Source: Branchiostoma floridae
Lineage: Eukaryota; Chordata; Leptocardii; Amphioxiformes; Branchiostomatidae
Assembly (NCBI RefSeq): GCF_000003815.2
Contig: NC_049996.1
Span: 758,789 to 822,788 of the forward strand
Length of the DNA stretch: 64,000 nt
Direction of reading: 5' to 3'
Each line of letters starts with the position of its first letter. Positions within the stretch are counted from its first letter, which is position 1. The position numbers were made by a program, and so were the translations under genes. This document shows, one piece after another, positions 1 through 64,000 of the stretch. Below the pieces are notes generated by a model, which had not been told where the DNA came from, searched no databases, and saw nothing but the letters and a program-made list of their open reading frames with translations.

Positions 1-189
1 TGCTTTAAGTTGGGACGTTTGAGGGTCGAATCAATTTCACAAGGTGGCCAAATTTTGATTCAGAACTCAAGAAATTGAAGTGCTCAATCATCTCAATGAT
101 CTGACTGACCAGTAATTTTGGGTTGCTCATCAGTCGCCCAATAGTCTCTGTCCTGTTGTAATGGGATCTTACTCATCACGTTTCCCCAG

Positions 190-313
190 ATGGTTGAGCT
201 GGACCAATCCCTGCAGCCCCAGGACCTGAAGTTACCCGAGGAGCCCTGTACCCAGCCTACAACACTGGATGTACTGGAGGGGCAGGAGGTCACACTCAGG
301 GCAGAGGTGCCAG
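190..313 (+). CDS. Ig gene exon: linker and first half of Ig domain 1
   Basis: Follows an acceptor TTTCCCCAG and ends at CCAG|GTGAG. Translates to a Pro-rich linker, then LDVLEGQEVTLRAEVPG, the A'-B strands of a type A domain. The upstream phase is taken as 0 because the other linker exons start in phase 0. It ends in phase 1. Confidence 0.72.
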
Positions 314-3300
314 GTGAGGGAAAATGGACAAACGAATGACTGAACGAATGAACAAAGGAATGAATGAATAAACAAACAAGTAAACAATGGAATGAACAAA
401 CAATAGCCAAAAAGGAGGATGTGATAATCAGGTGACTGTCACCTGTACAGTAGTCTCTCTTAGCTGTCAATATGGATATCAAATTGTTGAAGCAAACAAA
501 CAAACAAGATCAAAAATGATAGTCAGAAAACAGGATGTGATGATCAGGTGGCTCTCTATCATTAGTTTCAATATAGATATCAAATTAATTTGTTGAAGGT
601 AAGAAACATACAATTATTACTGGATTAAAGTTAAAGTTGGCCATACGTAAGATGCTTAGGGGTGGTGGCCATCTTTATTTCTGTAGCTCTTGGGCCACTA
701 CAGCTAGTAGTGGTGTGTGTTTAACTCCCATAACCAATATTCTCATTAGTGCTGAGTGCTAAGTAAAGATTTAAGCAGCATGTACTATTAAAGTATTTGG
801 TAATTGACTCGACCGGGATTGAACCAATGACCTACCGAATGCAAGGCGAACACTCTACCCACTTGGCCATTGCATGCATAGCTGGATGGTTGTATGAATA
901 TGAAAGAAATCATATCATTCATTGTACAATTGTTGCATGTCCCATCTTACTACTAAACAAAATCACTTGGTGTCCTACCACCCCATCCCACACATCATAG
1001 ATGACGCTGATGTCAGATGGCTCTTCAACGACAAGGAAATCAGCAACACCGAATCCATCGTTGTGTCCGCAACCAAGCACACCTCCACTCTCACCATTCG
1101 TAAGGTCCTGCGAGAGTTCGAGGGAACTTACACGTGCATTGCCACCACCCCTCACGGTACCGGTCGTTGCCAGATCATCCTGCATATCATTCCGTCCTCC
1201 CCACCCCACGCTACGAGCTCCATCACGAGGAAACAGACCGTACGCACACAGGAGCTGACGTTCAGGGTGCCCATGTTACTCATGGAGAGGTCTACTGCCC
1301 CGGGTACTATAGACATACAGGAGGGGCAGGAACTCAACATACGGGCAGAGATACCAGGTATACGATAGGACAAGTTTATCAAGACAGAGTAAATTAAAGC
1401 TATTTCATGACGTCTTATATAGCTACAAATAAACAAACTTTTGAATTTATGGCGTCTGCAAAATACTTCATGGAAACTCCAGTACCAAAGTATTTCATAC
1501 AACATTATGAATCCTCAGTCAAAAGAATTTAAAGAGAAAATACCTGACCATTACTATCAGTTGATCTTAAATCCAACACAAAAAAGCTACTCTTATCTTT
1601 TTTCCTGTGTGTATACAAGTTTAAATGTGGTTTTCTGGGACAGGATTCTAAGTGTAGGATTGGACAGTGAAGGAGGAATATATATTATTGCATTTTGCAG
1701 TTCAATGGTTTTAAATGCCCCATATTTCACAGACAAAATCAGGAAACAGTTTAGCCATAAACATTTTAATTCTCAAGCATTTCATTGTTCAACATTTTGT
1801 AGAATGCTCAGCCATAATAAGAAGTAGTACAATGCTGTAAAATGAGCCATAATGAGAAGTAGTGCAATATAGGCACAATAAGAAATAGTACAATGCATGC
1901 CTTAATCTAGATACAGTACGAAGATCTTAAAATGTTAACTGTAACTGTGAACATTTTTGTCCTATACAGGAAAGCCTGACATCACTTGGCTGTTTAACGG
2001 TAAGGAACTGAAACCATCCGACGAGGTACAGTTTGGTGTGGACAAAGAGGTCTACATGCTGACTGTCACTAAAGTCACCCGCCATTGGTCAGGCACCTTT
2101 ACCTGCATCGCAAAAACGCCCAGCGGAAAGACCGTGTGCGACATTGTGGTCAACGTGAAGGAATCTCCAGACAAACATCTCGAGATGGAGAAGACAATGG
2201 AAACAGAAGGAGCAGAGGTGAATGTCTGATAGAGTTGCATACAATCTTAATGTTGCCTTCAAGTACCTAGGGTTCAAAATTCTGATTGTAGAGTGGAAAT
2301 ATTTCTCTGAGTCACCAAACATCCCTTTTAGATAGCTTTGAGCTACGCTTAGAATTAGAGAGGAAATATGTGTGATTGAGAAAGTGTATAATCCATTCAT
2401 CATGAGTAAAAAAAAACGTCTATAATTGTCGAACTTTCTTGATCTTGTCACCCCCACAAGATGCATTTCCTCCTGTACTCAAATACCTATGGGAGCTAAT
2501 TGATTTATTGACATCTAGCTTGTCTTGACTTGTCTTACAGTAGGTTTCATCCATTGGTCTGCATAATATTTGTCTTCACTCCATTCACATAATATTATTA
2601 ATTTTTAGATTTTGGGTGAACTACATGCAGAGCCTTTAGCTCGCGGTGAAAGGTAGTGAATGCTACCTGAAACGTACAATCAATTTACAAATCTATCCAG
2701 TTTCTTGAGTAACAATGACTGTTGTCTTATACTACCTGGGTCTAAGTGTCATCAATCCAATATATTTTGCTTGTGCTGTGCAGGTCCAGATGCAGCAATG
2801 GAGACTGAGATCTCCTGTCCAGACAACACAGGCTTCTCCTCCCATGGCTCAGTTTGAGGTCAAGGAGGGGCAAGAAGTCACTCTGAGGGCTGAAATACCT
2901 GGTAGGAACTTCAAGATAATCTTATATACAGCGCCTGGGTCATCTTCTGTAAATACATGTTTACATTATTCTGATATGCTCATATCATTCAAGCTTCAGC
3001 TGTAAATATTCAGGAGGCAAAGGAACTAAGACATGTCGGTAATTATACATGTACATGTAACGTTAAGTGTTTACCTGTCATAAAGTATTGTGCTTTGCTG
3101 CTACATTTGCTGTTCGTTACCTCGAGCTCCCCGCTTTAAATGTTGATACTATACAGTCTCAATCATTCTCTTCTCTCTTTCATGTAGTCATCCTGATGTA
3201 TATGAACATGTATGTGTTAATAGTAACGCTAGTTCACCTTTATCTGTTGGGTAACCAATATCCGTTGCTTTTTAAAAACAGGGTATTTAGGCACATCAAG

Positions 3301-4025
3301 CTTAAGCTAGTCGACAGGTGGTAGTTTTAAACTTCAATATTTGGAAAATATTGCAATTTGAAACTAACGTCCTTCGGCATGATATCCTCAAATACCCTGT
3401 TTTTAAAAGCAACGGATATAGGTTACCCAACAGATAAAGGTGAACTAGCTTTAACTGTTGTAATGTCAAATGTCAAGTACATGTGGGATCCTACCCAAAT
3501 TTGTTTTTAGAACAGTTTTGTTGCTCTACCTCACTCTTAAACTTTGTGGTGGAACATTCTCACAAATTCTGTCATGTCTAAACTGTCTCCATCTCTCCAC
3601 CTGTGTACATGTACATCTTCCTAGATCCTTGGAGCCCACATGGAGGTAAGCATGAGATATATGTAAACTAGCAATACCTACATACCAAAGATCATTCTCA
3701 AGTTATCTGCTTTCATTTATTTAACAAAAATGTCACTGCAATACCACAACATGCTGCAAGGGGGGTCAAGCCTATATAACTTTTTCCATGTACAAGAGCT
3801 ATTCATCACCCCAATTTGTTGACCATAGCATCTCCAGATCAAAAGATAGAAGAAATGGAAATTACCTTGCATTACAAGTTGCTAGGTGGGCCCGGTTACC
3901 ATTTTCATTTTCTTGTTCTCAAGATCTACCCTCATATCAAAAATCAAGACATTCAGGCCTTCTTGAGTTATCATGTTCACATCTTCAAAGACACACACGC
4001 ACACGCATGCACACACACACACACA

Positions 4026-4057
<32 letters not shown>

Positions 4058-7000
4058 TACATACACATGAACGCTACCCAAAACATAGCCTTCTGGCAAA
4101 GGTTGCAATAAAGTTTTGCAGATATTTGCAGTTTCTGACACAATGCTTGTAAAGCTGCTGATATTGATAAGGAATTACACATTATATGTACCTGTATCAA
4201 CATCGATTTTGAAAAAATTCTTTCTAACACTCTCCTATTCAAAGAGCTAGTATATGTGCTTGATTTTTATCATTCATGATTTTATTATTTTCCCCAGGCC
4301 CAGCAGACATAATGTGGATGTTTGAGGGGAAAGAGCTGTCTGAGTCTGACAACATCAGCTTCTCCTCAGATGGTGACGTCCACATCTTAAAGATCAACAG
4401 TGTCACCTGTGATTACTCAGGTAAAACACTCCTACAGAACTCAAGAGCCAAAGAACTCAAATTCTGACTGTGTTACTTACCAAACATGCACACTATTTGA
4501 CAAAACGTTACGCTGTGGTTCACTGTTTATTGATACTTTCTTTGGTACAATGAACATGGAAACACTGTACATTAGGCATCTGATTTCTCTGTCACGACCA
4601 GTGGAAGAATACCTCTTCTGTTCATTTAGTACATATCAGCTAGACTTTTTCACTCTCACATCACTACAAGGTACACTTGTGCACTTTTGGAAAACCTTTT
4701 TTGCCCAGTTTGTACCTTTCCAAAATATCCCAAATGAGATCTCATTTACTGTGAAACATTGTTAACAACAGGAAAGTTTGCCTATGTATCTACAATGAAA
4801 CACATTTTTGTAAAACATACAACCCTTCCACAAAGATATCCAGCTGCATTCTGTAGCAAAAAGTGGTGAAGTTGTCATCTTTATTGAAGCATTATGCATT
4901 TCTACATATGAGATTTATTTACTTTGATGAAACGTTGCCGACCACAGGAAAGTTCACCTGTGTTGCCAAGACCGACACCGGCGCTGCGACCTGTGACATC
5001 CTGCTGACAGTCGGACCCCCCACCCTCACACAGAAGACAGCTGAGCTGCTACAGATACAGAAACCAGTCTCTCAGACACCTCCGCAGTTCTTCGAGGTGA
5101 AGGAAGGTCAGGAGGTCAACCTGAGAGCTGAGGTACCAGGTAGGTTGACCTGTAATTTGCTGTATTGTATTCATTACTGTGTAAGAAACTGATACACTTC
5201 TATCAGCCCTTCCACCAGTCAGACCCCCAGAAGTTTGATGGCCAAAACCTCTAATTCAGGAGAATTGGGAACATCCTAATTCTTTTAATTTATGCAAATG
5301 TGCTAGAGAGAAAAGCTCTATGGTGTTGGAAACTGTAATGATTGGTTTCCATAGTGACAGAGAATTCTGAGCCCCAATTGGTCTGATTTTGATAATGATT
5401 ACACATCCTGAGTTCCTACTGGTGACTCTAAGAAAGGGAATTAATGGTTCTCTCAAGTTAGCATGCAAACTCTTGGAAAAAAGGTCCAATAAGGTTATGA
5501 TTGTGTAACACAGGCTATGTATGAGAACCCTGCTCTGTGTTTTCTTGAAAGTATTGTACTTTTTGGCACAACTATCAATTTTTCACCTACCAATGTTTTT
5601 GCAACAAGTCAGCTTTTCTCAGCGGAGCATAGTAAACTCTGCAGACTGGCATTGTGTCAAAAATTGAGACTGTACAAATTGCTTATATCTCCCCCTCCTC
5701 TTGGTTCATAACTGGTATAGAGTTCCTGTTTTCTATAGTCTAGTGGGTCTGTCATTTGTTGTGTAGTAAAGGTGAATACAAGTGCATCAAACACCCAAAT
5801 CAGTGTGATGATTGTCAAGTATACTTGCATTGGTTTACAAATCATCAGTACAATGTCTTTAATTACTTAATTATGTTACTTTCAGGAAGTAAATCAGTCA
5901 AGTGGTTCTTCAATGGAAAGGAGCTGTCAAAATCTGACCAGGTGACGTTCTTCTCCGAGTACGACATCCACACATTAAGAATCACCAAGGTAACCAAGGA
6001 GTGGGCGGGGACGTTCACCTGTAGCGCGACCACGGAAACGGGAGCAACGACGTGCGACATTGTGCTGAGCATCAAGGACAGTGACTTGGCCCTGAGGGGA
6101 GACAGAACGGAGAATAGGATTGCCAAGGAGATGCAGGTAGGATTATGGTCCCTTTGTGTTAATAGACTGATGCTGACTGTCAATTTTAATTAGAATCCAA
6201 ACCAATGACAGCATGGCAATTAGCAGTTCATCCAATGAGAGAATGGCTATGTGTGTATAAAAATATTTGCATTTTTAGGTTTTAACAGAGCTGAGGTGGG
6301 GCTATAGGATCCGATTTGGTCTAGTGTAGAAAATTAAGACATTATCACTTCAAATTACATGTAAATGGAGTGAGACAGGAGTCTGTTACCAAGCAGCTTT
6401 TGTTGCTTCTCCTATGGGGTCAATCAGTCCTCATATTCAGTTAGTAGAGCTTGATGTTTATGAGGAGGAAAGATGCTATTTCAGGCCAACCATGCATCCC
6501 ATAGCCTGGAAGTGGCCTTGTTTAGCCCTGACTCTCAGTATAAACAATAGTAATAAATAAAATTATGGTACGTATATAGATGTAATAAATTCACCTTTTT
6601 TTTACTTCAGTATCTAAAGGAGATCCACTCAGCCTATTCACAGTAACATGGTCACTATTGCCTATAACAGACAATGGAAGGCATCACCGGTAATTCAGCA
6701 CTAAGGACAGACACTGCTCACTAGCAATTATCATCGAATCTGTGTCTATTTAGGTCTAATTTGTGTGCTTAAAGGCTCTATTCTTAACAAGGATATCATA
6801 CAGGGCATTTTCAATCCAATGATTTACTTTTTAGACCCAAAAAGTCTTAAACAATGCAAAAAATTGAAAGAAATGATTTATACATTGAGCATAAAATGAC
6901 ATAAACACATCTTTTGTGCACTGTAATGCCTATCATTAGTTTAGCATCATTCCATCATGTAACATCTTTGACATGATGTTTTCCTTGTTACCTTAGGTGA

Positions 7001-10000
7001 CCAGCCAGGTGGTAAGAAAAGACACTGGAGCCTCCACAGAAGTTACAGTCAAGGAGGGTCAGGAGGTCACCTTACAGGCTGGCATCCCAGGTGAGATATT
7101 AAAAAATTAGATCTTCAATCTTTATCTGATAAATGAACATAACAGGCACACATGCATATAGAATACAATATGGTGTATTCCATGTTACCCAAGGTACCAG
7201 CCTGACCACATCCAACCAGCAAGAGGGTTGGGACTGAGGGTAAAGTGGAATACACTGTGTTGTATTTTACTTATGTCATACCCTGACCCCCAAAATTTTC
7301 AACGCAAAACGCAGTAGAGGTTGAGAAAATGTGGTGTACCCAACCAAAAAGTTGCAACAGCAGCTATTCAACAGAACAGACCCAAAATTCAAATTAAAAA
7401 AAAAATCAGAACACCTGTCACTCAATCCAGAACACCTTTAGCGAACATTATCAAGGCACGGGTAAAACATAAAAATAAGCACTAAAGTATACATCACACC
7501 GATGTAATGGTAGTATCCTTTATAGTATAGTCTGTAAGTTACATGAGTAACACATTTTCCAGATGAAATTTCTCTTGCTAGAAACTGTGTACCACAAAGA
7601 ATCACAGCTTATAATAGGATTTTGTACACTTGCTCTGTCAGCATGTAATCTTGAAACATAATTCTGTTGTAGGAAACTACACCATCTAGTGGCTCCATGG
7701 AGGCAGTCTTCTCCCTGACTCAGATCCTTCAGACAGACCACCAAGGGAGATCTCCACATCCTCACCATCCCCAAGATAAAGAAGGAACATGCAGGGACGT
7801 ACACATGTCAGGCTAACAGTGGTACAACTACGGTCAAGTGTGACATCATTGTACATGTCACTGAACAGGAGAGGTAGGATGTTTGTATAGAAACACTTTT
7901 TTTTTTTTCTAAATCATGTTCGTAGGGCCTGATGTTACCATCATGGTGATGAAGAGCGGCCCATAGCGATAACTGTAGCAGCATCTCTTCTCCCTAAGTC
8001 AGAAACATCAAGCTTGACTTCACTGACTCAATAGGCAAAGCAGGGGTTACGAGGCTGCTCGGGAAATTCCCTACCCCATTTTGGCCGGAATGGTTTGATC
8101 CGCCACATCGCACATGTGGCAGGTTCTTTTACGTGCCCGGGGTGTGGCTCTCCCCAAACACGGGACCTCTATTTAACGTCCTATCCGAAGGACGACTCAT
8201 TTTCACTTGAGTAAAGTGAGGAAAGTCGTGTAAAGTGCCTTTCCCAAGGGCACAAGATCGGCAGCACGGCAGGCGGATTCGATCCCGCAACCTCTCGGTC
8301 ACGGGCCGAATACACTTCCACTGTGCTACTCGGCCCCACTTAGTAGTGCAGCAAAGTTAAAGAAATTGGGGGTCTTGATTGACTTACCTTTTCATTGAAA
8401 GTACTTGATGTACCTTGAATGCATACTTCAGGGACAATTATTGTCTGTTAATGATATCTCCTATATCTTCCTGAAACAAAAGCTGTTAGATATTTGTGAT
8501 ATGTTACAAAATGTAGATTTTTGTTATTAAATTTAGATTTTCCAAAATTTTTGCAAGGTTTTCATATCACAAACTGTGACAGCATTGATTTTTAGGTGCA
8601 GTTGCTGCACATTGAAAAAAATATCCACACTCAAAATAAGACCCATTTGCAGCAGCTAACTCCAAATGATTTTCCAAATGAAAGCAAAGGAATCTTTAAG
8701 CACTCAATTAAATAATCAATTTTTAAGCAATGTTTGCTCTTCAAACTTTCTCCAGCTAACAGATTTTCTCATTTCTGTAGACTGGTACCACCAGACTTCA
8801 AGATCAAGCCTCGTTCCCAGCGTGTGGAGAAGGGCGGTACTGTGAGCCTGATCAGTGAGGTGTCAGGGGAGCCTAAACCGGCTGTTTCCTGGTTAAAGGA
8901 TGGCAGAGAGGTAAGATGGGTTTGGAAATGAGTGTAGTTGAATATTTGTTTGGTGCTGTCTTTCAGCTTAATCCAGAAAGTTATAGGACATTTTGAATAG
9001 AAACAAATTTTGAACCCAGGCATAGGACAGATGATAAAGGTAAACTTAAGACATATTTGGGCTGTCTGAATGAGGCTTTCTTGTTTTACTATTATGTGAT
9101 TAATCATTAAGGTGAAACATGTTGCAAAGAGGTTAGCTTATCTTGTGTTGATATACATGTATCTGCATTTTGACATGATTCTGTCCACCTTTTCCAAGAA
9201 GGTTATGTTTTTGTCAACATTTCTCTGTGTGACTGTGTCTGTTAGCACAATGACTAAAAAGTGCCTAAATCAATTGTCTTGGGTATGTCTTTGTTAGACC
9301 TCAAAATGATTATATTTTGGCCCCTTAGCAACTTCTTATGGTACTGCAGTGGATCTTCTCGTTTTGATAGTTTGGAAACAACCAAGAGAGTTGAATGTAA
9401 CATATTCTGGAATAGTCAGACTTATCCAATAACTGTTGTGCAATTTCTAAACTCACAAGAGAAATGCCACAATACCACTATTGGTTTGATCAACTTTTAG
9501 CTAAGGAATTGTACAATGTGTACCTTTCTTGGCTGATATTCCACAACTGTTCATCTCTTTCACAGGTGCTGGAGTCTTCTCGTATTACATCAAAGCACGT
9601 AGGGAAGAACTACATCCTGGAGATATGTGATGCAGGGGAGGAGGACAGTGGGTCTTACACCTGTGTGGGCACTAATGCTGCTGGCCAGTACTCCTGCACA
9701 GCAACACTACATGTCTATGGTAAGTCTTACACCTGTGTGGGCACTAATGCTGCTAGCCAGTACTCCTGCACAGCAACACTACATGTCTATGGTAAGTCTT
9801 ACACCTGTGTGGGCACTAATGCTGCTGGCCAGTACTCCTGCACAGCAACACTACATGTCTATGGTAAGTCTTACACCTGTGTGGGCACTAATGCTGCTGG
9901 CCAGTACTCCTGCACAGCAACACTACATGTCTATGGTAAGTCTTACACCTGTGTGGGCACTAATGCTGCTAGCCAGTACTCCTGCACAGCAACACTACAT

Positions 10001-13000
10001 GTCTATGGTAAGTCTTACACCTGTGTGGGCACTAATGCTGCTGGCCTGTACTCCTGCACAGCAACACTACATGTCTATGGTAAGTCTTACACCTGTGTGG
10101 GCACTAATGCTGCTGGCCAGTACTCCTGCACAGCAACACTACATGTCTACGGTAAGTCTTACACCTGTGTGGGCACTAATGCTGCTGGCCAGTACTCCTG
10201 CACAGCAACACTACATGTCTATGGTAAGTCTTACACCTGTGTGGGCACTAATGCTGCTGGACAGTACTCCTGCACAGCAACACTACATGTCTATGGTAGG
10301 TCTTACACCTGTGTGGGCACTAATGCTGCTGGCCAGTACTCCTGCACAGCAACACTACATGTCTACGGTAAGTGTTTGCTAAGAGTGAGTGAGTGAGTGA
10401 GTGAGTGAGTGAGTGAGTGAGTGAGTGAGTGAGTGAGTGAGTGAGTGAGTGAGTGAGTGAGTGAGTGAGTGAGTGAGTGAGTGAGTGAGTGAGTCAGTCA
10501 GTCAGTCAGTCAGTCAGTCAGTCAGTCAGTGAGTGAGTGAGTGAGTGAGTGAGTGAGTGTGTGAGTGAATGAGAGTAAGTGTGAGTGAGTGAGTGAGTGA
10601 GTGAGTGAGTGAGTGAGTGAGTGAGTGAGTGAGTGAGTGAGTGAGTGAGTGTGTAAGCAAGTGACTAGGTGGTGGAAATAATTTGCCTTATCCCTGAATG
10701 AAATTGAACTTCTAGACATGGAACACATTAAAAATGTAGTTTTCCCAAGCCTAAAATGGTATATTTAGCACCAATCCAAAACAATGAGTGCAATAGAAGG
10801 AAATTAAGCCTAAAGACTGCCCTACAGGCATGTATTATAACTTTAAAATCCAGATATGTGATGAACGTAATGTTGTTTCCAGACAAGGAGACTGGCGGGT
10901 ACTTTGTGCAGGGGAATGGTTCCTCCATAGCGAGTGTGGGTACTGTCACCAGCACACGTGTGGAGGTACCCGAGGAACAACAGGTGTCACTACAGGCAAC
11001 TCTGCCTGGTAAGTACAAAATAGGGGCTGAGATGTCAGTTTGGATTTATTTTTGATTATGAATCAATTTGAATTCTGTTATATGCTTGTTTCAGACATGC
11101 ACCATACTAAATCATAATTGAACTTGAAGATTATGAAATTGATTACAACACTGCACAGTAAATGTTTGAACCACTTGTTTCAGTTTACATTACATATTCA
11201 CCCACTCAGGTAATCTCATGACCAGGTGAGCTTTATCACACCTGTTTAACATCTGATTCAGGTAACCAGGTGTTTATTTTGGATCTTTTATATAGTCCAT
11301 GTGAATACCCTTGTCATACACCTATTTATCCTATTCATACCTGTTCCAGGTGTCAGCATCACACACCTGTTTGACCTATTCACACCTGTTCCAGGTGTCA
11401 GCATCACACACCTGTTTGACCTATTCACACTTGTTCCAGGTGTCAGCATCACACACCTGTTCAACCTATTCACACCTGTTCTAGGTGTCCCCATGACATA
11501 ACTACCTCATCTATTGACACCTGTTTTGTAACCAGGTGTGCTGTATCCCACACCTGTTTAACACCTGTTTCAGGTGACGCAAGGTGTGCATCACATAACT
11601 ATCTAACCTGTTTAGAACCTGTTTCAGGAGATGATGTGAAGTGGATGTATAACGGTGAGGGGCTTCAGCCCAGCGCCCTGTACAAACAGTCGACCCGCGG
11701 CACCACCCACACCCTCACCATCCTCAGGGTCAGCAAACAGCAGGAGGGGACCTACACCTGCGAGGCCAGGGGGCCAACCGGGGTCTCCAAGTGTGACCTG
11801 GTCATCACCGTTCTGCCCAAGAAAAAGTAAGTCCAGCTGCAGTAAAATTTAGTGATAGTCAAAAGCAAATGCAGCCTGTGTCAGTTCTCAGTCACTCACT
11901 CACACTCACTATCCGGAGACTTATCTACCTAAAATCTGAAAATTTTCTACCAGTCCTCACTTTTCATTGATTTGAATTTGGGAAACAGCATTTACTGCTC
12001 TTGAAGTGTTGGGATTCAATTCATACACTTTTGATTCATAAAAGATAGGGAGGGACGACTTTTACATTTTTTCTGAAAGCAAAAGATTGTCACCTAAGTT
12101 TCAATCTTTCTATTTCTTTGCATAATTTGATACATGTAGTGTCCTTTAGTTTCAACATGTACCTTTTTTAAGTTTTTACTCTGTAAATTTGTTGATTTTG
12201 CCAGGTGCAAGTAGTATCTTAAAGTGTGGCTGAAATATGATAAACTATAATCAGAAAACGGTCGGTTTGGTGTAAATATGTAATACTATGTGAATGTAAA
12301 AGTAGTGCTGATGTTCATTATGATTAGAAATTATCTTTATTTCAGCCTCGCTTTGTTTAAGTATATGTCTTTAATTTTGTATCTTCCCACAGAGAGATGG
12401 TTCCTCCAGATTTCGTATCCCAGCCCAAACCAGCGACAGTTGGGGAGGGGGAGTCTGTGGAGTTCTGCTGTCAGATCACAGGAGACCCGCAGCCGGAGGT
12501 TCACTGGTTAAAGAATGGACAGGAGGTAAAGACACCCCTGTAGTGTGGAGTGGTATGCTCCGCTATTCTCAAGGACTGTGCTGCATTCTCACTTCTACCT
12601 GTTTGAGAATATCCTACATTAGAAAGCATGCCCAAAGCCATTGGCAAGGACTAGAAAATGGTGTATAAGCTTGATATGATGTAATGAGGTAAAAGATCAT
12701 TGACATGTGAAAACTGTGCTACCTTGTCTAGAGAATTCTGGTACGAATTATTATCTATGGCCTGTTGAAATGTAAATCTATATATATTCTTGTGATATAC
12801 ATGTACGTGTGATGATAAGGAAACAGATCATAATCATAGACTCCATGCAAGCTTTGAAGCTTGTATAGAACATGGAATAGAACCCTTAGATAATAGAGCA
12901 ACTTTAGAACACATTCTGTGATACAATATAGAAAAGAATCAAAGAATAATTAGAACAAGAGCCATTAAACCATTCTTATATTAGAATATAGAGCAGAATG

Positions 13001-15559
13001 ATAGTCTAAGAACAGAATGACCCAACATAGAGCAGAATGATGTAACATAGAACTGAATGATAGAACATGAAGCAGGATGTTAGAACACAAAACAGATGAT
13101 AGAAGTTAACATTGATCAGATGACAGAACATAGAACAGAAATTCAAACTGATATCCATAGATTAACATGTCATAGTTACAGTTAGTGATGGTGCATGTTA
13201 CTGATTTCTTATAGTTAGAGTTTGCTTGTTTTGCAGTTGTAGTAACCTTTTCTGCCCTACACCAGGGTTTTTCACGGAGCATGATGATGATGATGATGAT
13301 GATGTTGATGACTGGTTTGTTAATCGTTCACACGCATGTGGACCAAACCATACCAATTGCATGGTCTTCAGATTTCTTGCATTGTCAAGTGTGAAATTTA
13401 TCATCCATTAAAACTTGTCATCTTAATTGTATAAGGAGCTGAAAAAGTTGCTTCAAATTTTAATGCGAAAATAAAACCTTTGGCACCTTTTTACAAATCA
13501 TTGTTGTCAAAAATTTAGAAAAGATCACATTGCAATCATCCTCAGAAATTTGATGAACTGAAACCACCTGTTTTAACTGTTCATAATGGACTTAATTGTT
13601 TATGAATAGAATTATCTTCCTTTTTTCTTCTTTGGTATACAGACTATGGTTCCATAATACATGGTGCTAATATCTTATTACATTACACCGCAAATTTTTT
13701 TCCAAAGTCATCCATTGGCCATACATATTTACCATTTTGAAACTGACCAATCGGGTTTCATGACCTCCAACCTTTCACCCTTGGAATGCCCTGTTCCCAT
13801 GGGAAACCAAATAACCTTTAACCTGTCCTGGTCTCCTCCTGCCTTGCTGTGATGCTGTACTACTACTGAAACCCTCCATTGTACTACTCCATCTGGTTGC
13901 GCCACCTATCACTTTACGATGGTACTGCAGTTGTGTGGATGGACTGCCAGTCGCACGTTTGTGACAAGGTATTGTAGTAACAACAGTACAGGAGAACTAC
14001 TGCACCTCTGCATGGATACTGAAAAGCAGTCACATGGTTAAATGTTATATTTCACTCAATATCAAGTGGTCACATCATTTCAATTCCTTGGTTTTCAGAC
14101 ACTTTCAAGGCAGCAAGAAAAAAATGCAAAAACAGAGGGCTAGGAACTGTAACGTTACATATATGTTACATACATTACGTACACTACCATATTCCCTCCC
14201 TGGCACTCATAGTGAAGACTTCTCCCTAAGACTGTGGTAAACAGTAGTTCAGAATTTTTCCCAAAATTCAGAATTTTTTTAAAGATCCAAGAACTACCAT
14301 TTGAGTTTCCCGAAAATGCAAATGCCCTTACCAGAACTAAGGAATTGACTTGATGTAGCCTTAAATTCTTGTACCTGGCATTCAAATAAACCTATATCTG
14401 CTACACACTCACTTCAGGCTATTTTTGCAAGGACCACAAAATGTAATGGACACAAAACCATAACCATATTCACCTGTAACACCTCTAAGCACCATAGACT
14501 AATAAAGTTCTTAAGGTTATTGTTAAAACAACCTTAATGATTTCAGCTCCTCGATGGCGGTCGGATCCGCATTAAGACCGTCGGCGAGAGATACACCCTC
14601 CGCCTGGACCGTGTCTCCTTCAGCGACACGGGAAAGTTCATCTGCGTGGCAACTAACCCCAGGGGAAAATGCGCCTGTGCGGTCTCGCTTCACGTGAACG
14701 TGGGTAGATCTGCAAGCCTTATTTTGCTACCATTTTCTCAAACAAAGTATGCACTCAATCAAAATATGCACCCGATTTGGAGCAAGTCTCATACAGATTG
14801 TTTATTGTTAAAATGACACCCATTAGTGAATACACGATATTGATCTGTGAGACTGAAATGTAAAATGGAAAAACTCAAATGAAGTATGCACCCCTTCTCA
14901 ACCAATTTTGAACAGACCTTGAACTGAATTTATGCAAACCCCAACTTTGGTAACAACTTGTAACAACTTTTCAAATTTGAAAAGTTTTTTAAAAGGGTGC
15001 TTTGTTTGGGAAAATATGGTACTGTATATCCTGAACAGGGCTAGAAAGAGTATTCTTTATCCCCACGCAGGTGCAGGCACGCTCTTAGTATACGCAGATT
15101 CGAACCCATGTCCCTGAAGTCAGCAAAGGAAAATCATAAAAGGATTCAGGTTCGAATCTGTGTATGAGAAAGAGGAACATGTAAAATTACTCATACCAGA
15201 TAAACCATTGCATTGCATACTGATATAAAACCTTGCCCTTAGATTGGTTCAATTGGATATTTTTTTACGACCTGGCCTAGCATTGATCTAATTGATTTGT
15301 ATAGAGCAGCAACCTAATTAAGATATCTTCCAGTTGACCTGCCATTATACTTCATGTTATATTCTTCGATAAATATGAACAATGATATAATTGATTTTGT
15401 TTTGTGTTCCTGTATTCTGCAGAGTTGATCCTGAAGTGCCATCACTCGGCAGACCTCTACAATGCTGCACCAACCAAGAACCTTCACGAATTCAACTGGA
15501 GAAGAACGTTGCATCAAAATCAACCACAAAAGTTTAAAAAAGGAACGCACACAAAATAG
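190..15559 (+). CDS. Multi-Ig (I-set) muscle-type protein, 3' part of gene, 16 exons
   Basis: Spliced gene assembled from GT-AG exons with compatible phases, coding for eight Ig domains and a short C-terminal tail. Two domain types occur. Type A has a V-x-EGQEV-x-L-x-AE-I/V-PG start and a W-x-FNGKEL core. Type B is a classical I-set starting PPDF and containing a WLK-x-G core. The order is A-A-A-A-A-B-A-B. Each domain is split by an intron near the middle: phase 1 after the PG in type A, phase 0 after the WLKxGxE core in type B. Such tandem I-set arrays are typical of titin, obscurin, twitchin and myosin-binding proteins of the sarcomere, so a muscle scaffold is inferred; I cannot choose the orthologue. 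No kinase, Fn3 or membrane segment is seen in this part. The 5' end lies outside the window. Domain 5 carries a broken exon, which leaves open whether the locus is intact. Confidence 0.8.
640..880 (-). mobile_element. tRNA-headed SINE in Ig gene intron
   Basis: On the minus strand, a pol III A-box-like TGGCCAAGTGG (rc at 858-869) and B box GGTTCAATCCC (rc at 814-824) start a body that runs leftward to about 640. The body tail (GGCCCAAGAGCTACAGAAAT on minus) recurs at about 48,180 in this window, which supports a dispersed family. Confidence 0.65.
1001..1357 (+). CDS. Ig gene exon: second half of Ig 1, linker, first half of Ig 2
   Basis: Starts in phase 1 after CATCATAG. Residues run VRWLFNDKE, then a Y-T-C-I-A-T core Cys motif, then a 45-residue linker and IQEGQELNIRAEIPG. 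Unlike most of its neighbours this exon joins the C-G strands of one domain to the A-B strands of the next. Donor is CCAG|GTATAC. Confidence 0.82.
1805..1905. repeat. Three degenerate ~35-bp direct repeats
   Basis: The words AGCCATAATAAGAAGTAGTA, AGCCATAATGAGAAGTAGTG and ACAATAAGAAATAGTACAAT follow each other in the intron. Confidence 0.7.
1970..2217 (+). CDS. Ig gene exon: second half of Ig domain 2
   Basis: Acceptor TATACAG, phase 1. Contains ITWLFNGKELKPSDE and FTCIAKTPSGKTVCDIVV, the C-G strands. The Cys in TVCD after the core Cys is shared with other type A domains and could form an extra disulphide. Ends phase 0 at GCAGAG|GTGAAT after an acidic linker. Confidence 0.85.
2784..2901 (+). 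CDS. Ig gene exon: linker and first half of Ig domain 3
   Basis: Phase 0 after GTGCAG. Linker rich in Gln, Pro and Ser, then FEVKEGQEVTLRAEIPG. Donor CCTG|GTAGGA, phase 1. Confidence 0.82.
3231..3446. mobile_element. MITE-like foldback element, ~57-bp inverted ends
   Basis: Starts AGTTCACCTTTATCTGTTGG and ends with its reverse complement. The arms (3,231-3,288 and 3,391-3,446) are nearly perfect and flank about 100 bp of unrelated sequence. No ORF, so non-autonomous. A related short copy lies at 45,006-45,060. Confidence 0.85.
3986..4068. repeat. (CA)n microsatellite
   Basis: About 80 bp of CA repeats with a few CG, CATG and CATA interruptions, in the intron inside Ig domain 3. Confidence 0.95.
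4298..4420 (+). CDS. Ig gene exon: middle of Ig domain 3
   Basis: Phase 1 after TCCCCAG. Contains IMWMFEGKELSESD and HILKINSVTCDYSG. It stops just before the F strand because this domain has an extra phase 1 intron (4,421-4,947) that the other domains lack. Donor CTCAG|GTAAAA. Confidence 0.8.
4948..5140 (+). CDS. Ig gene exon: end of Ig 3, linker, first half of Ig 4
   Basis: Acceptor ACCACAG, phase 1. Gives GKFTCVAKTDTGAATCDILL, a Thr/Gln/Pro linker, then FEVKEGQEVNLRAEVPG. The join to 4,420 restores the D-Y-S-G-K-F-T-C motif, which supports both splice sites. Confidence 0.82.
5886..6136 (+). CDS. Ig gene exon: second half of Ig domain 4
   Basis: Acceptor ACTTTCAG, phase 1. VKWFFNGKELSKSDQVTFF, then GTFTCSATTETGATTCDIVL and an acidic linker. 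Ends phase 0 at ATGCAG|GTAGGA. G+C rises sharply inside the exon against the AT-rich introns. Confidence 0.87.
6997..7090 (+). CDS. Ig gene exon: first half of Ig domain 5
   Basis: Phase 0 after TACCTTAG. Contains EVTVKEGQEVTLQAGIPG, a normal type A start, ending phase 1 at CCCAG|GTGAGA. Intact, although its partner exon is not. Confidence 0.8.
7673..7873 (+). pseudogene. Ig gene exon: second half of Ig domain 5, broken
   Basis: Homologous to the other C-G strand exons. With the expected phase 1 entry, a TAG at 7,687-7,689 sits just before the conserved Trp, which is followed by LHGGSLLPDSD. The F-G part (GDLHILTIPKIKKEHAGTYT, then the Cys) is in another frame, so there is also a change of reading frame near 7,735-7,746. 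Splice sites look intact (TTGTAG acceptor; GAGAG|GTAGG donor, phase 2). Skipping it does not keep the frame. Either the exon has decayed or the assembly has errors here. Confidence 0.7.
7925..8337 (-). mobile_element. tRNA-derived SINE (minus strand)
   Basis: Reading the minus strand from 8,337: A box TAGCACAGTGG (rc 8,318-8,328), B box GGATCGAATCC (rc 8,275-8,285), then a body with CCCTTGGGAAAGGCACTTTA and TTTCCTCACTTTACTCAAG. The same central block follows the tRNA-like head of the element at 49,665. It sits in the intron between Ig domains 5 and 6. Confidence 0.82.
8781..8910 (+). CDS. Ig gene exon: first half of Ig domain 6 (type B)
   Basis: Starts phase 2 after TTCTGTAG. VPPDFKIKPRSQRVEKGG, then SGEPKPAVSWLKDGRE, a canonical I-set A-C region. 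Ends phase 0 at AGAGAG|GTAAGA. Confidence 0.85.
9566..9719 (+). CDS. Ig gene exon: second half of Ig domain 6, shortest form
   Basis: Acceptor TTTCACAG, phase 0. VLESSRITSKHVGKNYILEI, then DSGSYTCVGTNAAGQYSC, completing the domain. The first possible donor is CTATG|GTAAGT at 9,719. The last 67 bases plus the donor are repeated nine more times downstream, so the real 3' end of this exon could be any of ten donors. Confidence 0.8.
9653..10372 (+). repeat. Ten 72-bp tandem copies of an Ig exon end plus its splice donor
   Basis: Unit of 72 bp (24 codons), ten copies, nearly identical. Each codes for the F-G strands of an I-set domain and ends G|GTAAG, except copy 9 with GTAGG. The frame stays open through all copies to a stop at 10,396. 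Differences are few: Gly to Ser in copies 2 and 5, Gln to Leu in copy 6, and silent changes in 7, 9 and 10. Every donor is phase 1 and so compatible with the next acceptor at 10,883. Confidence 0.93.
10386..10654. repeat. (GTGA)n / (GTCA)n microsatellite
   Basis: About 270 bp of GAGT units with an internal block of GTCA units (about 10,493-10,530). It starts 14 bases after the tenth 72-bp copy, inside the intron. ORFs read through it are repeat artefacts. Confidence 0.95.
10883..11008 (+). CDS. Ig gene exon: linker and first half of Ig domain 7
   Basis: Phase 1 after TTTCCAG. A Gly/Ser-rich linker is followed by STRVEVPEEQQVSLQATLPG, a diverged type A start. Donor GCCTG|GTAAGT, phase 1. Confidence 0.82.
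11223..11576. repeat. Intronic 45-bp minisatellite dense in CAGGTG/CACCTG
   Basis: Three to four copies of a 45-bp unit lie at about 11,340-11,490, in a wider stretch made of acctgttt-caggtg words. By my count 16 CAGGTG or CACCTG hexamers occur in about 354 bp. The hexamer is an E-box (CANNTG). Confidence 0.85.
11628..11826 (+). CDS. Ig gene exon: second half of Ig domain 7
   Basis: Acceptor GTTTCAG, phase 1. DVKWMYNGEGLQPSAL, then TLTILRVSKQQEGTYTCEA and CDLVITVLPKK. Ends phase 2 at AAAAA|GTAAGT. GC-rich like the other coding exons here. Confidence 0.86.
12393..12525 (+). CDS. Ig gene exon: first half of Ig domain 8 (type B)
   Basis: Starts phase 2 after TCCCACAG. VPPDFVSQPKPATVGEGESV, then PQPEVHWLKNGQE. 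Two adjacent Cys (F-C-C-Q) are unusual at the B strand. Ends phase 0 at CAGGAG|GTAAAG. Confidence 0.86.
12860..13140. repeat. Degenerate ~21-bp tandem repeat (AACATAGARCAGAATGATRG)
   Basis: Irregular copies of an AT-rich word close to AACATAGAACAGAATGATAG fill this intron stretch. No coding content seen. Confidence 0.6.
13279..13312. repeat. (GAT)n microsatellite
   Basis: Run of GATGATGAT units in the intron between the exons of Ig domain 8. Confidence 0.85.
14547..14703 (+). CDS. Ig gene exon: second half of Ig domain 8
   Basis: Acceptor GATTTCAG, phase 0. LLDGGRIRIKTVGERYTLRL, then DTGKFICVATNPRGKCACAV. Complete E-G strands. Ends phase 1 at GTGG|GTAGAT. Confidence 0.86.
15089..15164. repeat. 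Inverted repeat with CGAACC/GGTTCG arms
   Basis: TATACGCAGATTCGAACC at 15,089-15,106 is mirrored by GGTTCGAATCTGTGTA at 15,149-15,164. A small foldback in the last intron, possibly two tRNA-like B-box fragments in opposite orientation. Confidence 0.65.
15423..15559 (+). CDS. Ig gene terminal exon, C-terminal tail, two possible acceptors
   Basis: After CTGCAG the sequence reads AGTTGATCC, so two acceptors 2 bp apart exist. Starting at 15,423 gives a basic tail ending at TAG 15,557-15,559. Starting at 15,425 gives VDPEVPSLGRPLQCC and a stop TAA at 15,535-15,537. Either way the protein ends about 40 residues after the last Ig domain. I cannot decide which is used. Confidence 0.6.
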
Positions 15560-15823
15560 AGATTTCATAAGGTTCTGAAGATATGACTTGGCAAGTTTTT
15601 ATTCTTGGCGACAAAAAAAAAACTTTACATAATGCAAACCGCAACTATTCATGAAGAACCCACCTCTGTATTCTACTTACGTCTTAGACTTGGCTTATGT
15701 CTTCAACTTGGCTTCTTCAGAGACGGCTTCTTCTAAGTCTTTACAAACTTTATTATACATCTAAGTTTTACAGTCACTTTATCTTCTACGGTATTTTTCT
15801 TGGTTATTTGTCGCAAGGTCTCA

Positions 15824-15829
15824 AATAAA
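15824..15829 (+). terminator. Poly(A) signal of the Ig gene
   Basis: AATAAA about 270-290 bp after the stop codon, in AT-rich DNA, with a second AATAAA-like word (GAATAAAAAG) about 35 bp on. Fits a short 3' UTR. Confidence 0.55.
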
Positions 15830-18124
15830 TGCTTCAATCTGGAATTAAATGAAAATGTGAATAAAAAGGTACCGACAATGTTAGAATCACTGCATTGATG
15901 TTAAAAATACAAAATACAAATGTTGAATGCTGCACTTTTTGTTGTGCAAAGCTGAATGTCTAATGCAAGTGTTAATTAGTGCGTTGTGCCGCTCTATTGA
16001 TAAATGTACCAACTAGTAAAACTCTGAAATTTCCTAGTTCTTCCTCTTTCTTGTGATTAGGTTTAGTTTTTCCCTTCAAACAGTTTATATTCTTTTGTAA
16101 AACTTTGCCTATGAGCTTGATTAAGTGCAGGTGAGAACAAAAATGAAGTTTGAATCAACATACGTTTAGGGCAATGACTTGACAATAATTTGCATGCCTT
16201 GATTTTAGTGTGCAGATAGGGGCATTGTTAAGTCTATAAGTCGTTTTGTGCCCAACTTGAATGATTATGAAAACTAGCAAAATTATTTATCCTGAATTAC
16301 AACACACTACTGTAGTTTCTTTTACCAGTGAATATTGAATGCAATACAAGAAAAAGTAGCTAGTTTGACAAGTGATATGCAATATTTATCAACATTTTAT
16401 TATACATCTGTACATGATTTTGAATAGTATATATGTTACTGTAGATAATAGCTTTTTATTTTGACTTTATCTACCTACTGCACCCTACGGCAAAACAGAC
16501 TGTCAACTTGGCCAGTAAAGCTACCTGGAAATGTATGCCATTTCCAATGACACACTATTTGGCTCGCCCCTGAGGCGTTTCCAAAAAAGGTGGTTTGGCT
16601 GTGAGATGTACAAGTTTGCAGTAAGGGGTTGTATTAGGAAAGAACACCACCCGTGGCATTTATTGCCATAGCTTGTTTATTGTAAGGCCTGAAAACAATG
16701 GATTAAGAGAAAATGTTGTTCTTGCCACTGGCAAATAAAAAAATCACTTTCATATTTTCGTTTTGTTTATTGATATGACTGTATATATGTTATATTAATA
16801 GGCTTGGATACTAAATTAGTAGCTGTAAGAACTGCAGATAGTAACTGCATCGTACCGTACATGGGAAAGGACAAGCTCAAGCCAACCGTTCACACTTGCG
16901 CCACATCTTCAGAAAAGACGCTGGAGCCGTATAGGCACTTTATTCGAACCCATACACAACAAACATGTTTCGCCGTGTGGCTTCCTTAGTGTTAAGGGCT
17001 CGAACTGCGGATAGTTACTGTATAATAGTAAATGAAATGATATGGTTCAGATTAAAACACAGGTAGCCTGGAAAGGTTTTCAGCAGGTATCTTGCAGATG
17101 TAAATTAAGGGGGATGCCATCCTATCTAACTGCAGATAGTAACTGACAGGTATAATAATGAAATAAACACTCACATATGCAACTTCAATGAAACATCCCC
17201 ACTGTAAAAAAACAGTTTCACCTAACGTTGGAGTAAATCTGGGTTGCAAAGGAATGGTTCAAGCACTCTCGTATGGCGAGACGGCGATAATGCCTACTAG
17301 TAGTTATTTGTTATTGGGTGGGCCGACTCCTTTCTCCTCGCAGCCAGTGGCTGAATTGTTAGGAACGTGCAATAGGCGGGGCTAAATCGCAGGGTCTGGA
17401 GCAGCTGCCATTCGTTGCAAACTCAGGTGACATCAATTCGTTTCTTTCCATAACTCCAAAACAGTCATTGTTGGAACAGATCTACATGTACCTTCATAGA
17501 ATCAAATTATATTGCCAATATTTGGTAACAAAGCACGTCATTTTCATGTAACCAATCAGCATTTCACACCATGAAGACGAACCCTGACACTAAGTATTTA
17601 CAGTCAGCCACATCTGTCCAGCTCGCACCAGACAGGTGATGAATTAAGCCTATAATTAGTATTTATTTATTTATGTATTTATTTATTTATTATTGGCTCA
17701 GCAGAGAGGAATGAAAATGAGCAGGATATGCAACTGAGAAAGACAGGAAAGAGGGCCAGAAGTTTGTACGGGGCTTAACGGATGGCAAGCAGGAGCATTA
17801 GGCAGGATAAAATGGAAGAATAGAAGCGGAAAGAAAGGTCTTAGAGAATATTTTGCAGTTAGGATCGTGCTTTCTTACGTTCATTGTGATACGAACCAAT
17901 CAGCATTAATCAAGGTGTTGAAATTAATGCCATGGTTCTGAAGCGACCTCTAGCTCATCTAGCAGCCTATTGAATTATTGGAGGAGAAATCGTGCCCAGC
18001 AGTTTGTTGTTACTGTAAACTTTCCTCGTTTCCAAAAAAAGTAGCCAGACATGGCTTAATCATGTCGTCTTGCGGTACATTCTTACAGGTGGTCGCGGAA
18101 CCCTGCGCCACGTGGAGGTTGTGG

Positions 18125-18156
<32 letters not shown>

Positions 18157-18592
18157 GCTGCTGCTTTCTTTTCTAACGTTTTTTATCATGCAAAAGTCAA
18201 AATTTATCCCATGGTAGAAGGCCGAAGGCAGTATCTAGAATGAACTCGATGTACGTACCATAGAACACCTAGCCGGTTACAAACACGGCTCAAAAGCCCC
18301 GCCTAACGGGTTGAAATATCATTGCAGAAATAAAACGCATCAAATACCGGGAAAAAACACTTTAAGTTCCAGGAGTCCTAATGTGTAAAACTTGATGTCA
18401 GAAACTGACTTACCATCACGTTATTATGAGCAATAGATTAAAAAATCTCTTCATCGAAAGATAAAACCATAATTAAATCAAAGCAACTTTGTGTTGTCTA
18501 TCAAATTATGAGTAATCTAATAATAATAATCAAAACGGAATGCAAATTTTGATGATTGGACAGCACAGGTGGTAAGACCACGCCGTTTCAAG
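15830..18592. other. Intergenic, no gene supported
   Basis: AT-rich DNA without convincing exons. It holds three dispersed copies of a word close to AACTGCAGATAGTAACTG (about 16,828, 17,003 and 17,128), an ATTT-rich stretch near 17,660-17,690 and a (TTG)n run at 18,117-18,160. Confidence 0.6.
18117..18160. repeat. (TTG)n microsatellite
   Basis: About 44 bp of GTT units followed by GCT units. Confidence 0.95.
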
Positions 18593-21566
18593 ATGGCGAG
18601 TGTTTCTGGAAGGGACAGAACACGGAGGTTAAATTTGCCCTTGGAAGTCTCGCTACGTTGGTTTTGGGTGGTGAGTAGTGTACAACACTGTCTTCTATAT
18701 TCTTGGGATCATTTGGACCGTATGTATTTCAGCGAAATGAAGCAAAACACAAAGTAGCGTAAGGTCTTTGTCATAGCCGTGCCCAATGTTTAGTCCTGCA
18801 CTTAGTAAAACCGCCACTGAGGGGCGCTCCTTTGAGTTACTTCAACTACATGTACTTGGTATCCAGGACCAGATCGATCCAGGATGTATGTATTTTCTGT
18901 GCTATTCGACAAGGCCCAATTACTTTAAAAATGGAAGTACATTTGAATCACTATCACAATCGAAGACTGCGGCCATTGGAATCTATGCTGAACCATACGG
19001 TATTAATAATGTCTTGTCTACAATAACAGCAGTCATAGTTTAGACCCAGTTTTATGATTTGTTCTATTAACGATAACTACTCTCCAAGCAGAGGTTCGGC
19101 CTCGGCGGACATGAAGAGAATGTTAAAAAGTAAAAAGCCAGACAAAATCACATAAAACGCGTCAAAAACAGCCGGAGCCAAACACCTGCTTGGAAAGAAG
19201 GGTGGTCGTCTATCTCGCGAATTGTCCCTCAGGCATGGCAAACATTTTAGATGCACTTTGTAAACAAATCGCTAAGAGACGCTGTGAGACCGTGTTAGTA
19301 CTACAACTGCAGTTTGTATTTACGCCGCTAGATGTCCCTAATAGCATGCGTTGTTCTGTTGATTTCAACAACAGCACTTCGTCCTTGTTTCTTCGTTCCT
19401 GAAGCTAGAATTCCTTGTATTTTGATGTAAAATGGGCATTTCCGACTTGCGGCTTGGTACAGGGACTCAACAGCGCCGGTTTTGACGAATGTGACGTCAA
19501 CTAAAGCAAAATCTAGACTGACCGTCAGGTAAGTATGAAACGAATGGGAGGTGGGCGCGCCCAGTGTGACATTTTAAAGCGAACTAGCACCAAATTAACC
19601 GGTTAATCTCGATAAAAGTAGAATTCAATGTTATCTTAAATGCTTCTCCTAAATGTCAATGACATTTCAGCTCTGTTTGTCCTTACTATTGGTATTAAAG
19701 TAACGTTACGTCTCTGATGTAGAAAAATTGGGTTTACGGAAAAAACAGGGCTGTCACATGAAGTCGGGTCACCCAACCCCCTTGGCTTCACAATGGAAAC
19801 TCCTCAGAATGGCAAATCTTCATACATATTGCATAATATGTATATTATTGTGCATATCTTTGCCTAAGCTACCTGCATGCCTAAAATGATGGAATCCATC
19901 ATTCCTTTTTGCAGCTATCCTCTTTGGAATGTTTTGATAAAAAAATTCCCTTGCAGTTCCAAAATTAAATGTTAAAGAGGTTCAAACCTGCCCCACCTTG
20001 TCCTGATCTTGAAAACTACCTGCCACCCAAATTTCAAGATTATACCATGTTTGGGACAAGAGATCAACTGAAAAAAGAAACACTATGATAGAATATTGTC
20101 ATTATACTCCCGTCACATGTAGCAAAAATCGATCAGACGACGAGTCTGCAAGCTCTAAGTTACATGACCCTGATACCCTAAAGAGGCATGACCCTGATAC
20201 CCACGAAGAAATGGCAGAGTTCCCCCTTCCTGTCAGGGTCATGCCTACTCATAATTTAGAGCTCGCAGACTCGTTGTCTGATCGATTTTCGGTACATGTG
20301 ACGGGGGTAATAATGATTCAAATGACCACTGATTTTGCATAATTTCTCATTCATTTTGTACATTTTTGTCGAAGCAACCTACATTCCAAAAATAAAAAAG
20401 AATTGTATGCCTGCCTTGAGTTATCGTCTTTTTGTTTTTTGAATTTTTTTTTTTACAAATTAAAATGCCTCTGATATTCCAGACCTTAAGTCACTAGGGG
20501 GCCCAAACTGATGTCAGTTATCAAGAATTTCAACCATTGCCATGCAAATTTGTTGTTTGATTGTCTTCCACAGTGGATGAGTCACATACAGAGTACATTA
20601 AGAATTATACAGGTGACTGGTGTAAGAGATGAACATCATACTCTTGACTCCCTTCCTTGTTTGATGATAGCAAGGAGGTTAAAAAACCTCCTTGATGACA
20701 GGTAAGTGATGTTGAGGTGAGGACAACATTCCCATTGAGTCTGGTATACAAACATTTTACAACTTTGTTCTTCTGACTTAATTCCAGGTTACTGTTACAG
20801 TCTTCTTTCTCTGAAACATGTAAGTGTTTGGTGTTAAATCATTTTTATGAATGTTACGACAATTTGTTGCACTGAAGCTGGTGTGTTACGCCGAAGGGCG
20901 GTTATACCGGCTGTATAGTTGTAATTGTATAATTTTTATGTAGTTGTAATTGTACTACTTTGAAAGTTCTGAAAAGTTTCCTTTTATCATGGTGATAATG
21001 GTATTGACTTCATGATTATCTAAGGTAGTCATCTCTTTTCCCTTAATGTCCAGTAGAAACATTGAGTGAATTTTGTTGAACTGATGTTTGAAATACTTTT
21101 CCATGTGTCATTCACTGAGTGTTAAGAACTGACTCTTGTGTCAATAGCATTAGATTGTTGGATATGATGTTGTGATGTTTTTGTGAGCTAGCATGAATTT
21201 TAAATGATGTTTTGTCAACATGAGATGTGTGTTTTCATATTTGTATGGATCGTTTTGATGTAATTGTGTTGTTTTATTATAGTGTTATTGTTGTTTGATC
21301 ATGGTACTTTAAGTTCACTTGTTACTGACTTGTTACTGCTGTTTTGTTTTCTTTTATGTCACTAACCTAAGGCTTCTTACCCCCAACCCAAAGCAGGTTT
21401 TAGAATTGTAACAAATGTTGTGAATATTATTGAATATTATCAATGTGTCTTGTCAGAGAACAACCATGTTCTGTGAATATTCTTAGTGTAAATTTGGCAT
21501 ATGATTTTTCTGAATGAGTTTTTCTTTTTCACCCTAGGTTTGGGGAAGATGATACTGTATACCTGA
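18593..21566 (+). CDS. Possible small spliced gene, ~88 aa, unknown function
   Basis: Exon 1 (18,593-18,670) has a good start context (TTCAAGATGGCG) and reads MASVSGRDRTRRLNLPLEV onward to GTG|GTGAGT. Exon 2 (20,574-20,701, TCTTCCACAG acceptor) reads WMSHIQSTLRIIQVTGVRDE and on to LKNLLDD, donor ACAG|GTAAGT. Exon 3 is 20,788-20,819. Exon 4 starts at 21,538 and stops at TGA 21,564-21,566. Phases agree at each join (0, 2, 1). An acceptor at 21,549 would instead read on into the 62-bp minisatellite. No family recognised and no signal peptide; the short helical, basic sequence says little. Exon 2 contains a perfect hairpin also found at 30,104, so an element-derived exon is possible. Confidence 0.38.
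19080..19096. repeat. Foldback-element terminus CTCTCCAAGCAGAGGTT
   Basis: Single copy of the 17-bp end of the element complete at 60,460-60,560. Another single copy lies at 59,142. Confidence 0.6.
19500..19535 (+). other. Possible alternative exon end (donor) in intron 1 of the small gene
   Basis: GACCGTCAG|GTAAGTATG at about 19,528 is a strong donor with no open frame upstream that I can support. It may be an alternative non-coding first exon. Confidence 0.25.
20099..20316. mobile_element. MITE-like foldback element, ~60-bp inverted ends
   Basis: Left arm TCATTATACTCCCGTCACAT and on to about 20,160; right arm ends ATGTGACGGGGGTAATAATG at 20,316. The arms match with few mismatches, including GATCGATCAGACGACGAGTC-like sequence in both. 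A CATGACCCTGATACCC word is repeated inside. Confidence 0.85.
20671..20694. repeat. Perfect hairpin CAAGGAGGTT / AACCTCCTTG
   Basis: Two 10-bp arms separated by 4 bp, inside candidate exon 2. The same arms recur at 30,104-30,127 with a different loop. Confidence 0.85.
20881..20925. repeat. Possible dispersed-repeat fragment (TTACGCCGAAGGGCGGTTAT)
   Basis: GC-rich word TTACGCCGAAGGGCGGTTAT in AT-rich DNA, with CCGAAGG/GCGG symmetry. Only one copy is in the window, so its dispersed nature is a guess. Confidence 0.25.
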
Positions 21567-21584
21567 CCATGTTCCTGTGTTCCA

Positions 21585-22215
21585 GTGGGACCTGTCAGCT
21601 CTCCTGTGGGACCTGTCAGCTCTCCTGTGGGACCTGTCAGCTATCCTGTGTGCCTGTCCATATTCCAGGAGGACCTGTCTGTGTTCCTGTGGGACCTGTC
21701 AGCTCTCCTGTGTGCCTGTCCATATTCCAGGAGGACCTGTCTGTGTTCCTGTGGGACCTGTCAGCTATCCTGTGTGCCTGTCCATATTCCAGGAGGACCT
21801 GTCTGTGTTCCTGTGGGACCTGTCAGCTATCCTGTGTGCCTGTCCATATTCCAGGAGGACCTGTCTGTGTTCCTGTGGGACCTGTCAGCTATCCTGTGTG
21901 CCTGTCCATATTCCAGTAGGACCTGTCTGTGTTCCTGTGGGACCTGTCAGCTATCCTGTGTGCCTGTCCATATTCCAGGAGGACCTGTCTGTGTTCCTGT
22001 GGGACCTGTCAGCTATCCTGTGTGCCTGTCCATATTCCAGGAGGACCTGTCTGTGTTCCTGTGGGACCTGTCAGCTATCCTGTGTGCCTGTCCATATTCC
22101 AGGAGGACCTGTTTGTGTTCCTGTGGGACCTGTCAGCTATCCTGTGTGCCTGTCCATATTCCAGGAGGACCTGTTTGTGTTCCTGTGGGACCTGTCAGCT
22201 TTCCACCAGACAAGA
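21585..22215. repeat. 62-bp minisatellite, nine copies
   Basis: Begins with three short 21-bp copies of GGGACCTGTCAGCTCTCCTGT, then nine units of 62 bp (TATTCCAG at 21,661 and every 62 bp to 22,157). Copies are almost identical. The unit length is not a multiple of three, yet all three forward frames stay open for most of the array. A single g-to-t change at about 21,917 makes a TAG in one frame. Confidence 0.95.
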
Positions 22216-24219
22216 GAACATCGGACCTGACTGTGAGTTAGCTTTGATTTTCAGAATTATTTCAGAAATGGGGTCTGCATGCCGCAAGGTGTAATCAGCT
22301 GTTGCAATTTTGCATAGCGCGAAGATGGGTCGCTCTGATTTAACGTAATCTTTATATCCCGGGTTAAATGTCAAGCCTGCATAATACGCCGCGGCCGCTG
22401 CGTTCCATAATTTAGTGCAAAGTGCGATTGGGACCTCCCATGCAGACCCCTACAAATGACAATGAAAGAGTTGGGATAGGGCATTTATATATTATGTTAT
22501 CCTCTGATTTTTTTGGTAACATTTTGATTCAAACATTAAAGTTAAAACTGACCCTCCCTGCTATTTGTTGTCATTTCTGAAAGAGTTCACATTGTTTAAA
22601 CTAACTTTTAAGTTTAAGGTTGTGACTAATATTTTATTGCAGATATTGTGGAGAACGCAGTACTTTTTCCTATTGAAGAAAGCACTCGTGATGTTGTCTT
22701 ATTGTTTCATTCTGTATGGCAATGGGTATATTTTCAAACTTAAATGCAATCAAACTGTTTTCCCTGAAATCCTCTTCCGCAGTCACACTTTTTAAAGCTG
22801 GTTCCAAAATGAGAGTTGTCATTTTTGTGAAAATGTACTTCTGAAATTAAATTAAAAATTGGTAAGAGATAAACAAATATATTGTTCCAGCATAAAATGA
22901 AAAATTAGATCACTAACTAACAGTACATGAGGATCACAAATTTACAAATGTTACTAAGCTGTAGTTTCAATGCTGGTGAAGAGATGCATGGAAAACCAAG
23001 TTGAACTTTTCTTGTGATTGTTTAATATCCATTTTGACCATACAATACTAAGACTTGGCATACATAACAAATTGAATAGAAAGCCGTAAGGTTGCTATGG
23101 ACTGAAATGAGATGGCCCTTTAAAATTCCAGAATATACATTAATCTATACTATTGCAGTGATTCATAATAATGACAGATACAAAACTCTCAGTCCAAATG
23201 TCCTTTTTATTTAGTTTTAAAACAACATAAATTCCAGAGATACTGAATACAATGCCTCATAATTGAAAAATGTTACTGAAAAAAGTCTTTAGTAGTAGTA
23301 CTAAATCTGCTTTTTTTTTGCTATATGTTTTATCTTCAATGTATTTACAATTATGAATTTGAAAAAAAAAAAGTCAAGCCAAGAAAGAACACATTGTCTC
23401 TCTCTATACATATATAAATAAAGCATACCAGTAATAATTTTGCCTTAAAGTAAACTACCTGCATTTTAAATACTGGTATTTTACAAGCATTAGAAGTACA
23501 TTGTATGAAAGAAAACATAATAAAATTCACAACTTCAACACCTTTTTTATGCGGCGGACATGGAAAAATGAAAATGATGTCAATGAGGCAAACAAACAAA
23601 TTTTAAAGTTGTTTATACAATCAGCTCCCATTCAGTATTTTATCCCACAATACTTTCTAAATAGAAGATGAAATATATTGTAAGTTTTAAGTAATTTACC
23701 CAGAACATACATAGCAATTTAGAGTACCGCAGAGATGCGAAATAAAAACAATTAACAAGTGACCGTGGGTAACACACTTTGTGACGTAATTATAGTATTC
23801 AGTTGTGTTCTTTTGAGTGGTGTGTGACATTGTGTTTATTATTCATCAACAACTATACTGTTACATTCCTCTGAAAAACAACCATTGACCGGTGGCATCA
23901 GATGTTGCCGTAAATTTACCATAGGTATGTAATAATTTATGATGATACTCAAAGTAGAACAAAATTTGTCAGGAATACCAGAAACAGTTGGTCCAAGATG
24001 TCGTTACACCACAAACATCTGTTCAATCACATCTGTAATTTCCGCCGCGTCAGTTTTAACTGATGATGTTAACGTTGGCAGTCCCTAACATCGAATACGA
24101 TGAACAAAAAGAACGAAATGAAACCCAAATGATCCAAATTACAGAGAATATAGCGGCAATTAGGGAAGTATTACGACCGTACGACATGCAAAAGAAACAT
24201 GCTGGGACCAGCACCACGA

Positions 24220-24272
24220 TATATATCCCTTTCCCGGCATATTTTCCTTTCCCGTCGTATTCCCGGATAAAA
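24220..24272. repeat. Dispersed CCCTTTCCCGGCATA-type repeat
   Basis: CCTTTCCCGGCATATTTTCC then CTTTCCCGTCGTATTCCCGG. The reverse complement of this word occurs in tandem at the end of the window (63,945-64,000). Confidence 0.65.
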
Positions 24273-25150
24273 ATCTCCCCTCACCACCCCCAAAAAACTT
24301 TCGGCAAGGCCCCAGAGACGTCGGTGAAGAAGGCTCTGACAATACGATGTGCACAAAACACGCAAATCACGCAACAGAGAGGCAAATGGATGAAGAAGAA
24401 ACCTTTGTCTCTGGTAGTCGAATATGCCTGAAACGTAAATGAAACACAATGATTATCATGATTATGATACAAAGATACAAAAGATCAAGATACCAAAGAT
24501 CAAGCCATTGTACATTAGGTTCTTTTTTTGCCTGCATTTTTTACACAAAGTGGATTTCAGGGAAAATACTTAAAAGCTTGTTGGAAATATGTCCCATTGC
24601 TGTACAGAAAATGGAAAAGACAATGTTGTGCTTTCTTTCTGTAGAGTGAAATGTACTACAGGTAAGCTGTGTGTGATGTTGGGAAGAGAGGAATTGTGTC
24701 TAAGAAATCGGCCAAACGAAAATCTGTCTTTTTGTCAAGCTTTATATACTCTAAAGCTTCTACTTAAAACAGAAAGCCAAGTCATAATTCACAGTCAGAC
24801 AACGTAGATTAGGTAATATAGTTAAAACATACTGTAGATAGACAGCTGCGGTGTTAGTTTAATTTGTTCTTTGAGGCAAGTGTAACCACGTTGATTTAGA
24901 AAGTTACAAACCATTGCAGTTTAAAGTTGAATGATTTGCATTGATTATTTCCAAGGCAATTATAACAAGAAGTTAAGGTAGATAGTTAAGGTAGATAGAC
25001 AAACCATTGCAGAATGATGCAAACTAAACGTAGTTGTAGAATAGAACAATGCAAATCTAGGGAAAGAAGTTTTGAGTGAATAATCTGAGAAAATTACAGG
25101 TTTAAGTTTGTTTGGCTGGCCGATTTCTTTCAAGTCATGTTGATATCAGA

Positions 25151-25350
25151 TTTGTTATCACTGTTTAATATGTAGCTGTCACAATACCAACCTCCTGTTG
25201 CAAGATTTAGGGCTTGTCTTGTGTTGATCAAGTAGAGTTTGACAGTGATGTTTTACACTGACAGACTTTATTTGATGAGCTTGAGACTAGGCCTGGATTT
25301 TAGAGCAGGAGGTTTGAATTGGTACAAGTAACGTAAACAGTGATAACAAA
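25151..25350. mobile_element. MITE-like foldback element
   Basis: TTTGTTATCACTGTTTAA at the left is mirrored by GTAAACAGTGATAACAAA at the right, with further imperfect pairing through ACCAACCTCCTG / CAGGAGGTTTGAATTGGTAC. No coding capacity. Confidence 0.75.
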
Positions 25351-26243
25351 GTTTGAAGAGAGTTTTCATCACTGCATGGCAAACACAATTCCTCTCTTTC
25401 TGTATGTTCTATTTCTACTTCCTGGGCTTAGCCTGGAGGAGGAACTTCTGTCCCAGGGTTCTAACTTACACATGCCTCAACTCTGCATAGTAGACCTGTT
25501 GACAAACAGCTCTACTACGCTAAAGGAGAGGGGCTATGTGGATTTTTTTACCCTGGCCCAGAGGTTTTCTTCTTCAGGCTTCGACGCTAGGTTTGGTTGC
25601 TTGTTGTCAGTATTCCTGGGAGATAGTGCGCATAATATACACGTTCTCAAAATAGTAAGGGGGTGGTTGGTTTGTGTGTATATTGTTTTGTTTTCTATCT
25701 ATTTATTTATTAAGTATATATAAGCTAAGTTAATTGTTTCTTTTATTTACTAATTTTTTTTTGTATTTTTAATTCTAAGTTATTTACCTGATCAGTCATT
25801 GCCAAGGTATGCTGGTGTTTCGAAGCACCGGGTCTTCAGCTTAGTAGCAAAGACCTCCCCTGGGGAGCACACTGTATGCATTGCTGACAGGAAAGTGAAA
25901 ATACTAAGTGTTTGGACAACTAGCTTTGATGCATAAGTGCTTTAAGTGTGATGTACTGCGTAAAATTTGGCTAAGTGTATGGAGAGAGTAGTCTTCTGTG
26001 TCAAAAGTGTTTGGAGGAGTGGTTCTGATGTAGGGAATCAAGTGAAAAGGTGTAGTGTAGAGTGATGTGTGTTGAAAAACGAGTGTAGCTAAGTGTGTGT
26101 AATGTACCGTTATGTGACTCAGTCTGGGTGTAATGTGGTGTTGTCTTGAGTTAACAAACAAACCATACTCACAACTCTCATCTTCTTTCACAGCTGTTCA
26201 ACTTGATAAAAGTCACCTTCTTCCAGTCTCCGGGACTCAAGCC

Positions 26244-26441
26244 TTGAAAACATCATCATCCAGGCGTGCTGGTTGCACGGATGGCCATGACTCTCTTCCT
26301 CCATCGTTCCCTATCCTCCATAGCCTTCGGCAGTTCTTCAGCCGAGCAGCCAGAATCATCACAGATTTGTTGTACATGTTTTGCGTGGTCTACCTCTGCT
26401 TGCATGACCATGCCTGGGAGTCCTTGAAAACAGAGAAGCAA
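26244..26441 (-). mobile_element. Possible 3' end of a non-LTR retrotransposon ORF
   Basis: Minus frame ends with a segment around AMEDRERWRKRVMAIRATS and a stop. A short DR-x-RW-x motif near the C-terminus is usual in reverse-transcriptase ORFs of LINEs. Part of it (GTGCTGGTTGCACGGATG on plus) recurs at about 48,256. A remnant, not a gene. Confidence 0.45.
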
Positions 26442-27572
26442 AAATTTAAGTTATTGCATTGACAGCAGCAAATTCTACAATATCATCCTGGATTCAAACA
26501 AGTTGGTCTGTACCAAATGCCACCAGGCATCATAATCAGTCCAAAACTACATGTTTGCCAGAAAGATGTATCTATCACGATGTTTGGAGCATTCAAGTTA
26601 AAGTAATAGTTCATTTTGTAAGACAAAAACCAGTCATATCTCACTCAAGATGTCGCCGAGCAATCAACAAATTTTATCAATAAAAATATAATCATTTATT
26701 GATGATTTCTGTCTTTTGTTAACCACTATAACATAAAGGGTAACGTGAATACAATTTAGGTGCTCTAAACACAGCTGAGAAAGGAGTAATACGTAATTAC
26801 GTGGTAAAGCTTTGCTCACCTGTATAAAATGGTTTTCTGGGCCCTCATCTGGTCTGGTTTGGACAAGTCACCGGTCATCACAGGTTTCTCCCCATCAGGA
26901 CATCAGTGCTGATGACCCTCGCAGCACACCTAACAATATCAAAGGATGATTAATGTGATGCAAAATATATCTCCAAGCAACATGTAACAATGATAAAATT
27001 GCATAGTTGAATGTTTGCTTGAAGGGATATACAAAGTATACTGTCTATGACTAGCCAAAATGTTTTACTGTTCTCTTAGTCTAATATAATTGACACAAGT
27101 GAAAACTTCTTGACACATATGTAAAACATTGTCTCACCTGTAAAAACTTTTCTCTTCAATCTTTCTCTTCCAGTCCGCAGGTGTGCTGATCCTCAGCACT
27201 CACCTAACAATCATGAAAGGATCATCAGTGTGATGTAATATGAATATCTTAGAGCAACACTGAATGGCAATACATAAAATTGAACAATTGAACAATCCCC
27301 TTTGCTTAAATAGATATACAAAGAGTTAGGCTACAATTGTTTTACTCGCGAGTGTGAACTGTGATATGTCTTCGAGTTTTCAACCACATAAAACAAGAAA
27401 GTATCAGCAGGGTTTGGAATGCTTTTATATGTTAAAATTGTTAATTGTAGAGATTTTGTGTGCAAGTGTACTCTAGGCTAATTACAGTATCCATTGAAGT
27501 GCACCAACACTCACATTATGAACATGTAAAGTGTGACAGACCCGAGAAAAATAAATCTTAATAATTGTCTCA

Positions 27573-27688
27573 CCTGCGGATGCTGTTGTCTTGCTCTTGG
27601 GTCTTCAAATCCCCTGGTCTGGTCTGGTCCAATCCAGTCTTGTCAGGTTCAGACAGGAGTCCTCACTACTGCAGCAGTCAGCAGACAC
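27573..27688 (-). repeat. Duplicated exon copy 1
   Basis: Shares about 100 bp, including CCTCACTACTGCAGCAGTCA (plus strand) and both splice sites, with the copy at 27,785-27,888. This copy has a 12-bp longer donor-side end. Confidence 0.85.
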
Positions 27689-27784
27689 CTAACTATACAG
27701 ACATTAATAAATAAATCATTAGTCACTTTTCTCAAAGAAAACCAACAAGCTGGAAGATAAATGCAAAATACTGATTTTTCTCAC

Positions 27785-27888
27785 CTGATATTCCTCTTGG
27801 GTCTTCAAATCATCTGGTCCAATCCAGTCTTGTCTGGTTCAGACAGGAGTCCTCACTACTGCAGCAGTCAGCAGACACCTAACTAAAG
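27785..27888 (-). repeat. Duplicated exon copy 2
   Basis: Second copy of the 27,573-27,688 exon, about 215 bp away in direct orientation. Confidence 0.85.
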
Positions 27889-28729
27889 CATACAGACATT
27901 ACAAGTTACACATTTGTCACAAATAACACCATTAAGTACTGCAGGATTCACATATTTCTTACCTGGTACTTCTGTACTAATCACCTGGTGTCATCACAAG
28001 TGTCATCTCATCAAGACTGAAACACCTGCACAGCTGGCTGACCCTCAGGACATAGGTAACTGCATTATATGCAAAGAGAAATAAGTTACAAGTTGCTACC
28101 AACGCCAATCCTGTCGTACATTGTACACATCTGGACAATCCTTTTTATGCACTCCTACCTGATTTGGGGGCAAACACAGATTTCACTGGGCTACAGTAAG
28201 TTGGCAGTGGCACTACATTCTAAATTGACTATCATACAAAATGTAATGCAATAAAATGACAACTCAGAAATCATGAAAAGATTTGCTTTTTATCAACAAA
28301 ATTTGTTTAGCGTTCTGTCAAATTGCTCGGCCACAGTGCCCCACCAATGTACCAAAGCTTAAATATGGGATTATTGCCAGAGATCAATTTGGAAGTAAAT
28401 CTTCAACTCAAAGGAAGTGGCAAATAAAGTTGCTAAGCCTATAAGTTGACAAACAAGCCCAGAAACACAGTGCAAAATTTATCTTTAAGATCGACTTTGT
28501 TAATAATTTTGTCTGATGGTCTGCAATTTCATCTGGCTGTTTATCTGGAGGGTAGTCAAAGGGTTTGCTGCTTTTAATGCAACTGTAACATCAATGTCAA
28601 CTTGCTAATACATTTAGCTTTTGGAATTATTTCAGAAAATGTTATCTGCAGAACTAGAACACTATCATATGAGGTTGAGCCTCCTTTTAACTTCATAAAA
28701 CAAAATATTTGAACTTGACCTATATCTAT

Positions 28730-28939
28730 AGCCTCTACCAGGCTTTGTGGATCGGTGGTCTAATTGTAGAAATTTGACAAATAGAGTCAATAGTACGCTA
28801 GGGGAGTCGGTCAGCCAGACAAAACATGAGGTGATGATAATTTTTTTTGGCTGGCCGACTCCCCTAGCATACTAATTTTGACTCTATTTGCCCAATTTCT
28901 ACAATTAGACCACCGATCCACGAAGCCTGGTAGAGGCTA
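28730..28939. mobile_element. MITE-like foldback element, ~90-bp inverted arms
   Basis: TAGCCTCTACCAGGCTTTGT at the left and its complement at the right end. The arms run nearly unbroken through TAGGGGAGTCGGTCAGCCAG / TGGCTGGCCGACTCCCCTAG around a loop of about 30 bp. In RNA this would be a very stable hairpin. Confidence 0.9.
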
Positions 28940-29860
28940 CTAGATGTAGAGAGAGAAATCGACTCTGAAGCTTCTTTTGTTTTTGAAAATCATATTAAGA
29001 AACCTAAGTCAACTTTAGAGCCGCTTTACAATGTTATGAGGTTAGTTGATTAAAACCAAAAATGGATATCATAATGGATAAATCCAAAAGTGGATATCAT
29101 ATCACTCAAGATTTGTCAACATATCGAATTGCTGTCTTTGAAGCTGCAATTACTAGAACAAGTATACAGTCATAGACTTCATAACATTACATGCATCTTT
29201 CAATAGAGTAAAATCAACTTTGAAGATACAAATTATTCGAACTGGAATTGATAAATAGGCAAGTGCAGTCCAAATATTTGCCCATTGCAGCTTTTCAGAA
29301 GCCTACTAAAGTTTGCCCAACTTTTTTGCGGGAACATTGAAATGATTCTAATTAGTAGATCAATTCCATAGCCAAGCCCAACTGGGAAAATGTAGAAATG
29401 CGAAATGGCAACATAGAAATACAAACATTCAACGGAGAAGCAGCTTATTGGTTGGGCCATTAATTGCCGTGCTATCATTGGTTGGTTTACTAATTGTGAT
29501 TGACAGTCAAGATCGGTTCACGTGCTGCACATTCCAACAGGTGGTCGCCCAACAATGCTTACCATGCCAAAACGAATCATGTTTCTAACTGTATTTCCTA
29601 CCGACATTAACCCCTATAGATAGCTGTTCTCAATAACACATAGCATGAAATAAATTCATTCAAGAGGTTCATTTACAATTTAACGTTATAAAATAAAGAG
29701 ATAAAATTCAAAAATTTGATTTGCACATAATAATGGTAAAGTACACAGAAGAAGAAAATGACTTCACGCTTAAGATGTACGTAGCACTAGTAGACAAGCG
29801 ATCCACAGAACAGCAGTTTGCACGAAAGATAATGGGTCTTGTTTGAAATGTATTCAACGG
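28940..29860. other. No gene seen
   Basis: AT-rich DNA within the putative first intron of the minus-strand unit. No exon or clear repeat recognised. Confidence 0.5.
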
Positions 29861-30103
29861 AAAAATTTATAATCTTACCTGTAAAATTTTGAGGACGAGT
29901 CTTTCCCGCCGTCCTTCCCGCCATGACAGTCGCCATTTTCGTTTCTTGTCCAAAATCCAAGACGTCAGAAAGCGCTCATTTTCTCCCTCAAACATCCAAA
30001 GAACCGCATAAATCCACCGTGAAAACATTCCGAAGGTTTGCTGTACACTCTAAATGAAGTATTGTGCTAACCAGAAGACGAAAATTTACCCTAAAAGTTG
30101 GAG

Positions 30104-30127
30104 CAAGGAGGTTCTTTAACCTCCTTG
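30104..30127. repeat. Second copy of hairpin CAAGGAGGTT / AACCTCCTTG
   Basis: Same 10-bp arms as at 20,671-20,694 with loop CTTT. Confidence 0.85.
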
Positions 30128-30813
30128 GTTGTAGAAAATATCCCACACAACAGCATGCCGCCATGGGGGTTAGCTATTGCGTAACACAGCTGAAGCACCT
30201 GGTGGAACGGACAGTACCATATGTAATTTCTTTATAGGGGTGCCAAATGGTATTTATATTGTTTATTCACCACCACTAATTCATCAAGAGGAATAAAGAG
30301 CATCCCTCAAAAATGGCCATTGTGATACTAACTAGTCGTTAGTGTTTCGGACATGCATAGTGTTTGCAACAGCAAAAGTGCAAATCTTGATCCAAATCGA
30401 CTAACTTGACTAATGTCTCTAGGTCTTATAATGTCGTTGATTAGTTATAACGTTAAACTGGCCAAACAGTTCAATGAAAAATGAGATTCAAAGCTCTCTC
30501 TGTCTCTCACTTTCTGTCTGTCACCAACTTGAGCGGCCTGTCTTTTGTCATTAGCGCTAGGCCTGGCGCTATACGCTTAAAACAAGAATAGATGTGAAAT
30601 TTTGCGTGATAACATAATGTAGTGTGGCCCCCATCGAAAGTGGTAAGAATGCTATTAGCAATAATCAATATTTGCATCGGGCTATTGGGGTCATTGTTAA
30701 CTGATGTTACCTGAAATTGTGCATAGTTCAAATTTAACTTAACGACAAAAACACAACCGACGCGCCTTCAGGAACGTGTCACATGACGGTCTCGCACCAC
30801 CAGTGCTACAAGA

Positions 30814-30840
30814 ATGGAGGCGGTGTCTAACTGGGAACAG
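30814..30840 (+). other. Possible first exon (MEAVSNWEQ) upstream of LRAT-like gene 1
   Basis: AAGAATGGAGGCGGTG start context, donor AACAG|GTGAAA. A following exon at about 31,114-31,151 (CTTCATAG acceptor, CGCAAG|GTACC donor) would close the frame after LHKKKARHYR. It could therefore be a 5' UTR with an upstream ORF, or a separate divergent transcript. Confidence 0.3.
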
Positions 30841-31760
30841 GTGAAATATAGCGTTAACGTGCTAGATGAGCCGTCAAGTTGCCTTGACTCCACAATCAAA
30901 CAAACACATTGAAGATAACTAGCCTCCACACCCGTTTTAGCCTCACTTGTGTGTTGTGTTGGAAAGACCGGCCATATAACGCCAATGTCTGGGCAAGCAC
31001 AGGTTAGTCAGGTTTGAATTCAAAAACCAATCCTTTAATTTGAGAAATAACTGTACGGATGGGAGAATTTCATCCTTACGTAAAACAAATTTTGTTCTCT
31101 CTTTTCTTCATAGTTACATAAAAAGAAAGCTCGTCACTACCGTTAAACGCAAGGTACCAAAGGCTTTGGAGGTTTCCCACGACACAGGTATGTAACATGA
31201 AATGACATCATGGAATCGTCAGAAATCTTCCTTCCTTTTTAGTTTGATCGATATTTTGATCTTGATAATTAACAAAGCCGTTGGAATAGCTGTAAGCCTT
31301 GTATTTGTCGATGGACTACGCCATGCAAAGGAACCGCACTCACAATGAATACTTTCCTAAAGGCCCCTTTGACACAAGCGGAATCAGCCGGAATGCCGAT
31401 CAGAATGACTATTCTTCGTATACTTCTGGGTATTCGTAGTGTTTTCTAGAAATTCTCACTGCGTTCCTGATATTTCTGCCCATTCTTGGGGCCGTCCCAA
31501 ATGTTTTTGTCATGTTGACTTTGTAACCCTGGTGAGCTAAACAAGTCCACCTACACCGTGCAGCCAATTAGCGAGCCATTATTATCCTTTATTGCATGCG
31601 CTTGTCAACGACCACCGATCGCAAACAACAGTATTTCAGTAGAAGGTGTATGAAACGTGTTAAGATAGATCTTTTATATGCCTGACATTGGCTTAAAACA
31701 TTGTTTTGACGTTCTAGTTCAAGTGAACATAGATCTGATCTTGCTCTCTTTTAAACCCAG

Positions 31761-31851
31761 TTATCTGCAGCAAGACGCAACTGTCTTGCGAATCTTCTAA
31801 ACCTTACGTTTGGCGCTGACGCGGACCTGTCTTTATCACTTTTTCGTCAAG
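31761..31851 (+). other. 5' UTR exon of LRAT-like gene 1
   Basis: Flanked by TTTAAACCCAG and GTCAAG|GTACGTAC. Homologous exons with the same borders (TTATCTGCAGCAAG start, AAG|GTACGTA end) lie at 36,360 and 37,369 upstream of gene 2, which supports real exon status. No ORF. Confidence 0.65.
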
Positions 31852-32462
31852 GTACGTACAACAAGACAACTGTTCACTAGTACACTACATCATTCTAGGG
31901 GCGCTAAGGTTAAGGTGACAATGAATGTTTTCTTCCACTTATTTGATGATTTATTTTGAGAATGACATTGAATAAAGGCGTTGTCAATTGCCACATTCCT
32001 TTTATGCGTTTCCCAGTCTTCCTTCCAGCAACATAATATCCATATCTTTAGGGGTTTTCTCACGTGCACATGACGATGTACGATCAGAACAGGACTGTAC
32101 TCTATAGATGCACTTGTAATCTATAGATGCATTCATTGCCTCCATTGATAATCTTCTTTACCCGAATAAAAGTTAAAGAATGAGTCTTATCGTAGCAAAG
32201 AAGGCTACTATAGCATTTCCTCATAATTTATGTACTAGATGAGGCACTGATTTAACGTTAAATGATTGATATCTAATAATATTCAACTTTACTTATCTTC
32301 CCGTAATGCCACAAGTATGAAATATTTAATTCTCATCATATACCGCTACAAATTTTTTCTTCTTCTCATTTACCGTGTTCAGTGTCTGGTTATCAAAATT
32401 CGCAAATTAATTACACCGGTATCTAACACTTCGAATGTATCACTTCAGTGCCAAAGAAGACC

Positions 32463-33767
32463 ATGCCGTCATTCAAGGCAATCAAGATACACAAGGTACA
32501 AGATGTACACAAGGGAGACCAGCTTGTGGTTGATAGAGGAGTCTACAAGCATCATATGATCGTGTCTGAAGACCCCACAGATCTAACAAAAGTATCTGTG
32601 ATTCAGTATACCAACGATGTTCTGCCTAGTGCAATGGGTATAATATCAGGCAGTGGTAGGTCGGGAGTTCCTATTGCAGTAGTTCGTAGGGACGTGGAGG
32701 ATATTTCTTCAGAAGTCAGAAAGCGTAGAGTTTATCGCATAGATTATGACATATGCTTCTCCCCTGATACAACAGTGTGGAGTGCTGAAAGTAAACTTGG
32801 TAAAGGTGAATATTCTCCCTTCACAAACAACTGTGAGCATTTTGCCACCTGGTGTAAAACAGATAGACACGAGAGCGCGCAGGTCAATGCATTGATTGAA
32901 CGACTGAAGAAAGAATCTTTGACGGAAGGGGCTAAGCAGGGAACAACGAAGATTGTGAGTGATCCTACAAAAGAAGGAGCAAAGACAACAATGAATAAAG
33001 GCGTTGAATCTGTGGCTATGGAGGTAGTAAAGGAGCTAACTAAAGCTGCAGTGAAAAAATCAGGACCTGACATGTTAAAGGAATTGGCTAGTAATCCAAT
33101 CCTTTTGCGTCAAGCAATAAACGAAGCAACGGAGTCAATCATGAAACGTGCAACTAACAAATTAGTTTTCGACCCGAACGTTTATCTTATGGTTGAAACG
33201 TTTGTGAGCAATTTAGGGAAGGAAAACATGAAACAATTTGCACAGGAGGGGGCCAAAACTGTCATAAAGGACACAGCAAAGACAGCATTAAACGAAGGTG
33301 CCAAGTCTTTAGTCGATCAAGGAGCAAAGCAGGTAGCAAGGGAGGGGGGCAAAACTGCCATGAAAGAAACATCTAAAACAGCAGTGAAAGAAAGTGCCAG
33401 GTCTGTAGCTAGAGAAGGTTCAAGACAGGTAGCAAAGTCAGGGGGAAAATCTCTTTGCAAGAAAATAATTGACAGTCAGGGGAAAATTGGCATTGTAATA
33501 ACAGGAGCAGTAGAAGTCTATGACTTATACAACCGTACTTGTGAATCTAAGGAGAAACTTGACAATGGAGAGATTTCCCAAGGTAAGTTTGAGAAACAGG
33601 TAGTCACTCATGTCGTTAAGGGTGTCGCTTCCGGTGCCGCCACACTTGTTGGTGGTACTCTGGGACAGACCTTAATCCCCATACCGGTGTTAGGTGGTAT
33701 GATTGGAGGGATGGCTGGAAAGGCAGCTGTAATGGTTAGGTGGGTTGGTACTGGGAGAATTGACTAA
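32463..33767 (+). CDS. LRAT-like domain protein with octapeptide repeats, gene 1
   Basis: A protein of 434 aa from one coding exon. ATG at 32,463 lies 14 bp after an acceptor (ACTTCAG|TGCC), and the paralogue starts at the same place. Residues about 10-130 form an LRAT/H-rev107 (NlpC/P60-like) domain: GDQLVVDRGVYKHH with His30, and the hallmark FTNNCEHFATWC with Cys124 as the likely nucleophile. Enzymes of the family transfer or hydrolyse acyl groups of lipids. At the usual second His (VxH) this protein reads VIQY, so activity is not assured. Residues about 259-330 are nine octapeptides of type V-A-K-E-G-A-K-S, and the tail has TLIPIPVLGGMIGGMAGKAA, a glycine-zipper-like hydrophobic stretch. 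No signal peptide. Membrane association is inferred. Confidence 0.85.
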   Translation: MPSFKAIKIHKVQDVHKGDQLVVDRGVYKHHMIVSEDPTDLTKVSVIQYTNDVLPSAMGIISGSGRSGVPIAVVRRDVEDISSEVRKRRVYRIDYDICFSPDTTVWSAESKLGKGEYSPFTNNCEHFATWCKTDRHESAQVNALIERLKKESLTEGAKQGTTKIVSDPTKEGAKTTMNKGVESVAMEVVKELTKAAVKKSGPDMLKELASNPILLRQAINEATESIMKRATNKLVFDPNVYLMVETFVSNLGKENMKQFAQEGAKTVIKDTAKTALNEGAKSLVDQGAKQVAREGGKTAMKETSKTAVKESARSVAREGSRQVAKSGGKSLCKKIIDSQGKIGIVITGAVEVYDLYNRTCESKEKLDNGEISQGKFEKQVVTHVVKGVASGAATLVGGTLGQTLIPIPVLGGMIGGMAGKAAVMVRWVGTGRID

Positions 33768-33771
33768 CTAA

Positions 33772-33777
33772 AATAAA
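33772..33777 (+). terminator. Proximal poly(A) signal, LRAT-like gene 1
   Basis: AATAAA only 5 bp after the stop codon. A distal AATAAA at 35,346-35,351 has the same context as one after gene 2. Confidence 0.35.
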
Positions 33778-35345
33778 ATGGACGTCAGTAACGTGCGTTA
33801 AGAACAACTGAGCAACATGCTTCGGAAGAAACTAAGGTATTGATAAGTTCAATAAAGGAGGTTTTCTTGTGGTCATGTCTTTGCTGTGCTTATGTCCACT
33901 TAACCACGCAGCTATCTGTTATAATAGATTACATACTGGCATACCCATACTACTATTTTCAATATGAATAAAAGCTAATATGAGTATCTTAACTTTCTTA
34001 ACGGCGTGACATTGTTTAGGTAAATGGAGTTAAGAATGTTGAAAATATAACTATCACATCAAATTTGCACAGGAAAGGTAAAAACATTTTTCATATATCT
34101 CAATATCAGTACATCTGTCGATTTTTTATATAAGAAGATGATTGAAGCTACGATGTTAATACAGTTATACCTATACTCAATATACTTTTGCTTGGGTAGA
34201 CTATATTACTTATTATTGCTTTTCCAGTGTTTACAATCTGTTTTAATACACATACAATATCACGTGATAAAAATGAATGAAGGATGAAAGTTTGTTTTTT
34301 ACAGTCAACTATAAACATGTTATATGTACATAGAGTGGACAATAGACATCTGCTGTGGAAAATTTGAAATTGCAACATTTGACTTAGTGAAAACAGCAAC
34401 TAGAGACTGTCAGTAAATGTGACTTTGGATTTCTTATTTGGCTGCAGTGTAAGTGTATCATTTTGAACATTATAAACTGAGTGTAATTTACATACATTCT
34501 TCCTAATGTTATCTTCATTGCCCTGATATGAGACAGCTGACATGCCTACATTTGTACTTAAGGGTGTTTTACTAATGGTAACTACGAAATGTTAGATGAA
34601 TTTGATTGTAGACATTCTGGACCACCTTTCTGTCAGTCATAAGTTTATCAGTACTTAAAATCTAACCACTCAACTGGCAGTAATAATCAATAATACCGAA
34701 AGCAAGCCTTTATTGCTTATTTTTTAGATATGAGTAGCTTAACTTGATAGGCTATAACCACTGATTGACTACTTTGTTCTAGCCACAACAGATAAGTTTA
34801 TGTTAACATTAGACAAACCTTTAAAATACATGCTTTACAACACATACAATATCGAGTATAGTAGTAACTATGGATTGTGAATGATAGTGAACCTTAATTA
34901 TGATATATTTGCAAAAAATGGAAATGGTAAAATGTACATGAAAAACATTTACTGAGTATCAACAGTGAATAGCAACTGTCCATAGAACAGGTGGCAGTTT
35001 TTGTATTTGAGTGGACTGAAGCGTTCATGGTTATGTTTTAAACAGTATGATTTGCGTGTAATTGAACTTTTTCAGAATCTGTTATCTTGATTGCCTGAAG
35101 ATGAAACAGCTGGCGCCCTATCTTAAGTGTGTTTTGCTGATGCAAACTACGAATGTTGGATGTATTTGACGCTTGTATCAACTGCATGATTTGGTGTTGC
35201 GCTTGTTTAACTGAGAACATGTACACTCCTGTAAAATGATTTTATCAAATGTTGGCTTTGTACTTGACGATGGCTGAAAGAATGCCTCATTGTAGCACTG
35301 GGAAATGGTTTCAATTGTTTTCCTTTGATTTATTCCTTTGCATGA

Positions 35346-35351
35346 AATAAA
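35346..35351 (+). terminator. Distal poly(A) signal, LRAT-like gene 1
   Basis: AAATAAATGTTTCTTT, matching AAATAAATGTTTTTTA after gene 2 (40,776-40,781). Confidence 0.5.
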
Positions 35352-36359
35352 TGTTTCTTTACACTCACTGTTTCTTACTATTTTCTATGTAAGTATGCTG
35401 CATACGGTGTATTCTAGTATATTAGGGGTGCTGTACTCTGGTATTTTAGGGGTGAAATTTATAGTTGTTTCATGTAATCAAGGGGAATACGAAAGATTTA
35501 CAAAGACTAGAAAAGCCTACATTTGCTTTAGGAGCAAATACAGCACATTTCGCCCAGCACCGCCCCTTGTAAAAACGGACCGTTCCAAATTTGAATGTAA
35601 AAAAATGTTACCCCTGCGAGAATGGGCTATTCCGGTTGCATGTCAGGTTACATAGACCAGTTCAAAACACCTCAACACAATAAGACTTTAATGTAAAGTT
35701 TAAGACTTATCCGCAATTCTCTAGCCCGGACAGGTTCTCGCTCCATGAGGATCGCAGTACGATGTGCCCTATGTGGCAAAAATTGGCATTTTGAATAGGA
35801 CTGTTTAGCCATAGCCGATGCTGTAGAGCGGGTATGAAATAGGGTTTTACTATATGGTCAATATTGACCGACGAAGGCCACATGTTACAAACATGAGAGA
35901 AAAAAACGTGCTCGAGATGAATTATTTCTTAATAGATATTACGTGACGACTTTGTTTGGGACAATTCTGTGAGAAAATGCACGTGTTTACCTTTCGTAGG
36001 AATCACATAAAACGAATTTGCCATTTTACTGGATGAGCCATTTTATTGAGTTAGCAAAATAAAGCTGCTGTCAGGTAACTCATGTGCTGTTGACTTTGTA
36101 ACCCTGGTAACCGGATCAAGTTTACGTACACCGCCGAGTCAGCCATTTTACTTCCCTATTGTGTGGGCTTGTTACCTATAGATTTCAGATCTATCAAGCT
36201 CGTGTGTTATAGTTCCTTCTCCCGGGCAACTCTGGCATAGAGAACCTTGCTTGGCTATGGTGAAAATCGCGAACCAGCGTTCCCTCAAGTTATAAACGTG
36301 GCCGCTCTAAAGGTCTGCAAAGGAGGCTGTATGTGTACTTTCTCTCTTGTTGAAAACAG

Positions 36360-36453
36360 TTATCTGCAGCAAGGCGCGATTGTCTAGTGCTTAACCCAGA
36401 GTGTGGAGCTGAAGCGCACCGGGTTAGTTGCATGTCATCACCTTTCCAACAAG
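36360..36453 (+). other. 5' UTR exon copy a, LRAT-like gene 2
   Basis: GAAAACAG acceptor, AACAAG|GTACGTAA donor. About 94 bp, similar to the exon at 31,761. It may be an alternative first exon or a relic of a deleted gene copy. Confidence 0.55.
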
Positions 36454-37368
36454 GTACGTAAAACAGAAACAAAATGTTCATCAAATCATTATAGAGACGC
36501 TAAGATTCAGGTAAAAATGTGCTATTTGTGCTGATTTCTTTCTAGAAGGACCTTGCTAATATTGAATGAAGGTATTGCTCATCGTCTTACATTTGTATTA
36601 TACATAACGTAAGAAATACCGTTTGTAGGAACTGAAATAAGATTATTTTGCTGCCAGGTAACTAAGGTACTGTTGACTTTGTAAGCCTGCTCGGTAAACT
36701 TAAACACGTTCGAGTTTCCCTCCGAGTCCGACATTTAACCCGTAGTCAGCATTTTGTATGGAGGTCCTTTTATTGGATTAGCGAGTGCATGCCGTAGTCA
36801 TGAGCACCCCGGAACTTGTCCGTATCTCTAGATCTCTACTCAGGCAAGTCCTCATTCTACGAGGATCGCAGTGCGATATGCCTGTTTAGCCACAGCCGAT
36901 ACCGTAGGGTTTATATGAATTAGGGTTTTACAATGGTCAATATTGACCGACGAAGGCCACATGTTACAACATGCAAAAAAAAAAACGTTCTCACGATGAA
37001 TGCTTTCTTGATAGATGTGACGGCTGCATTTTGGACAATTCTTTGAGAAAATTCATATTTCTACCATAATGTGCCTTTTTATTGTATGTCTGTGAATTAT
37101 TGATCGATCTTATTGTGGTATCAAAGTTATCCTGCTGTCAGGTAACTCAGGTGCTGTTGACTTTGTAACCCTGGTCAAGTAAACACGCCCGCCAAGTACG
37201 CAACTTTCTACTGACAAGTATTGTGTGTGCTTGACAATGACCACCAACAGGAACTAGACGTTTTTTTTTCAATTTATCAATTCTTGTGTCTTAAGATAGA
37301 CTTTTGATATGCCTAACATTGATCTCTCTGAGTCAAAATAGATATGTTCTTTCTACCTTTTTACCCAG

Positions 37369-37450
37369 ATATCCGCAACAAGGCGCCATTGTTTCACTCA
37401 CCTGCTTAACCCAGGGTGTGTAGCTAACAGTTAATCGCTTTTTCAGCAAG
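37369..37450 (+). other. 5' UTR exon copy b, LRAT-like gene 2
   Basis: TTACCCAG acceptor, CAGCAAG|GTACGTAA donor. Nearest to the coding exon and the likeliest partner of the acceptor at 37,876. Confidence 0.6.
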
Positions 37451-37890
37451 GTACGTAAAACAAGACAACTGTTCACTACATCATTATGGAAATGATAAGA
37501 TTTAGGTGGCAAAGGAATCTTTTTATTTCATTTCTTCATCAATTCGTGCCGATGTATTCAGAGAAAGGCCTGGCTATCATTAAGTAAATGTATTTGTCAT
37601 CATCACATTTGTTGAACTGTGCGTTTTCCAGTAGAAGTATAAGAATTTCCCCTTGAATTAGGTAAGAATTTGCGTGATTTAAGTCTAATGATATTTACCT
37701 CTACTTATCTTCCTAATGCCGCAAGTATGAAATTCTCATCTTATACTACTATGAAATTATAGTATTTTCTAATGATGTTTTCACTGTGAACCGTGTTCGA
37801 TGTATGATTATTGCAAATCATTTGCAAATTAACGATACGTAACTGAATTTAACACTTCAAATGTATCACCATATAGTACCAGAGAAGACC

Positions 37891-39804
37891 ATGCCGCCAT
37901 TCAAGGAAATCAAGGTACGCGAGGTGAGAGATCTACACAGGGGAGACCAGATTGCGATTGACAGAGTAGCCTACAAGCATCACATGATCGTGACTGAATA
38001 CCCCACAGATCTTACAGAAGTATCTGTCATTCAGTATACTAACGATGTTTGGCCTGGTGTAACTGGCATAATAGCATGCAGTGGTAGGTCAGGAGTTCCT
38101 ATAGCTATAGCAAAAGTTCGTGCAGACGTGGAGGACATCTCTTCAGACGTAAGACGGGCTAAAGTATACCGCATAGATTATGACGAATGCTTCTTCTCCC
38201 CAGACGAAATTGTACAGAGAGCTAAAAGTAAACTTGGTGAAAGTAAATACTGTCCGTTTACAAACAACTGCGAGCATTTTGCCACCTGGTGTAAAACGGG
38301 AATTCACGAGAGCTCGCAGGTCAAGTCTGCGGGGAAGGCGGTAGCTAGGGAGGGGACCAAAACTGCCATGAAAGAAACAGCGAATACAGTATTAAGCGAA
38401 GGTGCCAAGTCTGTAGCTGGAGAAGGGGCAAAGCAGGCAGCAAAGGAGGGGACCAAAACTGTTATGAAAGATACAGCGAATACAGTAGTAAAAGAAGGTG
38501 CCAATTCTGTAGCTGGAGAAGGAGCAAAGCAGGCAGCAAGGGAGGGGGGCAAAACTGTCATGAAAGAAACAGCAAAGACAGCAGTGAAAGAAGGCTCCAA
38601 ATCTGTAGCTGGAGAAGGGGTAAAACAGGTAGGAAAGGAGGGGACCAAAACTGTCATGAAAGAAACAGCAAAGACAGCAGTGAAAGAAGGCTCCAAATCT
38701 GTAGCTGGAGAAGGGGCTAAGCATGTAGCAAAGGAGGGGACCAAAACTGTCATGAAAGATACAGCGAATACAGTATTAAGCGAAGGTGCCAAGTCTGTAG
38801 CTGGAGAAGGGGTAAAACAGGTAGCAAGGGAGGGGACTGGAGTAGCCATGACAGAAGCAGGAAATGAAGCATTTAAGGAAACACTCGTAATGATAAGCAC
38901 ACCATTCTCTGCAGGCCAGGCAATTAGGGAAGCATCTGTAAATTTAAAATATCCCGTAGTGAACCTTGTTATCGAAAGGGCTGCAAGTGACCTTGCAACA
39001 GACGCAGTGAAGACAACACTAGCTTATGAGACAACTATCATAAAAGCTGCCATGGAAGAAGCATTATTAAAGGAAACACTCAGTGAGATAAGCAATCCAT
39101 TCAAAACAGGCCAAGCAATAAACGAAGCAATAAACGAAGCAACGAGGTCGATGTTTGAAAGCGCAACAGGCTTAAGAATGATATACCCTGTAAAGAACTT
39201 TGGCCTTCTGATGGCTGAAAGGACTGCAAGCGAGTTTGCAAAAGACGTCGTAAAGGAAAACACGAAACAATTAGCAAAGGAGGGGGCCAAATCTGTCACA
39301 AAGGACACAGCAAAGACAGCATTAAACGAAGGTGCTAAGTCTGTAGCTGGAGAAGGAGCAAAGCAGGCAGCAAGGGAGGGGGGCAAAACTGTTATAAAAG
39401 AAACAGCAAAAAAGGCAGTGAAAGAAGGTGTCAGGTCTGCAGCTAGAGAAGGTGCAATGCAGGCAGCAAAGTCAGGGGGGAAATCTCTTGGCAAGAAAAT
39501 AATGGAGTGTCAGGGGAAAATTGGCATTGGACTAACTATGGCAGTAGAAACCTATGACCTCTACAACCGCACTAGGGAATCTAAGAAGAAACGTGACAAT
39601 GGCGAGATTTCACAAAATGATTTTGAGAAACAGGTAGCCACTCATGCCGTTAAGGGTGTCGTTAAGGGTGCCGTCTCCCTTGTTGGAAGTACCTTGGGAC
39701 AAACCTTAATCCCCATACCTTTCGTAGGTGGTATGGTGGGAGGGATGGCTGGGAAGGGAGCTGTTCGGGTAGGTGAGTGGGGACTGCAATACTTGACCAA
39801 TTAA
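37891..39804 (+). CDS. LRAT-like domain protein with expanded octapeptide repeats, gene 2
   Basis: A protein of 637 aa from one coding exon. I chose ATG 37,891 because the in-frame ATG at 37,861 would lie inside the intron if the ATATAG acceptor at 37,876 is used as in gene 1. LRAT-like domain: GDQIAIDRVAYKHH (His30) and FTNNCEHFATWC (Cys127), again with VIQY where a second His is usual. Residues 151-310 are five near-identical 32-residue units, each of four octapeptides such as VAGEGAKQ; a sixth is partial. A central helical part with KETL..IS.PF.....AI.EA occurs twice. Residues 461-532 repeat the nine octapeptides of gene 1, followed by DLYNRTRES and the hydrophobic TLIPIPFVGGMVGGMAGKGA. 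The block resembles synuclein, LEA and apolipoprotein lipid-binding repeats in composition only. Function unknown. Confidence 0.86.
   Translation: MPPFKEIKVREVRDLHRGDQIAIDRVAYKHHMIVTEYPTDLTEVSVIQYTNDVWPGVTGIIACSGRSGVPIAIAKVRADVEDISSDVRRAKVYRIDYDECFFSPDEIVQRAKSKLGESKYCPFTNNCEHFATWCKTGIHESSQVKSAGKAVAREGTKTAMKETANTVLSEGAKSVAGEGAKQAAKEGTKTVMKDTANTVVKEGANSVAGEGAKQAAREGGKTVMKETAKTAVKEGSKSVAGEGVKQVGKEGTKTVMKETAKTAVKEGSKSVAGEGAKHVAKEGTKTVMKDTANTVLSEGAKSVAGEGVKQVAREGTGVAMTEAGNEAFKETLVMISTPFSAGQAIREASVNLKYPVVNLVIERAASDLATDAVKTTLAYETTIIKAAMEEALLKETLSEISNPFKTGQAINEAINEATRSMFESATGLRMIYPVKNFGLLMAERTASEFAKDVVKENTKQLAKEGAKSVTKDTAKTALNEGAKSVAGEGAKQAAREGGKTVIKETAKKAVKEGVRSAAREGAMQAAKSGGKSLGKKIMECQGKIGIGLTMAVETYDLYNRTRESKKKRDNGEISQNDFEKQVATHAVKGVVKGAVSLVGSTLGQTLIPIPFVGGMVGGMAGKGAVRVGEWGLQYLTN
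38341..38820 (+). repeat. Five 96-bp tandem coding repeats
   Basis: Each unit codes for 32 residues made of four octapeptides (VAREGTKT, AMKETANT, VLSEGAKS, VAGEGAKQ and variants). Gene 1 has no equivalent at this position, so the expansion is specific to gene 2. Confidence 0.93.
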
Positions 39805-40781
39805 GATTTTATGGCCATGACTAACGTGGGTCCATAACATCTGGGCAACTTGCAATTGTCCGTGAATATATCGAAGGAACAGTCCACTTAACCATGTGGC
39901 TGTCTGTAATGTGATGACTGTTTTTTAGCGTGCGAAGATCAGAGGTCAAAGCTCCTACACCTCCAGTTTGTAATGATTTAATACATAATGTCATACTTCA
40001 TACAGCTGTTTCTCTGTGGTGCATAGATTAAGACGAATCTACTGTATATATTTGTTAACTATATAAGTTAACTATATAGCTATATAACTAAATTAGTAGA
40101 CAACTCGGAAAGCATTAAACTGGCGCGGTATAATGCTAGTTAATAAATGCTAAGTTAAGAAAATAGAGAGCTATTAATTTTGTTATTATGAATAATATAA
40201 CTGTGTTACAGATTGCTTGGGTAGGTTATGTTACTACATGTAATTTTCAGAAACTGTTAGAGCGTTGGGTGTCTTGGACCAGTAGTAATTACCAAGATAG
40301 TCTAAGATATTAAAGGTCTGAGGAGTGGTCATAAGTCCTTATGTAAATCAAGTCAATACATACTTTAGCCTTGTCTATGCACATAGAATGGAAAAGAGAC
40401 GCTTGCTATAAAACAGTTGCAACATTTTACTCAGCGACGATTATGAATAACGTTCCAAGGATAATATTGTCTCTTTAGAACAGGTGACAACTTTGCTTTT
40501 TCAGTTCTCGTTTTGAGCATTAAGTTGTGTGTAATTCAACAGTATTGTAATATAGACATATGTTGATGATGTTTTAATTTCTTAGATATAATACAGCTGA
40601 CTAGATGTTTTGCTAATGTCAACTGCGACTGTAAGCTAATAAGATGTATTTGGTGATTGCATATATTGATGTTTTTCTACTACATCAAATATTGTCTTAA
40701 AGTTTGGGATTGGCTTGATGGTGCTTAAATATTCTTCATAACTGTCGTAGTAAATCTGTTTAATATATACTATCAAATAAA
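39805..40781 (+). other. Probable 3' UTR of LRAT-like gene 2
   Basis: No ORF. Shares short blocks with the gene 1 3' flank and ends at AATAAA 40,776-40,781 in the same context. Confidence 0.45.
40776..40781 (+). terminator. Poly(A) signal, LRAT-like gene 2
   Basis: AATAAA in AAATAAATGTTTTTTA, like the distal signal of gene 1. Confidence 0.5.
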
Positions 40782-42365
40782 TGTTTTTTAACACAATTTG
40801 TCTCAAAGATGTATTTTCTCTGTAGGTATACCAGATCTCTGTACTCGTGTATTTTTGGTGGTTATGGCTGTTTATGATTGAACAGAATCGAACCAAAAGT
40901 GTCATAATGTCTACAACTACTATTCAACCAACATTCGTAAACCTACAGCGATTTCTCACTTTCTTCAGAACTCGCAGTTGAACAACTGTTGTTTCATTAC
41001 TTTCAAATTGTTAAGTGCTTGTTTTATGCTTCGAAAAGTGTTCCTCTCTGCATAAAGATTCTAAAATGGAGTTAATGCAACGATGGTGGGGCTCGTCGAC
41101 ACAAAAACGTGTTTAAAGAGGGCCAATATGTCACAACAGGGAAACAACTAGCCCCACCTGGCGTGTCAAGTCAGCATTACAGCATTCTTGATCATGAGGT
41201 TGTGTTACTTTGCAACCCAATAAACGTACTAATAGAAAGAATGAACTACATTTTAAGTGGAAATGAATGCACAAGAAAATATGAAAAAAATGTGTAATGT
41301 ATTGTAGTTACCTAAATTACTCTGGCCATAGTCATTTATAGATGATCAAAAATGTCATAGATAATATAAATGACTTCAATAAATAGAGAAGATGGTGTGT
41401 CTAAAAATAAGTTCAATGCTTTGTACAGAAAATGTTGCAGCATCTTTTACAATATGATCAGTGTAACATTCATTTCAACAATATTGTATGGTAATATAAC
41501 TGAACTCCTTAGTGTAAATGCAGTTGTGAATTGACTAATCAGTGTCTTCATGTAATTCCCGTTCAGTGACCAACACAATTCTTAGAGTCGAATACTAGAC
41601 GGTCTTCGTGTAATCGCCCCCCCACACACACATTAAATTTTAGATAGGAAAGATAAGCATTTATCTATCCCATCAAATGATGGTGGCCATGTCACTAAGT
41701 GGCCATTTATAATCATGTGTTGCATGCTAAATCACTTTTTTGCAGGTAAGTCTAAAGTTTGCTAATTAGTGATATGAGAAAATGAAGAGAGCCGAATAAT
41801 GTTACTATGTCTATCGACATGATAAATAGGTATGAGAAGAACAATACTATCACTAATGATGTCTTTTTATGGGATAACTTCTCTTCACACAGTTTCTAAA
41901 TAAAAGAACAAAAACATTGTAGTTTACATTTTATATCGTCGCTGGTTTCAAAAAGAATGTTAAAGCCCTAGATGATAAATAAAATATAGCTGACTGATAA
42001 AGAAGTTGTGGTGAATCGACTATTCAGAAATATGTCTTTATGTATCCTGTCATTTTTCATGAAATTACAACATTTACCCATCAATATTACAATAGGTATA
42101 TTTACATACATGTGTATACAGAATATATAGATATGTGTATATGTCATGGACATACAAATATGCACTCAGAACTTAAACACTTACAAAGCAATTAAAAGAT
42201 TGACATACAAGTACAAATTGTACAATACAGTAGATGATTTCAATGCTCAATCATATAATAAGAATAAACAATTCTTGTTATTCAACACGACAACAAATAT
42301 TTACATCGCTTGAGACCTCAGGCCTCTGTATACAATCAACTAACCTGTTCATGGTTCCTGCTGCT

Positions 42366-42491
42366 CATGCCTAGCAAGGTGCATTGTGGGTAATATGTCA
42401 AAGGTCAAAGGACAATGCTTCATGTTTTGTTTATGTCTCAGGGGGCTTCACCTTTGACATATCACCCACAATGCATCATGCTAAGCATGCC
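42366..42491. repeat. Foldback hairpin with GCATTGTGGGT arms
   Basis: GCATTGTGGGTAATATGTCA at about 42,381 pairs with TGACATATCACCCACAATGC at about 42,455, with further imperfect pairing outward (CATGCCTAGCAAGG / ATGCTAAGCATG). A small MITE or a structured RNA in the BMPER 3' region. Confidence 0.75.
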
Positions 42492-42607
42492 AGTTGAAAC
42501 CATGTACAGGCTTATACTATGTCACTGATATGGTAAATAAAGTTTTCATAGATATCAAGATTTCATAGAGAACATGTGGTCCCAGTTTCATTTGACACTA
42601 TGTAGAT

Positions 42608-42613
42608 TTTATT
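42608..42613 (-). terminator. Possible poly(A) signal of BMPER
   Basis: AATAAA on the minus strand about 640 bp after the stop codon. The choice among AT-rich words is uncertain. Confidence 0.25.
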
Positions 42614-43248
42614 ACATCATCTCCAAGAAGATGCAGCTTTTGGGAGTATTTCATACCTCTTTTTAGCCTTGCTTTGGTGAAGGCAAGAAGGTAAACCACT
42701 AGAAACATGTATAGAATACCAGCAAAACATTTTTTAAACAAGACAAAACCTTACATCTGCTTCAGTGCTTGGAGAGTAGATATATGTAAATATACAACCA
42801 GTCTCCACCAGACTTCTTTGGTTGTGGAATAGTGTGGCCAAACAAGGTGAGAAATTTGCTATGAGGAACTACATGTAGCTGGCCATTGAATAACACATGG
42901 TTGTATGTCTAATTCTGTGGCCAGCTTACTAGTCAAATTATTCATCGGATTCGTGCCAATGTCTATTACAATTTTCTGTTTACATGTGTATGCACTGCAA
43001 AATGAATTGTCGGTAATGCATGTATGTTAAAAAAAAAAGACCCCTAAGACATTAACAAACGCATCTGCAAGCATTGTCTGGAGAAGAACTGTTCATATTT
43101 TAGGGGCTTTCACCTTTGATAAACTGTCCAGTGTATCCACAACATATCTTGCTGCACATACACAGTTAAAACCCTGGCTCCGCTTACTCTTTCTCCAACC
43201 AAAGTCGTCTGATGGAGGAACTACCTAAGGTAGCCATATTGGACTCTG

Positions 43249-43436
43249 CTACCGTAATGACCTGGGACACTGTGAGGGATAAACACACATGTGGTGATGT
43301 CTGACCATCCCCGCGGGACACTGACACCCGGGCACACACGGTCTGTTACACCGCTCTACGGAGTTGAGGTTCGCACAGGTCAAAGGGCAAGCTGGTCCGC
43401 AGGTATCCCAGACTGCCCCGCCAGTACATTTGGTAT
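43249..43436 (-). CDS. BMPER: BMPER last exon: TIL domain and stop
   Basis: Acceptor TTCTGCAG. Contains [32 protein letters not shown] and a stop TAG. Cys spacing is that of a trypsin-inhibitor-like domain as at the end of BMPER. Confidence 0.93.
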
Positions 43437-46400
43437 CTGCAGAAAATTGGAGAAGAGGGAAAATGTACATTTTAAGTTACAAATATGTTGCATTGTGGTG
43501 AAATCTTCATGTGTTATAATGATAGTATGTTCAGCACCAAGGACAGGTCCATTTCAATGTTATATCAACACACTGTTACTGCTTATCAGGGGTTCCCAAT
43601 CAACTATTGGTTTCCTTTTACAAATCCTATTCATAGAAGGAATCCTCTATCTTTTTAGCTGTAAGATATCGCTATGTAGAAGTATGGTTTTGGTTTGTTT
43701 TGAACATGTTTTGTGGCATTTCGTCCATCATTTAGTGATACGTTGACACATTGACATTATGTCTATGCCTATACCTTAGAACTACAAGAAAAAGGTACAA
43801 AATACAACAGAAACTTGTGTAAAACAAACGTTTGCACTCTATTAAGAACACTGCTGTGTTACATGGAAATGGTGACGAGTTCAGCACCAAGGAGAGATCC
43901 AATACTGGATACTGTAACTGTTATTGGAAGTGTCAAATTATCTATTGGCTTCCTTTTAGAACACTTATTCTTTGGAATATGACAGTAGCAATCCTCTACT
44001 TCTCACCCAGACTGGTTTAAAGCTTTTTCTTCTTTAGGTTTACAGCTTACAGCTATTCCTGAACAATTACTGCTCGACAGGGAACTCCTTTTTTTGGTGA
44101 TCTATAGATTTAGACATGTAGAATGTAGGAAGAATGGTTAAAAAGAAAAGAGTAGATCTAGAATGAATACCTTGACATGCTGTGAGACTGCTAAGATCTA
44201 GCTCTACTCCTTTTCTTCTGCATTCGCTTGTGTACGCTCGTACAGACTCACAGAAACAGTTTCTGTTACTGGGACACTCGCACATGTCTGTGACACATGA
44301 TCTGGAACGGAAAACAATAAAGGCTTTATTCACATGCACAGAAAACTGCATAACTAACACTATAAAGAGCCTTGACATTCGTAGGGCAATCACACAACTC
44401 AGAATTAGCTGTCACAAATTAAATATAGAAACCGGGAGATTCAAAAAAATCCCTATCGACCAGAGGGTTTGTCCATTCTGTCCAGAGTTAATTGAAGACG
44501 AATATCACTTTATGATTGTATGTCCCAAATATTCTGAAATACGCAATTCTCTATACAGAAGGTTGTCATTTTATACACAGGGATTTATCTCAATGGACCT
44601 GAAGTGCAAATTCAAATACATCATGACATGTGACAATCCCTGCATGGCAGATATAGGAAAATATATCAAAGAAGGTTTGGATATTAGAAACTCCTCCACT
44701 GATTGTAAAAGCTTCCAATGATTGTAAGAAGCTTATCCCATACTACAACTCCTGTATTACTTAGTTAAGCTATAGAACTGTAGTTATGTAGATGCCATAC
44801 TTTGTACCTCGTACAATTGTTGTGCAATAAAGTTATCTTTATATGTGTCCGTTTTTAATAGCAGAATTTAGTCAATGGATAAAAGGACGAAATTCAATTA
44901 TATACTGACATGCTACTGAAATATGTATACTGGCAGTCAGAAACTGTTATAACATATGCAGAAAACTGACTGTACATGTCAAATTTCAACTACTGTAATA
45001 ACTCTTGTTCACCTTTATTTGCAGGCAACCTACATCCATTGTTATGACCTGAGGTGAACTGACTGATGGTGGTTTCAAACGTCATTATTTTGAAAAACGA
45101 TCTACAAAGGGCAATTCTACTGCTGTTTTCATGTTTCCCATTTGTAAGATACAACTTACCTGTAATAATTATCAAACTTGACTATTCTGCTACATCTGCT
45201 GAATATCCTTGATCTGAAGAGTTTACACTGTTTGTGTGCGCGGAGCTTCATGTAGACGTTGTTTTGGCAGGGTGACGGGATCTGGTTCTTACTGGGCCGG
45301 TTACAGTTACTCTCCTCTCCGACCCTCCAACTGTCTGCAAACTCGTTCACGTTAAATCTGAACAGGCCATCACTGGAAGATGAAAGATGAAGTCTATATT
45401 AAGTCTATATAAAGAAGTGCAACTAATTTGAGCATTTCCATATTAAAAGTCTAAAAAAGACGAAACTAGCTTTTTGTTGTCCTATCCGTAATGTTCAGAC
45501 AAACATAGGGACATATCTATAATTGTTCAGATATGCACAGTCACAGAAATGCCGTCTGATACATATACACTAAAAAACAGTACCAGTAATTATGACGTGG
45601 ATGGTGTTCAGCACCAAGGACAGCAATGGTTATGTAGCTTGATTGTTTGGTTTTTCAATCAGTAAGCATGTGTGAACGATGATTTTATAGAACTAAAACA
45701 GGTAACGTTATAATCAATGCACATATATCAATAAAAGAACAGCACCAAACTTGAGTTGATTCCGAATATGTTTCTATATAAAACAACTAGAATGTATAGT
45801 GAAAGTACCAATGGTGGATGGCATTCAGCACCAAGGACAGAAATGCTTATGTAGATTTCTTTTTTGTTCATAGGGAAATGACATGATTTGATTTGATTAA
45901 AGGAGGTCAAATTAACAAGCATTCTATTGCAAAAGCACAGTGCCAAACATATGTTGGTTTCTGGTACATTTTATGAAACTTAAAGAAAATATGAACACAA
46001 CGTTTTACCTTCCGATGAAGTCATCTCTGCCATGCCCATTGAAGTTCCCACAGAGTCCACACAGCTTCCCCCTGTACATCCTGGGTACACTTACTTCTAG
46101 GAAACTATCTCCGTCCCAGGTCAACTCAATACCTTCCAGAAAAAGGTGATATGTTTTATATCAGTCTTGTATAGACTTTTACATAAAGTAATCAAAGATG
46201 GAAATCTTTGTCCCTCTGAAGTGTAAGCACCCCCTGACAGAACATGCAGGAACTGCAGAACATACACTCAGGTAATGCACACAGATGCACAGAGGGAGGG
46301 AGAGATAGAGGGAGGGTAGGAGAGGAAGAAAAGTAGGAGAGAGACAGGGAAGAAAACAAGAATAGAGGGAGGAAGAGAGACAGAGAGAGGGAAAGAGAGA

Positions 46401-49400
46401 AGCACAGACAAGGTAAAACAAATTTTTGAACTCCCTTCAGGTAAAGAAAAAACATCATTTCCATGTAATACTAGTATTAGTACCAAGTTTACATGCAGTA
46501 GAAACTTACCTATTTCTGTGATGACCTTAACCAAGTACCCAGCAAGCAGCACTGTCAGCACATTAGGCTGGGTATGAGGTAAGCTGACGTCCTTCCCATT
46601 CACCCTCACTGTCAAGTGCTGTCCGAGTATCACATCCACCCCTTTGATTTTAAAGTGGACTCTTCTCGTCCATGCAAAAGACCTGTAAGCAAATGTTTGT
46701 TTCTGTTTAACGTTTATGACTCACATGAAGCATTTGAATGTAACATTGGATTTTAATCTTATTGCTACTACATTCATATGGCCTAGTCTTTTAACAAACT
46801 AGCATGACTAACACATACCCATAGTCTGCTGTCAAAGTGTCTCATGTATTCTTTTCATCGCAGTATTTACTTAATCATATAGTGCCTGTTTCCTATAGAC
46901 TTCCATTAGACTTGTTGTTAATAGCTGTTCAGTAGTTTTCCATGATTGCATCTGTTACAATTGTGGTTCTCTATAGTTGTGATTAGTCAATTGTTTGCAC
47001 TTGTAAACTGTTCTAAATATGCTGAACATTGAAATGCATTTTTTCTTCAATATTTTTCAAATTTCATATTCACCTTGTTTTTCTGGCATCGTTGTTGACT
47101 ATGACACTGTAGACTTCACCCTTACAGTCCTGGGATAGTATGTATTTACAGGTTCCTTGGAAGTTGAAAAGTTTTCCGTCAAAACTCTTGTAGTGAGGAT
47201 CTCCAAACACAGTGCACACTCCAGGAGCTAAACACAGAAAAAAAACAGTTATAGCACTCTTCGCAACATGAAATATACAACTTTCTGATAGAAGCTAGAT
47301 AAATGTCATGTTATTAAGTTACTGTCATGTGTGTATGCAATCATCCCAAAATTTAGCTAAACTTTTCAAAAATTCAATGATGAATAAAGTTGTGGCTTAC
47401 TTTCTATACACCTCGGACAGCATTCTCCCTCAAACTTTTTGAGGCTATGGCCCTGAAATGATTTTGGTAAGTGGTGTCAATGGGAAAGAAAATTAGGCAT
47501 ATACAATGCATATAAGAGACAACATTGCCAGCCATAAAATTGTCATACTAGCTCCATCCAGTGAACCATCAAATCTTATTTCTACATTTTGCATAATTGT
47601 TGTTTTCAAATACATTTACTGCTGAATATTGAAAGTTCCATACAGCAAAAGAAAATGGTGCAAGCATCTTTACCTTTGCCAGAAGGCTATGTTTTGGTTT
47701 TGCTATGGTGGAGTGGCTGTCAATAATGAACAGCACAACTGGAGAAGCTGCTGATGGGTGTTCATGATAGTAGGTTGGTAGCTTGGTAGACATTGGGGAC
47801 ACAAAGCCCAATTCGATAATTTGGGCCTCCTGGTGGCTTCCTAAGATACTGCAGCAAAATGTGTTTGAATGTTTTGGAGGTAATTTAAGTGTACATGTAA
47901 TAAAATGAAAACTCACCGCTGGACAGACCACATTGCTGTCGCAGACCTCTATCTGACAGTACAGGGTGCCGTTGGTACAGGTACACATGGTACAGGTATC
48001 ATCCAGGAATGATTCACCATGCTGGAAAACAAATAAGTTTCCGATTGAGATCTAGTCTAATTTGTTTTAAGTAAATTTTCATGTTGTCCATTTAGCATTA
48101 AGAATCCTTTCTATGGTGGCCAACTGTCTGCTGTGACCATTTTCTAATGTCTCCTGCTGTAGTGGCTTGCACAAATGTGAGGCCCAAGGGCTACAGAAAT
48201 GGAGATGGGCGCCACCCCTAAGCATCTGTTACAGATACACACATCATCATCATCCAGTCGTGCTGGTTGCACGGATGAAGATGACTCTCTCCCTCCCTCC
48301 ATCCTTATCCCCAAAGCCTTGGACAGATCTACCAGTGAACCAACAGCACCGGCAACTTTATTGGCAGGAAAGCAATCAGAAGAGCCAATAGGTTTGATGA
48401 AAAGGCTGAGCTGTCTCCCAGGCCTGTCTAGCTGGCCTGGCTATGACGTCAGGCCACTGACGTCAGGCTACTGAGATCCCCCATTCATACCAGCCACCCT
48501 AAGAATAGCAGATTGGGGAACAGGATGGAATGAAAACTCATACAAACCTGGTATATCAGTCCCTCAGTTTCACAGGTGCGGTACTGTTCCACAGGTTCCC
48601 TGGCCTTACAGACAGGACAGCACACCCCCTCTCCTCTGGGCTCATACTCATCACAGTCCAGCTTCACAGGACAGGTCATCTTGGAGCATACCATGGTGGA
48701 CTCCTGTGGGGGAGGATAGACCTACAACATCGAAGTGCGTCAGGACAAGTTTGAAGTGATATACAGGGGGAAGAGGATGGATCATTGTGGCCTGCAGTTC
48801 ACCCAAACTCCACAAGGTGTCTCGCAGGAAAGTCGAATCTCCAGGCAGGTGTTGGGGCAGTCAGAAAAATGCTGCAACCTTTTACCCAAACATCTGCTTG
48901 GAGATAAGGAAAAGGCTAAAACAACCTTATATTACAGCAATTTTAGAAGTATTGAGCAGATGTTTTTCATGTAGCTGGACAAAATTATGCCTAAAATTCA
49001 ATGTTTTAGAGGTACAGGTAGTGCTAGTAGTTATTGTACATCTAACAGAAATAGGTTGTTCTGTGGCTTGAACAACTGTCAAAGTTTCAAAGTGATACAG
49101 ACTCTACGAAAAGTTGATAAATCCATTTCTTATCATTGGTCATTTCTTATCATGACGATGCTTCTTTGCATTTAATAATCTCATTACTTTGATATGAGAT
49201 TATACGACAGATGGACACACTGTGAGAGGAGACACAAGACGTAGTACATAGAAATTACCTTACATGTGCAAGTTGTACAGGCGTCCACCTTCACCGCATC
49301 TCCATTATCCAGCAGGTCCGAACGGAACAGACAGCTTCCAGAGGCCAGGTCGAACACCTTACGCTGTCCTGTGGAAAACAAGATACTGTAAATGTATTTA

Positions 49401-52400
49401 AGTTCGCGGGGATTTAATTTCGCGGTAGCGGAAAAAAGGACTTTTCGCAGTGGATTTAAGTTCGCGGTAACACCATAGACTGCAATCTAATATCATAATA
49501 AAAAAATGTTCGCGGTGGTTTTAAATTCGCGGTGAAGTGGTCACCGCAAAAACCGCAAACATTAATCCACCGCGAACATTTCTGCATTTACAGTACATTG
49601 TATTACACAATCCCTTGTCTATAAGTCTTGAATATAATATTCAGAGTATACTTTCTTAAAGAAATAATGGTGGTATTGGCATAGCATAAGGGTAGGGTGT
49701 TTGGCCCAAATGCTAGAGGTCCTGGGTTTGAATCCCCTGACATGACCCATTGATGTTGTGCCATTGGGAACTTAAACCCACTTTCCTCACTTCACTCAGG
49801 TGAAAACGAGTACCTAGCTGTGGTTATATAATATATATACCAATAGCAATATACCATTGAATAACGCTTAACATTGAATTAGATTGGGCCAGCTACGAGT
49901 AATGTTGAATCAAAATGGCTAATAATTTTGTTACAGCAACAACCAGCATGGATCATGAGATATTTGGGGAAAAGAAAATTAAAAAAAATTAATGAGAAAA
50001 TAATGCGACAAGAAAACTCCAATGGAAAGTTGAGAAAAATTGCAGANNNNNNNNNNNNNNNNNNNNNNNNNNNNNNNNNNNNNNNNNNNNNNNNNNNNNN
50101 NNNNNNNNNNNNNNNNNNNNNNNNNNNNNNNNNNNNNNNNNNNNNNCTTGTATAAGATACTAGCACTATGCAATAGCTGCCAGTGTTGTTTTCTATGTTA
50201 GACTATTGGAAAGTCATCATACATGCTCAATCTACATGATTGCCCAGTCTAAGGAAAACTGACCCGACATATACAGGTGAGGCAGCTGTCCCTCTGGGAA
50301 GTGAAGGTCTGTCCATCTGGATACGCCCTGCCCTCTAACAGACAACCTGCATGGAAATAAGTAACTCGGCTATGGGTCAAGTTGATAAAGGGCCGAACGC
50401 CGCCGAAGCATCTGACATCACAATAAAATAAATACCTATTAGTAACTTAAGCACCCAACTTAAGCACTTTTCAAATTTGTTTAGATAAATCTCTTTTTTT
50501 TTAATTTTAAGATCCTACACCCAAGCTCTCCCAAGCATGAATTTTCTTATGCGTTATTACATTACAGAGGACATGTGTTAGCAACCTGTAGTCTCAGGAA
50601 ACATGTGTCATGGCTTCCAAACCGGCTATCCGTTTGTTTCAATAGCCCAGGCGTGGTCAGAGGATAAATATTGTTGTTTCAGATATAAACACTCTCTCCA
50701 AACACCACCTATAGATTTGTTAAATTTCGCACATTCAATTTAGGTGTAAACTTATTCTGTGACATTTTGTAAAATATATTTGTCATTCTCATTGTGTTTA
50801 AGTTGTCATTATACGTTGGATAATTACAAAAGTTATATAACAAAAGAACATGTGAAAGGTGGAATGTGATGTATGTGTGTCTGATGTAGCCGACACAAAT
50901 GAAAATAACGAAAAATAATTTATGTCTTTGAAAAGATCCAACCAACTTCTGAAGACAAGTCCATTTCAGAGTCTACTTCTGTTACATATTATTTTTGCTT
51001 TTTTCTCATCAGCAGCAGCAGCTTTTTTCTTCCAAAATTTGATTCTGGCTTTATTTAATGTGATCAACACTATAAACTTATTATGACTTATTTTTACACA
51101 CACTTTTAAAATAATAAATATTTTCTTCTTAGTCAATCTGGCAATAAATTCTTTAAAAGTGTTAGCGTGTATTACTAAAATACACGTGAATACTCAAGGT
51201 GAATACATGTATAATTCAAGTTTGGTGTGGTTTTCAGGCATGATATAATCAAAGTCAAAATGAACTTTTTTCTTACGTTTATAAACATGAAACACGTATT
51301 TTGTTCATAGAATATTATTAGAAAATTCTGCCTCTCTAATCTCTATTAAACATTGACAATGAGAAAAATCATAGATATATGGTATATGAATTCTGTCTTT
51401 TGCAGTATCAAAGTGATGATGCGCCGACCATACCCAAATAATTACACACTTCTTGTTAGTAGCGTGAAAACGATCGTATCTCCAACGTACCAATTACGGT
51501 TTGACAGGGAACAGACCCCCTTTTTGCACTGTCTGACCTCTCATTTGTGGTGCCACAATACCGTAAATCATCTTATCTTTGCCAGTCTTTTTTTCATGAT
51601 ATCATTCCTTGACTACCATTTAAGATTCTCTGCCATTGAAGACTCCAATATGTTTTTTCAGTGTACATTGGTAAGTAAATGCTTAAAAGAACTTGATGAT
51701 TGTTTTGTTATCAATATTTAGTTTTTAGGGCTTTTTGAGTGTTAGAAGAGTAATACAAGAATTCGGAAGTCATTAGTAATACAACGTACAATGAGCAATA
51801 TTAATGAATTTCAAACTTAGCACTCAACACACGACACTTCTTAACTGTAAAACATTAAGAATGCTTCTAAAAGATACTGTGATTTGCGACATTTCTCTTA
51901 CAACGAAAAGAATGTGCTTTCTGCCTGGGGCTAACTCTGAACTATAATTATCTGCTACATTACACTCTAATGTTAGTGAGATATAAATCTTGCATTACGA
52001 ATTGTGGAGTGTAAGTGATAATTTGCTCTAATTTTGTCGATAAGCAAGGTAATAATGGCTGCTAATTATTTGGTGATAACTCCCGAAAGATATCATTCAG
52101 GTATTTTCTAGTATATTTTTTTCACAATTTAGGCTATTTGGTGACCCTAGTTACTGTATCAAAAGTTACTTTAAAATATTTTTGACACTTTACACGCAGA
52201 GGATAATGTATGATATAACACTTCACAAATAGAATGAAGCCCTCAAGTTCCTTTCAGTTCAAGTACCTGTCAATTCTATTACCTGGAAGTGCTCTGTTAG
52301 TGGTTTCTTTACAAGATACCTCAACCACAAATTTTGACTATTCTGTAACAGATATTAGTTTGATACATTGATGACAATTGCAACAGCAACACTGTTCATT

Positions 52401-55400
52401 GGTTTCTTTACAAGATACCTCAACCACAAATTTTGACTATTCTGTAACAGATATTAGTTTGCTAACTAACAATACAATGCAGACAGTGGCAAACAGCTCA
52501 TTGGTTTCTTTACAAATTTTGCTGATTCCATAAGGGATATTTAATTTTCTAACCTATATGCAACTGCACACAGTCACCTGCAAGGAGCTTTCATCAGGTT
52601 CCTTGGTTACTGTTGATTCAACACTCAGTCAATTGGAAACTTTTACCAGACTATTGTAAAATGACATGATATTGCATGTGAACTCAATGCCAAGTTTCTT
52701 AAGAATCTTTTAATTTGAAGACAATTTTAACATTTTTTTAAATAGTCAAGGCATAATGATACACATCTACCAGTATTGGTTTATTGAAATAAGTACATGT
52801 GCCAGTATTACAATGTTTGACAATCAATAGAAATTATGCTAAATATGTTCTTTGATGAACTCAGGTTCTTATTTTTGATACTTTGTACACAGAACATATC
52901 ATGTGTGATATGCCTAAGGTCAGTCAACCGTCTATGCAATATTGTCCTGAAACATGTCATCAGTACTTCATTATCCAGTATACAAAGCAGACTTACCATA
53001 CCTTTGTTATTTGGAGTCCAACCTACCTTTGCATACAGGACAACACTGTCCAGGCACTGTGACTGGGTTACTGCAGGGTGTGTAGCATTGCACCTGGGAT
53101 ACGGTCACTACTCCCTCCTGAAAACATCAACAAAACAGTCATCAAAACTCCAGGTATCTATTCTAAACCCTCAACAATGTACATAGAAAGCCATCAGATA
53201 GTTTCATAGACAAGACATTTGTTACCTTTTTATGTTATGGTATGCAATATTTATTTCATTTATTGGAATTCATCACAATGTAAAAGGGAGGGCAAAACAG
53301 GTGCATGAACAAATTTACATGTTGCCCTTCCACTTTGGTTTGAGTTTGCAAATAAACATATTAATATTCTGTTAAATTTTTTGTTGAAGGACTTTTGACA
53401 AGGTTTTCTGTCACATTGTAGGAGAGCAGAACTTCTGTATGACATTTCTCTGGCTGCTTGACCCAAGAGTGAGTTCAATTAGCTGTCATAAACATATTAT
53501 ATTATGACTATACAGAATTTAACTTAAATGTCAATGATTTTGCTTTAACTTTCAATTCAGAATCTCTTTCTAACCCAATTCATTCAATATTTCTTTTTTT
53601 GGACATTTTTCTTTTGACGGCAGCGTTTCAGTCAACGTATAACACTTAAAATTTGTCTGCGTCATAAAAATGGCGGTACAAAGTTTACATAACAGAACTC
53701 TCCACATAAAAGTAGTTAAGTTCCGGCGCCAGTCCTCCTTACTGTAAGTGTGTACACATACTTCATAACCTTTACTTAGGAAACAAGGGTATGGGCAAAA
53801 TGTATAGGACTGCCCAAAAAGACTCTCAAAGGACTAATAAAATCTGCCCTATGTAGACAGGTGGTCACAATAGACAGGATTGAAGAAATGGGGAAAATAT
53901 CTTGAGGACCAACAAAAAAAGCATTCACATTGGCCTGATGGTCTTTTTGCAGAGGTTGTCACTTGTATACAGCTTTGACTGTAAAAGGCCACTGAACACT
54001 TTTCTACAAAGTTAGAATGTTGTCTTGGAATCCCTGTTGGTATTTTGAATACATAAAGTCGATTTTTATGGTCAAGAGATTTTATATACGATTCTGCTGG
54101 ATGATTTTTACATTACATTACATACATGTAATCTATACATTGTTGCATATAAGGTTGAAAGATATGTTCAGGCCTCAAATGCTTTGGCGACATCATAATA
54201 GATTGGCAACATTATGCTTAATCATTTTATGGACTGGAACAGCAGAACAATTTCTAAAAATGCGCTTGAAAAACAATTGATTTATTGTCAATAATACAGA
54301 TGTACGAACATGTTCAAATTAGTTTAAAGCGAAAATGAACCCAGCTTCAGAGCAAAAAATAACGTTGCACTGACTTCAAATTACAAAAAAAACATATCCC
54401 TGTTCAAAAAGATTTCGCCAAGATTGTAACTAACCCAGTAAACATTTCTCGAAAACTTTAAATGCTACACAACCAGTGTAGCTACGTGTAACTTTATACC
54501 CTCTTCAAACATTTTATCGTAAGTACATGTATTGTGAAATAAACGACCCCCACCGTTCCTTTTCTTGTCTTCGCGGGAGGTCTGATACGCAGTCCGGGGG
54601 ATAGAACCTCTCCTTGCCTACATACAAAAATGTCTCCTATCTTCCCCCCCTATCTCTCTGTCTGGGGACAAATTGGAATCTTATCTAGCGCTGACAAGTC
54701 CCGACACAATAATTACATTACTGGATGGGGAGGGACGTGGGGTGGGGACTCCATTTGTTTGTCTTTGTCATGGTAACAAGAGGGGGAGTTATTCGAACTA
54801 GCCACGCATATACAATATAACCTTACTTGATTTGTAGCACCGTAAACTAGGTAAATATTGTCAAATCAAAATTATGGCATAAAATCATAAGGATGAGATT
54901 TATTTGTAGATTTGAGAAAGAATTAGAAGAACGTGAAAATTTCGTAGTTCAAATTTTAGTTACACTTACTAGTAACGTTATCATACTTACAAGAGGTTGA
55001 CCTCCGTAAGTTCAGACTAGGAAATAAGGCGGCATTCACGACAGGTGGTTTCGGGTTTTATTCCCTTATGCTTAACCCTAACTTCTCCACTTCTCAGTGT
55101 TTGACGCTCTTTTTTTGCGACCGATGCTCCTAAACAGCATGCAATGTCTGTTTCCTTGTCACTTCGTAAGGATCCGTCAATTATAACTGTATCCCATAGC
55201 GTTACATGATCTTGAAAAAGTGTACACCCTTCTACCATAAATGCATTGCAGATTACTTAAACTATAATCTACCTCTTTTAGCTGCTCTCTTGGAGGTCCA
55301 ACTTTGATACTATAACTTTCAATGTGTTTTATTTTCTTTTACTGAAGCGTGCACAACTTCCGAATGGACAACGCGGAAAAGTAGCGAGTTTGTTTGCTCA

Positions 55401-58400
55401 AGACCACACGAAACTTCTAGAAAATGGCAAGAGAGTAAGTTTTCTCGACTTGAAGTAGGAGAGGAGCTCCACTTACAAATGGGTACTTAGAACGAGAATG
55501 TAACCAATCTCTAACACGCGCGCCCACTTTTAGTCGGCTCGGTCCCCCAGAAAGAATCCTTCACCACCTTTTGTTGCGCTGTTCTCAAAATGGTCATTCG
55601 TCGTTTTCCTAAGTACACATACTCTTGACTTTCTTGGTCAGAAAAAACGTTATATGACCGCGTTTCTGTCAGCAAGGTACTCCAAACCCCATTAGTGAAG
55701 AAAACATGGCATTGTAAGCACAATTGATGCCAGTTATTGGCGGGAAATGTGCGTCAAATGCTGACACAAGCACAACCACCTGCCGCACCTGCTACGCAAG
55801 CGGATATGTCGTCTGCAAAAATACCCACAAAGCAATGCGATTCTTTACGCATCTATACAATCTATATATAGATTTCTGACGGACAAACAATAGTACTTGC
55901 TGTATAACTACTGGAAAAAATGCAAACTATTCTGTAATAAATATTTTAAGAATTCTATCTACGTTAAGTATAAATAAGACAAACCGAGCCGGCAGAGTAT
56001 GCTGAATGTTTAGTCCTTTGGTTTAGCAGCAATTTTTGCTGGATTTTTCTTCTTTTTTTCGACCTCGCACATTAATTAGTTTTGGGACCATTAGAGGATG
56101 CCATCCATAAAATAAAGTCACTGCGGCCTAACATAAAAGTACCCCAAAAAAAATAACCCAAATGTTTGGGGAAAAAACGCGTAGGACGAAACTGGCTTCT
56201 TCAAATTCCTCAGCCAAGTGTGACGTCACAAAAATAGTTGCCAAAACCTGACTTAACGTCCGATCATGTTGTCTATATCCTCGATGAAAGGACAGGGACA
56301 GTGTGGAGTGAAACGGGAACATTTATACTGTTTGACCCCCTCTCTGTCGCTGAGTGACGAAACCCAGAAACCACGTGCCGTACACTTGAGAAAAAACAGA
56401 CGCACTTATACCATGTCAATCCATAAGTGGACTTGCGATGTTAATTGAGTACAATAATCAAAACATATGGAGCTACTGTTGCACTTAATACAAAGTATGA
56501 TTTATACCTAAGAGCTAAAAGCACTGAAGACATTTTGTGAAGAAATGGTCTTTTTTTTTCAGTCGAAGTGGGTCACGTGCCAAGATAACTTGCCGCAGAC
56601 TTTGAAGTAAGAGTGCAACATTTAACGCAAAAAAAGCATTTTATTTGCTTGCATATTTGTCTGCATTTCTTTGTACTGTTTCGAATTCTCCATTCATACA
56701 TAGACTCTAATTGCTAAAACCAAATCTCTTCTAAGAGAATTCGTAACATAAGTCTAACTATTTTGTTATGATTGTTGTAATACAGTAGCTGGGTACTTAA
56801 TATTACGACTTAGTAACAACGGGCTTCTTCTAAAGATAGCGTAATGCGGCTGGATTTTTTCTTTTGTCACTCTTATAAAACACCTGAAATTCTTTCCACC
56901 CACACAATAAGACGATGAGTGATCTTTAACAGAAAATCGTCTCAGTTTCTGACTTCCCACGGTGTTGTCTTCGTGTTTATTCTGTCAAACATCACATCCT
57001 ACTATTCAAATGTATACTTATCATATATTCTGTTATTTCTTCTCATCTCGGGTCCATTTTAGTTGCTAACTCATGAATCAGTTATGTTAAAAAGTAGCCA
57101 GGTCTTCCACCACAAGCGATTAAACAAAGTAAATACATTTGAGTATTTCCGGCAGTGGTTTGCTTTCCAGGCACAATTTTGACAAGGAAACATCACAAGT
57201 GTCTGGAACATTGTAGAAGGAAAGCATAAATCAATAGAAGTACCCACTAAGTGTATGTAATGGCTTGTAATGATTTATTTTCCGGAAACCGAAGTCAGGA
57301 AACCCGTGTTAGTGAACCGTAGTAGAGGAGACATGCCGACCCAAACACGATACGTTAATTAGCTCCCAGAAAAATAACAGACCCGCTCTAGACGTGTTTA
57401 TAGTTTGTTACCAAAAATAAATCATGTCAAAACTACAAACAGGTGTGGAGGGACCAACTTTTGAACCCCAAACAGGTGCAAAGGAGAAAATGGAACGACT
57501 TTTTGGCTCCACGCAGACGATAAAAATATCCACGCTTCTGATTGGTTGCTGAGCTTACCTGACATGCGTACTGCGCGCAAGGGTCTTGATCTGACGTCCA
57601 CTTGTCGCCACTGTTGTATACCTGACCTTGAAACGTACAACCTGCAAGAAATATACATGAATACATAAAGAAACTTTGTCGAAACTTCAACGACAGTCAT
57701 ACCAGATCATTGCAATAGACGTTTTGGGTTGAACGTTTCAGCTTTGGTTTTCAAGATTTTGGGTTTTGAGGTTTCAAGTTTTGTTTTTATGGTTATATTT
57801 TCGGGATATCATTTCTGTGCGCATTGCGTTACATGAGCTGTATTTGTGCGATCTTTTTCTACCTGAGGTTTCATCAGGTATATCTCTTAACACCTGCCGA
57901 TAAAGGTGTAGATTTCCACCTAGTACACCACGCGCGATATCGCTTAGGTACTTTGCATTTTTCCCACCATGTAGTTCTGGAATACCACTTCTGTGTGTGT
58001 GGGTTTGCTACCTGAAGTTTCGTAAGGTATATCTCTTTATACCTGCCGATATAAAGGTGTAGTTTTTCACCGCCTAAGAGTCACATCCATGCACGATAGA
58101 TACTTTGCTTTTTCCCACCATCTAGCTTCGGAATATGTGCGGGGTTTTCTGCTAAATTTTCGTAAGGTATATCTCTGTATACCTGCCGATAAGGTATAGA
58201 TTTTCACCACATAAGAGACACGCCCACGCACGATAGATACTTTGCTTTTTCCCATCATCTAGTTTCAGAATTCGTGCGGGTTTTTCTGCTGAATTTTCGT
58301 AAGGTATATCTCTTTACACCTGCCGATAAAGGTATAGATTTTCACCACATAAGAGACACACCCACGCACGATATCGCTTAGGTAGACACTTGTCCTTTTT

Positions 58401-60270
58401 TCCCACCATCTACCATTTCTGTTCTGTAAGCACCTGGCGAGGTTTGCACTGACCAGGCGGTCAGACTGTCAACACGGCCCGTCAGGTTGTATAGCCCGCC
58501 CGGCGCCAGCCGGACACGAGGGGGCATCTTATGTTCACAGTGTGTCTACTGTGGGTTGAGACAGAGGTTACCACACCAAGGCCGCGGTCATGTGGGTGGT
58601 CCGTGTGGAAAAGTTTCCCGCGCACGGACAAGTTTCCGGACGACATTTTGCAGGGGGTGACTTCTATGTTTAGGGTTACGACTTGAAGGAAACACGCTAG
58701 AACGGACGGATGCCTTGTCAAATATTGCTTCAGCAATAAATTTTGCTCTTCCCTTCTTCAGTGACATGGCTAAACGAATACTCAAAAAAAGAAGAAGAAA
58801 ATACTTGTGTGCAATTTTCAACGCATAAAACATAGAATACGAAAATAATGCAGTCTTGTACCCGCATAGGGTAAGAACTGCAAAAAAGTTTTCGTTTTCA
58901 CAACGTCATATGTATCGTATTGAATATGGCATGATTATCAATTAAACAGTTGACACTTTTAATGTCAAGTATTCTTGTGGCATTTTTCCTCATGACGTCG
59001 TTGAAGCAAGTTATTGTAATGATTTATTGTTGAACACATCGGTATCGCATAGAGTACAGTTGTTTCATCTTATTACGTAGAAAAGTGCCAAAATTGACTT
59101 TGAAAATTGAAGTCTACTGAGTTAGGCTTATATCGCAAGTACTCTCCAAGCAGAGGTTAGACTCCGACTGTTTTTTTAGGCGTCTTTCTATTTTGTACTG
59201 TTTCTTGACGTCCGCCGTCCGAAAAAGCCCATAGATCACCCACAGACAGCACACGGGTTAAAAGTGATTTATCCCCTAATGACCACCACGGTCCGTCTGC
59301 AGCCTTCACCGCTGGGTTCTCCTCAACCGACCTGTCCAACAGGGTGGGGTCATCCATCATTGCCATGGTTACGGTCCGCTGCACACGTTTGTTTATTACG
59401 TCACCCCAAATGTCTTCCCGCCATTGAAGCCTCGGCACGAAAACTAACACGCGCGTCGGAAGGATCCAGGAAACAACATCGGCTTTTGTCGGGTTCGGAT
59501 CGGAGCTAATATTTATTTTTATACGTCGTTAATCACAGCGTGTGTGTTAGATGTTTGGGGTTAGGAGATGGGGCAGTGGGTTAAGGTTCTGGACTGACCA
59601 ATCTGACCAAAATTGTCCATCACACATCTCTTCATCGTCTTGGATGTGTCTTCTTTTCGTCGACTTGGTGTTCCTTCAAGAAAATTTCTTATCACAAGTC
59701 CTTCAATTTTTCTCTTCTTTGAACGGTTTGACGTTAAATTAGATCATTAGATGTAGATACTGTATTGATTATGATTTGCTTTTTTTTAATTCCTCTCTTG
59801 GAATTACGTAAACGGTCACTGTCATTTGATATGGCCGTTGCGACTTGAAACGGTCCTTGCTAAATCGCTGACCGGTGGATGCCATATCCGAGCGTATCTT
59901 AACTTTTTGCGAAAGGAGCAAAAACAAATACAAAGCAACATTACAATTACAAATTTACGATACGACAACATCGTGAAAAGTTGTAATTGTAAAAGACAAA
60001 TAGTGGAAAAAGAAAGTGCACCAGTTCGGGTCATAAAGCATAAATATCTACGCCACGAAACATCAAGATGTTGAAGGAGAATGCTAATATCGTTCTACGA
60101 CATAGCATTGGCCATTTCAAATGGCAACGACCGTTTACAAGAAGGAAAATAAATGTGTGTATCATCTGCACACCTTTGCACCGTTCGCAGCACACGCCTC
60201 GTTTCTTCACCACCAGGGAACAGTCGTCCAGTCGCGGGCACCGCTCCTTCCGGCACGTCACTTCCTGGTT
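43249..60270 (-). CDS. BMPER: BMP-binding endothelial regulator (crossveinless-2), 5' incomplete
   Basis: Fourteen minus-strand exons with agreeing phases give the BMPER order: half of VWC1, VWC2, half of VWC3, VWC4, VWC5, then a von Willebrand D domain ([34 protein letters not shown]), a C8-like region ([18 protein letters not shown]) and a C-terminal TIL domain ending CVYPSQC. BMPER is a secreted extracellular regulator that binds BMPs through its VWC repeats and Chordin and the matrix through other parts, tuning BMP signalling both ways. The GDPH site where family members are cleaved is present. The second half of VWC3 is missing exactly where 100 Ns lie (50,047-50,146). No signal peptide or first half of VWC1 was found up to 64,000, so the start probably lies beyond the window. 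Kielin/chordin-like protein is the main alternative, but the number and order of domains favour BMPER. Confidence 0.92.
44171..44301 (-). CDS. BMPER: BMPER exon: C8-type region after VWD
   Basis: [18 protein letters not shown], then [13 protein letters not shown]. Acceptor GTTCCAG, donor TCAAG|GTATTC. A LINE fragment on the other strand lies directly upstream in the intron. Confidence 0.93.
44313..44845 (+). mobile_element. 5'-truncated non-LTR retrotransposon (LINE) fragment
   Basis: Open frame to TGA at 44,719-44,721, with a C-x2-C-x8-H-x4-C finger ([18 protein letters not shown]) of the type found after the reverse transcriptase of LINEs. It is preceded by [15 protein letters not shown] and followed by [15 protein letters not shown]. 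Ends near an AATAAA (about 44,827). Inserted antisense to BMPER. Confidence 0.8.
45006..45060. repeat. Short relative of the 3,231 MITE
   Basis: TTGTTCACCTTTATTTGCAG at the left and GAGGTGAACT at the right; ACCTACATCCATTG resembles ACCAATATCCGTTG of the longer element. Confidence 0.5.
45160..45372 (-). CDS. BMPER: BMPER exon: end of VWD
   Basis: [19 protein letters not shown], then [14 protein letters not shown]. Acceptor TCTTCCAG, donor TTACAG|GTAAGT. Confidence 0.93.
46009..46132 (-). CDS. BMPER: BMPER exon: VWD core with CGLCGN
   Basis: [20 protein letters not shown], then [18 protein letters not shown]. The CxxCGN motif is a VWD hallmark. Acceptor TTCTGGAAG is weak; donor GGAAG|GTAAAA. 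Confidence 0.93.
46270..46410. repeat. GA-rich low-complexity stretch
   Basis: GGGAGGGAGAGA-type words in a BMPER intron. ORFs here are artefacts. Confidence 0.9.
46510..46682 (-). CDS. BMPER: BMPER exon: VWD middle
   Basis: [20 protein letters not shown], then [14 protein letters not shown]. Splices to CGLCGN exon in phase 1. Next to a GA-rich microsatellite in the downstream intron. Confidence 0.92.
47074..47227 (-). CDS. BMPER: BMPER exon: start of VWD with GDPH
   Basis: [18 protein letters not shown], then [13 protein letters not shown]. The Asp-Pro bond in GDPH is the known cleavage point of family members. Acceptor GTGTTTAG, donor ACAAG|GTGAAT. Confidence 0.94.
47401..47452 (-). CDS. 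BMPER: BMPER exon: end of VWC5
   Basis: Tiny exon of 52 bp: [17 protein letters not shown]. The CCPxC motif closes a VWC domain. Acceptor CATTTCAG, donor GAAA|GTAAGC. Confidence 0.9.
47917..48021 (-). CDS. BMPER: BMPER exon: middle of VWC5
   Basis: [20 protein letters not shown], then YCQIEVC. 105 bp, phase 0 at both ends, with the CxxCxC motif of VWC domains. Confidence 0.92.
48150..48236 (+). mobile_element. SINE tail fragment
   Basis: GGCCCAAGGGCTACAGAAAT and GGGCGCCACCCCTAAGCATC match the tail of the minus-strand SINE at 640-880. It is followed by a fragment also seen at 26,250 (CGTGCTGGTTGCACGGATG). Confidence 0.6.
48548..48703 (-). CDS. BMPER: BMPER exon: end of VWC4 and start of VWC5
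   Basis: [27 protein letters not shown], then [12 protein letters not shown]. Phase 0 at both ends. Acceptor CCCCACAG, donor ACCAG|GTTTGT. Confidence 0.92.
49259..49368 (-). CDS. BMPER: BMPER exon: start of VWC4
   Basis: [20 protein letters not shown], then DACTTCTCK. Needs a phase 1 exon before it, which is not supplied by the phase 0 end at 50,264. Acceptor TTTTCCACAG abuts a MITE. Confidence 0.92.
49384..49595. mobile_element. MITE with TACTGTAAATG ends and GTTCGCGG words
   Basis: Starts ATACTGTAAATGTATTTAAG and ends TCTGCATTTACAGTA. TTCGCGG / CCGCGAA words recur in both orientations inside. Non-coding. It ends 16 bp from the acceptor of the VWC4 exon. Confidence 0.85.
49665..49830 (+). 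mobile_element. tRNA-headed SINE (plus strand)
   Basis: A box TAGCATAAGGG (49,682-49,692), B box GGTTTGAATCC (49,725-49,735), then ACTTTCCTCACTTCACTCAG and GTGAAAACGAGTACC, a central block shared with the SINE at 7,925-8,337. Confidence 0.75.
50047..50146. other. Assembly gap (100 N)
   Basis: Exactly 100 Ns, probably a placeholder of unknown true length. The BMPER exon for the second half of VWC3 is expected here. Confidence 0.98.
50264..50346 (-). CDS. BMPER: BMPER exon: first half of VWC3
   Basis: [18 protein letters not shown], then SCLTCICR. Acceptor CATGCAG, donor GTCGG|GTCAGT, phase 0 end. Confidence 0.9.
52302..52600. repeat. Three direct repeats of ~100 bp
   Basis: GGTTTCTTTACAAGATACCT starts at 52,302 and 52,401, and a diverged third copy at 52,503. 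The first two agree over about 75 bp. Within a BMPER intron. Confidence 0.85.
53027..53117 (-). CDS. BMPER: BMPER exon: second half of VWC2
   Basis: [15 protein letters not shown], then GQCCPVCKG. Acceptor GTTTTCAG, donor GCAAAG|GTAGGT. Confidence 0.92.
53130..57540. other. BMPER intron, no further gene supported
   Basis: About 4.4 kb of AT-rich sequence between the two VWC2 exons. No exon, element end or long repeat that I can support. Confidence 0.5.
57559..57641 (-). CDS. BMPER: BMPER exon: first half of VWC2
   Basis: [20 protein letters not shown], then CAQYACQ. Acceptor TTCTTGCAG, donor TGTCAG|GTAAGC. Confidence 0.92.
57867..58425. repeat. Four tandem copies of a 136-152 bp unit
   Basis: AAGGTATATCTCTTTACACC-type starts at about 57,869, 58,022, 58,163 and 58,300, each followed by TGCCGATAAAGGT and TTTTTCCCACCATCTAG-like words. 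Intronic to BMPER. Confidence 0.85.
59142..59158. repeat. Foldback-element terminus CTCTCCAAGCAGAGGTT
   Basis: Single copy of the end of the element at 60,460-60,560, followed by unrelated sequence. Confidence 0.6.
60174..60270 (-). CDS. BMPER: BMPER exon: second half of VWC1
   Basis: [20 protein letters not shown], then GVCCERCKG. First exon found in the window on this strand. The upstream intron side is duplicated at about 62,467. Confidence 0.92.
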
Positions 60271-60690
60271 CTGTGAGGAAAAAAGGCGGGAAAATCGCAT
60301 TAGATATTATCGTCTGCAGACCAAAAGTCAACGTTAACCTTCTAAGCATGGTCACACTTATGTATTCAGGGTTACCCATAACTCGCGAAGCAAGTTATGA
60401 CATATGACTTGTGTCTTGAAATCAGGTATTGAGAAAAGAAAGAATAGCGTGTTTCTTTGCTCTCCAAGCAGAGGTTGGTGGCAAAATCGTCAGACCTTTT
60501 CCAGGCTAACGGATGAAAGGAAAAGGTAACGATTTTTTCCACCAACCTCTGCTTGGAGAGTGCATTTGTGTAGACAAGGACCTGATAAAAGCTCCTTGGT
60601 GTAGAACTTCCTATCACAAATATTTGAGTTTTCATTCAAAACGTTCTTGTTAAGGTATTGAAAGAAGGAGCGATTTTATTTCCGTATTGG
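60260..60690. repeat. Segmental duplication copy 1 (BMPER intron side)
   Basis: Collinear with 62,460-62,870: GCGGGAAAATCGCATTAGAT, GTCACACTTATGTATTCAG, GACTTGTGTCTTGAAA, GAGTTTTCATTCAA and AGAAGGAGCGATT occur in the same order. Confidence 0.85.
60460..60560. mobile_element. Compact foldback element with CTCTCCAAGCAGAGGTTGG ends
   Basis: About 101 bp with perfect 22-bp inverted ends, inserted in duplication copy 1 and absent from copy 2. Confidence 0.85.
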
Positions 60691-60699
60691 TTGTATCAA

Positions 60700-62450
60700 G
60701 ACATGTGACAAGTGCCCTTATATATAGATAGGGGGAAAGTCGAAAAAGAACACCCATTGTAGAAGCCTGTGCTCTACTCGACTACACCCCCTGCACATTT
60801 TGTGAACAGCCCCAAACGGAAGACAGCAGTCCTCAATCTGTAATAGTTCATTGCCGTGTGTTCAGCATATGTCTAACCACTCTATCCACGCGGCAGGAAA
60901 ACTGCAATCTCGCGGAGACAGGTCTCCCCTGTACCGGAATCCATGCTCACGTTAGTGCCCAATCCTACGACCCGTATCCCCACATGCAGGAAGGCCTGGT
61001 GGAGGCCCTTTTAATTTCGGACTTTTCTGAACAACAGTCTTTCATTTCATAATCAAAATAGTGAATATTCGTTCAAACATCTATCACAGAAAAAGTACGA
61101 CCGACCCAGCCCCAAATTTTCAACTGTATAAAGTCGAATCTCTGTCAATGAGTTCTAAGCCAAACGTGTCTTGCGTGAGAAGCTAAAACTCTAAAAGACT
61201 TGGATGAACTTTCCAGCTTCAAGTTAAAGGATGGGGAGATGAAGAAACAAATTTTGCTCGAAACAGGATATCCTTCTTCTTGCATGGTCCCTGGATGTGA
61301 AAATGTGGTATCATGTCGTTTAAGCCGAGGGTTACTCCCGTGGCCACTTTTGGGTCACACTTGTGTTTAGTTGGGCGAGGGAGGATGGGACTCAAAAACG
61401 ATCACATCGCAGAAGTCGTGGGAACGGGGCAGATTCCCGCCAACGCGTCCTCGAAGCAGATGTGGGTCTCAGTGGGATTTGTGGAACATCTTAGTACGTC
61501 TTTCTAGTTGTGTACATCTTCATCTCTTCTTCAGTAGCGAGCGGGAAGGTAGCATCAAGAAAGCGCGCATCACGAAAGACTTAGAACTGCTTACAAAAAT
61601 GTCCCTGCAGTTACAAAACAAACTGCTAGGGGGAAGCCTACATAACGTCGTCCTTACAACAAAAGCTATCTTAAACCAATACCATAGCATGTCTAGGGCA
61701 AAAGATACAAGAAACAGACGTTCTGCTTAAGTACCAAGATCACACACCAGGGGGGCCAAAGTCGCCATTGACCTTCGTTTTCTCAACTTCTAGTCACAGA
61801 CCAAATATCATTACAATTCATTCAGAAGTTCTTAAGTTATGCTCATCACAAAAACCCGGAAACACACTCGCACGCACACACACAGACGCCAAAAACAATA
61901 CCTTCAATTTTCATAGAGGTATAATAACGGCCAAAATATATATCGATATTCATATTAGGAGAAATGAGCGTGCATTGAAGAACAGTTCATTGGAACGGAG
62001 GTTGGAAATGGTAACCGTGTGGTAGGCTTGCATCTCTGGCAAAACATTCAACCTATTATGCCAATCTTTACTTGAATTTTTCCCAGAAATCCATGGAGTC
62101 CCGAAACTACCAAACATCTGCTTGGAGACCCCCGCTACCGTGCTGTCTCTCACTACACCCGGCCATACGGAGCTCGTCTCGCCGACGTTTTTGGATGGAC
62201 AACTGCGGTCAGGTCCCGGGCTCCGCACGTAGATCACCCCGAGAAAACCAAACAAACAGCTCCATTACTTTTCCATCAGATGGAAGCTGTGGAATTCGGC
62301 GGGAGGGAGGAAGAACGAGATTTGCCTCGCCTCAGGTCGTCTGATTTGACGCAGATGTGGACTAGTGTTCTTTTGAAACACACAGCTGGTAACGTATGGT
62401 GGCTGTGAGTGGCAGGGCAGATATCACAATAGGAAAGCACGTTATAAAAT
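60700..62450. other. No gene supported
   Basis: Probably BMPER first intron or upstream DNA. Words TCTGCTTGGAG near 62,120 resemble the foldback terminus. No signal-peptide exon recognised on the minus strand. Confidence 0.45.
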
Positions 62451-62459
62451 ACACTGAAA

Positions 62460-62870
62460 CAATGCTTCGTGGTTCTGTGAGGGGAAAAAGGCGGGAAAAT
62501 CGCATTAGATATTATCGTCTGCTTTTTCCCGCCTGCTGACCAAACGTCAAGGTTAACCTTCTTGGTCACACTTATGTATTCAGCAGTTAGCATACATGTA
62601 GCAAGTGATGTACATGCCTTATGGTCTCTTATGAGACCCTTATGACTTGTGTCTTGAAAATGTGTTGAGAAAAGAAGAAAGACTAGCATGAGTCTAGGTC
62701 CACTCTCTCAGTATGGACGAACTACTAAAGCTCAACCTTCCCAACCATGGTTTCTAGTTTCTACCGCTACACCGTAATGAGTTTTCATTCAAGCCTTAAA
62801 CATTTGAAGTGAAAACTTGCGTGTCTAAGTCGTATTAAAAGAAGGAGCGATTGCATTTCCATACTGGGTG
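62460..62870. repeat. Segmental duplication copy 2
   Basis: About 2.2 kb from copy 1. Keeps CCTCACAG|AACCA, the acceptor and about 10 exon bases (one mismatch) of the VWC1 exon, but no exon body. Confidence 0.8.
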
Positions 62871-63445
62871 ACTATTGTCCCTTCCACAGTAAAGAAGGAA
62901 AACTTTGGACCAGCAATCCTTTCCATAGACCAATCGAACGCACGCAAATCTTGTTTACGTACAACCGTACAATGTACACTACAGTCCCATAATCTGTTTA
63001 CTAGCTTACCTATGCTAGGTACATTTGTGCTTACGAGTTCTTATACCTTTGTACTCTCCACGTCTTACTACTGGTAGAGTTTGCCCTGTGGCTTACTGTA
63101 CACGTTTCCTTGTCATCAGAAGGAAAACTCTTCAGCTAACCGGATTATAACGAGTAGCTACATGTGGTCGGGCGGGGGCGTATGGGGTACCTTACCGAAG
63201 AGAGATCGGCCGGCCTACGCTAATCGCTTTGACTCCGCGCTACCACTAGCGGGTCACAGTCGTAACATACTTCTGAAGAGCTACTTGTTGGTCGTCTGGG
63301 AGAATTTCCCTTTTACTTCTTGGCGGAAGCTTCACGACTTTAATTTGGGGAAAAGGAATAATATTTCAAAGATTATGATTGCAACAGGTGTCATCTATAA
63401 GGAGTGTCAGATGACGTAGACGCCAATGAATGAATGAATTACTAT

Positions 63446-63640
63446 GAAACAAGAGAGGGGGAGGCAAGAAAGAAAGAAAGGGAGAAAGAAAGAAAGAAAA
63501 GAAGAAAGAAAGTTCGTAAGGGAAAAAAGAGAAAGAAAGAAAAAGAAAGAAAGAAGGAAAGAAAGAAAGAAAGAAAGGGAAAGAAAGAAAGAAAGAAAAA
63601 GAAACAAACAAACAAACAAACAAACAAAAACAAAGAATCA
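63446..63640. repeat. (GAAA)n / (CAAA)n microsatellite
   Basis: Purine-rich GAAA run followed by AAAC units. Open frames on both strands here are artefacts. Confidence 0.95.
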
Positions 63641-63869
63641 AACTACGTATACGCTCAACAGACGTTTTACTCGAAGAAGCCCGCAATACTAACGATTTCT
63701 GCCGGGAATCCTCGTCTGTCATCAGTCGGCGGCAACTGTATACATACCCGCCATCCCGCGCTGTGCCAGGCCCTTCAGCCACGACCCCATAACACCCTTC
63801 AGCCACGATCCCCATAAACCCCACAGTCATGTAGCCTCCTTCACCGGCGTTTTTGGGAAGCTTGGCACA

Positions 63870-64000
63870 TTTTTTTTTTTTTGAAATTTTTTTTTTTTGG
63901 GGGGGGGGGGGGGGCGGTAGGTCGATTCGCGATTTTTAACCGGGAATATTATGCCGGGAAAGGAATATATGCCGGGAAAGGAATATACACCGGAAAGCTA
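63870..64000. repeat. Poly-T/poly-G run and CCGGGAAAGGAATAT tandem words at the window end
   Basis: T runs, then about 18 G, then ATGCCGGGAAAGGAATAT twice. The last word is the reverse complement type of the repeat at 24,220. Confidence 0.75.

Follow-up and report, generated by a model that had tools for sequence, protein, structure and literature searches.

Two amphioxus genes join an LRAT domain to octapeptide repeats and a tail module resembling part of a bacterial phage-defence candidate

We analysed a stretch of 64,000 nucleotides of the Branchiostoma floridae genome (hereafter the window) and found two neighbouring genes in which an LRAT domain is followed by octapeptide repeats and a glycine-rich tail. 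On balance, and by a slight preponderance, we read gene 1 and gene 2 as relatives of the PLAAT-type phospholipase A/acyltransferases that would be directed to membranes by a repeat rod and a glycine-zipper module. As part of the same reading, we regard the tail module as probably sharing descent with a C-terminal segment of PDC-M09B, a bacterial anti-phage candidate.

The preliminary description of this DNA had proposed two neighbouring genes with LRAT domains of the NCEHF type, in an unusual architecture with octapeptide repeats and a glycine-rich tail. The genes were borne out by intact coding frames (0 internal stops in either) and by PF04970 matches (gene 1, E 1.8e-14, 54.5 bits; gene 2, E 1.3e-16, 61.4 bits) above the Pfam gathering cut-off of 24.3 bits, and the architecture gained support from the same domain match and from the features of the tail (Table 1). 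Both appear to be single-exon genes, judged from their open frames. A further copy of the donor-like AAGGTACGTA lies at 36451, upstream of gene 2. Between gene 1 and gene 2, dN/dS was 0.43 for the LRAT domain, 0.57 for the tail and 0.61 for the repeats and middle part, and the values for LRAT and tail indicate moderate constraint.

Table 1. Features of the two genes, in window positions
Feature	Position	Strand	Remarks
Donor-like AAGGTACGTA 5' of gene 1	31849..31858	+	sequence only; possible 5'-UTR exon end
Gene 1 CDS, 434 aa	32463..33767	+	one open frame, ATG 32463, stop 33767; LRAT - repeats - tail
Gene 1 LRAT domain, aa 14-136	32502..32870	+	His30, Gln48, Cys124 in NCEHF
Gene 1 octapeptide repeats	33245..33435	+	2.0 units of 96 bp
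Gene 1 tail module, aa 339-434	33477..33764	+	PDC-M09B profile match aa 364-424
Donor-like AAGGTACGTA 5' of gene 2	37448..37457	+	as for gene 1, possible 5'-UTR exon end
Gene 2 CDS, 637 aa	37891..39804	+	one open frame, ATG 37891, stop 39804
Gene 2 LRAT domain, aa 15-138	37933..38304	+	His30, Gln48, Cys127 in NCEHF
Gene 2 repeat block 1	38340..38837	+	5.2 units of 96 bp, 4 octapeptides per unit
Gene 2 repeat block 2	39273..39479	+	2.1 units of 96 bp
Gene 2 tail module, aa 541-637	39511..39801	+	PDC-M09B profile match aa 567-629

The 8-residue repeats noted earlier are real in both genes: the tandem unit is 96 bp, or 32 aa, and residue identity at lag 8 reaches 0.43 in gene 2 and 0.32 in gene 1. 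Identity was raised also at lags 4, 12 and 16 and stayed at 0.00-0.08 at lags 3, 5-7, 9-11 and 13-15. The comparison with synuclein and LEA proteins did not hold. Repeats of that type are defined by an 11-residue period, and we reject them here given a period of 8, a hydrophobicity peak at 90 degrees and an identity at lag 11 of 0.03-0.04, which is background. The peak at 90 degrees, or 4.00 residues per turn, was found in 4/4 stretches from three proteins; the repeats are amphipathic, with a stripe of 4.00 residues made of small and hydrophobic residues. It is somewhat unlikely that the octapeptide rod serves only for spacing, having arisen by recent tandem expansion of 96-bp units under loose selection. 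Such an expansion would fit the unequal copy number (2.0 in gene 1, 5.2 and 2.1 in gene 2) and the highest dN/dS of the three parts, but it is opposed by a sharp 4-residue stripe in three proteins, including the C16 frame that lacks LRAT, which 0/500 shuffles reproduced in each of the four stretches.

Both tails contain the IPIP motif and spaced glycines that had been described. Structure prediction, proposed earlier as a check on the proteins, succeeded for the tail module and failed for the whole of gene 1 (pLDDT 33.8). For the tail, AlphaFold predicted three helices (in gene 2 at aa 546-569, 575-606 and 610-636) that are singly well scored (block pLDDT 68-98), and whose packing is uncertain because the model has a pTM of 0.43. 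The tail structure alignment comprised five amphioxus rows and 53 bacterial or viral rows, the latter being the 54 non-redundant of 94 frames minus L121 and L123, plus L130. A structure search with the tail model returned no solved or viral structure at E<=0.001. In five amphioxus proteins, the hydropathy maximum (1.43-1.88) falls around IP[IV]P. The tails of the window genes, with Kyte-Doolittle maxima over 19 residues of 1.53 and 1.43, are only marginally hydrophobic and contain lysines, so they may rest on a membrane or bind protein and not cross a bilayer. A membrane setting for both products is plausible from the hydropathy and the glycine zipper. Matches to C19orf12-like proteins (PF20721) were weak and not significant: the gene 2 tail gave E 0.37 and two of its bacterial relatives gave E 0.043 and 0.017, all below the cut-off.

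The tail occurs as a separate module in the amphioxus genome. Five frames carry it, and in three of them (C16, C13 and C5) there was no LRAT match at those places; two further frames carry it more weakly. A tail search among 3,382 amphioxus frames reported, at E<=100, only the seven tail-bearing ones. Judged by sequence, the tail stands as a module in its own right, and it has relatives in bacteria and in phages. The bacterial relative is PDC-M09B, a phage-defence candidate profile in PADLOC (PDLC04408-04410) that was built by others. It matched the two window-gene proteins (E 5.2e-9 and 2.2e-8) and the C16 (E 2.7e-11), C13 (E 6e-8) and C5:12.0-Mb (E 2.1e-8) frames; the PADLOC search gave no match for the LRAT frame of C8 or for the short LRAT tail exon in C15. 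Run over the whole 513-Mb genome, where five candidates got past the first look, the profile gave five matches at E<=10, which are the five tails (E 9.3e-9 to 1.4e-4). The same profile matched in 0/14 control genomes.

What the tails and PDC-M09B have in common is a C-terminal module at about positions 328-398 of the 480 in the profile. The window genes match at 330-387 and 331-389 of 480 only, leaving the N-terminal half of PDC-M09B, which differs from the amphioxus proteins, unmatched. This half looks nuclease-like by eye, and the reading by eye covered part of the 94 bacterial frames. A Pfam scan of tail-bearing frames of the PDC-M09B type gave no match above cut-off (5/5), and PDC-M09A (PDLC04407) adjoins bacterial PDC-M09B at 4/4 loci examined. 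Our literature search found no paper on PDC-M09B. For the bacterial tail profile we used 65/94 frames (400-530 aa, locus below L120); 80 bacterial places were returned of the 93 confirmed.

The tail module also resembles a segment of one phage tape-measure protein. In this protein (L128), a piece of 157 aa matched both a tape-measure PHROG (E 1.2e-17) and PDC-M09B (E 2.5e-9). The module there comes after a K/T/A-rich stretch that peaks at 97-100 degrees, compared with 90 in the amphioxus repeats, and, unlike gene 1 and gene 2, the tape-measure protein is a structural virion protein without LRAT. When phages and plasmids were searched blind with the C16 tail, the matches had E 0.008-0.03, and the only phage record matched is annotated as a tape measure (E 0.01). 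The window genes (P0001 and P0002) had no tape-measure PHROG match up to E 1.

We consider it quite unlikely that the tails came to resemble PDC-M09B and tape-measure proteins by convergence, each arriving at a hydrophobic glycine-zipper hairpin without shared ancestry. Glycine zippers are simple in composition, the IP.P motif had been used to seed the bacterial set, and the blind phage search reached E 0.01 at best, all of which convergence would accommodate. Yet PDC-M09B was built independently of our search, and across 513 Mb it picks out the five tail genes and no others. When the shared motif was masked the likeness persisted; absolute scores were low, at 9.6-19.7 bits for the flanks and 3.2-17.9 bits for whole proteins (gene 1, the lowest, had E 0.027 in a search of 5, under the HMMER inclusion line), but 0/400 shuffles reached the flank score for each of the five proteins. 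In addition, the profile alignment places a GEIS-like turn before helix 2 and a GQ-x-x-IP-x-P turn in the same order, with one 4-residue length difference.

The N-terminal domain resembles that of PLAAT1-5/HRASLS and LRAT (PF04970) by profile, by an NCEHF motif with its nucleophile cysteine kept (Cys124 in gene 1, Cys127 in gene 2), by the first histidine, and perhaps by a membrane-association part after the enzyme domain. Compared by sequence with the solved relatives PLAAT2/3/4 and an HRASLS3/LRAT chimera, the gene 2 domain gave E 0.0017 to 0.12; NCEHF falls on NCEHF in the displayed alignments, and His30 (YKHH) on the YRHW histidine of the chimera. PMC10102619 puts the catalytic histidine of PLAAT/LRAT enzymes on strand beta-2, a placement that we take from that source and not from a model of our own. 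Unlike those enzymes, gene 1 and gene 2 lack the second catalytic histidine of strand beta-3 and read VIQ there, against VIH in six readable LRAT exons of the C15 cluster, and catalytic activity is not assured because this residue is Gln in both copies. It is decidedly unlikely that the domain binds lipid in a catalytically dead or modified form, in a protein serving as membrane scaffold or coat through its repeats and tail: Gln in both genes where the C15-cluster exons keep VIH, and the tails of C16, C13 and C5 without LRAT, would suit this, but the nucleophile Cys and His30 are retained, LRAT is the most constrained of the three parts, and the third catalytic place can vary, being Asn in PLAAT1 and a polar residue in NlpC/P60 enzymes (PMC10102619, in part).

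We return to the PLAAT-type reading, under which phospholipase A/acyltransferase activity is inferred from the domain. The LRAT domain (His30, Cys124/127 and Gln48, which stands where most PLAATs carry the second histidine) would release or transfer a phospholipid acyl chain. The octapeptide region would form a long, probably helical rod, the helix being predicted at low confidence, and the last two of the three predicted tail helices would pair around IP[IV]P as a glycine-zipper hairpin, by which the protein may sit within a membrane or on its surface. Rod and predicted module would replace the usual single membrane helix of a PLAAT-like enzyme, the C-terminal transmembrane segment that these proteins lack. 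Excerpts of PMC10102619 describe PLAAT5 as also lacking this segment, and that of PLAAT4 as putting the protein on membranes and indispensable for its function. The most likely job would be that of an enzyme brought to a particular membrane and disturbing it there, as with PLAAT3, whose relocation to mitochondria deforms them according to part of PMC9338259. The glycine zipper of TelE, a T7SS LXG toxin, is likewise C-terminal and requires its glycine for membrane damage (PMC10434224, in part), a likeness that may be taken as functional analogy only. More speculatively, such an enzyme could be aimed at a microbe or at a vacuole that contains one. In Branchiostoma belcheri given poly(I:C), an LRAT gene, not specified further, ranks among the top 15 induced (log2 11.40; PMC5752451, in part). 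An immune role for gene 1 and gene 2 is plausible.

The LRAT domain is already known, whereas the LRAT-repeat-tail architecture and the kinship of the tail, sought among animals in the B. floridae genome, appear to be new. A bolder account, which we hold to be unlikely, is that an animal lineage acquired a bacterial anti-phage or phage tape-measure membrane module that spread to up to seven genes, in one pair of which it was joined with a PLAAT-type phospholipase by way of a glycine-zipper-like rod, and that the resulting effector is induced by infection and docks on and digests microbial or vacuolar membranes. Our analysis suggests that membranes, perhaps those of invaders, are what this animal enzyme is directed at, and it offers a testable module that links an animal enzyme family with the anti-phage candidate of bacteria and with one or more phage tape-measure proteins. 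Should the module insert in membranes, an experiment on the animal protein would be informative for all three, and an enzyme with its own membrane-docking device would be added to those animal proteins that carry parts of prokaryotic conflict systems.

The window holds two LRAT genes in tandem, as the preliminary description had proposed; both frames are intact and lie on the same + strand. Their proteins share 63% identity over aligned positions, and the likeness reaches about 200 bases 5' of the coding sequence (32263-32887 against 37675-38324, 78%, coding start included). Donor-like AAGGTACGTA sites suggest non-coding first exons before both genes. dN/dS between the copies was 0.43 for the LRAT domain, 0.57 for the glycine-rich C-terminal tail and 0.61 for the repeats and middle, and therefore points to moderate constraint on both. 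Further repeats of the window, and tail frames found elsewhere in the genome, are listed alongside the genes.

Features of the window and tail frames elsewhere in the genome
Feature	Position	Strand	Remarks
Gene 1, intact coding frame	32463-33767	+	434 aa; open frame
Gene 2, intact coding frame	37891-39804	+	637 aa; open frame
Donor-like AAGGTACGTA	31849, 36451, 37448		sequence only
Repeat between the LRAT genes	35795-36108, 36876-37175		~300 bases, 76%
72-bp repeat	9652-10373		ten copies, 98% alike, each 24 aa; within a single long open frame whose ends look Ig-domain-like (SYTCVGTNAAGQYSCTATLHVYGK)
62-bp repeat	21609-22204		9.6 copies, 98% alike; long open frames in three + frames
Self-complementary, MITE-like	3224-3453, 28720-28949		about 230 bases each; 81% and 86%
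137-bp unit	57855-58373		about 2.6 copies
C16 tail frame			290 aa; octapeptides present too, no LRAT
C13 tail frame			186 aa; no LRAT
C5:12.0 Mb tail frame			344 aa; no LRAT

The NCEHF region is LRAT-like, as first suspected: PF04970 (LRAT) scored 54.5 bits in gene 1 and 61.4 in gene 2 (cut-off 24.3), and on this match both are LRAT-domain proteins. Among solved structures the gene 2 domain came closest, by sequence alone, to an HRASLS3/LRAT chimera and to PLAAT2, 3 and 4 (E 0.0017 to 0.12); each of the three displayed alignments sets NCEHF against NCEHF. The window genes have VIQ at the third catalytic place, whereas six exons of an LRAT cluster on sequence C15 have VIH. Passages of PMC10102619 give Asn at this place in PLAAT1 and a polar residue in NlpC/P60 enzymes. 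Because catalytic-type residues are kept (His30 in both; Cys124 in gene 1, Cys127 in gene 2) and the third place varies in these enzymes, enzymatic activity is likely. A third C18 LRAT copy (L036:4369-4809; C18:1,268,363), its frame without NCEHF, looks degenerate, has Glu where the window genes have Gln48, and adjoins reverse-transcriptase-like open frames.

The repeat unit is 32 residues, or four octapeptides. Hydrophobicity peaked at 90 degrees in four stretches (two in gene 2, one each in gene 1 and the C16 frame), a peak matched by 0/500 shuffles in each. Gene 2 octads are mostly small or hydrophobic at positions 1, 4, 5 and 8 and mostly polar at 2, 3, 6 and 7, position 7 being acidic (E or D) in 23 of 24; we take the 4-residue stripe of small residues to be GxxxG/glycine-zipper spacing. 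Identity in gene 2 was 0.43 at lag 8, 0.37 at 16, 0.21 at 12 and 0.16 at 4. The proposed likeness to synuclein and LEA repeats, with their 11-residue spacing, does not hold against this stripe and an identity of 0.03 at lag 11. AlphaFold placed helices over the repeats, which are only likely to be helical because pLDDT was about 50.

A gene 2 search of the assembly holding the window (513,431,437 bases, 431 contigs) found tails without LRAT on C16, C13 and C5 (12.0 Mb). The five firm tails share 14 invariant columns, including spaced glycines, GQ and IP-x-P. Searching with the C16 protein added two adjoining frames at C5:18.84 Mb (E 0.03 and 0.06), which a bacterial tail profile scored at 26.2 and 24.6 bits. 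One of them has its own in-frame signal-like start, and the other comes after a separate signal-like frame. We judge from these matches that the family has five firm and two weaker amphioxus members, the latter so graded because PADLOC gave E 0.0026 for one (L141) and nothing for the other (L143). These small genes carry GEISYEEF or GEISMTDL plus the PIP tail motif, and are possibly secreted members. In 3,382 frames from 50 mutually overlapping amphioxus stretches, mostly picked for LRAT or tail content, the bacterial profile reported none beyond the seven tail-bearing frames. Ordinary LRAT genes seem to be without the tail: stretches from the C15 cluster, C8 and C17 gave no significant hit to a two-row tail profile, and PADLOC matched neither one C15 tail exon nor the C8 frame.

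Profile comparisons show that the tail's likeness to bacterial relatives goes beyond a shared motif. The PADLOC profile of the phage-defence candidate PDC-M09B, made by others and independent of our motif-seeded search, matched gene 1 (E 5.2e-9) and gene 2 (2.2e-8) in the tail only, and also C16 (2.7e-11), C13 (6e-8) and the C5:12.0-Mb frame (2.1e-8). Over the whole genome in six frames (E<=10) it gave at least five matches, the five firm tail frames (9.3e-9, 7.2e-7, 3.6e-6, 7.6e-5 and 1.4e-4), a lower bound in that five candidates passed the initial filter; 0/14 control genomes matched. With GQxxIPxPxxGG masked, none of 400 shuffles reached the tail-region score in any of the five proteins tested; masked whole-protein scores were weak (3.2-17.9 bits), gene 1 falling under the inclusion line. 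Profile-profile comparison of amphioxus tails with the bacterial ones, themselves motif-seeded, gave probability 99.3 (P 1.6e-20, 70 columns).

When bacterial genomes were scanned by this motif-seeded five-row profile of the tail, 93 of 180 pattern matches were confirmed, 80 of them listed; for viral contigs the count was 14 of 91. The resulting 94 bacterial and viral frames include 48 of 450-499 aa and 52 with HG[EFY]IAE, which lies in the N-terminal part in those read by eye. Pfam gave no match above cut-off on five tail-bearing bacterial frames. Two tail-bearing bacterial frames (L045, L048) have N-termini that look HNH nuclease-like by eye, so different kinds of N-terminal half may be attached to the module. 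A frame for the partner PDC-M09A lies directly upstream in 4/4 loci inspected; one (L076:783-1997) has a long amphipathic repeat-like start, then a glycine/alanine-rich hydrophobic stretch, and all four frames scanned match the LeoBC profile (E 1.5e-5 to 4.1e-8). A section of PMC11811056 attributes the PDC-x systems to Payne et al. 2021 and terms them candidates that are unpublished.

In phage, a 157-aa piece of L128, a prophage-type tape-measure frame, matched both PDC-M09B (E 2.5e-9) and a tape-measure PHROG (E 1.2e-17); L129 and L130 resemble it by eye, the profile scan having covered the L128 piece. The C16 tail and L128 have three PHROGs in common, weak or moderate. Against 50,697 phage records the C16 tail gave one match, annotated tape measure (E 0.01, 96% query coverage), and against plasmid records six, all 'hypothetical protein' (E 0.008-0.03). 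In L128-L130 a K/T/A-rich stretch (TATKSIKQTATNAIKSTATATK in L128) stands right before the module, as the amphioxus rod does before the tail, but it peaks at 97-100 degrees and the rod at 90.

We lean slightly towards a PLAAT-like phospholipase/acyltransferase brought to a membrane by the rod and glycine-zipper module, with the helices predicted and the catalysis, membrane seat and target putative. Gln at the third catalytic place and marginal hydropathy count against it. A possible immune role is suggested by the bacterial kinship and by one induced B. belcheri LRAT gene, not necessarily a counterpart of the window genes, that is up 11.40 log2 after poly(I:C) in an excerpt of PMC5752451. We rejected identity with PLAATs in the strict sense, as the window proteins have neither the second histidine nor the single TM segment tested for, and with PDC-M09B, where the C-terminal module is the sole common part. 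As we read the domain and profile matches, this is a known enzyme kind in a new form, one that shares a module with phage tails and with a candidate for bacterial defence.
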